Assembly: GCF_051622035.1 (NCBI RefSeq) | Contig: NC_135355.1 | Coordinates: forward strand, 2,790,001 to 2,854,000 | DNA: 64,000 nucleotides | From: Arctopsyche grandis | Lineage: Eukaryota > Arthropoda > Insecta > Trichoptera > Hydropsychidae | Direction of reading: 5' to 3' | In this document: positions 1 through 64,000 of the stretch, piece after piece | Layout: every line of letters begins with the position of its first letter | How positions within the stretch are numbered: position 1 is the first letter of the stretch | Made by a program: the position numbers and the translations under genes | The notes under the pieces: generated by a model | Told to the model about the DNA's origin: nothing | Database searches by the model: none | The model's input: only the letters and a program-made list of their open reading frames with translations

Positions 1-24
1 TTTCAATATCTAGCAATTCGGGTA

Positions 25-625
25 TTTTTACATACCTCCTTTACGTTTCAAATGGCTTTCGTGTCAGTGGTCATTTTTATCTCTTATCCGATCGTTTTCA
101 TACTTTGCCATATTGCTCATTTTGGTCATCAATACACGTTAATGTATCGTCTGCCATTACGTTGGAGATAAAATATCGTATACAACGCGTTTTAAACACG
201 TGGAAAGTAAATCTCCCTGACGTTTAATAAGCGTTCGTCCCGTATCTTCCAACCTGTTCGCCTTGATATGGCGATATAAGATTTGAATTGTTTAAGCGCC
301 TATAATTCACTCTATATTTTATGAAATTTGCTCTATTGGTTCTCGTTATCTCTAATATATAAATATTTATAGTTTTAACTCTCATATGTATATATAAATT
401 TCAAATTTGGCGTGTAGCTTCTTGTAGGGTAATACACGATATATATTGATTTATGGCCAAATAAGTCAAATCTGACATTTCACGGCTAAAAGTATATCTC
501 TTCACGGAGTTTTATCTGCGAGATAAGTATTCAATAAGAAGTTATGTTGTATCTAATTGTTAATATGATTTACAATAAGCTTACATACATTTAGTTTTTT
601 ACAATAAGCTTACATACATACAATT
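25..625 (+). repeat. Dispersed repeat family A, copy 1
   Basis: This AT-rich block recurs in the window: inverted at about 38950-39760, direct at about 1670-2055, and as fragments at about 40550-40625 and, inverted, 61375-61480. Shared landmarks are a stretch reading ccgatcgttttcatacttt, another reading ctcgttatctctaatatata, and a 3' part with aataagcttacatacat. No coding capacity or clear terminal structure is visible, so the class is unknown. Edges are approximate. Confidence 0.7.
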
Positions 626-1041
626 ATTCCCAAGCTCATCCAGGAAAATACATAATATATTTTTAATGATATTGTCCATTGTTTCAAATAATCTGTCAAC
701 GTTTCATAAAACTTTGCTACTTCTTTGTTAAATCCATAAATTTGTTCTTTGGAAATTGCCTAAAAGTATGCATAATAAAAAAATTAATAACTGGGACTTT
801 TGGGCGTCCCGAATGCTTCGTTCGGGACACTGGGACATGAGGCTTAGAACCGGTGACAGTCCCGATTAATCGGGACGCCTGGCAGCCCTATCTATTGGTA
901 CTAGGTACATAGATAAAGTAAAAATTAATGGGTATTGATGGCAAATATGTATGTTTATATTTAAATATGCACATCCACCATACCACATGTTTATTGTTAG
1001 GTTTCAAGTCTGTTCGCAATGTAATTGATTATGTAAAAAAA
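626..1041. other. Non-coding stretch with a possible hAT-type terminus
   Basis: No gene is seen. About 790-890 is GC-rich compared with its surroundings and contains a perfect 16-bp palindrome, TCCCGATTAATCGGGA, at 860-875. Read on the minus strand, it starts TAGGGCTGCCAGG, which resembles the end of many hAT transposons; that assignment is by eye only. At about 893-918 is the 3' end of dispersed family B (acatagataaagta). Confidence 0.35.
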
Positions 1042-1152
1042 TGTGTGCTTGAATGTGGTAGAACATATAATACCCATATTTACGCTTCTGGATTTGTTTA
1101 TTTTAATATGATTTTTTGATTACAATATGATCTGGATTAATTTGATTAAAAT

Positions 1153-1358
1153 ATTACTTGTAAGGACGAGGAGATACGTTCACCGTGTGGAGTTGGTTTA
1201 TCCGTGTATGTGATGGTGTCTGTTCAAAGACCTATGGAGATTCAGAAATTGATGATTGTAGCACAGCTGATTATTGTAATTTCAGATGTTACTGTCGTCC
1301 AGGACTATTTAGGAATTCTACAGGATATTGTGTTCGTAAATCGGACTGTTTCGTATAA
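1153..1358 (+). pseudogene. Decayed terminal TIL exon of an upstream paralogue (gene 0)
   Basis: This stretch aligns over its whole length with the last exon of gene 2 (46851-47047), including its ten cysteine codons and a stop (TAA at 1356-1358). The homology extends on both sides: 1042-1130 matches the last intron of gene 2 and 1359-1490 matches its 3' flank. Two lesions are visible. An 8-bp insertion near 1197-1204 shifts the frame between Cys2 and Cys3, and the sequence just upstream has no AG acceptor where gene 2 has tttttcag. It is therefore the dead 3' end of a further copy whose body lies outside the window. A functional exon with an altered acceptor is unlikely because of the frameshift. 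Confidence 0.8.
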
Positions 1359-1669
1359 TAAGAACATCATGTAATATATTTTTACATGATACAATCATTG
1401 ATTTGTTCAGTAACATTGTATAACTGGAATATCATTATATAGGTATTAAAATGAAAACAAGAATATCGATGATACTTTTCAAAAAAAAATTTTACTTCAA
1501 ATGTCTGGTACAACAAATTTTCAATAAATTCACATTTGTTGAAAATTTGCAAGTCAATTTCTTATTTTTCTGCATACTATCGAGAACACACTACATAAAA
1601 TAATTTTGAGGTGTTTGTTTTTTGTTGAATACATGTCAGATGTATTCAACAAAGTTCAAAATATTTTTA

Positions 1670-2055
1670 ATTTTACAAATTTTCTTATACGTTTCACATG
1701 GTTTTCGTGTAAGCGGTCATTTTTTATATCCCTTATCTCTTATCCGATCGTTTTCATACTTTGCCATATTGCTCATTTTGGTCATCAATATAAGTTAAGG
1801 TATCATCCGCAATTACGATGGTGAAAAAATATCGTATTAGACACGTTTGAAAATACTGCATTGTATTACACGGTGACGTTTATCTGTCACATTCATCATT
1901 CACATCGGTAGTTTCATTACTTTTCACCCTGCCATCTCGCTGTCAAATTTTAATTATTTAAACGCCTATAACATTTTCTTTTTTCACTCTATATTTTATA
2001 AAATTTGCTTTATAGGTTCTCGTTATCTCTAATATATAAATATTTATAGTTTTGT
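1670..2055 (+). repeat. Dispersed repeat family A, copy 2
   Basis: Diverged second copy of the family at 25-625, in the same orientation, sharing the ccgatcgttttcatacttt and ctcgttatctctaatatata landmarks. Between it and family B at 2246 lie about 190 bases in which nothing is recognised. Confidence 0.6.
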
Positions 2056-2245
2056 GGAGGCTTGCTGAGCCAACGGTCTTGGGTGTTGCCACACCAGCCT
2101 TTATGCAGGGTGGCAACACTGTGCAGTGATCTGACAGAATGACGTTTAACCCATAACCTCAAATCAAAACAAACTTTCTAACCAATACAGGCTTAATATA
2201 TGTACACAGATCAAACAGTGATAGTTTTCTTTTTAGGTATTAGTT

Positions 2246-2640
2246 ATCAGCTGATTTATTACTTTATCTATTTGCGTAGTAATAATAGATGAAGTTTTGT
2301 GATCATGGAAAAATTCGAACTCAAGATTTTGACTGAATCGAACTCAAAATCGATCACTGATCACATTTTCATGATCTAGAAAAAATGTGTGTGTGCCTGT
2401 GTATTTTGGGGATTTTTTGAACACCGTTAGTCCTATCAAACTGAAACTTAGTATCGGTCACTGAAATTTTTATCAACGCAACGTGAATTATTTTCAAATT
2501 TTCAAGTTGACCGGAAATGGTACCTCCCCTCATAGATGTCCTCTTTTTTTTAAGTTTTTGAATTTAATTATCTCCCAAATCATCATATTAAACCAGTTTT
2601 GTTATTAAATCATCACATCAAACCAGTTTTGCTATCAAGT
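2246..2640 (-). repeat. Dispersed repeat family B, 3' half, inverted
   Basis: Reverse complement of the 3' half of the about 1-kb family B element seen most completely at 26607-27606. Shared landmarks are the tactttatctat end, an atagatgaagttttgtgatca block, a TG-rich tract and a block with accggaaatggtacctcccc. Class unknown; no coding capacity. Confidence 0.7.
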
Positions 2641-2652
2641 TACAAAACTTAA

Positions 2653-2822
2653 TTGCAATGGAGTAAATGAGGTTGCATCTGTCTGGCTATGATGGTTGTC
2701 AGGCAACTTGTGTTGTTCTTGATGTACATATGGAAGGATGCATTTTTGACTGGGGTGAACCATCATGTATTTGCGCTCCTGGATTTGTAATAAATGAGTT
2801 GACCAATGCTTGTATATAGGCA
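2653..2822 (+). pseudogene. Isolated TIL-domain pseudo-exon
   Basis: The + strand shows the spacing of a TIL domain: a CNGVNEVAS-like start, then DGCQATC, a GC...C-C pair in the SCICAPGFV context and a final NACI before a stop. The reading frame is broken between the first cysteine and DGC by a small indel that also destroys Cys2. No splice donor follows the domain. It lies upstream of the gene 1 promoter and is probably a stray exon of the TIL cluster. It is more diverged from the array units than they are from one another. Confidence 0.65.
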
Positions 2823-2859
2823 GACAAGTGTCCTGCTTGTATATAGGCAGACAAATGCA

Positions 2860-3740
2860 TAAATTGCTTGCAGAAATAAATTTTAACAATGTCAATAAAT
2901 CATTAAAGCTATGCATTTCTTTCCTTGAGTAAAACACTTCAGTCTGAAGCTTTTCTTTATCTGGTATTGGATATGATTCAACGGTTAGTATTAGATCTTC
3001 CATTGGTATTTTCTTTCTGCACTTTTCAATTTTTTCTTTATTAAATAATTTCACAGCTATCAATTCATTAGAAAAAGTAAATATCCTTAATAATAACATC
3101 ATCTCTTTTATATCCTTAATAATAACATCATCTCTTTTATATCCTTAATAATAACATCATCTCTTTTATATCCTTAATAATAACATCACACATATTTTTG
3201 GCTTCTTGAGACTGAGATGAAGACAATTCGCTATAAGAAGTTGTATAATGGCATTAGTAAATCTTTTTAAGTTTTCTTTAATTGAAAATGCATCGACATT
3301 ACTAGATTGCATTTGATTGTAAATCATTTCTACATTCGACATTAACTCGTGAAAAATTTCTAGCCAAAATAAAAAATTGTCATCATTTAATGTATTTAGT
3401 AAATTGGTAGAATCTGTTATTGTTTTATCGGTATTTTCGGAGAAGATTGAAGTCCTTGAAAACATTGCCTCAGCTACTCTTGATTTTGATACACTTTATT
3501 AACCGCTCGTTTCTTAAAATTCCATATTTTTGCAGATGGTCTTGGTAAGTGATCGGTGATATATTTATTTAAAAAGTTTAATCTATATGGTGAATATAAA
3601 AAAAAGTAGGTATTGCTGATAAACTTGTAAAAAAAAGCTCTGGAGTTTGCCGAGGTTGTTGCAGCATTTTTCATAATCAAATTTAATTGATTTATATGAT
3701 ATACTAGCTGAACCCGGCATGCGTTGCAATGCCACAATAA
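2860..3740 (-). mobile_element. hAT-type transposase remnant (central part)
   Basis: Several minus-strand open stretches resemble the middle of hAT transposases of the ZMYM/DUF4371-like kind. One contains LNDDNFLFWLEIFHELMSNV followed by a DAFSIKENLKRF segment, the next PDKEKLQTEVFYSRKE. Frames are broken by stops, and the order continues towards lower coordinates. No terminal repeats or target duplication were found. The C-terminal dimerisation part is absent here; a similar piece lies at 4895-5510. Family recognition is from pattern memory, not a search. Confidence 0.5.
3085..3185. repeat. 31-bp minisatellite
   Basis: About three head-to-tail copies of a unit of about 31 bp reading ccttaataataacatcatct plus a T-rich end. 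It lies inside the hAT remnant and looks like a local slippage expansion. Confidence 0.85.
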
Positions 3741-4114
3741 CGCATACAGTTCCCGTTCCCATAATTCATATTACATATGAGCAGCCAAATATCAATAAAA
3801 ATGCTTTTTAATTTTTTGAAATAATGATTTCAAACCTTGAACGTTATTGAATCGTACGCTTGAACATCGATCAATTCCAATTGAAAATATTCTTTGATAG
3901 CATCGTTGATATTAATGTCAAATGAGTTTTTTGTGTCTTGTACAAACGGTGTCTTTTTTAGCTAAATTTAGAGAATCCTAAACGTATTTTGTGATTTCAT
4001 TAAAAGACATTTAGACTCAACTATCTGGAACCCTGAAAATCATCTTGAACCAAAATCGTGACGGCTATATATTGAAAATATTTTTTCTCGTACAAAATAT
4101 CACGATTTTGACGA
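3741..4114. other. Non-coding stretch upstream of gene 1
   Basis: No gene is recognised. The left edge (about 3703-3740) contains ctagctgaacccggcatgcg, a phrase typical of repeat ends in insect genomes that I cannot assign to a class. Confidence 0.3.
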
Positions 4115-4276
4115 CCTCTGAACGATTTTATGTAGAGAATTTGATGCTTTTATGGAAATTTATTGTCGTTAATTTAATGACGGCAAATCGTTTTATATAT
4201 AATGCACTGAGCCGAGTGTTTATTGGTATTTCTCTTCTGACTGCAGTGGTAGATTAAAATACTCTCCTAATTTGAA
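4115..4276 (+). promoter_or_regulatory. Promoter and 5' leader of TIL gene 1
   Basis: This block is conserved with the region just upstream of gene 2 (about 34560-34723), whereas sequences further upstream are much less alike. It holds a TATA-like tract TATATATAA at 4194-4202. In both genes the TATA-like tract ends 75 bp before the ATG, and the leader contains a gactgcagtggta / gaccgcagtggta block. Equal spacing and conservation argue for the core promoter. The start of transcription cannot be placed to the base. Confidence 0.55.
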
Positions 4277-7200
4277 ATGTTTTCACTCAGAGCTTTGTTA
4301 ATTTCTACAATATTTTGGACTTGCAATGCAGCTTCACCTTTTGATATACTATGTGCTTTGAGTGAGTTTTTCTCCGTAATTGTTTATATTATTCATAATA
4401 TTTCACCGTCCTTTTTTCCATAACAATGACGATAGAAAAAATTATCTTCGTAAAACAAGAAAAAAAAAACTATTATATATGTACGTATGTATAATTACAT
4501 AGGTACATATGTACATACATACATATATGTATGTACAGGCTGGTGTGAAGCCAAGTGCAAGCTTATATAAGATGATAGCTTATATCATCACTATAGTATT
4601 TTGGGCACCTATGTATTTTTGTTAATTTTAGCATTTTCATTTTGCATTTTAGCGTTTTAAGTTATTAAAAATGTTCAATTTAACATCTATTTTTATGAAG
4701 AGTTTAATTTTAAATAATAAAAAATTTCGATGAATTTTAATAAAATTTATATACATAAACACAATTCAAATACAACACAACCATTAAAAATAATAGAAAA
4801 ATTCAAAAATGTTTTGAAATTAAAATTACAGTGAAAAAAACATGAATATAAAAATACAAAGACAAAAAATATGAATATAAAAATATAATATCAATTAAAA
4901 TTGATTAAAACTTAACATGGAGCATATTTCTACAGATTCTTTTTTGTGATTCGTGCGACGATCGGTAACAATTATATTGTATTTACTAAAATACCTTTCA
5001 GCATCCACACTATTGACGGGACACCAAATAGATTTTAGAGTGGCACAACCAAACTCTTCATATTTAATTTTTGTTGCTATCAATAATAGTAATATATCCG
5101 GCGTGGATTCCCTTTTTATATTTTCTATTAATTGTCTAAAAAGTGCTGATATCCTTCCTAACATTGAGCCTTTGTTAATACATTAAACAATGGCAGGTTT
5201 CTAAAAAACAAAACTGTTTCTTTAACATTAATATTAGATTTTAAACCTGCCAAAGATGGATTGAATAGTTTACTAATGTTCGGAGGAATAGATTTGTCTC
5301 ATTTAGTCTCGAGTGCGAGTCTAGTTTTAAGACGCTTTTTTGAGCAGCCTTTTGGATACACAGCTCCAACTTTCTTCTTTTGTTTACAGTAGTAGACAAA
5401 AGTAGTTGCTTGGTTTCGACAGGAAAAACACCGTCTATGGTAAAATACAAGCTCTGTTTTATCCTCTCAATTTCTTCACATAATAAATGGGCAAAGGGAT
5501 AGGAAGACCCTTCTAAATTGTCTATTGATTTTATAAATTTTATGCAAATTTCACGTTGATGTATATATTATTCAACAGAAAAATATTTTTATGTATACTT
5601 ATTCACACAGTTCAAAGACAAAATGAAGAATTTTCTACATGTGCAACCAGTAACTGTCAAAACACTTGTCGGTTTCCCAACAGAGCAGATTCTGGATGCA
5701 GTCAAATCTGTACACCTGGATGCGTTTGTTTAAGTGGCTATTTACGAAATTCTCGAAACGTATGCGTACTCTCAGAACAATGTGGTAGGTTTTAACTATT
5801 ATTTCAAATGAAATTTGAATAATTAACGCTACATTAAAATATTAAAATTTGTATTTTTATAGATGTTTTGCCTGAATGTTACGGTTTACAATGTGATTGC
5901 CCGCCAGGATATAAAAAAAATATTTTTAATATGTGTACGCTCGTACCAGTAGTAACAGCGTTAGTCACTTCGAGTAAGTAGAATTATTGTACAGTTCAAC
6001 CTTTTGGATGCCAATTTACGATATATCGTTGTTTGCAGTTTGGCCAGAAACGTCGTTGATGACGTTAAAAGAACTGGTAGAAATATATATTTCAATAGAA
6101 AACAAAGATCGAGTGAATTTCATTTATTAGATGGAATACCCTATTCTTTTGAGTTTTTTTATTTCGACGTGTTTTTTTTAATAACATGAATATGACATTT
6201 TAATATTTTTGGCAATAGTTGATAGTCCGACCTGGCAAAGTCAAACCATTTTGTGTCCTTAATAAAATTGCGACTGTCTTAATATGTGTGATGGAAATGT
6301 TCAATGATAATATTTTTCAGTACTAAGATGCACTGGCCCAAACGAAGTATTTTCCAGATGTGGAAATAACGGCTGTCAACAATCATGCACAAGACGAGAG
6401 ATTAGAAATTGCATTCCAGTATGTTCATCTCCAGGGTGCATTTGCGCGGCGGGATTTGTGAGGAATGCAGCAGGCATTTGCATCTTGCCTTTCTATTGTC
6501 GTAAGGGACGAAAGTATGACTATTTATAAATAAATGAAAATCAAACCTAATATGTAAAATTGAATTTTCAGCATTGATGTGTACTGGAAACAACGAGGTT
6601 TATTCAAATTGCGGAAATGACGGATGCCAGCGCTCTTGTACTAGATTAGACGTTCAAAATTGCATTCCAGTATGCTCTTCTCCAGGATGTGTGTGTTCTA
6701 TTGGATTTGTAAGAGACGCAGCGGGGCAATGCATTTTAAAGCAATTGTGTCGTAAGTGATTTTGAATGGAGCCGTCTCATCAATTATTGTCAAAAAACTG
6801 GAATTTAAGTAGATTTAGTAATAATATGCCGAATGTACATTTTCAGCTCGACCTTTATGTACCGGACTAGATGAAGTAGCCACTGAGTGGGGTGAAAATG
6901 GGTGTCAACCATCTTGTTCCAGATTGACAGTACCGTCAACTTGTATTCCAACGTGCATCCAATCAGGATGTGTCTGTATATTAGGATTAGTCAGAAATTC
7001 ATCAGGAGTTTGCGTGAGACCGTCAGAATGCAGTAAGTGCAACATAAGAGTGCCATAAAATGGATATTGGTTTTACAATCATGATACAAATGATGACAAT
7101 AAATAAAGATCTAATAGTCTGAAATCTTTATCTGCAGCTTTACCGATATGTACTGGAGCAAACGAAGTGGCTAGTGCCTGTGGCCAAGACGGCTGTCAAC

Positions 7201-7323
7201 CGTCTTGCTCTAGATTGACAGTGCCGTCTACATGTGTCCGAGTATGTGTTCGAGCAGGATGCGTTTGTGCAACTGGATTCGTCAGAAATGCATTCGGGGC
7301 ATGCGTAACACCAACACAGTGCC
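4277..7323 (+). CDS. Gene 1, 5' module: signal peptide, half domain and single TIL exons
   Basis: The first exon encodes MFSLRALLISTIFWTCNAAS, a typical cleavable signal peptide, then FDILCAL, whose Cys acts as Cys1 of the domain completed in exon 2. Exon 3 (5863-5973) holds only the C-terminal four-cysteine half of a domain followed by a Val/Thr-rich linker. Exon 4 uses a GTAAGG donor, as in gene 2. Exon 6 (6847-7032) reads GAG TGG GGT where gene 2 has GAG TGT GGT, so Cys2 is replaced by Trp. Exon 7 (7138-7323) has the loop CVRVC, giving Arg at P1 and hence a plausible trypsin-type inhibitor. Each exon has a one-to-one partner in gene 2 (34724-37840). Confidence 0.8.
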
Positions 7324-10300
7324 GTAAGTAACACCAACACAATGCCGTAAATTCACTTTCAGCTATCCCTATATGTGTTGGAGCAAACGAAGTGGTTAGT
7401 GTATTTTATGTACACATCGGGTGTACATAAATTTTCCAGTCTGCGAAAAATTAAAAATTTGTTTCGCCTCTGATGGCGATGATGGCGAGAATCAACTGAG
7501 GTCAAAAAGTGATCGAGCCTTTTCTTTTTTATTCGGGGTTTATTTGTACTTGTACGTTGCTATGTCGAATTTTTATATGTGTGTGTGTTTGAATTTTTAA
7601 TGTTTTTGTTTTCAAATCCTTATTTTATTCTATACATATGTTTATATGTACATATATGTTTGATGATTGGTTGATGTTTGGCGCGAATGGAAGTTCGGTT
7701 GCAATTCGAAGAGGTGAATTTTTTTGTTTTGTTTGCTGGTGATTTAATATACTTACGTCGTAATATTTGGAATTGTTGGTGAGTGTTGAATCTGTTGTTG
7801 CGGGACTTCTGATGATTGCCGATGTAGACGCGAGCGAATTAGAAGTCAACAACAACATGCATGTGGCTGTGAAGAGAAGACGCACAGTTCGCATTCGTCG
7901 CAAATCGAAAAATGCATACAGATACAGGTTTGAAGAATTTGTACTTTAAATTATTTAAATATACACTTGAATAAAAGATGGTTTTCAAACAGATTATAGT
8001 AGAGAGTGGTAGATTGTTCAATTTCAGAACATAAGTACATATGTATGTATGTATATCGTATACATATGTACGTCGTAATTTAAGAATTTGAATAATAGGC
8101 AAATATATCAATTATAGAAAATAAATTTAAGTTGGAATTTTTCCTCTTAGAAAGGTCAAATATGTTGTGCCCACTATTCTGTCCACAACCCTGAACGTAT
8201 CAAGCTGAAAATTTATATTGTATGTATTCTTTATGTACTAACATAGAGCTAATAAGGTTTTGGTCAGAATTCCTAAGCCAGAAGTAATATTTTTTTTAAA
8301 ACAATATTCCAATATTTTATTTTGACCTTTTAAATTATTTTAATGTTTTTGATATTTATTGTGTATAGTAATGATAGTGATTTTAAGTAATAAAAACAAA
8401 TTGAAAAAAAATTGAACAAAATCCGACAACCGGAAGTTGAACTATTGTCTTGTGCAAGTTTCCATACATTTGCGCTCAATTTGTATCGAAAATGCTTAGT
8501 ATTTATCTATTAGTATTTCATAATGCTGCCGGTATGTGTTTACAACATTTGAACAATAAAAGGCCCTCTCAGGGTCCGGGCTTTACTAATAACACTGACC
8601 AACAAAAAAATTACCACAGCGGGGAACTTTTAGAGCCCCTAGAAAATTAACTATTAGTATTTTAAAGCAATAAAAATCACAAGTAATAGAAAAAGCATCC
8701 GACTATTGATTCCAATACTCACTTTTGGCACAGCAATACTGATTTTGATTTTTAAATGCATTTTATTATTACGAAATTATGTTCACAATACATCTTATAT
8801 TGTATGTTTTAATACTGATCATTTTCTATTTTACAATTTTAATTTAATTTGGTTAGTAATCATAGTATTATATTATTCTAATGTTAATAAATTGTAAGCA
8901 TAATAGGAAAAAGAGCTCAAAAACCTATTTACAATTCTTATAAATGCTCATAATACATCTAATACATAATATTAATTAAAGACTCTCTAAAGTCGATGAC
9001 CTAAAGCAGATTGTGTTTAGGTAATCTGTGTTTATACCTGAAGGGTATAGACATTTTGTTGTAATCACCGAGACTCTTCACAAGTGTGTTAGTATGGTTA
9101 TTAGTGATTCTGTCATAGAATCTACTGGTTAGTTTGTTAGTAATGTCTGTAACAAACGGAATATTATATATGGCATGCAGTTTTTTCAGGTTAGTATATA
9201 TGGGTGTATTCAGGTTAGTATATATGCGTTTGGGGTAGCGCCCTTGAAGACTTTATCTGTCAAAACGATCTATATATCCACAACAACAGAGATGATATTC
9301 CGACGTTTGAAAGTCCTGCTGGCTCTTCTTATATTGATGTCACTTTGTCTTTGGGTTTAGATGCAGGTGATATGAAAGATTGGAGGGTTCATTCGGGAGA
9401 AACTCTGAGTGACCATAACTTAATTACTTTCGATGTAAACTTTGATAGTCCTATTAATTTTGTGTCTGGTTTGCCCTTACCTTTTCGTAACGGCACCAAT
9501 CTATCTTGGATAAATTTCAAAACTCGTCTCTGTAATTTCTTTGACATATATTCTGCTGCAAACAGTTGCCCTGATTTTTGTGCTCCCGATTTGTGTGCTT
9601 CTGCAATTAACCTTGCCACTATTAATATAGCACAAGATGTCTTTGGTAGAGTTGGTGCTGTAGGTAGGCGCTCTACTCCTTGGTGGAATGACTACCTGGC
9701 ATCCCTTAAATCCTTAGTCAAAAGGGCTATACGTAAATTACGGTAGGCTAAGCGTCGTGGTGTTGGTCCAGATTTGTTAATGCCCCTTGGTATCGAGGTT
9801 AGAAGAGCTTCTGCACTTTTTAAGCGTCAAATTTTGGTGTCCAAAAAAAAGTCTTGGGAGAATTTTGTTAGCTCGAAAGCAGGGTCGGGACCTTGGGGAC
9901 CAGCTTATAAGGCCATCACTAGGGACCCCGCTTTTATTATGTGTGGAGTTCGTAGTCCTCTTGATGGTCACCTTGCTTTATCTAGTAGTGAAGCGGTTAA
10001 TAATCTTGTGAATGCACTTATCCCTGTTGATCGTTTTGACAATGATCTACCTGCTCACGTTCTTATACGTAATATTGCTTCTTATGTTACTGAACTTAGT
10101 TGCTATGAAGACCTTCCGACTTCGGAGGAAGTTAGTGCGATTTTTAATAACCTGGCTAGGGGTAAGGCTCCTGGAGTTGATATGATAGGCGGAGATATTG
10201 CCAGAGTTGTTTGGTCGGTGGGTAATTTTGAACTTCTCAATGTTTATAGAAATTGTTTTAAATTTGGAACCTTCCCTAGTTGCTGGAAGGTTGGAAAATT

Positions 10301-13300
10301 GTTTGTCATTAAAAAGCACAATACTGATAGACTGGCTAGTGACCCTAAGGCTTATCGCCCTATCAGTTTGTTGCCTATTCTTGGGAAGGTCCTAGAGAGG
10401 TTAATTTCGAGTCGGCTCAATAGTTTCCTTGACGATAACTCTGTTTTATCCGGTGGTCAATTTGGATTTAGATCGGGAAAGTCTACTGTTGATGCAATTC
10501 ACTGTGTCTTGAGGGAGTCTTCGGACTCTCCATCCAAGTATGTAGTTGCTGTTTTGTTGGACGTTGCTGGAGCGTTTGATAATGCCTGGTGGCCCATGCT
10601 ATTGATCAAGTTGCGTCTGCTGGGACTGCATCCGAATTTACTATGCTTACTGCAGAGTTACTTGTCGGATAGGAAATTGGTTTTCGAACTCGGAGGTCAG
10701 GTTGGTTTCAGGGATCTCTCTATTGGATGTCCACAGGGCTCCGTTTTGGGACCTATCCTTTGGAACATTCTCGTCAATGACCTCTTTACAATCAATTTGC
10801 CGGAGGGTTGCAGGTTGGTTGCGTATGCTGATGACATCGTGTTGTTAACGCACGCAAAGTCCCGTGTTGAGATGGAATGTAGAGCTACTGCGGCACTTCA
10901 CCTTCTAGACGATTGGGCCATAATTAACAAACTTTCTTTCTCGCCCTCTAAGTCCAAGTGCTTACTATTAAAAGGTTCTCTTTTTAGAGCCCCTAATATC
11001 AAACTCGGAGACTGTAAGATCAAATTCGTCAACGAGTACACATATTTAGGTGTTGTTCTCGATGTCGGGCTTACATTCAATGGTCATATTGGGAAAGCAT
11101 TAGATAAAGCTAAGGTTTCCTTTGGTCGTATTGGTCGCCTTTGTGGTCGCTCTTGGGGTTTGGGTTTCCATGAAAAACGCTTGGTATACGATGCTGTGTT
11201 TGTGAACTCTTTGACGTATGCATCTAGCATTTGGGGTCATCGTGTCGAATTAAAAACGGTCCGTCGTACATTAAATAGTGGTCAGCGTTTTCCTCTGATC
11301 GCCCTTACCCAGGCTTATCGCACTGCGTCTACTGACTCACTACATATTCTTGCGGGTACATTGCCACTTGACTTGGTCGTCCAAATAAGAGCTGCTCGAG
11401 AAAAACTTCGTGGTGGGTTAGATGCTTCCGTCTCAGGCGTCCTTTTCCGTGCTCCTAATCAGTCACAGTGCGATGATCCTCGATTCTGGCGAAGTTTGAA
11501 GTCTGTTATTTTAAATTGTGCTATTTCGGCTTGGCAACTTAGATGGGATTGTTCCTCTAAAGGCAGACAAACCTATTTGTTTTTTCCGAGGGTCACTTCG
11601 CGCCTTGAGCGTGATTGGCTGTCGCCTAGTTTTTGGACCAGTCAATTTTTAACTGGTCATGGCCACTTTAACGGCAAGCTCGCATCTATGGGCTTGGTAT
11701 CTGAATCCTTTTGTCCGTGTTCTTTTCCGGAGCAGGATGCAGATCATATTCTGTGGTCCTGTCCTGGGTTGGAGGCTGAGAGGAGGGTTCTGCTGGACAG
11801 CGTCAGGGGTTCTCTCATTGGCCCCCTACATCATGGGGATCTAATAATGAGTAAAGCATCGTTTAGAGCTTTCGAAAAGTTCGCGGAATGCTTTGGGAAG
11901 CTGTGTTCCCCTGGATGCTACGACTCCACTTAATTGCAAAAGCATTTATGTGTTGATTTATTAATATTTTTTTTTATATTATATTCTGTAAATGTGTGTG
12001 TGTGTGAGTGTGCGTTTGCTTTTTAGGTGAGTGTATGTATTTGTGGTTTATGTGTGTGTGTATATGTGTGTGTGTGTTTGTGTGTGTGTGTATATATATG
12101 TGTGTGTGTATGTGTGTGTGTTTATGTGCTTGCGTGCTTATGCACACATAATCATGCGTACATGTATGTTTACTTGAGGTGTGCGTTCATTCGCACGGCA
12201 CATCTCAGGTTTTGTTTCCTACCGCATGCGCGCTTTATGTGTTCATGCGTTGTTGTTAATTTTGTACTTGGTTATGTACAGTGTGGTTTTTTTATTAGAA
12301 CAGTGATGTGCGGTTGTTCTTGTGCGATATTCATGAACAACCGTCTCGTTCTCCGACGAAAGGGTCTCTTGGACTGTATTCGTCGGGGGGGTGGTGGCCT
12401 CATGTTGAGGGCTTTAAGGGTCAAATTACGTGACCTTTAAAGCGGGCTTAGTATGGGTGTATTATAAATTATTTTTAGGGATTTATTTTGTATTACTTGG
12501 AGCTTGGAAAGCTTAGTATTCGAGGCGTTATTCCATACAGGTGAAGCATAGGTTAATAATGGTAATATGAGCGCGCGATATAATTTTATTTTATTTAGCA
12601 TTGATAAAGAACTATGGCGATTAAATGTTGGATATATTGAGGATATACCCCGCATCGCCTTGCATTTCGCTGCCTCAATGTGAGGTGCCCATCTCATTCT
12701 TTTATCAAACGTTACACCTAAATATTTTATTACTGACTGCCATTTCAGACTTTCTCCAGAGGGAATTTTCAGATCTGAACTTGGCTTATGCTTACTAACA
12801 CTAAAGAATATGGCGTCTGTTTTGGTTTGATTAATTTGAATTTTCCACTTAGTGAAGTGTTCAGTCATTGCTTTAATTGCAAATTCAAGATTTTTAAGAA
12901 TAGTGTCTGGTTTTTTGCTACTTGTGAAGCAAGCTGTATCATCTGCATATAGGGCTTTGTGACAGTTTTTTGGAATAGGTATGTCATTTATATATATGGA
13001 GAACAAGAGTGGGCCAAGCAAGCTCCCCTGCGGAACGCCAGCTGCGATTATTTTTGGAGACGATAATTCATTATTTACGCTAACCACTAGCTTTCTACGA
13101 GTTAAGTACGATTTGATGATGAGAATTAGGTAGTTTTGTATTTTGTTAATAAGGAGCTTATGAATGAGTCCATCGTGCCAAAGCCGGTATGTTCAATATA
13201 TAATTTTGTTTTGTGACTTTCTAATATTCCTCAAATACATAGATAAAGTCATGGGTTGGTCACACCCGAATTTTTTTTTATTGATATCATTGAAAGCATC

Positions 13301-16300
13301 GAAAGTCTACTTTCACCCTGAGCACTGTGAATTGACGTTTTTATGCGCTTTAAAGATGAAAAACTAATGTAAAAAAATAATGAACTAAAATATAAATAAA
13401 ATAAAAAGGCAATTTAAACAATATTTCAACAACAAATGTACAAATGTGTGGGATTTCATGATTAAAATTTAAATCAAAAGATTTCAATGATTGGGATTTC
13501 ATGATTAAAATTTAAATCAAAAAGATTTCAATGATTGGGATTTCAATCAAAATTATGATCCCAGCTTAAACTAATGTAATTAAATATATGTATATCTAAG
13601 GGGCTTGGGTCGCATAAGTACGTATGCGGTATGTGATAATTAGAGGTAGGATAGTCACAGTGCTATCCATTGTTCGGCAAACCTTTAACAATACATTTAC
13701 AACCTTTGAACAATACACGGCCCCCTCAGGCTCCGGTGACTAGTGATAATATAAAAGCGGAATGTGCTTTGTCTTAGACGTAACGCTTGTACGTTTTACT
13801 ATTGTTTACTATGCAGGTTTGGAAGCGAATCCAGAAAACACAACTTCTCACAATACTCGCGCACACAGGCGTATAAACCGATTTCCGAACTTCGCTAACT
13901 CCTTGAACAACGTCATTTGCCAATTGTATGTACATCACTCTTTTTGTATTCATTAATATATTATATGTACATAAATTTTTATCATTTTTACGAAAAATTT
14001 AAGGGAACAGCGTGTTCCCTTTGTTCCAATGACGGCACGCCACTGATATGTACTATGTGTACATATATACATGTATATCCGTACTTAAGTACACACACAC
14101 ACCTAAACAGAAAACGCACACTCACACAAACACATTCACAGATTGTTCAGACTACTTGTCTGATGGTCGGCTTTCATGGCCTTACGACCCACGATTTGGC
14201 CGATATATTTTTGTGCTCGCTACCCTGACATGCAACGGCCAGCGGACAGTTGTTCGATAACAGTTGGCGCGTAAACTTTGGTGTTTACGAAGCCCTTCGC
14301 TTCTTGCCACTGACGTCCATCTTCTGTAGAACGAAGCAAACAATAAATTATAAAAAAAACCAGCACCGGCAAACCTCCACCAAGTCATCTCCTCCAAGTC
14401 ACCTCCACCAGATTAGTTCAACCAAAATGCAACTACCAACAACCGCCAAACACCAACACCACACCACCATACACCCACGCACGACAAAGCATAAACGTGA
14501 TTGATACGAGGGTTGCTCTTTAAGTTTCTGGCCTAATAATGAAAAAACAAATATTTATCATCGAAATTGGTTTTATTGTTTTTCCAAACATTCTCCATGA
14601 AGATTAATACACTTTTGCATGCGTTGGAACCAATTTTCGAAGCACTTTTTCCAATCCGATTGAGCTACCTCCATAACAAGCGTTTTGAAGGCATCAACCG
14701 CTTCTTTGGGCGTCAAAAATCGTTGACCACGTAATTTATTTTTGATGTGCGGAAATAAAAATAAGTCATTGGGTGCCAAATATGGGCTGTACGAGGGATG
14801 ACCCATCAATTCGGTGTGTTGAGTGCTCAAATAGGCAGTTATTTGAGTTGATTTGTGAGAGCTCACATTGATGGAGAATGCTCGTCTTTGGCGGCGAGCG
14901 CGATGAATGATATTAAATATATTGATCTCTCGTAAAACTCAATTTCAGCTCTACTTCCGTGCTTTGGAGATAACGAAGTGCCCACTATTTCCTATCAAGA
15001 CGGGTGCGAACCGAGCTGCATCAATTACATAGTGCCGCCAAGTTGTGGCCCCGTATTTAATACTACAACAGGCTGTATTTGTGCATCTGGGTTCGTGAGA
15101 AATTCAATGGGAGCTTGCGTGGATAAGAGGCAGTGCCGTAAGTGCCACATGGCTCGAAGTAAAAAGCCTCGAGCTCGATGACTGATATTGTATATATTGA
15201 CCTGTCGTAAAACTCACTTTCAGCTCTACCTTCGTGCTCTGGAGCTAACGAGATGGCCACTACTTGCGGCCAAGACGAGTGTCAACCGACTTGCACCAAT
15301 TTCATCGTACCGTCCAGTTGTGTCCCTGTATGTAATACGGCCGGCTGCGTTTGTGTATTTGGATTCCTGAGAAATTTAATAGGAGAATGCGTGCCCATGT
15401 CACAATGCCGTAAGAGCCACGTGATTTGATTTTAAAAGCCTCGAGCGCGATGAATGATATTAATTATATTGATCTCTCGTAAAACTCACCTTCAGCTCTA
15501 CTTCCGTGCTTTGGAGATAACGAAGTGCCCACTATTTCCTATCAAGACGGGTGCGAACCGAGTTGCAACAATTACATGGTGCCGCCAAGTTGCGGCCCCG
15601 TATTTAATACTACAACAGGCTGCGTATGTGCATCTGATTTCGTGAGAAATTTAATAGGAGAATGCGTGCCCATGTCGCAATGCCGTAAGTGCTACATGAC
15701 TCGAATTTCATAGCCTCGAGCAAGATGTCAGATATTGAATATATTGACCTTAAGTAAAACTCACTTTCAGCTCTACCAACGTGCCCTGGACCTAACGAGG
15801 TGGCCACTACCTGCGGCCAAAACGAGTGTCAACCGACTTGCACCAATTTCATCGTACCGTCCAGTTGTGTCCCTGTATGTAATACGGCAGGCTGCGTTTG
15901 TGTATTTGGATTCCTGAGAAATTTAATAGGAGAATGCGTGCCCATGTCACAATGCCGTAAGAGCCACGTGATTTGATTTTAAAAGCCTCGAGCGCGATGA
16001 CTGATATTGATTATATTGATATCTCGTAAAACTCACTTTCAGCTCTACTTCCGTGCTTTGGAGATAACGAAGTGCCCACTATTTCCTATCAAGACGGGTG
16101 CGAACCGAGTTGCAACAATTACATGGTGCCGCCAAGTTGCGGCCCCGTATTTAATACTACAACAGGCTGCGTTTGTGCATCTGAATTCGTGAGAAATTTA
16201 ATAGGAGAATGCGTGCCCATGTCGCAATGCCGTAAGTGCTACATGACTCGAATTTCATAGCCTCGAGCAAGATATCAGATATTGAATATATTGACCTTAC

Positions 16301-19300
16301 GTAAAATTCAATTTCAGCTCTACCAACGTGCTCTGGACCTAACGAGGTGGCCACTACTTGCGGTCAAGACGAGTGTCAACCGACTTGCACCAATTACATC
16401 GTGCCATCAAGTTGTGTCCCAGTATGTAATAGGGCAGGCTGTGTTTGTGCATCTGGATTCGTGAGAAATTCAATGGGAGCTTGCGTGGATAAGTCGCAGT
16501 GCCGTAAGTGCCACATGGCTCGAACTGAAAAGCCTCGAGCTCGATGGCTGATATTGTTATTATTGACCTGTCGTAAAACTCACTTTCAGCTCTACCTACG
16601 TGCTCTGGAGCTAATGAGGTGGCCACTACCTGCGGCCAAGACGAGTGTCAACCGACTTGCACCAATTACATCGTACCGTCCAGTTGTGTCCCTGTATGTA
16701 ATACGGCAGGCTGCGTTTGTGCATTTGGATTCTTGAGAAATTTAATAGGAGAATGCGTGCCTATGTCACAATGCCGTAAGAGCCACATGAATTGAATTTA
16801 AAAGCCTCGAGCACGATTAATGATATTAAATATATCGAACTCTCGTAAAAATCGCTTTCAGCTCTACTTCCGTGCTTTGGAGATAACGAAGTGGCCACTA
16901 CTTGTGGTCAAGACGGGTGTCAACCGAATGTCACGGATGAATGATTTTTATTATCTTGACCTGTCTTATAACAATTTTTAGCTCTACCTACGTGCTCTGG
17001 AGCTAACGAGGCGGCTACTACCTGCGGCCAAGACGAGTGTCAACCGACTTGCACCAATTTCATCGTACCGTCCAGTTGTGTCCCTGTATGTAATACGGCA
17101 GGCTGCGTTTGTGTATTTGGATTCCTGAGAAATTTAATAGGAGAATGCGTGCCCATGTCACAATGCCGTAAGAGCCACGTGATTTGATTTTAAAAGCCTC
17201 GAGCGCGATGACTGATATTGATTATATTGATATCTCGTAAAACTCACTTTCAGCTCTACTTCCGTGCTTTGGAGATAACGAAGTGCCCACTATTTCCTAT
17301 CAAGACGGGTGCGAACCGAGTTGCAACAATTACATGGTGCCGCCAAGTTGCGGCCCCGTATTTAATACTACAACAGGCTGTATTTGTGCATCTGGGTTTG
17401 TGAGAAATTCAATGGGAGCTTGCGTGGATAAGAGGCAGTGCCGTAAGTGCCACATGGCTCGAAGTAAAAAGCCTCGAGCTCGATGACTGATATTGTATAT
17501 ATTGACCTGTCGTAAAACTCACTTTCAGCTCTACCTTCGTGCTCTGGAGCTAACGAGATGGCCACTACTTGCGGCCAAGACGAGTGTCAACCGACTTGCA
17601 CCAATTTCATCGTACCGTCCAGTTGTGTCCCTGTATGTAATACGGCCGGCTGCGTTTGTGTATTTGGATTCCTGAGAAATTTAATAGGAGAATGCGTGCC
17701 CATGTCACAATGCCGTAAGAGCCACGTGATTTGATTTTAAAAGCCTCGAGCGCGATGAATGATATTAATTATATTGATCTCTCGTAAAACTCACCTTCAG
17801 CTCTACTTCCGTGCTTTGGAGATAACGAAGTGCCCACTATTTCCTATCAAGACGGGTGCGAACCGAGTTGCAACAATTACATGGTGCCGCCAAGTTGCGG
17901 CCCCGTATTTAATACTACAACAGGCTGCGTATGTGCATCTGATTTCGTGAGAAATTTAATAGGAGAATGCGTGCCCATGTCGCAATGCCGTAAGTGCTAC
18001 ATGACTCGAATTTCATAGCCTCGAGCAAGATGTCAGATATTGAATATATTGACCTTAAGTAAAACTCACTTTCAGCTCTACCAACGTGCCCTGGACCTAA
18101 CGAGGTGGCCACTACCTGCGGCCAAAACGAGTGTCAACCGACTTGCACCAATTTCATCGTACCGTCCAGTTGTGTCCCTGTATGTAATACGGCAGGCTGC
18201 GTTTGTGTATTTGGATTCCTGAGAAATTTAATAGGAGAATGCGTGCCCATGTCACAATGCCGTAAGAGCCACGTGATTTGATTTTAAAAGCCTCGAGCGC
18301 GATGAATGATATTAATTATATTGATCTCTCGTAAAACTCACCTTCAGCTCTACTTCCGTGCTTTGGAGATAACGAAGTGCCCACTATTTCCTATCAAGAC
18401 GGGTGCGAACCGAGTTGCAACAATTACATGGTGCCGCCAAGTTGCGGCCCCGTATTTAATACTACAACAGGCTGCGTATGTGCATCTGATTTCGTGAGAA
18501 ATTTAATAGGAGAATGCGTGCCCATGTCGCAATGCCGTAAGTGCTACATGACTCGAATTTCATAGCCTCGAGCAAGATGTCAGATATTAAATATATTGAC
18601 CTTAAGTAAAACTCACTTTCAGCTCTACCAACGTGCCCTGGACCTAACGAGGTGGCCACTACCTGCGGCCAAAACGAGTGTCAACCGACTTGCACCAATT
18701 TCATCGTACCGTCCAGTTGTGTCCCTGTATGTAATACGGCGGGCTGCGTTTGTGTATTTGGATTCCTGAGAAATTTAATAGGAGAATGCGTGCCCATGTC
18801 ACAATGCCGTAAGAGCCACGTGATTTGATTTTAAAAGCCTCGAGCGCGATGAATGATATTAATTATATTGATCTCTCGTAAAACTCACTTTCAGCTCTAC
18901 TTCCGTGCTTTGGAGATAACGAAGTGCCCACTATTTCCTATCAAGACGGGTGCGAACCGAGTTGCAACAATTACATGGTGCCGCCAAGTTGCGGCCCCGT
19001 ATTTAATACTACAACAGGCTGTATTTGTGCATCTGGGTTCGTGAGAAATTCAATGGGAGCTTGCGTGGATAAGAGGCAGTGCCGTAAGTGCCACATGGCT
19101 CGAAGTAAAAAGCCTCGAGCTCGATGACTGATATTGTATATATTGACCTGTCGTAAAACTCACTTTCAGCTCTACCTTCGTGCTCTGGAGCTAACGAGAT
19201 GGCCACTACTTGCGGCCAAGACGAGTGTCAACCGACTTGCACCAATTTCATCGTACCGTCCAGTTGTGTCCCTGTATGTAATACGGCCGGCTGCGTTTGT

Positions 19301-22300
19301 GTATTTGGATTCCTGAGAAATTTAATAGGAGAATGCGTGCCCATGTCACAATGCCGTAAGAGCCACGTGATTTGATTTTAAAAGCCTCGAGCGCGATGAA
19401 TGATATTAATTATATTGATCTCTCGTAAAACTCACCTTCAGCTCTACTTCCGTGCTTTGGAGATAACGAAGTGCCCACTATTTCCTATCAAGACGGGTGC
19501 GAACCGAGTTGCAACAATTACATGGTGCCGCCAAGTTGCGGCCCCGTATTTAATACTACAACAGGCTGCGTATGTGCATCTGATTTCGTGAGAAATTTAA
19601 TAGGAGAATGCGTGCCCATGTCGCAATGCCGTAAGTGCTACATGACTCGAATTTCATAGCCTCGAGCAAGATGTCAGATATTGAATATATTGACCTTAAG
19701 TAAAACTCACTTTCAGCTCTACCAACGTGCCCTGGACCTAACGAGGTGGCCACTACCTGCGGCCAAAACGAGTGTCAACCGACTTGCACCAATTTCATCG
19801 TACCGTCCAGTTGTGTCCCTGTATGTAATACGGCAGGCTGCGTTTGTGTATTTGGATTCCTGAGAAATTTAATAGGAGAATGCGTGCCCATGTCACAATG
19901 CCGTAAGAGCCACGTGATTTGATTTTAAAAGCCTCGAGCGCGATGAATGATATTAATTATATTGATCTCTCGTAAAACTCACTTTCAGCTCTACTTCCGT
20001 GCTTTGGAGATAACGAAGTGCCCACTATTTCCTATCAAGACGGGTGCGAACCGAGTTGCAACAATTACATGGTGCCGCCAAGTTGCGGCCCCGTATTTAA
20101 TACTACAACAGGCTGCGTTTGTGCATCTGAATTCGTGAGAAATTTAATAGGAGAATGCGTGCCCATGTCGCAATGCCGTAAGTGCTACATGACTCGAATT
20201 TCATAGCCTCGAGCAAGATATCAGATATTGAATATATTGACCTTACGTAAAATTCAATTTCAGCTCTACCAACGTGCTCTGGAGCTAATGAGGTGACCAC
20301 TACCTGCGGCCAAGACGAGTGTCAACCGACTTGCACCAATTTCATCGTACCGTCCAGTTGTGTCCCTGTATGTAATACGGCAGGCTGCGTTTGTGTATTT
20401 GGATTCCTGAGAAATTTAATAGGAGAATGCGTGCCCATGTCACAATGCCGTAAGAGCCACGTGATTTGATTTTAAAAGCCTCGAGCGCGATGACTGATAT
20501 TGATTATATTGATATCTCGTAAAACTCACTTTCAGCTCTACTTCCGTGCTTTGGAGATAACGAAGTGCCCACTATTTCCTATCAAGACGGGTGCGAACCG
20601 AGTTGCAACAATTACATGGTGCCGCCAAGTTGCGGCCCCGTATTTAATACTACAACAGGCTGCGTTTGTGCATCTGAATTCGTGAGAAATTTAATAGGAG
20701 AATGCGTGCCCATGTCGCAATGCCGTAAGTGCTACATGACTCGAATTTCATAGCCTCGAGCAAGATATCAGATATTGAATATATTGACCTTACGTAAAAT
20801 TCAATTTCAGCTCTACCAACGTGCTCTGGACCTAACGAGGTGGCCACTACTTGCGGTCAAGACGAGTGTCAACCGACTTGCACCAATTACATCGTGCCAT
20901 CAAGTTGTGTCCCAGTATGTAATAGGGCAGGCTGTGTTTGTGCATCTGGATTCGTGAGAAATTCAATGGGAGCTTGCGTGGATAAGTCGCAGTGCCGTAA
21001 GTGCCACATGGCTCGAACTGAAAAGCCTCGAGCTCGATGGCTGATATTGTTATTATTGACCTGTCGTAAAACTCACTTTCAGCTCTACCTACGTGCTCTG
21101 GAGCTAATGAGGTGGCCACTACCTGCGGCCAAGACGAGTGTCAACCGACTTGCACCAATTACATCGTACCGTCCAGTTGTGTCCCTGTATGTAATACGGC
21201 AGGCTGCGTTTGTGCATTTGGATTCTTGAGAAATTTAATAGGAGAATGCGTGCCTATGTCACAATGCCGTAAGAGCCACATGAATTGAATTTAAAAGCCT
21301 CGAGCACGATTAATGATATTAAATATATCGAACTCTCGTAAAAATCGCTTTCAGCTCTACTTCCGTGCTTTGGAGATAACGAAGTGGCCACTACTTGTGG
21401 TCAAGACGGGTGTCAACCGAATGTCACGGATGAATGATTTTTATTATCTTGACCTGTCTTATAACAATTTTTAGCTCTACCTACGTGCTCTGGAGCTAAC
21501 GAGGCGGCTACTACCTGCGGCCAAGACGAGTGTCAACCGACTTGCACCAATTTCATCGTACCGTCCAGTTGTGTCCCTGTATGTAATACGGCAGGCTGCG
21601 TTTGTGTATTTGGATTCCTGAGAAATTTAATAGGAGAATGCGTGCCCATGTCACAATGCCGTAAGAGCCACGTGATTTGATTTTAAAAGCCTCGAGCGCG
21701 ATGACTGATATTGATTATATTGATATCTCGTAAAACTCACTTTCAGCTCTACTTCCGTGCTTTGGAGATAACGAAGTGCCCACTATTTCCTATCAAGACG
21801 GGTGCGAACCGAGTTGCAACAATTACATGGTGCCGCCAAGTTGCGGCCCCGTATTTAATACTACAACAGGCTGCGTTTGTGCATCTGAATTCGTGAGAAA
21901 TTTAATAGGAGAATGCGTGCCCATGTCGCAATGCCGTAAGTGCTACATGACTCGAATTTCATAGCCTCGAGCAAGATGTCAGATATTGAATATATTGACC
22001 TTACGTAAAATTCAATTTCAGCTCTACCAACGTGCTCTGGACCTAACGAGGTGGCCACTACTTGCGGCCAAGACGGGTGTCAACCGAGTTGCACCAATTA
22101 CATCGCGCCGTCCAGTTGCGTCTCGGTTTGTAATACGGCAGGCTGTATTTGTGCATCTGGGTTCGTGAGAAATTCAATGGGAGCTTGCGTGCCCATGTCG
22201 CAATGCCGTAAGTGCCATATGACTCAAATTTTCACGGGTGGTACACGGATGAATGATTTTTAATATCTTGACCTGTCATAAAACAAATTTTCAGCTCTAC

Positions 22301-24852
22301 TTTCGTGCTCTGGAACTAACGAGGTGGCCACTACTTGCGGCCAAGACGGGTGTCAACCGAGTTGCACCAATTACATTGTGCCGTCCACTTGCGTCCCTGA
22401 TTGTAATACGGCAGGCTGTATTTGTGCAACTGGATTCGTGAGAAATTTAATGGGAGCTTGCGTACCCATGTCGCAATGCCGTAAGTGCCATATGACTCAA
22501 ATTTTCACGGGTGGTACACGGATGAATGATTTTTAGTATCTTGACCTGTCTTAAAACAATTTTCAGCTCTACCGACGTGCTCTGGATCTAACGAGGTGGC
22601 CACTACATGCGGCCAAGACGGGTGTCAACCGAGTTGCACCAATTACATTGTGCCGACTACTTGCGTCCCTGTTTGTAATACGGCAGGTTGTATTTGTGCA
22701 ACTGGATTCGTGAGAAATTCAATGGGAGCTTGCGTGCCCATGTCGCAATGCCGTAAGTGCCATATGACTCAAATTTTCACGGGTGGTACACGGATGAATG
22801 ATTTTAAGTATCTTGACCTGTCTTAAAACAATTTTCAGCTCTACCTACGTGCTCTGGATCTAACGAGGTGGCCACTACATGCGGCCAAGACGGGTGTCAA
22901 CCGAGTTGCACCAATTACATTGTGCCGACTACTTGCGTCCCTGTTTGTAATACGGCAGGTTGTATTTGTGCAACTGGATTCGTGAGAAATTCAATGGGAG
23001 CTTGCGTGCCCATGTCGCAATGCCGTAAGTGCCATATGACTCAAATTTTCACGGGTGGTACACGGATGAATGATTTTTAATATCTTGACCTGTCATAAAA
23101 CAAATTTTCAGCTCTACCTTCGTGCTCTGGAACTAACGAGGTGGCCACTACTTGCGGCCAAGACGGGTGTCAACCGAGTTGCACCAATTACATTGTGCCG
23201 TCCACTTGCGTCCCTGATTGTAATACGGCAGGCTGTATTTGTGCAACTGGATTCGTGAGAAATTTAATGGGAGCTTGCGTACCCATGTCGCAATGCCGTA
23301 AGTGCCATATGACTCAAATTTTCACGGGTGGTACACGGATGAATGATTTTTAGTATCTTGACCTGTCTTAAAACAATTTTCAGCTCTACCGACGTGCTCT
23401 GGATCTAACGAGGTGGCCACTACATGCGGCCAAGACGGGTGTCAACCGAGTTGCACCAATTACATTGTGCCGACTACTTGCGTCCCTGTTTGTAATACGG
23501 CAGGTTGTATTTGTGCAACTGGATTCGTGAGAAATTCAATGGGAGCTTGCGTGCCCATGTCGCAATGCCGTAAGTGCCATATGACTCAAATTTTCACGGG
23601 TGGTACACGGATGAATGATTTTTAATATCTTGACCTGTCATAAAACAAATTTTCAGCTCTACCTTCGTGCTCTGGAACTAACGAGGTGGCCACTACTTGC
23701 GGCCAAGACGGGTGTCAACCGAGTTGCACCAATTACATTGTGCCGACTACTTGCGTCCCTGTTTGTAATACGGCAGGTTGTATTTGTGCAACTGGATTCG
23801 TGAGAAATTCAATGGGAGCTTGCGTGCCCATGTCGCAATGCCGTAAGTGCCATATGACTCAAATTTTCACGAGTGGTACACGGATGAATGATTTTTAGTA
23901 TCTTGACCTGTCTTAAAACAAATTTTCTGTGTTCTGGAATTAACGAGGTAGTCACTACTTATGTACCTACCATCAGGCAATATATTTTGTACATATTTTA
24001 ATAATTTTCAGCTCGGCCTACATGCACTGGAGCAAATCAAATGGCCACCACGTGTGGTGATGATGGATGTCTACCGTCATGCTCCAGATTGACTGTACCG
24101 ACTACCTGTGTCCCTGTATGCAATACAGCAGGTTGCGTTTGTTCAACTGGATTCGTCAAAAACTCTGCAGGTGTTTGTGTGCTACCAAGGGATTGTCGTA
24201 AGTAAAATACTACTTCTTCACTGTTGAATGATATACATACTTTGTTTTACCGAAACTTTAATCGCTAGACATTCATACTTCTGTACAAAGTGTTGACTTG
24301 AGGCAAGCTGTTACGGAAATTAAAAGAAAACATGGTTTTATTGTGGATTTTAGCATGCGGTTTAAACGAAATATATTCAACTTGTGGCGACCGAGTTTGT
24401 GAGAGAACATGTGTGGTTCGAAACCCTGGAGGTGGTTGTGTTCCTGTATGTGGTCCTCTAGGAGGCTGCGTTTGTGACACCGGATTCTTAAGAAATATAG
24501 CAACTGGCACGTGTATTCGACCAAGAAATTGTCCTGCATTCTGTGAGTTTTTAATAATTTATACATGATATATAACAGGATGAATAAAGAGACTTATTTT
24601 CCTTTAGTTCGTATTGGCACTGCATCGAATGCCCTTTGCACCCGATTAAATGAAATACGATCAAACTGTGGGGATGATGGTTGTCAACCAACGTGCAGCA
24701 GACCAAACACTAAAGATTGCATGCCCAAATGTGGAAAATCATCATGTGTTTGTGCTTCAGGATTTGTGAGAGACGAATCAACCTACGAGTGTATTGATTT
24801 GAACGAGTGTTCTTCATTGAGTAAGTTGGATAAAATATTTCTACATCAATAG
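4277..24852 (+). CDS. TIL gene 1: giant secreted multi-TIL-domain protein, partly damaged
   Basis: Hand splicing gives a signal-peptide exon (4277-4361), a first TIL exon (5611-5784), a half-domain exon (5863-5973), single-domain exons (6321-6500, 6572-6751, 6847-7032, 7138-7323), 32 array exons (14949-23842) and three 3' exons (24012-24197, 24354-24542, 24608-24820). All introns are phase 1. The sum is about 2,558 codons and 40 TIL domains. TIL domains usually act as secreted serine-protease inhibitors with five disulfides. Here most loops have Pro where the P1 residue should be, so inhibition is doubtful for most domains. Damage: the exon at 7363 is cut short by a 7.5-kb insertion block, two array exons are truncated, and the terminal exon present in gene 2 is missing. 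Without it, reading past 24820 ends at TAG 24850-24852. Skipping any broken exon keeps the frame, so a product is possible but unproven. Confidence 0.7.
4895..5510 (-). mobile_element. hAT transposase C-terminal remnant in gene 1 intron 1
   Basis: The minus strand encodes SVDAERYFSKYNIIVTDRR followed by VEICSMLSFN, a good match to the C-terminal dimerisation region of hAT transposases as I know it. A second open stretch (5241-5450) continues upstream but contains stops. It lies entirely within the 1.25-kb first intron (4362-5610). No ends or target duplication are seen. It may be a piece of the same lineage as 2860-3740, but the order of parts is not colinear. Confidence 0.6.
7363..7403 (+). 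pseudogene. Gene 1 exon 8, cut off after 41 bases
   Basis: After a normal ttcactttcag acceptor, this stretch matches the start of gene 2 exon 8 (37921-38106) up to GAAGTGGTTAGTG, then homology stops abruptly. The rest of the domain and its donor are gone. Just before it, the end of exon 7 and its donor are partly duplicated: acaccaacacagtgccgtaa is followed by an acaccaacacaatgccgtaa copy. As all flanking introns are phase 1, the broken exon can be skipped without a frameshift. Confidence 0.8.
7404..8137. other. Unrecognised inserted sequence in gene 1
   Basis: No gene or known element is recognised in this first part of the insertion block. Short open stretches on both strands (about 7625-8111) look like chance. 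The sequence shows no detectable match elsewhere in the window. Confidence 0.3.
8138..8537 (-). repeat. Dispersed repeat family B, inverted, interrupted copy
   Basis: Matches the reverse complement of the 5' half of the family B copy at 26607-27060. Landmarks are tttcctcttagaaaggtcaa, a tgcgctcaatttgtatcgaa block and an end in cataatgctgccggtatgt. Homology resumes at 13182-13275 with the remaining terminal part. The gap between holds the Jockey and R1-clade insertion. Confidence 0.7.
9231..11933 (+). pseudogene. Endonuclease/reverse transcriptase ORF of the R1-clade LINE, one stop
   Basis: A single reading frame of 901 codons runs from the 5' truncation point (GSALEDFICQND) to TAA at 11931-11933, broken only by a TAG at 9744-9746. 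The RT catalytic box is YADD. Compared with full R1-type ORF2 proteins (roughly 1,000 residues or more), the N-terminal endonuclease half is missing. The protein would act in target-primed reverse transcription if complete. As it stands the copy is inactive. Confidence 0.85.
11990..12180. repeat. TG-rich simple sequence in the LINE 3' region
   Basis: Long runs of (TG)n with (TATATG) interruptions. Apparent open frames across it are low-complexity and not genes. Confidence 0.9.
13182..13275 (-). repeat. Dispersed repeat family B, 5' end, inverted
   Basis: Ends with catgggttggtcacacccga, the reverse complement of the family B left end, and continues the copy at 8138-8537 that was split by the Jockey insertion. 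It begins with gccggtatgt, which also occurs at 8528-8537. Confidence 0.7.
13440..13556. repeat. Short tandem repeat, unit about 43 bp
   Basis: Two near-perfect copies and a partial third of a unit starting gggatttcatgattaaaatt and ending tttcaatgatt. Nothing else is recognised in 13276-13439. Confidence 0.85.
13557..14504. other. Unrecognised inserted sequence in gene 1
   Basis: No gene is recognised. A short phrase, acaacctttgaacaatacac followed by ggccccctcagg, at about 13695-13735 is similar to 8545-8580, so part of this is repetitive. 14345-14500 is rich in CACC and could be coding in origin, but I cannot assign it. Confidence 0.3.
14505..14880 (-). mobile_element. mariner transposon, 3' end only
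   Basis: The minus strand of 14573-14866 encodes the C-terminal part of a mariner transposase. It contains HPSYSPYLAPNDLFLFP with the third catalytic Asp of the DD34D triad in LAPND, then LRGQRF and WFQRMQKCINLHGE. The left end shows TA followed by cgagggttgctctttaagtt, a mariner-type terminal inverted repeat. The rest of the element, including the first two catalytic Asp residues, is absent. The right edge runs into the first array intron at about 14890. Confidence 0.85.
14949..23842 (+). CDS. Gene 1 central TIL array: 32 intact one-domain exons
   Basis: Exon starts: 14949B 15224A 15496B 15771A 16043B 16318A' 16590A 16982A 17254B 17529A 17801B 18076A 18348B 18623A 18895B 19170A 19442B 19717A 19989B 20264A 20536B 20811A' 21083A 21475A 21747B 22022A'' 22295C 22567C 22839C 23112C 23384C 23657C. 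A, A', A'' and C exons are 186 nt, B exons 189 nt. Acceptors are ttcag|CT, donors C|GTAAGN and introns mostly about 86 bp. A and C types have all ten TIL cysteines (NEVATTCGQDGCQPSC, then CVPVC). B reads NEVPTISYQDGC and CGPVFNTTTGC, so Cys2 becomes Ser and Cys6 becomes Phe. Introns are as conserved as exons, pointing to unequal exchange of whole exon+intron units. All exons are phase 1-1, so copy-number change never shifts the frame. Confidence 0.85.
16862..16928 (+). pseudogene. Truncated array exon with deletion junction, copy 1
   Basis: A normal acceptor leads into a 67-nt start of a TIL exon. It begins like type B (CFGDNEV) but keeps Cys2 (ATTCGQDGCQP). It then jumps straight into intron sequence (tcacggatgaatgattttta) with loss of the second half and of the donor. 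It is a fusion of an exon with the next intron by an internal deletion. It is presumably skipped. Confidence 0.85.
21355..21421 (+). pseudogene. Truncated array exon with deletion junction, copy 2
   Basis: Same truncated exon and same junction as at 16862-16928, 4,493 bp away. The deletion therefore predates the segmental duplication of this part of the array. Confidence 0.85.
23928..23975 (+). pseudogene. Relic TIL exon at the end of the gene 1 array
   Basis: A 45-50-nt stump, TGTTCTGGAATTAACGAGGT and following bases, is all that remains of an array unit. Its acceptor has lost AG (ttttctgtg instead of ttttcagctgtg). The same stump, with the acceptor still present, is at 45551-45595 in gene 2. 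Confidence 0.8.
24012..24852 (+). CDS. Gene 1, 3' module: three TIL exons, no terminal exon
   Basis: Exons 24012-24197, 24354-24542 and 24608-24820 match gene 2 exons at 45632, 45976 and 46234 one for one. The first has GDDGCLPSC and CVPVC. The second is a diverged domain starting ACGLNEIYSTC. The third has CGDDGCQPTC and the loop CMPKC, with ten cysteines. Homology with gene 2 ends shortly after the last donor (about 24870). No terminal exon is found before gene 2. Retaining the last intron adds ten codons after the split Ser codon and stops at 24850-24852. Confidence 0.8.
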
Positions 24853-25480
24853 TAATTATGTAAAAATACAACAAAACAAAAAAATTATTAATACTTTTTA
24901 TTTTATTGTTTTCAAATGAAAAAATCAAATTTGCAAAAGAAAAAATCACGGTGTTGTTGAAGAGATAATTAAAAATTTCTACAGAATTGCACGTCTTCAC
25001 TGATCGAATTTCAGGAGCAAACTGTTGTCCCACAATTCAATTTTGTTTAACATTCTTTTGAATAACAGAACTACGCAAAATCTTTTTTGTGTGAATAGGG
25101 TAGGTAATAAAGAGGCGCACACCAAAAAAAAATTAACCCAAAAGGGGCTGCAGTGAGTAGTTTCTGACCGTTTCTATTGCGCGCAAAAGTTTAAAACGGG
25201 TGTCCGTAATTTCTTGGACAGGGACTGTATGTATAATTTATTCAAGAAATAATCTTATTATAGTATAATACAAATATCAAATCACACAGCGTGTATGCTG
25301 TACAAATTTCACTTTTCTTTATTTGATTCTTTCAAAGATATTAAATTTATTGTTTTCAAAACAGAGTACACATTTTTTCAATGATTTTATTTTATTTTAT
25401 ATTGCAGTGGTATAATCTTTATACATACATACAAAAATAATAATTAATAAGATATTAATATACCTAAAAACGTACATAAA
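24853..25480. other. Non-coding stretch with a possible Tc1-type end
   Basis: No gene is recognised. About 25195-25232 reads aaacgggtgtccgtaatttc followed by ttggacagggactgta. On the other strand this begins tacagtccctgtccaagaaa and looks like a Tc1-type transposon terminus. No partner end or transposase is seen. Confidence 0.3.
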
Positions 25481-25712
25481 AAATTCGCGTGTGACCAACC
25501 CATGACTTTATCTATGTATGTATGTATTTGAGGAATATAAGAAAGTTACAACACAAAATTCGATATTGAACCGTACAGGAAGATTATGAAATATTAATAG
25601 CTATGACATCGATAAAAATTGAGCGCAAATGTATGGAAACTTGCACAAGACGAAAGTTATATTTCCGGTTGTCGGATTTTGTTCAAATTTTACAACACAA
25701 AATTCGATATTG
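25480..25712 (+). repeat. Dispersed repeat family B, 5' part
   Basis: Starts with gtgtgaccaacccatgactt and follows the family B consensus through the gaaacttgcacaagac block. It is cut off where a LINE 3' end begins at about 25713. Confidence 0.7.
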
Positions 25713-25913
25713 GAGTACTTCGGACATGTGATGCGGAATGAAAAATACGATCTCCTGTGCCTAATATTACCGGGGAAAATCGTAGGCCAACGTAGTCGGG
25801 GCAGGCGGAAAACATCGTGGCTAAAGCGGCAATGGACAAAATAAGAATGGGACATCTAGTTGCCGAAGTTCTAGGAGGACATGGCACATGAAGAAGAAGA
25901 AGCTCGGTATTTT
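25713..25913 (+). mobile_element. 3' end of a non-LTR retrotransposon
   Basis: The + strand encodes EYFGHVMRNEKYDLLCLIL followed by GKIVGQRSRGRRKTSWLK. This is the C-terminal region after the reverse transcriptase in a widespread group of insect LINEs. It ends with atggcacatgaagaagaaga, the typical GAA-repeat tail. Everything upstream is missing, so this is a heavily 5'-truncated insertion. Confidence 0.6.
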
Positions 25914-26032
25914 TAATATAAACCGCTTAAACCAGTGCTACTCAAACTTTTTTAGTTGACGGACCAGCATATATTTTTCAGTAATTCTCACGGACCAGCA
26001 TCATATTTTTAAATAAAACTGTTTATATGTAT

Positions 26033-26565
26033 TGTTATGTACCCCGCTTATCACTCTAGTTCCCACAATATCAAATGTACTTTTCACACGCCCATATACG
26101 TGAATAACAAAACTATAAAAATTCCTGTAATAGGATATTCAGATAACACAGGAATGTGCCCAGCCCATAAGATAACAAATCATTTATATAGATCGCCATT
26201 CGATCGCATTAGTCAGTCATCATCATCGACTCCGAGAGTGACAGTCAGTCATCAACATCGACTCCGCAGTGACGGACAGTCATCATCATCGACTCTGAGA
26301 GTGACAGTCGTCATCATAAAGACTCCGAGAACGCGTCCGCAAATAACGATCAGCATAGCAGCAGAATAAAGTGAACGAAAGTTAAAGTTATAGTGAAATA
26401 GTTCTACGTGTCTCCTATTATAAAAGTCATCGTTCCATAATCTATCGTTTTTCGAATATATCTATAATATAAGATAAATGTAACATTTTAATAATAATAA
26501 AGAAACTTGGTTGGTTAACCAAGTAGTAAATAAAAATTAAATAAATATTTTCCTGGAACGTGACA
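26033..26565. mobile_element. Solo LTR with GTAT target duplication
   Basis: Starts TGTTATGTACC and ends GGAACGTGACA, an imperfect TG..CA inverted pair. It is flanked by GTAT at 26029-26032 and 26566-26569. The length of 533 bp and the 4-bp duplication fit a Ty3/gypsy-type LTR left by recombination between two LTRs. It contains an AATAAA near 26500. No internal retrotransposon sequence is present. Confidence 0.85.
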
Positions 26566-26606
26566 GTATGTACATATATGAGTGAAACTTGTATAACAAA
26601 TAAAAT

Positions 26607-27606
26607 AAATTCGGGTGTTACCAACCCATGACTTTATCTATGAATTTGAGGAATATAAGAAGGTCACAAAACAAAATTCGATATTGAACCGTACAGACAC
26701 ATTCACACATACCGGCAGCATTATGAAATAAATTGATATGACAGCATTTTCGATATAAATTGAGGGCAAATATAAGGAAACTTGCACAAGACAAAAGTTC
26801 TACTTCCGGTTGTCATATTATGTTAAAATTACTATTACTTGATATACACAATAAATATCAAGAAAATTAAAATAGTTTGAAAGGTCAAAACAAAATAATG
26901 AAATATTGTTTAAAAAAAAAATACTACTTCCGGTTTACGAATTCTGACCAAAACCTTACATAAAGATTATAAATATAAATTTTCAGCTTGATACGTTCAG
27001 TGATACGACAGAATAGTCGCCACAACATTTTTGACCTTTCTAAGAGGAAAAAATCCCCTGTGATTTTTTTTATTTTCATCAAATTGTACTTGAATTTTTT
27101 CGTTTAGAGCACACATGTTTAAGGGGTCAAAAAATAGTGGAAGGAAAATCGATAGTAGGCTTAAATTTCTAGATATGACATTTCAAATACTACTTCCGGT
27201 TCAGGTAAAAATATTCGAAAAAATTGAGTTATAAAAATTATAATTTCTATTACATGTATAAAAATTTCAGTCTGATTCAGTTAGTGGTTTGGGAGATAAT
27301 TGAATTCAAAAACTATAGGGGGAGGTACCAATTCCTGTCAACTTAAAAATTTGCGTCGTATCGATATGAATTTCAGTAACCAATACCAAGTTTCAGTTCG
27401 ATAGGACTAACGATGTTCAAAAACTACCCAAAATACACAGACACACGTACACACACACACAGACACATACACACACACATTTTTTCTAAATCATGAAAAC
27501 GGAACAGTGATCGATTCTGAGTTCGAATCAGTCAAAATCTTGAGTTCGAATTTTCGCATGATCACAAAACTTCATCTATTGTTACTACGTACATAGATAA
27601 AGTATT
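26607..27606 (+). repeat. Dispersed repeat family B, most complete copy
   Basis: About 1 kb from ttcgggtgttaccaacccat to acgtacatagataaagta. It has several parts found separately elsewhere: the left end, the cacttccggt-type blocks, a gaggaaaaaatc block, a CA-rich tract and an atagatgaagttttgtgatca block on the reverse strand. Both ends contain actttatctatg in inverted orientation, which suggests short terminal inverted repeats. No coding region is seen. Class undetermined; a non-autonomous DNA element is my guess. Confidence 0.7.
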
Positions 27607-28489
27607 AAAATAAATTTGTGGTTTCAAAACACTTTTTTAATTCTTGATCTGTAGTCAGATCAATAATTTTATCTTCCAAACTAACTGATCATTCTATAGC
27701 AACAATGGATTTCGTCTCCATCCTTTTCCCTTTCGTGGATCGTCATTTGGTGGAAATAGAAATCGAATCACTCTGATAATTTTATCAAATGACATCTGAT
27801 TACATCGTGCAAAGACGTCATGTCATTAGCTCCTCTTCTCCTTTGTGAAAAATATCATCCAAATTGTGAAACATGTTGTAACACGAATATTGCATGCTTT
27901 TTATTTTCATTTTAACTCATCTGCATTGTCTGCTATTGTAAAACAAGATGACACTCTTCCTTGCATGAATAAGTTAAGGTGATTCAAAATGCAAAGAATA
28001 TCTGTCAAATAAGTTAGCTTAGCTATCCAGTTTATGTTTTGAAATAGTTCTGACATAAGTTGTTGGTTTTGTTGTAGAAATATAGCGATCTCATCCCTGA
28101 GCTGAAATACTCTCTTCAGCACTTTACCCTTGACAATATGAGAGCATGCTATAATAGTCGTTTATAATCAACGCCCATATCTTGGCATAATATCATAAGT
28201 AATCTCGAATTTGCAGGGCTTGTTTTTATATAATTTATATAATGGATGAGATGATGCAAAGTTGTCACAAGCTATTGTTTTAATATTTTAATTACGTCTT
28301 TGTCCGCGGACCGGCTACCGTCAGTGCACGTACCAGTACTGGGCCGCGGACCATAGTTTGAGTAGCACTGGCTTAAACATGACTAATCTAATGGTAAACA
28401 TTTTATTACAAAAAAAAAAATTATATCCAGAGGTTCTCAATTTTAATATCATGCGTCCATCCGTCTGACAGTGCTTGTGTGCGTGCGTG

Positions 28490-29166
28490 CGATTTCAATT
28501 TTGATTTTGATGTTTATGATAACCGATATAAAAATGATGTCTGAAACCGCACTCGGAGAGTTGATGGTTTGGGATTGCTCCAACACTAAACTTGGACACG
28601 TCGTCAAAATGACACCGATGTTTACCAAGAAGATTCTGTTCCTGATACAAGTAATTTTACACAATATATGTTTGATACATACCTATACAAATACATACGT
28701 ACCCTTTTCAGAAATGCTTTAGTGCTAAAATAAAAGGTATTCACATTTTGAATGCTGCCAGTTACACCAACAGTGTTGTAAATCTTGAAAAAATGGTGTT
28801 AAAGAAGATAGAATAGCAGATAGAATTTTTGTTCACAAATCCTTAGAAGATTTCCACAAGCACATATCCCCAAAATATCTTCCGAAAGAATTGGGAGGTT
28901 TCAATATGTCTATGTCTGAAGTGTCGAGTAAGATGTACATACAATAATTGATACATATATATTATAGTTGATTTATAAATATAGTAAAATATAATACCAT
29001 TTGTTTTGTAGGCATGTGGTACTAACCTTTGCCAACCAAAGAGTTAATTGGAAATTTTTCAAATTTAGACAGATTGAAATCTGACGAGGCAAAACGTCCC
29101 ATTTCATCCGAGAATCCAATCGATGATCTTCTTGGAATTACTGGAAGCTTCAGAAAATTGGATTAA
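28490..29166 (+). pseudogene. CRAL-TRIO lipid-binding gene, 3' part, broken
   Basis: Three exon-like pieces. About 28490-28648 encodes MFMITDIKMMSETALGELMV and then LGHVVKMTPMFTKKILFLIQ, followed by a GTAATT donor. From about 28712 comes KCFSAKIKGIHILNAASYTN, then, after a frameshift and a TAG in the EKMVLKKIE region, HKSLEDFHKHISPKYLPKEL. From about 29013 comes PTKELIGNFSNLDRLKSDEA, then LLGITGSFRKLD and TAA at 29164-29166. The order matches the CRAL-TRIO domain of insect alpha-tocopherol-transfer-like proteins and their usual GSFKKLD-type C-terminus. N-terminal exons are missing. Confidence 0.75.
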
Positions 29167-30250
29167 AATGCCGATGTTTGAACTTTGATGGTATTTACAT
29201 ATGTAATGATACGTGCTCACTTAATATTTTAATGTAACATGTCAAGGAAATAAATAAAATGGAGATACATAAATACATATGCGTATTACAAAAATGTTTT
29301 TATCTCTTGATACATTATTGGCAATTCATATTGTACTCATATTGTAAGTTCCGAGAAACCATAGTTTTCAACAGAACCGTGATGGGGGATAATTGGTAAT
29401 ACACTAATTTCAATAAAACTTGAGATGAGTTCAATGTAGTAGATGTACACAAATTTCTTTTCATCTTGCGTCTTTGTCGTCCAGCAAGACACTTTTAAAC
29501 AATTGAACTAATCCCTTTCAGCATGATACCTATACTAAATGTAAGAATTTTAGCCCTTCATGAGGATAGTGTGGAAATAAAAATATCGAAAATTACTAGT
29601 GATCCAAGATTTTTATATACATATTTTTTTCACGCTATCCAAAGTATATTTCATATTAAATGGTATTCTTGATTTAATACAAAAAATCTGTATACTCAAA
29701 AAAAGTAAACAAAATTCGTAATATAATCACATTTTTTCGCGCTGCAAAATTATATAGTACTTACCATAATATGACAAACAATTTCTTTTAATAAAAAAAT
29801 ATAACGTGCAGTAGAGCTAAATTTACTCCGAAAGTACATAAATACCTATAATAGAATAAACACATACATTGCCAAGGAAAAAAAGGATCAATTCCCAAAA
29901 AAACTTTGGCATTGCCATGGTTCAAATTTCAAGATTAAAACCATAATAAATGAATCCTGTTTTTAAATATTTATGTACATATATTTAAATATTTATGACT
30001 GTAATTTATCCTCATATTGATTGCTTTGCCCTGAAATATATTTTTTGCCATCCATCATTTTGCATGGTCTAAAAACTATATCTTTCGATAATGTAGACGC
30101 ATTCAAGTCGAAGACATCGAAAGAAGCACAAGTTTTCTGAAGTGCAAAAATAAAGTTTGTTTATTTAAAAAACAAATTTATATTCTTCTGAAGTATGTAT
30201 TATATATTAAATATGTAAGTGTGTTTATTGAAAAATGTATATTTTTCAAG
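29167..30250. other. AT-rich non-coding stretch
   Basis: No gene, repeat family or transposon end is recognised. Confidence 0.4.
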
Positions 30251-30700
30251 ATGTCTATTACCGAACTACTTGAATGTGAGAATTACAAACATCAAATTCC
30301 TATCCAAGATTTATGCAATTTGTCCCAAAAAACGATTGACGACAGTATTGAAGTGTTGAAATCATGGTGTAAAACTCAACCGCATTTTCCGAAAGTTGGA
30401 CTGAGTAATTATTTTGCTTTTAATAAATTTTATTCGGGAAGATAAAAACATTTAAATGATATAATGTTCAATTTCAGGTTATTAATTATATTGGAAATAC
30501 TTAATCAAAGCCAATGGCAGTATAGAAAAGTCTAAGACTAAAATTGAGAACTTCTTCACCGTAAGATCATTAGCCGGATAATACTTTTACGATGAAAATA
30601 TCACTGTTGAAGAAATCGAGAACTCTAGCAGCATGATTCAAGGCACAGTCATGCCAGTCTTGATGGACAACTTTGAAAGACTCTCCATTGTTAAGTACGC
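30251..30700 (+). pseudogene. CRAL-TRIO gene, 5' part, broken
   Basis: Exon 1 (30251-30404) encodes MSITELLECENYKHQIPIQD, then EVLKSWCKTQPHFPKVGL, the CRAL-TRIO N-terminal region with a WxxxQPH-type motif, and ends at a GTAATT donor. After a short intron the next exon (from 30478) encodes KANGSIEKSKTKIENFFTVR, then SSSMIQGTVMPVLMDNFERL. It has two in-frame stops (near its start and after VRSLAG). Later exons are absent. Piece order (3' half first, 5' half second, both + strand) suggests two adjacent copies, each half deleted. Confidence 0.75.
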
Positions 30701-31081
30701 ACTTCACTGTACCTTCATAACTGGAACATACATATGTATTGTATGTATGTAATTGATTTTTAATTAAACGGTAAAAAATTATAATATTGTCACAATCGTA
30801 TTATGAAAAAAAGTGATGATGATAATGTTTCAACTACTTTTGTAGTCGAAACTTAATAAATGTAATAGCCTTTAATAAAATAAATATTCAATAAAACATA
30901 TTTTATTTTATTTTATTTAAGAGAAATAAATGAACTAAACAATAAATGTATGTAAAACCTAAATACTTACCTTTATTTGACCACTATCCGGAGGTAGTGG
31001 ACATAGTTTATATATATGTACATTTGTATAACAGATATGTCTGTATATACATATACATATATCTTTATACTACATAAATGT
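30701..31081. other. AT-rich non-coding stretch
   Basis: Short microsatellite-like runs (atgtatgtaat, tttattttatttt) but no gene or element recognised. Confidence 0.4.
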
Positions 31082-31090
31082 ATGTAATAC

Positions 31091-31389
31091 GGGTCTACGT
31101 GACGAGACAGAATGTTAAATTACAGAAAACACAAATATCGGAAGGCAAAGATCGAAAATCGAAAGATCTTAAGTCGAAAGATGCTTTTCCTCCCGTATTC
31201 TGCGCGCGCACATTAATACGGGAGGAAAAGCCTGTTCCTCTTGTTCCTGTTGTATCCTGCTCGCGCAAATTAAGTGAGTATGTACCGTTTACCATGCACC
31301 ATTTTTTTTTTGATCTTTCGATTTTCGATCTTTGCCTTCCGATATTTGCGTTTTCTGTAATTTAACATTCTGTCTCGTCACGGAGACCG
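31091..31389. mobile_element. Mutator-like MITE with 9-bp target duplication
   Basis: A 299-bp element with long inverted ends: GGGTCTACGTGACGAGACAG at the left and its near-complement at the right, pairing over about 75 bp. It is flanked on both sides by ATGTAATAC (31082-31090 and 31390-31398). A 9-bp duplication with long inverted repeats starting in G is the signature of Mutator-like elements. The interior contains a second, GC-rich inverted segment around cctcccgtattctgcgcgcg. No transposase. Confidence 0.75.
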
Positions 31390-31398
31390 ATGTAATAC

Positions 31399-32163
31399 AG
31401 AGTGGTGGAGAACTAATTGACACATTTCAGAGCGTTGGGTTGTCAACAAATCAATATTGATCAAATTAAATACTTTTTTCATCCATTTCAAAAACGTCGT
31501 TTTAGTTTACAATTCCCGTCAATCTGCTTTTTATTATATACATACATACATGTGTATTTATATGCAACATGCAGATTCCACAAAACATTTCACATAGCAT
31601 TTTTACATGTAGAAAAATTCTCAATCTCAATTAGATTCCTCCTTTGGATTTCAGAAATATGTCATTAGGCTTTTCATCTTTAAATAACTTTCATACAAAA
31701 TGAAAATTGAATTAAAAATAAAAATTTTCTTTCTTTCTTCATATAACATTGAACATCACAGTCACATGTTTGAGTAAAATTTTCAAGAATACCTTCTATT
31801 ATAGTACTAGTGTTGTGCCCGTTGAAATTTCAACGGGTGGTTTCGGAAACAAATTGATACATGATTTAAAATAAAGTTTCAATACGGATAGTAATAATTA
31901 ATTGGAATTGGCAGTGCTTGCGGTTAGCTCTGATCGTATCGGGAACGGGGAGAGGGGTTGTGAATATTTAATATTTCTACCACAAAAGACGAATGTCGAT
32001 TGCAAAAATTATGATATAGTGCGGCTTCGATAGATGGTTAAATGAATATATAAATTCGAAATATACCCGTATATATATTTGAATGTATGTATATAAAAAA
32101 AAATCTATAATAATGTATATAAATTGGAATATAAAATGTATATAAATCGGATACCGGAACCAG
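31399..32163. other. Non-coding stretch with a 20-bp perfect palindrome
   Basis: CCCGTTGAAATTTCAACGGG lies at 31818-31837, within a phrase (ctagtgttgtgcccgttgaa) that looks like a repeat end. Otherwise nothing is recognised. Confidence 0.45.
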
Positions 32164-32166
32164 TAA

Positions 32167-33438
32167 GGGCGCGATCACACAGCGAGGGAGCGGTATGCTA
32201 TACGCGGGATATTTTTTTTAGATAGTTTTAAACACACACAAATTGTAGGTCATACCCGGTACGATACGCCGGATCTTACGGGATCGTGCGGGATCGGGGC
32301 GGTCTCGTTGAAATTCTATAGAATTGTTTATACTAACTTGACGGTGATATATAGTAATTCGTCGACCCTCGGACGACGCTTGACAGTGATCGATAACGGT
32401 GTATCCCATATTTTTTTTGACATCTCCTCCCAAGCTTCATTGCGAATGTTTTGGTCCTTATATTTTACGGATCTGACGTCATAGACACATTCGTACTGTC
32501 GCACAACTTCTATTAATTTTTCTGACATTATGAACTGCGATGTACCGATATTATGAACTGCGATGACCGAGCTCAAAAGACGAACTGTTTGCAGTCACCA
32601 CTTTCTTGAGTATAAAAAGTATAAATAAAAAATACTTTGTTCTTGATATAAAATAAAGTAAAAATGGGCTCTCTTTAAACGAACATGTTATTGTATCGAC
32701 ATGTACATACATTCATACGGAAATGCATTCAGTATCAATTAGTTACAGTCCATATTGAGTGCACTATAGCCCTTTACGTAAAAAACATCTTTGTTCGTTT
32801 ATCTGTTGATGGTATTAGGGATTTAAGTACGTATTTAGTTTTTGTACCAAAAAACTTGAGTCCATTGTCTAGTCATTTCTGTTTATTTAGTAACAATTGG
32901 TTCCGGTAAACAATTAGTGTACTACATAAAACCCTTTATGCTGAATACATCTTTGTCCGTGATCGCAGAGTTTGTTTATGAAAGTATCGAATGAGTATTT
33001 AATTCTTAAACCTACCCGGAAACATTAGTCAATTGTTGTTATAAACCGGACACTTGTTTGTCTATTTTTGTTAATTGTTTACTAATTAAGTTTAAAACTG
33101 AATTATTAAACAATAAAAGCTTGAAATCCTTAATGTAATTTGTATTTTCTATAATCTTATTATTCCGACAAGTTCTGCTATATTTTTTTGCAAATATGGG
33201 ATACACCGTTATCGATCACTGTCAAGCGTCGTCCGAGGGTCGACGAATTACTATATATCACCGTCAAGTTAGTATAAACAATTCTATAGAATTTCAACGA
33301 GACCGCCCCGATCCCGCACGATCCCGTAAGATCCGGCGTATCGTACCGGGTATGACCTACAATTTGTGTGTGTTTAAAACTATCTAAAAAAAATATCCCG
33401 CGTATAGCATACCGCTCCCTCGCTGTGTGATCGCGCCC
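32167..33438. mobile_element. PIF/Harbinger-type element with 247-bp terminal inverted repeats
   Basis: The first 247 bases (32167-32413) are the exact reverse complement of the last 247 (33192-33438) as far as I can read them, starting GGGCGCGATCACACAGCGAG. Both ends are flanked by TAA (32164-32166 and 33439-33441), the 3-bp TWA-type duplication of PIF/Harbinger. The 778-bp interior holds the start of a MADF-type protein on the minus strand, the accessory DNA-binding protein commonly carried by Harbinger elements. There is no transposase, so this is a non-autonomous derivative. Identical ends suggest a young insertion or end-to-end gene conversion. Confidence 0.88.
32328..32576 (-). pseudogene. 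MADF-domain protein, N-terminal fragment
   Basis: The minus strand reads MSEKLIEVVRQYECVYDVRS, then YKDQNIRNEAWEEMSKKI, the start of a MADF (Myb/SANT-like) DNA-binding domain. The match to the domain stops at the inner edge of the left terminal repeat (32413). Beyond that the frame is made only of repeat sequence. It is therefore a truncated Harbinger accessory gene. Confidence 0.7.
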
Positions 33439-33441
33439 TAA

Positions 33442-34559
33442 CTGTCAAAACACTTGACACCAGATGCTAAAATTTCATATTCACTTCCATATTAAAAAAA
33501 TCGACTTCGAATCATTTGAATTGAATAAAATCGATTTATTTGTTCGACGACGTCACGGATTTACAACCCAACGAACGAAGGTTACATGCATACAAAGTCT
33601 TTTTCCAAATTTTATATTAGATATAATAGTATAATCGCTAAAATGTGAAACTAAAGACTTAAATTCTTTTTGAAATCAGCGAATTTTAAATCATTGTAAC
33701 ACACACATACATAAATGTACATAGAATAATAAAGCACTGATAAATGCTAATAATAATGTATAATACTATTATGTCACATATGTATGTATGTATGAACACG
33801 TTGCTATCCGTTAGTACTAATTAATTAGTTAATACGTTGATATCCGTCAATACTTACTCTTATAAATACTAAAGATTTTCATTTTAAATTTAAGTTGTCA
33901 TTTTAGATTATAATTATAATACTGGATATGTGAATGTGGGAAATAAAATAACAGCTTAAAGAGCGTTGAACTTTTAATGGATGTGTAGAAAAATAGCAAA
34001 TATGATATATTTTTATATAATTTTTTTTATTGAATAAAGCTAGTTTTTAAATAATCAGGTATGGCAGGTCCTTAAAACGCTATAATTTTCAAGCTAATTT
34101 TAATATTTAGTGTGACGTTATTGACAAGAATAGTGATGGAGTATGTGTATGTGGCACATAATTTATTTATTAAAGTTTTGATTCTTTCCCAAAATTCTAG
34201 ATAATATACATTGACTTATGAGAAAATAGGTAGTTTTATAAAACATTTGAGTGCAGTGCATTTATAATTATGAAATATTTATTATTTTTTTTAATTAAAT
34301 TAACGAAGGATGAGGAATTACTTAGTTAATGCAGCCTTGGCAATTTAAAATTAAAAGCTTTCGAGTTAGGAAACAGGTAATGAGATTTTGAAAATGGAAT
34401 ATGGTATCAATTTAAACTTGAAATTGTTAAAAAGGATTTTCCACTGGTTTAGAGTTTGATAGCCAATCATTGATAGCCAAACAACTCTTCCGTTCAGAAA
34501 AGTAAAATATGCAAAGCGTATCGCTTTAGAATGTACATATTTTGCGTAAATAGTTTGAC
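33442..34559. other. AT-rich stretch upstream of gene 2
   Basis: No gene is recognised. Short ATGTATGT tracts and a repeated phrase (gttaatacgttgatatccgt and variants) near 33800-33860. Weak similarity to the gene 1 upstream region begins only near its right edge. Confidence 0.4.
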
Positions 34560-34723
34560 GACCTCTGAATGATTTCATATGGATAATTTAATATTTTTAT
34601 GGAATTTGATTATTATTACTTTTATAACGGCAAATCATTTCATATAAAATGAATTGACGCGAGTGTTTACTGGTATTTCTATTTTGACCGCAGTGGTATA
34701 TTAAAATATACTCCTAATTTGAA
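34560..34723 (+). promoter_or_regulatory. Promoter and 5' leader of TIL gene 2
   Basis: Counterpart of 4115-4276. TATAAAA lies at 34643-34649 and ends 75 bp before the ATG, the same spacing as in gene 1. The leader shares the cgagtgttta-ctggtatttc and gaccgcagtggta blocks. Confidence 0.55.
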
Positions 34724-47047
<12,324 letters not shown>

Positions 47048-47584
47048 TAAGAACATCATGTTATGTATTTTTGAATAATACATTCAATCATCGATTTGTT
47101 CAGTAGCCTTGTATAACTAGAATATCATTATATTTAAATGATAACAAGGATATCGATGAAACTTTTTCTTAAATTCATTTTTTTCTACAAAAAATGACGT
47201 TTAGTACAATAAAACTAAGTAGTAGTAATAAAGAAAAAGAGATAATTTGTAGAAAAAAAATGTCTGCAGAGCATGCAAAGTCTACTAATATCATCTTATA
47301 GTATAATTCCGTTAATGGACTCCACATATTTAAGGACGATAATATAATGTATGAGTTCGTAAATTAGTAGCGTGAAGTGGAAACGAACATTTAGTAAGTG
47401 ACCCACTGTGATACGAGTAATAATAATATGTATGTTCAAAATTTATTCATTAAATTTGCAATAATCATTAAAAAAATCTGGTTTTATTTATACGAAATGG
47501 AAAACCTTGCACTTACACTTCGATTATGCATTCATTAATGAGATTTGTATCGCGATACTTAAATGTATTTATAAAAATACGTAT
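47048..47584 (+). other. 3' flank of gene 2
   Basis: The first 140 bp match 1359-1490 downstream of gene 0. AATAAA at 47208-47213 is a likely polyadenylation signal. From about 47250 to 47572 nothing is recognised. Confidence 0.5.
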
Positions 47585-47853
47585 TTTTTTTTTTGATTTT
47601 TAAATGCTTTTTATTATTACGAAATTATGTTCACAATACATCTTATATCTATTTTAATAGCTACTGATCTACTGATCATTTTCTATTTTACAATTTTAAT
47701 TTAATTTGGTTAGTAATTACAGTATTATATTATTCTAATGTTAATCTAAAGCATAATAGGAAAAAGAGCTCAAAAACCTATTTACAATCCTTATAAATGT
47801 TCATAATACATCTAATACATAATATTAATTAAAGACTATCTAAAGTCGATGAC

Positions 47854-50559
47854 CTAAAGCAGATTGTGTTTAGGTAATCTGTGTTTATACCTGAAGGGTA
47901 TAGACATTTTGTTGTAATCACCGAGACTCTTCACAAGTGTGTTAGTATGGTTATTAGTGATTCTTTCATAGAATCTACTGGTTAGTTTGTTAGTAATGTC
48001 TGTAACAAACGGAATATTATATATAGCATGCAGTTTTTTCAGGTTAGTATATATGGGTGTATTATAAATTATTTTAAGGGATTTATTTTGTATTACTTGG
48101 AGCTTGGAAAGGTTAGTATTCGAGGCGTTATTCCATACAGGTGAAGCATAGGTTAATAATGGTAATATGAGCGCGCGATATAATTTTATTTTATTTAGCG
48201 TTGATAAAGAACTATGGCGATTAAATATTGGATATATTGAGGATATACCCTGCATCGCCTTGCATTTCGCTGCCTCAATGCGAGGTGCCCATCTCATTCT
48301 TTTATCAAACGTTACTCCTAAATATTTTATTACTGACTGCCATTTCAGACTTTCTCCAGAGGGGATTTTCAAATCTGAACTTGGCTTATGTTTTCTAACA
48401 CTAAAGAATATGGCGTCTGTTTTGGTTTGATTAATTTGAATTTTCCACTTAGTGAAGTGTTCAGTCATTGTTTTAATTGCAAATTCAAGATTTTTAAGAA
48501 TAGTGTCTGGTTTTTTGCTACTTGTGAAGCAAGCTGTATCATCTGCATATAGGGCTATGTGACAGTTTTTTGGAATAGGTATGTCATTTATATATATGGA
48601 GAACAAGAGTGGGCCAAGCAAGCTCCCCTGCGGAACGCCAGCTGCGATTATTTTTGGAGACGATAATTCATTATTTACGCTAACCACTAGCTTTCTACGA
48701 GTTAAGTACGATTTGATGATGAGAATTAGGTAGTTTGGTATTTTGTTAATAAGGAGCTTATGAATGAGTCCATCGTGCCAAACCGTGTCGAAGGCCTTTT
48801 CTATGTCGAGACATACCATTCCGGTACTTCTCTTCATATTAAAGTTCTTTGTCACGTGTTCAGTTAGTCTTGTTAGTTGTTGGGTCGTGGAATGTCCAGT
48901 GCGAAATCCAAATTGTTCATTTATTAATTTCTTATTTACGACTTTAAGTAAACGTGTGTAGATTATTTTTTCCAGAATTTTTGAAAGCGTGCAAAGTAAG
49001 CTAATGGGTCGATAATTGGCCGGGTTTTTTGAGCTTTTATCGGGCTTAAGTATGGGAATTACGTTGGCTGTTTTCCAGTATTCTGGGAAATACCCGGTGA
49101 GTAAACATGCGTTGAATATTTTAGATAGTGAGACTAAAGCTTTAAATGGAAGTTGTTTGATTGTGATGTTATCTATTGAATCTCGCCCAGGTGCCTTTTT
49201 ATTTTTTAAATTACGTATTATATTTTGGATTTCACACGGATGCACCAATTTTATATTTTTAGTACTGTTAGTGGGAGTTTTTGTGATGATTTTAATGGAC
49301 CGGTTGACTTTATTATGCGTTGGTATGTGATTGTAATGTTGTGTGAGTGTGTGATGTTTTTGGAAGGATTTTGATAATAGTTCTGCTTTGTCGCAATCAC
49401 GCGTCACTGAGATTCCTGCATCATCTAATGGAGGAATCGAGTTTTTTGTCCTGCGAATCGCTTTAGCTAATTTCCATAGAGAGCCATCAACTGAGCTCAA
49501 TTTTTCTAATTTTTTAGACCAAGCTTCATTTTTGATTTCTTTGATTCTAATTTTAATTTGATATGTGAGCTTATTAATTAATGTTTTCAATGCTGGATTA
49601 TTTGATGTTTGCCAAATTTTACGCAGTTTATTTTTACTTTTAATTAGATTTGCAACAAAGTCAGTTATCTCTAATTTGTGTTCAATGTATTGTGTCTTAG
49701 GTATGTGAAGGTGTTTGGATCGAGTTATTGATTCCGTTAGGTGTATTATGGAGCTGTCGATTTCGGTTTTGTTTGTGAGTGTGGTAGAAGTTAGAATGGT
49801 TTGTTCATTTATGTATGACTTGAACTCTCGCCAGTTAGCTCTCCCGTAATCCCAACTATGCTTGATGATTTCCTCGGGTTTCCCGTCGATTGAGAAGATG
49901 ATCGGGAGATGATCAGACGACAGGGTTTGAAGGGCATTTGGTGTCGATATTTTTGGGCAGTTCTTGACGAGGACAAGATCTAGTGTGGATGGTTGTGAGT
50001 TATTTGTGGGATAGTGTGTGTATGTATCCGGATGAAGTAAGATTGTATCTGTTAGTTGAATGTATTTATAAAGAGTTGTGCCTTGTAGGTCAGTGTTTAC
50101 GCAACTCCATAACGGATGTTTGGCATTAAAGTCACCAGCTACCACTACCGAACTACCAATGTTAAATATTTTGTTAAGATCGGATGCCAATAATCGTTTT
50201 TGGGGAGGATTGTAAGCGGATGCTACTATGTGATGGGTGTTGTTAATTGTTAGTTCGATGGCGGTTAGTTCTAAATTTTTTAGTGGCGGGGTTATTACGC
50301 GACAATGTTTAATTGACGATTTTATAAAAATAGCAACTCCCCCTCCATGCTGTTCTCGGTCTTCGCGATAGCAGTTAAAGTTAGGTAGGTTAATACGGAT
50401 ATGAGGTTTTAAGAAGGTCTCGGAGATTAAAACTATGTCAACACAGTACTCACCGATCGCCGACTCTAGTTCGTCAATCTTATTCTTAAGTCCACGAGCA
50501 TTCCAAGCTAGAATGTTCAGTCGCCTCCCGTTAATCAAAGACATCGAGATATTCGACAA
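47854..50559 (-). CDS. Jockey ORF2: endonuclease and reverse transcriptase
   Basis: A 901-residue protein. The N-terminal AP-type endonuclease begins LNILAWNARGLKNKI, with the VLISETFL, VAGDFNAKHPLW and SSDHLPIIF motifs in order. The central reverse transcriptase has NYRPISLL, CLDIEKAFDTVWHDGL, GVPQGSLLGPLLFSIYIND and ALYADDTACF (catalytic Asp pair). The C-terminal part has YLGVTFDKRMRW and LTYASPVWNN. It would nick target DNA and copy the element's RNA in place. Domain order and length are usual for Jockey. No inactivating change is visible. Confidence 0.93.
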   Translation of the reverse strand: MSNISMSLINGRRLNILAWNARGLKNKIDELESAIGEYCVDIVLISETFLKPHIRINLPNFNCYREDREQHGGGVAIFIKSSIKHCRVITPPLKNLELTAIELTINNTHHIVASAYNPPQKRLLASDLNKIFNIGSSVVVAGDFNAKHPLWSCVNTDLQGTTLYKYIQLTDTILLHPDTYTHYPTNNSQPSTLDLVLVKNCPKISTPNALQTLSSDHLPIIFSIDGKPEEIIKHSWDYGRANWREFKSYINEQTILTSTTLTNKTEIDSSIIHLTESITRSKHLHIPKTQYIEHKLEITDFVANLIKSKNKLRKIWQTSNNPALKTLINKLTYQIKIRIKEIKNEAWSKKLEKLSSVDGSLWKLAKAIRRTKNSIPPLDDAGISVTRDCDKAELLSKSFQKHHTLTQHYNHIPTHNKVNRSIKIITKTPTNSTKNIKLVHPCEIQNIIRNLKNKKAPGRDSIDNITIKQLPFKALVSLSKIFNACLLTGYFPEYWKTANVIPILKPDKSSKNPANYRPISLLCTLSKILEKIIYTRLLKVVNKKLINEQFGFRTGHSTTQQLTRLTEHVTKNFNMKRSTGMVCLDIEKAFDTVWHDGLIHKLLINKIPNYLILIIKSYLTRRKLVVSVNNELSSPKIIAAGVPQGSLLGPLLFSIYINDIPIPKNCHIALYADDTACFTSSKKPDTILKNLEFAIKTMTEHFTKWKIQINQTKTDAIFFSVRKHKPSSDLKIPSGESLKWQSVIKYLGVTFDKRMRWAPRIEAAKCKAMQGISSIYPIFNRHSSLSTLNKIKLYRALILPLLTYASPVWNNASNTNLSKLQVIQNKSLKIIYNTPIYTNLKKLHAIYNIPFVTDITNKLTSRFYERITNNHTNTLVKSLGDYNKMSIPFRYKHRLPKHNLL

Positions 50560-51739
50560 GCATGAGTGCCAGCTCTAGTTTGTCGGTGCAACCGCTGGCC
50601 TTGGCACGAATCTCCTGGAGGATCTTCAACATCTTCGTCATAGACGCCATGGAAGTTAGGTCTGTTGTTGGTTGAATGTTGGGATTGGTTGGTTGGTGGG
50701 GTTTTTTAGGGATATTTGGGATATTTGGTGAAGGAGTTTTAATGGTCGGTAGCTTTGGGAAGTTATGATCGTTAACGACCGGGATATTTTGTGGCTGCGC
50801 CACTGGGAGTTTCCAAGGGTTTGCTTTGACAATTGATGCTCGATTCTTCCTCGATTCCAGCATTTTCAGATAGCTCTGTCTTTTTGGACAGTCTTTGAAG
50901 TTAGCGGGGTGAGATCCTGAACAGCCTGAGCAGACAGCAGGGGTAACTATTCCTTTATTGCATTGTGCGGTGAGGTGAGTGCCGGCACATTTGACGCACT
51001 TGGCCTGCCGATTGCAGTTTTTCGCAGCGTGTCCATATTCTTGGCATCTGAAACATTGAGTAATATTTTGTGATTTACTAGTATATTTAACGACACTGAC
51101 CTTTGTGTAACAGATGTACCGGATTTCTTTAATCTTCTTTGCCGATACCGATGGCTCGAAGAACACCAAGTATAGCTCGGTGGCGTTGCTCCTAGGCTCC
51201 TTCGTCTTCATCTGTATGACTTTGGTTACAGGGAATCCCTGTCTGATGATGTCATCTTTAATATCAGCTTCCGGCAATTTCGGCAAGCCACGTACGACAC
51301 TTTTTATTTCCTTTTCCTCCTTCCTGGAAAAGGTATGGAATTGTCGGTCTGGTGTCAATCCATCCCGAAGTTTTTTAAAGTCTTCAAGACTTTTACATTG
51401 TATCTTGACATTATTTTGACCAATGTAAGTCATTGTGAAGTCTTTTATAAACTTCTTGATCGACTCGATCATGCTGCCGTGAGTGCCAGTAGCTGTCATG
51501 ATGATGGGCGGGATTCTTCCACCGCTTCTGGGGACATCGGAAACTTCCAAGAGCCCTTCAAATTTGTTTTTCTCCTGAATTTTAAATTCAGGAGCAACAT
51601 CTTTCACGTTCTTTGCCGTATGTTTTGGAAACTGCCACTCGGTCTCCATCTGAGCGGTCTGAGAGCAGCCTGGTTGAGGAGCTTCGGTTGTAGTTATCAG
51701 TGTCTTCTTAATTCGCTTTTTCAGGTTGGATCCTCGCAT
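50531..51739 (-). CDS. Jockey ORF1: Gag-like RNA-binding protein
   Basis: The open frame extends upstream to 51997, beyond the element's 5' boundary. I therefore place the start at the internal Met (MRGSNLKKRIKK, 51739), giving 402 residues. The C-terminal half has three zinc knuckles: CFRCQEYGHAAKNC, CVKCAGTHLTAQC and CSGCSGSHPANFKDC. The middle resembles the PRE_C2HC region found before the knuckles in Jockey Gag. It packages element RNA. It ends 29 nt inside ORF2, so ORF2 may need reinitiation or frameshifting. Confidence 0.88.
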   Translation of the reverse strand: MRGSNLKKRIKKTLITTTEAPQPGCSQTAQMETEWQFPKHTAKNVKDVAPEFKIQEKNKFEGLLEVSDVPRSGGRIPPIIMTATGTHGSMIESIKKFIKDFTMTYIGQNNVKIQCKSLEDFKKLRDGLTPDRQFHTFSRKEEKEIKSVVRGLPKLPEADIKDDIIRQGFPVTKVIQMKTKEPRSNATELYLVFFEPSVSAKKIKEIRYICYTKVSVVKYTSKSQNITQCFRCQEYGHAAKNCNRQAKCVKCAGTHLTAQCNKGIVTPAVCSGCSGSHPANFKDCPKRQSYLKMLESRKNRASIVKANPWKLPVAQPQNIPVVNDHNFPKLPTIKTPSPNIPNIPKKPHQPTNPNIQPTTDLTSMASMTKMLKILQEIRAKASGCTDKLELALMLVEYLDVFD

Positions 51740-52079
51740 GGTGCCAACATGTGTTCGTTTGGTGTTCGTTTTGTGGGGGGTGTTTGTTTTGTATGTTAAA
51801 AGGTGTGGGTTTTTTGACGGTATGGCGTATCGCTGTATTATGAGCGCTCGCACAGAGAGTACGTCTTCGGCACGTCCGTTCTCACGGAGCGTCGAGTGAC
51901 GAGTGAAAAAAATACGTATAAGTAGGTAAGTATACATGAGTTTTTTGTTTTTCCTAATTGCACAGTGCACGAAAGAGTCTATAAATGCAGGTCGCATTTT
52001 TAAAAATATTTTTTAAGTTAATTACATATTATGAGTATTTATGTAATTAATAGCCAGTACGATCCTATCTTAAACTTAA

Positions 52080-53230
52080 AGTACATAAAAAATACAAATA
52101 AAAATAATTTAAAAGGTCAAAATAAAATAGTGAAATATTGCTACTTCCGGTTTACAAATTCTGTTTAAAACCTTATCAACTCTAACTTAGTACAATATAT
52201 TATATAAAGAATTCAAATATAATTTTTCAGCTCGAAACATTTAGCAGGGTTGGAAAAATCGCGTGTTCACAATATTTTTGAGTTTGTTAAGAGGAAAAAA
52301 TCAAATTTTTTTATTAGATTTTACAATAATTTTCTAGCATACATATGTATTTAAGTCGAAAAAAATAGTGCAAGAAAAATCGAACAAGAGTAAACTGCCA
52401 TTTCCGGTTGACGGGTCTTTCCTAAACGGTATACAGTAAACTCTCGATTATCCTGGTGCGGATTATCCGTGATTATTTTTTTTAAATTAATTTAATTTTG
52501 GCAAAATAAAAACCTCAACTTATTAAGGGAACTGAAATGAAAAATTCTCCCATCGATTATTATAGTCAGAAAGGGGCATGGATGGACAGGGATATATTCG
52601 AAGATTGGTTCAAATAGAAATGGGTTCCAGAGGTGCAAGATTTTAAAAAAAATAAGGGATTGCCACAGAAATCAGTATTGTTATTAGACAATGCTCCTTC
52701 TCATCCCAAAGAAAGCATATTGAAAACAAACAATGGACTTTTTTGCCCCCCTATATGACATCTTTGATTCAGCCCATGGACAAAGGTATGTCATCAATGA
52801 AACGTCTTTATAATCGTATACATTTTTTTAATATTTTGACAACACTAGTACTAACTATTAACGACCACATATCTGCTTAGCTATGAGCGTTTTTTCTTAA
52901 TAAATGTGAGTATTAAAATTATGAAACAAAAATTTGTGTTGTAAATATATGTAATATTATATTCGAAACCATGTCAAAATTTGATTATTCTAATTATCCG
53001 TGTTTTTCATTTATCCGTGCCCTTCCTCCCCAGCATTAGCCCGGATAATCGAGAGTGTGCTGTATATAACTTGGTATTAAACTTAAGCTTTTAGCTATGA
53101 AATTTCAGTTCAATCCACTGAGTGGTTTCTGAGAAAAACATAAAAACCTCGGCTATTTAGACTAAAAGTACCACTTCCGGTCGAGGTAAAAACTTTTAAG
53201 AATAAGAAAAAGTTTAATGTAATTTGGACG
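52080..53230 (+). repeat. Dispersed repeat family B, copy split by a Tigger element
   Basis: 52080-52433 and 53080-53230 match successive parts of family B (ctacttccggtttacaaatt, gaggaaaaaatc, then cagttcaatccactgagtgg and tgtaaaa-type blocks, diverged). The Tigger remnant sits between. Confidence 0.6.
52434..53062 (+). mobile_element. pogo/Tigger-type transposon remnant
   Basis: The ends are CAGTAAACTCTCGATTATCC (52434) and the inverted GGATAATCGAGAGTGTGCTG (to 53062), with TA on both sides (52432-52433 and 53063-53064). The + strand interior (about 52560-52790) encodes WMDRDIFEDWFK, then LPQKSVLLLDNAPSHPKESI, the DDE region of Tigger/Jerky-like transposases including a catalytic Asp in LLLDNAPSHP, with stops and frameshifts. 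An internally deleted, dead copy. Confidence 0.85.
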
Positions 53231-53506
53231 ATACAAATATTTGAAATAAATTAATTATACAGAACATTGAACTCACTTTTTTTGAAAATTTACTACGTTC
53301 ATTTAGTATTTAATCGTATAAATTTGAATAGAGAACTAGTTTTAGGAATCTTTCAATCCGGTTCTAGCACACATGTAGATGAGCTTTTTTTGCGTACAAA
53401 ACTCCAACGAAAATCTACATTAATTTTTTTTAGTCAAACGTGTGTGTGTGAGTCGATCAACTTATTTTCAGGATACTAAAAGATCAATATTCTCGAATAA
53501 CGGTTT

Positions 53507-53513
53507 TATAAAA
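53507..53513 (+). promoter_or_regulatory. Candidate TATA box of TIL gene 3
   Basis: TATAAAA, 117 bp before the gene 3 ATG. The leader between is not similar to those of genes 1 and 2. A second T/A-rich tract (tatatatttt, 53601-53610) lies closer to the ATG and cannot be excluded. Confidence 0.35.
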
Positions 53514-53629
53514 GTGTACAAATTGAAAAAGTTTCCTATCGAGCGATTTATTAGGATTTGACCGTCGACCACGGCAGTTGTGTCGATTTGGTCACCATTT
53601 TATATATTTTTTTCAAATAAATCAACAGA

Positions 53630-56600
53630 ATGCTACTTTTTAAGTTGTCATTCTTTGCTGGCTTGTTGTGGCTCACCGAAGCTAACAGGAATCCCAAATG
53701 TAACATACGTGAGTACAAGATTCTTAAGTTGAGTTTAATTAAGTTTCGCAATGCGTGAATTTAATCGTCGTTTATTTGCTATTGTTATTTTCAGTCGGAA
53801 ATCAAAACGAGGTTGTCTCACAGTGTGCAAATCTCGAATGCCAAAACTCTTGCAAGAATCCAACTGCAGCGTCGTCCTGCTCATCTGCAAACTGCGTCTC
53901 TGGATGTGTCTGCGCTGCAGGTTTTCTCAGAAGTGCATTGCATAAATGTGTCCGCCCGGAAAATTGCGAAAATTTAGGTATTTCAACATTTTTAATTTGA
54001 TTAATGGTTTTCAATCTTAAATTTGAGCCTTTATTTAAATATTTCGTGTAAAATTTTCCGATTACCTAGTTGCAAATATGTATGTATAATATATATTTAC
54101 ATATTAGGTGTTACATAAAAATGTAAATTATACTAGGTTTCATAGATTTTGAAAATTAAATTATATTGTTAAAATCATATGAATGTAGAATTCTAATCTG
54201 TTTTGAATATTATTATTACAATTTTTAATATTTATCCTCACTGACATATGTATATATACATACATATGTAAATTAAATTAAAATTAAATTTAGCCAGCAG
54301 CAGAGTTAGTCGAGAGGCGCCGGGTTCGATCCCTTGAGCTGACCTCGATTGAAAAGAGTATATCTGTAGTGCTGCTGGTCAGACCTGGATATTTGTGCTC
54401 CAGGTCGATCGTTTTCTATCAGAGTTTGACAATTTTCGTTCCCAGTAAAATTGGCTAAATATCCTTCCTACCTACTATGTCACCACTATTTGAGATTGAT
54501 TAATGTACAATAAAATTTATGTACTATTCATAGATGTCTCGTTAATTTGCGAGTTTTTCAGTGTCTCGTAATTCAGCGACTTGCATAATTAAAAAAATGC
54601 TTATAATTAAAAAAGGCCTTCCGGGTATATATGTAAAAAATATATAAATAAATATATACTATTGGCCTGTGTGTACATACTTGTGCACTCGGAAAAATAT
54701 TGTAATTCGGATAAACGGAAGCCACCATAATGATCGGCCGACATAAGCAAAAAATATGATTTTTTTTTTTCAAAAAGATTAATTAAATTATAAATATGAA
54801 CGAAGTGATATGCGCAAAGCTCACGCTATGCCGCTTCTTTTTCCACGATATACGATTCCAAGGGGATAAAGAGAGACGGAGCATGGTGTTAACAGCGAAT
54901 ACTTTGTACACACGCACGCATTAGAAAATTATTATATACGATAAATTTTGAAATCTTCTGTATGTCACCCCTGTATATATGTACTTAAAACACTAATAAA
55001 AATAAGCACTATTATAAAGTATGTACATAAATACCTTCTGTGTATACTTTATAATAATATTTTTTTATAAAGTAAATTATGCACCAGGCACATCCAGATA
55101 AAATAACCCATCTTTTATTTCCCAATCAAAAGGGGGTTGATAACTTTAAAATTATAATTAAATCAAGTATTTTGGTTACTTAACCTGCTAAATTATTTTT
55201 CCTAAGAGTATTGGATGTTTTCATAAAAAAGTGATTTAGTTGGGGTGCTACAGTAACTAACACCTAGCTGAATCACCTTCCTTACCCTAAATCGGCACAT
55301 ATGCTCAATTTTATCAACATCCGTATTCATGTTTTCTAAATGAAGTTTAAATATAAATACAATAATTTAAATTGAAATAATGTATAAAAAGTTCTCACAT
55401 GTGATATTTTACTGTCACTTTATTTTTACTATAGAATTCAAGCACACTTGCTCGAGAGCTAACGAAGTATTCTCTTCCTGTGGCGACAATGGTTGTGAAC
55501 GGTCCTGTACTAGATTGAACGTGGCCGGTTGCATACAATCCTGTGGTACTCCAGCTTGCGTTTGCGCTGAAGGATTTGTGAGGAATTCTGCTGGTTCATG
55601 CGTATTGCCATCGACGTGTCGTGAGTAATTTATCGCCAAATCTGACATCAGTTATCCTCAACTTAATCTAATCCAAATTTAAATTTCAGCCCCATCTCCA
55701 ACTTGCCCAGGACCAAATCAAGTGTTTTCAGCATGTGGAAACGACAGTTGTCAACGAACTTGCAATAGGTTGGTCGTGACAGCATGCAATCCAATTTGTT
55801 CCCCGGCAGCTTGCGTTTGCGCTCCTGGGTTTGTCAGAGATTCAACTGGACAGTGCATATTACCATCAACATGTCGTAAGTGTTGATTTATTTGCTTGAT
55901 GCTAATTAGACTTGTACATAATGCTACATATATATTATGCAATAGCTCCAGCCTCGTGTAATTTACCGAACGAGGTGTTCTCCACTTGCGGCAACAACGG
56001 TTGTCAAAGATCGTGCAATAGGTTGGATGTGACCAATTGCATTCCAGTATGCAGTACACCAGGATGCATATGTGATGTCGGATTTGTCAGGAATTCAGCA
56101 GGATTTTGTGTGATACAAACGACGTGTCGTAAGTATATTTTTTGGTAGGAGACTTCCCCAACAGCCATTTAGCCTCACACATTTTCCTTACCCTTCTAAT
56201 TTGTTGTGTTAAAATATCTTTTTGGTATCATTCGAGCACTTTTCTTGCCCACTATTTTTAGCCTGATTACTATTTCAATCTACTACTACTCTAGTTTACT
56301 TATCATCCATGTATTTCGTTTACTGTATTTTCCGAAACATGTTACGGTTACAGTAGTTTATCAAATTGTTTATTTTCACTTCGGTTACAGTAGTTTATCA
56401 AATTATTTTCAGCTCCACTTCCCTGCTCTGGAACAAATGAAGTCTTCTCTTTCTGTGGAAATGATGGGTGCCAAAGGACTTGTAATAGGTTAGATGTTAG
56501 TGCATGCAACCCAGTATGCGGTGCGCCATCTTGTATTTGTGCAGCAGGATTTGTTAAAAATTCAGCTTCAGTATGCGTAGCTCCGGCGTCATGCAGTGAG

Positions 56601-59600
56601 TACCATCAAGTGGTTCCTGACTATTTTTTGCAAAGTTTTGAATTTTCGTGATTGAAAACGTTTACTTCCACAGCCACGGTCTGCACAAGGGCAAATGAAT
56701 TTTTCTCAAATTGTGGCAACGACGGCTGTCAAGGAACATGCTCATCGCCAACTCCAGCAGGATGCGTGCCTATCTGTATAACCGGTGGTGGTTGCATTTG
56801 TCAGACAGGATTCGTTAGAAATGCAGCTGGAGATTGCATCCTGCCATCAACTTGTCGTAAGTGATTATTGATTATGATTAAAGTGTAATCTTTTAAAACA
56901 ATGTAAAGAAGGACGTGATATTAGATAACGATACATTTGTGTCAAGCTCGACTGCCTCAGCTAAGCTTTTTACTCTTTATATCTATCCATTCTAACTCCA
57001 ACCCTCTCCCTCCTTCATAGGCCACCTTTAATGCTATTTTTATAATTAATAGCTTATATTTACTGCTGTACGCCATTCGTATGTTTTTCAACTGAGTTAC
57101 TTACGATTGTCAAATCGATTTGGTATTTCGCATACTTATGTATATACTTTTGCCTAAGATTTTTTCACTTAAAATTGAGAAGGTTAGACTTTTATCATAC
57201 GTAGCTTACTTTGTGTGATTTGATTTTGAAATGTTTGCGTTTATGACTTGATTCACAGCGCGAATTTGCACAAGGCCGAATGAAATTTTCACAGTTTGTG
57301 GCAATGATGGTTGTCAACCTACTTGCACGACACCAACTTCACCTACGTGTATGTCTAATTGCGTTGCAGGCGGTGGTTGCGTTTGTCAGTCAGGATTTGT
57401 TATAAATCCAACTGGAAATTGCGTCTTACCAGCTTCGTGTCGTAAGTACTACAGAGTGCCTCAAAATCATTTTCCTCAAAGCACGATTCTAAAATTTCGC
57501 ATTGGTTGAACTTTATTTACAGCTGCAGCATGCCCAGGACCAAATCAAGTGTTTTCAAGCTGTGGAAATGATGGTTGTCAACCGACATGCACAAGGCCAA
57601 ACCCAGTTGGATGCACAGGTCGCTGTGTCGTTGGTGGTGGTTGCATATGTCAGACAGGATTCGTTATGAATTTAGCTGGAGCTTGCGTCAATCCATCCAC
57701 TTGTGGTAAGTGTTATAAAGTTACCCTCAATTATTATTGTTTGCCACTAGTTAAAATTAACTTTTATTTACAGCCACAACATGCCCAGGGGCAAACCAAG
57801 TGTTTTCAGCTTGTGGAAACGATGGTTGTCAAGCCACATGCACAACACCAGTCGCAGCTGGATGCGTGCGTAACTGTGTTGCTGGTGGTGGCTGCATTTG
57901 TCAAGCAGGGTTTGTCAAAGATGCAAATGGAAATTGCATTGTTCCAGCAACTTGTCGTAAGTACCATTTAATTGTTTTTGTATGTCCTCGATACTACTGT
58001 TTTAATTTGTAACTCTTTTTAGCTGCAACCTCAACATGTCCAAAGGCTAACGAAATGTTCTCAGCTTGTGGAAATGATGGTTGTCAAGCTACTTGCACAA
58101 CACCAGCATCACCAACATGCATGGGTACTTGTGTTGCTGGTGGTGGTTGCATCTGTAGGGCCGGATTCGTTAAAAATTCACTCGATTCATGTGTACTTCC
58201 TGCTGCATGTCGTAAGTCTTATATATTATATACTACTGGATCTATTTACAATGCTCGATAACTACCAAGTATTATATTTCTCACTTTCAGCTCCAACTAC
58301 ATGTCCTGCAAATCAAGTGTTTTCTAATTGTGGCGAAGACAATTGTCAAAGATCGTGTACCAGATTGACTGTCCCTGCTAATTGCGTTTCAATGTGCACA
58401 ACACCAGGTTGTATATGTGCTGCAGGATTTGTTAAAAATGCATTAGGAGCTTGCGTACCACCAGCTTCATGTCGTAAGTATCCTTAATAATGTTTTTATC
58501 CTTATCCTTAATAACTTTTCGATAGTTTTAAGCCGCGTCAACATTAGAACATCGGACTTGAATGGAAACAAAAACGCACACCGAGACACACGGAGACCAA
58601 TGAGTAACTTGTATCTATATATATGAGCAACTCAAATCTCCATGCACATTTGTGTTATAATTTGATCGCGGCTCAAAACTCTATGTATTCCCATATTATA
58701 CTCCTTATGGCTCAGAAATCAATATTTTAAGTATAAATGAGATTCAGTGTGGTAGGATTGTTTTTGGATACAAAGCAGCATAGTTAGTGGTTGGCATGTA
58801 ATTCTTTCAAATTGAGTGGTCACAGGTTCAATCCCTGTCCGGTACTGTTAGTCAGACCTTAGATATGTATGTGTCTGCAGGTGGATCGTTTCCTATCATA
58901 ATTTGCCAATTTATATGATTTCATTTGAAACGGTTCTAAAGAAATATTTCAAAAAATTTTTTTTGAAAATTCGAGTTTTTCATAATCTTGAATTTGCTGA
59001 TGGATAAAAATGCTTTATAACAGGGGTTTACCTGTTAGACATTCCTGGTATATTTATGTGATATATATGTGTAAAATTTAATATTCAATATCTCTGAGCT
59101 TTTTGTAATATTTGATTTTAGCTGTCACATGCCCAGCTAATGAGGTTTGGTCATTCTGTGGTAACGATGGCTGTCAAAGGATGTGCTCTAGGTTGGATGT
59201 CAGTGGTTGTACACCAGTGTGCGGCCCTTCTGCTTGTGTTTGTGCAAGTGGATTTGTTAGGAACAGCGCTACGGGAGCGTGTGTAGCACCATCAACCTGT
59301 CGTCAGTATTGGAAACTTTTTTTTTTTTTAATAATTCGATCTTTAAATTGAAAATTTACATGAATTCAAATTCTTCAGCTGCTCCGGTATGCACGGGAGC
59401 TAATGAACAGTTATCGGCGTGTGGGAACGACGGCTGTCAACGAACTTGCGCGAAGCCTGATATCACTGGTTGCAGGCCTATTTGCTCGACTCCAAGTTGT
59501 GTTTGTGTAATAGGATTTGTCAGGAATGTGGCTGGAGCTTGCGTGTTACCCGCTGCCTGTCGTAAGTATCTCCATCTCATCTCATCTCTAATCAAGTTTT

Positions 59601-61169
59601 GTGTTCTTAATTGATAACTGCATACTAAAAACCCGCAAGAAAAAATTCGAACACAATAAAAGCACACCGCAAATTAATAATAACACGCAATTTTTAGACT
59701 TTAGATCTTTATGTAGAAGAATGTGACGTCACGTAACAAAGTATCTTCATCGGTTGTTTATAGCAATTTGACGTAGGGCTTCCAAGCCGGCTTAAACCGA
59801 AACCGAAAATCCGGCTATATAAAGGCTGTAAGCCGGCTATAAAAGCCGAATAGACGTATATTTCTTGAACAGCCAAAAAAGGTACAGCACTAAGCGGTGG
59901 CTTTGAGATTTAGTAATGAATGAAGACCAGGTCATAAACCAATAAAATATTATTGAAAGTAGTTTCAATAACCTACCTATTTTCGGCAAATTGGGTTTTA
60001 GATAATTTATATTTTTTGTGCGTTCAGGTAGAAAACGTTATCGTAAATTTTTATGAATTTATTTCCGAAAATCCCAAGGGCTCGACAAGCTTTTGTCTTA
60101 AACTAAAACAGATGTGTAAAATTAACTTTGGAAAATGGAAATATTTAATAGTTAATTACTTTTTGGAACACAAATTCGTCTCAGCATTGTTCTTATTCAT
60201 GATTCCACGATTATGATTTTGATACTAGCTTATTTAAATCATTTAATTATTTGTGCGTATTCTGATCTGCCATTTTACGGCTGTGATATGTAATACATAA
60301 TAGAAAGTTCATAATGTTTTTAAATTTTTGACATAATATAATATGTATTTTTACGATTTTTTTTGTTCAATATAAAAATTTGAAACTTAAAAAAATCTTA
60401 ATTTTCTGAAACCGGTGAAAACCAAACAATCGGCTGTTTATTTGTAAAAGAACCGAAAACCAGCTATTTATTTCGGGTGGTTTTTTGGAACCTCTAAGTT
60501 TGACGTATTATGTTTGAACTCTGACATTTTTTACAAGATAAAATTAGGGATAAAATTTAATTTTAGGGATAAAAATGATATTTTTGAAGTTCTTCTCTCC
60601 CTCTCCCCGTCGATGTGTTTTAATTTTTTTTTGTACGCATTTTCATTCGGTTTTTAACGTAAGCTTTTTTATTTGCGGCTCGGCTCTATTATTAGAAAGT
60701 CGATTTAAAAATATATGTTTGATTTCAGCAACTACTTGTACTGCATTAAATGAAGTGTTTTCGGCTTGTGGCAATAACGTGTGCCAGGCTACATGCGCCC
60801 AAGCAGCAACTGCAACTTGCACTGGTTGCAATGCAGGTTGCATTTGTGGCACAGGCTTCTTGAGGAACTCAGTGGGAGTGTGCGTGGCATCAGCAAGTTG
60901 CAGTTAGTATTTTTTAGCATATCATAGAAGTTTATTTATGATAAATAGTAAACATTGATTAATCCGTTTTTCTTGTAGATACTTGTCCAACGGGAGAGAC
61001 GTCGCGAACTTGCGGCATGAATGTATGTGAAGGAACTTGTGCAACGCCAAATTTGCCATCATCCGGTGCCACTTGCACCACAGTTGGCGCTTGCTCTACC
61101 AAATGTTTCTGCAATACTGGCCTCGTGAGAAACGGAGCTGGAGTTTGTGTGAGTTCAACGGCTTGTTAG
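53630..61169 (+). CDS. TIL gene 3: secreted protein of 15 TIL domains, intact
   Basis: Sixteen exons splice to 2,832 nt (943 residues): 53630-53708, 53795-53977, 55435-55620, 55690-55875, 55946-56128, 56413-56595, 56674-56856, 57259-57441, 57523-57705, 57774-57956, 58023-58211, 58291-58473, 59122-59301, 59379-59561, 60729-60902, 60979-61169 (TAG). Exon 1 gives a signal peptide (MLLFKLSFFAGLLWLTEANR) and Cys1, as in genes 1 and 2. All introns are phase 1. Each domain has ten cysteines. Exons 56674 to 58023 form a subgroup with a GGGC insert before Cys7. The domain at 57774 has loop CVRNC (Arg at P1), a possible trypsin inhibitor. Other loops have Pro, Gly, Ser or Gln at that place. The last two domains have a very short (CTGC) and a long (CTTVGAC) loop. 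Domains are diverged, so this gene has not been homogenised. A polyadenylation signal AATAAA is at 61282-61287. Confidence 0.88.
53978..55434. other. Gene 3 intron 2
   Basis: 1.46-kb AT-rich intron. Apart from the SINE at 54294-54475 and short ATGTATAT tracts, nothing is recognised. Confidence 0.6.
54294..54475 (+). mobile_element. tRNA-derived SINE, copy 1
   Basis: An RNA polymerase III B-box, GGGTTCGATCCC, lies at 54322-54333. An A-box-like gagttagtcgagagg precedes it at shortened spacing. The tail ggtcagacctggatatttgt, then tcgatcgttttctatcagag, is shared with 58772-58925. It cannot be a tRNA gene because the sequence does not fold into four arms around the B-box. Confidence 0.7.
58474..59121. 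other. Gene 3 intron with a SINE
   Basis: 648-bp intron. Contains the SINE at 58772-58925; nothing else recognised. Confidence 0.6.
58772..58925 (+). mobile_element. tRNA-derived SINE, copy 2
   Basis: An A-box-like tagttagtggtt, then the B-box GGTTCAATCCC at 58825-58835, then the same tail as copy 1 (gtcagacc, then ggatcgtttcctatcata). The A-to-B distance is close to that of a tRNA, so this copy is less deleted than the one at 54294. Confidence 0.7.
59562..60728. other. Gene 3 intron with a hAT-like element
   Basis: 1.17-kb intron, mostly occupied by the element at 59775-60498. The remainder is AT-rich with nothing recognised. Confidence 0.6.
59775..60498. mobile_element. Non-autonomous hAT-like element in a gene 3 intron
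   Basis: TTTGACGT occurs at 59767-59774 and 60499-60506 as a perfect 8-bp duplication. The ends AGGGCTTCCAAGCCGGCTT and, inverted, CTTAGAGGTTCC are imperfect inverted repeats. Both subterminal regions carry repeated GCCGGCT / ACCGAAAA motifs in opposite orientation, as hAT elements often do. No transposase is encoded. Confidence 0.6.
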
Positions 61170-61281
61170 TTGTATCTGCCAGTGTTTAACAGAAATGTGT
61201 ACTTGTGTGAAATGTGTGTAGATTAAGTATTCTCTTGGTATTGTAAAAGTCGTTGATTGTAAAATGTACAATGACACTGAT

Positions 61282-61287
61282 AATAAA
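61282..61287 (+). promoter_or_regulatory. Polyadenylation signal of TIL gene 3
   Basis: AATAAA, 113 bp after the stop codon, followed by an A-run at about 61300. Confidence 0.6.
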
Positions 61288-61374
61288 TCGATTTTATAAA
61301 AAAAAAAATATTTCTATTTAAGATTTTTATTGATGAATATGACTCCAGTATCAGAAACTATGAGTGAATTTAAA

Positions 61375-61480
61375 ATATATATGAGAGATAATGAGAGCCT
61401 ATAATGCAAATTGTATAAGATATATGTAGTGTGAAAACGAAAAAGTTATAGGCGTTTAAACAATTAAAATCTGAAAAGGT
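61375..61480 (-). repeat. Dispersed repeat family A fragment, inverted
   Basis: Diverged match to the middle of family A (gagagataatgagagcctat, gttataggcgtttaaacaat). Matching may extend weakly to about 61668 (tcaaaacgatcg), where the LINE begins. Confidence 0.5.
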
Positions 61481-61668
61481 GAGTGGGTGGCGGAAAGTCA
61501 AACATATAAGGCAACTGGCTATTTTAGGTAATTTGGAAAAGGTTATTGGAAATATTTTTCACCATGCAAAGTTTCAAAACGATCGAAAGAGTGTAGAAAT
61601 TTTAGCTCAATCGGTTGCGAAAGCAAACATAAAAGAGCTTTGTAATATAAATTTCACTTTGTTCACAT

Positions 61669-63228
61669 GGTTCTGAAATCTGTACCATTTTTGCTGACTA
61701 TTTTGACTCCACTTTCAATAGTGATTCTACCATTAACCTTTCTATCTCTAATACAGATACTTCTTCTTGTAACTTATCTACTTTTCATTTTGACTTATCT
61801 ACTGTACTCAGTCACATCAACTCTCTCAATGTTAATCTTGGTGCGGGTTGTGATGGTTTGCCTTCTTTTTTCCTTGTTAAATGTGCTGTCCCATTATCTC
61901 TTCCCATAACAATCCTTTTCAATCTTTCTATGTCGAACGGTAAATTTCCTGACTATTGGAAATTATCTTACATCACCCCTATTTTTAAAAAAGGTGATAA
62001 GAATCTTATTGAGAATTACCGTCCTATATCTAAACTATCTGTCATTAGTAAAATCTTTGAAAAAATTATCTATAATTTCCTTTTCTCCAATTTCAAAAAC
62101 TACATTATACCTGAACAACATGGTTTTTTTAAGGGGAGATCGGTAGAGACTAACCTGCTTAATTTCACTAGTACTCTCACATCTTATATGGACAAACGAA
62201 TCCAAATAGACGTCGTTTATACGGATTTCTCTAAAGCTTTTGATAAAATCAATCACAACCTTTTACTCAATAAACTTTGGTCCCTTGGAATCCGAGGAAA
62301 TTTATTTCGTTGGATCTCTTCGTATATACTAAATCATCACCAAATCATAATTCTCAATGGTTTTAGATCATCACTTAGACATATTCCTTCCGGTGTCCCA
62401 CAAGGGTCGCATTTAGGTCCCTTATTCTTTTTACTCTATATTAATGATATCTCATACATCTTCAAACATTCCTTTATACTTCTTTACGCTGATGATTTAA
62501 AAATTTACAAACCTATATACACCATAGACGATTGTCATAAGATACAAGAAGATCTAGATAGATTCTCTATATATTGTTTAAATAATGATCTTTTTATTAA
62601 TCTAGAAAAATGCTCTATTTTAAATTTCACTAGAAATAAGTCAATTATTACTAATCAATATCAATTAAATCATTCAATCCTTAACACGTCATCTTCTATT
62701 AAGGATCTTGGTGTAATACTCAATAATAAACTAGATTTCTCTGAACATATTTCTTTTATTACCAACAAAGCATTTAAATCTCTTGGATTCCTACTCCGCT
62801 CAACAAAACCCTTTAATGATCCTTATGTACTAAAATTACTTTATTTTTCCTTTGTAAGGTCTCACCTTGAATTTGCCTCAATTATCTGGTCACCTTTTTA
62901 TTTATCCCATATTAATTGTATTGAGAAAGTTCAACTTAAATTTATTAAATCCTTACGCTACCTTTTTCCTACCTATACCCATTCTACTGTTTCCGACATT
63001 TTAAAAATCCTTTCTTTTAACAATCTTTCTGTCAGGCGACGACATTCTGATGCTATATTCTTCTTTAAGCTCATAAATGGTTTCCTTGATTGTTCTGATT
63101 TACTGAATAAGGTTAATTTCAGAATCCCAGTTCGATACTCTAGACGCGTTGCACTCTTTTCACTTGATCCTTTCAATACTAATTCCCAAAAATATTTTTA
63201 TCTGCAGCGCGTTTATCGGTATGTTTAA
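61669..63228 (+). CDS. Reverse transcriptase of the truncated LINE, open to its stop
   Basis: A 519-residue open frame with no internal stop. It contains NYRPISKLSVISKIFEK, VYTDFSKAFDKINHNLL, GVPQGSHLGPLFFLLYIND and LLYADDLKIY (catalytic Asp pair), then LGVILNNKLDFSEHI and LEFASIIWSPFY. The upstream endonuclease is missing, so it has no start codon of its own. The frame is intact because the insertion is fairly young, not because it is functional. Confidence 0.85.
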   Translation, partial: GSEICTIFADYFDSTFNSDSTINLSISNTDTSSCNLSTFHFDLSTVLSHINSLNVNLGAGCDGLPSFFLVKCAVPLSLPITILFNLSMSNGKFPDYWKLSYITPIFKKGDKNLIENYRPISKLSVISKIFEKIIYNFLFSNFKNYIIPEQHGFFKGRSVETNLLNFTSTLTSYMDKRIQIDVVYTDFSKAFDKINHNLLLNKLWSLGIRGNLFRWISSYILNHHQIIILNGFRSSLRHIPSGVPQGSHLGPLFFLLYINDISYIFKHSFILLYADDLKIYKPIYTIDDCHKIQEDLDRFSIYCLNNDLFINLEKCSILNFTRNKSIITNQYQLNHSILNTSSSIKDLGVILNNKLDFSEHISFITNKAFKSLGFLLRSTKPFNDPYVLKLLYFSFVRSHLEFASIIWSPFYLSHINCIEKVQLKFIKSLRYLFPTYTHSTVSDILKILSFNNLSVRRRHSDAIFFFKLINGFLDCSDLLNKVNFRIPVRYSRRVALFSLDPFNTNSQKYFYLQRVYRYV

Positions 63229-63750
63229 CGGAGAGCTGAATGAGGTTGATCTGTTTGGTATTTCCCTACATCAATTCAGGTCTAACATCAAGAGAATCTT
63301 GACCGATTGATTCATTTTTTCTTCTATTCTATTTTTCCAATATTTCCATTATTTTTATACTTTAGTTTAGTTATGTAATGTGCTATTTAATCATATTATA
63401 GCTTTCATTCTTTTCCTTTTCATTTGTTTATTTTGTATTTACCTTTTTCATTTGTTTTTTTATATTTGTAAATTTCAATTTCTTCTTATATTCTATCTTA
63501 TAACCTTTTCCAAATATTTTAATACTATATTTTAATTATGCAATGTACTACATATTTTGTCATGCTTTTATTCTTTACTTTTTAATTTGTTTTCCTTATA
63601 TTTATCTTTTTCATTTTTGTAAAAATCTATTATTGGACTCGGATGTTACATATATTATTTATTTACTTTTTGTTTTTTTTATACCTATCTCTGTACATCC
63701 TGTCTGTTGATTTTTCAATTAATAAAATAAAATAAAATAAAATAAAAGTT
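61669..63750 (+). mobile_element. 5'-truncated non-LTR retrotransposon
   Basis: Begins inside the ORF (GSEICTIFADYFDSTF) and ends in an (AAATA)n tail at 63722-63748. Only the reverse-transcriptase part and 3' end are present. It is different in sequence from Jockey and the R1-clade copy. From its RT and C-terminal motifs it belongs with CR1/Jockey-like LINEs, but I cannot name the clade. Confidence 0.8.
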
Positions 63751-64000
63751 GAAAAATCGGAAAAAATTAACAACCGGAAAAATAGCTTAAATTTTAATAC
63801 AATAGCTTAAATTTTAATACAAAGAGAAGTTTAATACAAAGTAACCGTATTAAACTTCTCTTTCATTATTTATCCATCTTTTTCATATTTTATGACACAA
63901 TAAAGAAAACAATTGGGTATCTCCAACCTGAGTCTACTCATAATATATATTTTAGTAATAAAGAACATAAAAAAATACAAAAAAAAAGTATCTTAAAGGA
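63751..64000. other. Right edge of window with a tandem repeat and hairpin
   Basis: A 20-bp unit is repeated in tandem at 63781-63820. It is followed by a perfect 17-bp inverted repeat, AAAGAGAAGTTTAATAC (63821-63837) and its complement (63847-63863), with a 9-base loop. No gene seen. Confidence 0.7.

Follow-up and report, generated by a model that had tools for sequence, protein, structure and literature searches.

Two paralogous multi-exon genes and further exons encoding TIL domains lie on the forward strand of a 64,000-nt stretch from the caddisfly Arctopsyche grandis (NC_135355.1, positions 2,790,001–2,854,000; hereafter the window). In the array of gene 1 eleven domains, here called B, lack two of the ten cysteines. 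This raises the question of what the loss of a cysteine pair, repeated through one gene, means: a domain that keeps its fold in a structural setting, a specialised inhibitor, or a drifting copy carried along by duplication. The reading that we prefer, and to which we give about an even chance, is that B, a TIL variant that retains its fold, originated a single time within a secreted zonadhesin-like protein of multi-TIL type before being amplified, and that its role is mainly structural or protective.

Anatomy of the gene 1 array

Gene 1 extends over ~5.6–24.8 kb of the window and gene 2 over ~35.9–46.4 kb (35890–46436, +), and their upstream exons match at 86% and 90% identity. Both contain arrays with an exon period of ~272 bp; that of gene 2 (40650–45464) encodes exclusively ten-cysteine domains, and that of gene 1 comprises 32 regular exons (14949–23842, +), namely 21 ten-cysteine A exons of 186 nt (spanning 15224–23842, +) and 11 B exons of 189 nt, all in phase 1-1. 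The B exons lie on the + strand at 14949–15137, 15496–15684, 16043–16231, 17254–17442, 17801–17989, 18348–18536, 18895–19083, 19442–19630, 19989–20177, 20536–20724 and 21747–21935, which confirms exactly the 11 starts, the last end and the 32 intact exons given in an earlier note on this sequence. An AG acceptor and a GT donor are present in all 32 exons, B included (11/11), and the predicted spliced frame contains no stop; with a divergent additional TIL exon at 24012, beyond the regular 32, the 33 spliced exons would encode a predicted product of 2056 residues.

In every B exon the second cysteine is replaced by Ser and the sixth by Phe while the other eight are present (11/11), as that note described; each encodes NEVPTISYQDGC and CGPVFNTTTGC, and between positions 6 and 7 there is one residue more than in A. 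With eight cysteines, none of the 11 corresponds to the canonical TIL inhibitor of ten cysteines and five disulfides. By the disulfide pattern printed in the available part of PMC10004685 (1-7, 2-6, 3-5, 4-10, 8-9), the missing cysteines are indeed the partners of the 2-6 bridge. Across the window 79 TIL domains were scored (matches with domain E <= 1e-9 and > 50 residues), 66 with ten cysteines, 11 with eight (precisely the B domains) and two with nine; weaker or shorter matches, among them the truncated exon T described below and exons such as those at 1203, 2673, 5601, 35914, 46853 and 60975, fall outside this count.

Ten-cysteine TIL exons of the same cluster also occur at 55440–60901, and the start of an exon at 7363–7401 matches the intact gene 2 exon 37921 and breaks off at 7401. 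ORFs for non-LTR-type reverse transcriptases (Pfam RVT_1) are found at 9747–11933 (+), 47854–50574 (-) and 61651–63228 (+), and a fragment at 12452–13186 is 98% identical to 48052–48785. The first B exon is preceded at a distance of 10 bases by an ORF on the minus strand (14573–14938) that looks like the remains of a transposase, presumably mariner-like; its DDE_3 match (E 0.025) stays below the Pfam cut-off. Nothing in the window matched Rfam at gathering scores.

Domain family and predicted fold

The single B exon tested (14951–15136) scores 31 bits against Pfam TIL (PF01826; curated cut-off 24.5), and the predicted model of B aligns over its full length to the TIL structures 8hwu and 1ccv at probability 1.00, with no match at E <= 0.001. 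According to this structure prediction B keeps the TIL fold, in agreement with the earlier view that the eight-cysteine domain is still folded. Sequence searches of the PDB gave a single match with one B exon (E 0.33) and 15 distinct sequences at E <= 0.1 with a 31-domain profile, the latter being named TIL-type inhibitors, nematode anticoagulants, mucins or IMPI. A protein search with one B exon yielded no candidate sharing three 5-residue words, and one with an alignment of 31 window domains yielded six proteins among 55 candidates, all six retaining C2 and C6 by eye. A spliced B-A-B-A query matched one of 16 candidates, a 223-aa protein of Colias eurytheme (37% identity over 62% of the query), and a viral_contigs search produced 37 pattern matches and no confirmed relative.

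With many TIL repeats, a high cysteine content and clustering, the window genes have the features of the cysteine-rich zonadhesin-like silk proteins, whose genes are also clustered (PMC9684489, PMC9745057, PMC11092239). In the accessible parts of these reports, such proteins of moths and caddisflies are built of multi-TIL or EGF-like cysteine-rich repeats, and the larger ones are read as duplicates of shorter forms; eight-cysteine beads like those of gene 1 go unmentioned there. Most likely gene 1 encodes TIL beads in tandem within a long secreted protein that belongs to the zonadhesin-like or multi-TIL type.

Eight-cysteine TIL domains and other disulfide-deficient inhibitors

The earlier note knew of no description of a two-domain repeat unit of A and B. 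TIL domains without exactly C2 and C6 have already been published and assayed in Bombyx mori, where BmSPI38 and BmSPI39 lack the same two cysteines and, like B, retain the other eight (available text of PMC10004685). Their C6 site is occupied by Leu (translated here from the printed primers), hydrophobic as is the Phe of B. They differ from B in that they are separate proteins, the loss being described for one TIL domain each and not repeated in one gene, in that P1 is Gly or Ala instead of Pro, and in that the same text does not describe them as alternating with ten-cysteine domains in one gene. An Ostrinia TIL protein without two cysteines has been likened to BmSPI38/39 (PMC9149172), and silkworm TIL domains are reported to have four or five disulfide pairs, with BmSPI48 a four-TIL protein (PMC3278429). 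ACB-TIL (Ostrinia), CvT-TIL (Cotesia) and BmFPI-F likewise have eight-cysteine TIL domains, one per protein, the lost positions not being spelled out for each in the sections available. In the tree of window exons B falls with the ten-cysteine exons of its own array, and it probably lost C2 and C6 independently of BmSPI38/39. By its title, an article by Li et al. 2016 (Peptides) bears on the same Bombyx domains.

Outside this family, disulfide-deficient Kazal domains occur beside typical ones (PMC1236909), and Pin-II inhibitors show paired cysteine loss in one domain (PMC3073943). In the portions of these sources at hand, LEKTI, EPI1 (Kazal) and potato Pin-II 7C/6C each combine typical and disulfide-deficient domains in one inhibitor, and the lost cysteines are bonded partners; their folds are unrelated to TIL. 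Given the published Bombyx, Kazal and Pin-II cases, the kind of change seen in B is therefore already known. In the open PMC literature, as far as the retrieved texts extend and with subscription papers outside the search, we found no description of an alternating eight/ten-cysteine TIL array, nor of a sequon at a lost C6.

The sequon, the P1 residue and inhibition

Directly after the lost C6, each B domain has the sequon NTT. The predicted 33-exon product contains exactly 11 N-X-S/T sites, one per B and none in the other 22 exons. A sequon occurs in 12 of the window's 56 regular TIL exons, namely in all 11 of type B and in the one at 6847. A sequon next to the lost C6 in all B domains is newly described here, and is a putative glycosylation site. 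If P1 is defined, as in the mutagenesis of BmSPI38/39 (PMC10004685, in part), as the residue two places after C5, 68 of 77 scored domains, those of B among them, have Pro there (no call was made for two of the 79, at 53782 and 60728, which do not fit the C5-xxx-C6 pattern), and the sequon Asn is P3' of the would-be inhibitory loop.

Some other TIL exons depart from the common form. Those at 7138–7323 (gene 1) and 37655–37840 (gene 2), which encode identical proteins and have one synonymous difference, have Arg at P1, unlike the common Pro. The TIL-like exon at 53782–53967 has nine cysteines, outside the usual C5-xxx-C6 spacing. Gene 1 exon 6847–7032 lacks no cysteine but C2, which is now Trp, so that the total is odd; its gene 2 counterpart at 37364 keeps C2.

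The silkworm proteins suggest that B may, as they do, inhibit microbial subtilisin-like proteases, with A doing otherwise and the array acting as a multivalent antimicrobial inhibitor, which we regard as a possible but minority reading. Lacking the same two cysteines and having at C6 a Leu comparable to the Phe of B, BmSPI38/39 are inhibitors of subtilisin, proteinase K and Aspergillus protease that leave trypsin and chymotrypsin uninhibited, and every P1 mutant of BmSPI39, including the Pro mutant A56P, still inhibited subtilisin and elastase (PMC10004685, available text); similarly, it is the atypical Kazal domain of EPI1, not the typical one, that inhibits subtilisin (PMC1236909, in part). 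However, P1 of B is Pro, and both A56P and G54P inhibited less strongly than the wild type; the B sequon at P3' lies within the canonical contact loop; and restoring Cys2 and Cys6 left the specificity of BmSPI38/39 unchanged (PMC10004685, same portion).

Truncated exon T and the age of B

Two copies of a truncated exon T lie within the array (16862–16930 and 21355–21423, +). The start of T, with the B-type N-terminus LLPCFGDNEV, is identical to B over 32 exon bases and carries TTCGQDGC, i.e. Cys2 is retained; its 3' side breaks into intron sequence and the splice donor is absent. T and B group at 100% ultrafast bootstrap (63 bases available from T), and since T groups with B yet keeps Cys2, the loss of Cys2 probably followed the formation of the B-type N-terminus, the alternative being that T reflects gene conversion between A and B. 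In the rooted tree, which comprises exons of this window alone, B plus T stands beside the A exons of the two genes combined. The core dS separating B from A (0.28–0.60) is larger than the pooled dS of eight unique gene 1/gene 2 exon pairs (0.079). Together these short sequences suggest that B may predate the gene 1/gene 2 duplication and that gene 2 may since have lost it.

Tests for selection

Paired loss without other decay had been taken in the earlier note to imply selection. In neutral simulation of the core, our main test, two lost cysteines are nevertheless bonded partners in 14% of cases, and in a whole-exon simulation with probability 0.11, making the pairing weak evidence. The loss of one partner pair with no stop has a probability of 0.02 in the core simulation; the whole-exon version gave 0.0035 but was set aside, since exchange of tails between B and A exons makes this value overstate the case. 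The simulations lend modest support to a kept fold, far less than was first claimed.

Equal rates at synonymous and nonsynonymous sites in B exons had been named as the result that would speak against selection, and the data come close to this: the core changes on the branch to B number 17 nonsynonymous (or 16, as the gap was placed one codon early and Asn38-to-Thr counted as a change) and 7 synonymous, with p = 0.64 against neutrality. Three pooled A-A pairs have 14 nonsynonymous and 17 synonymous changes, rejecting neutrality (p = 0.0005), and the B branch compared with these pairs gives p = 0.10. The largest difference among the three B core haplotypes is five changes (2 nonsynonymous, 3 synonymous), small for testing. 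In Pin-II variants, according to the part of that work available, branch Ka/Ks exceeds 1, whereas the ratio on the B branch does not differ from neutral.

Another possible but minority reading is that unequal crossing-over has carried along B exons whose domains are drifting, under weak constraint or without function. In its favour, besides the near-neutral B branch, the core simulation gives a stop-free sequence a probability of 0.51, or of 0.21 when no more than two core cysteines may be lost as well, and exon 6847–7032 shows that C2 has also gone elsewhere in gene 1. Drift fits less well with the exact loss of a partner pair, with the intact splice sites of all 11 B exons and with the dN/dS of 0.59 in the eight unique gene 1/gene 2 exon pairs, which is below 1 at p = 0.04. 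Moreover, the introns upstream of T and B differ at 10–13 of 86 positions while the exon starts are identical (Fisher p 0.02–0.06), which hints at constraint, unless gene conversion caused the identity.

Copy history of the array

The 11 B exons reduce to five nucleotide sequences and four proteins, and their core (through C7) to three haplotypes, one in the exon at 14949, one common to those at 17254 and 18895, and one in the remaining eight. Exact repeats of up to 1559 bp occur in the B region at shifts of 547 to 5704 bp, the 1559-bp block at 15822–17380 (+) having an exact second copy at 20315–21873. These repeats show block duplication, and the many B copies derive from recent duplication of DNA. 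The 3' parts of B exons match various different A exons, and there has therefore been internal exchange between exons. It is highly improbable that assembly error accounts for part of the number and order of the repeats: exact repeats of 300–1559 bp are hard to assemble, but A and B differ at many sites and B has five distinct sequences, so that at most the copy number of B, not B itself, could be artefactual.

Eight of the ten intervals between successive B exons hold one A exon and two hold three, the latter both also containing a truncated exon T. Were 11 B exons placed randomly among 25, the chance of no adjacent pair would be 3e-4, although the copies are not independent draws because block duplication made them. 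The two-domain alternation reported in the earlier note is mostly present, but the repeat unit is a by-product: A and B alternate because multi-exon blocks were duplicated. The array also illustrates how quickly unequal exchange can give a rare domain variant the appearance of being widespread and in regular alternation.

Origin and significance of B

Under the structural reading that we prefer, one bead lineage would have lost its 2-6 disulfide to become B and acquired Phe, with its large side chain, where C6 had been, an additional residue in the loop and the N-T-T sequon at P3'. This would have happened once, from a B-type N-terminus still bearing Cys2 as in exon T; unequal exchange of multi-exon blocks would have copied B to 11 places, and 3' halves would have been swapped between A and B exons. 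Both A and B have Pro at P1, and at P3' a glycan would leave little room for a bound protease; on these grounds the array would serve chiefly as a disulfide-rich secretion with a structural or protective role rather than as a set of strong inhibitors of the trypsin type. More tentatively, B might be a disulfide-for-glycan swap, in which the 2-6 clamp gave way to a large hydrophobic contact plus an N-glycan at P3', and the inhibitor loop to a glycosylated structural or ligand surface that a single polymer-like secreted protein would display 11 times, for the most part in alternation with ten-cysteine beads.

The published silkworm cases and the recent duplication make B less surprising than it first appeared. 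What remains of interest is that a repeated bead has traded a disulfide pair for what may be a glycan, that a relative still has Cys2, and that the protein is probably zonadhesin-like. B offers a natural case in which one disulfide has been lost as a pair from a small cysteine-rich domain, for which Phe, the added loop residue and the sequon may compensate. Should B be expressed, the presence of both bead types in one chain would provide an internal control for the role of the 2-6 bridge.
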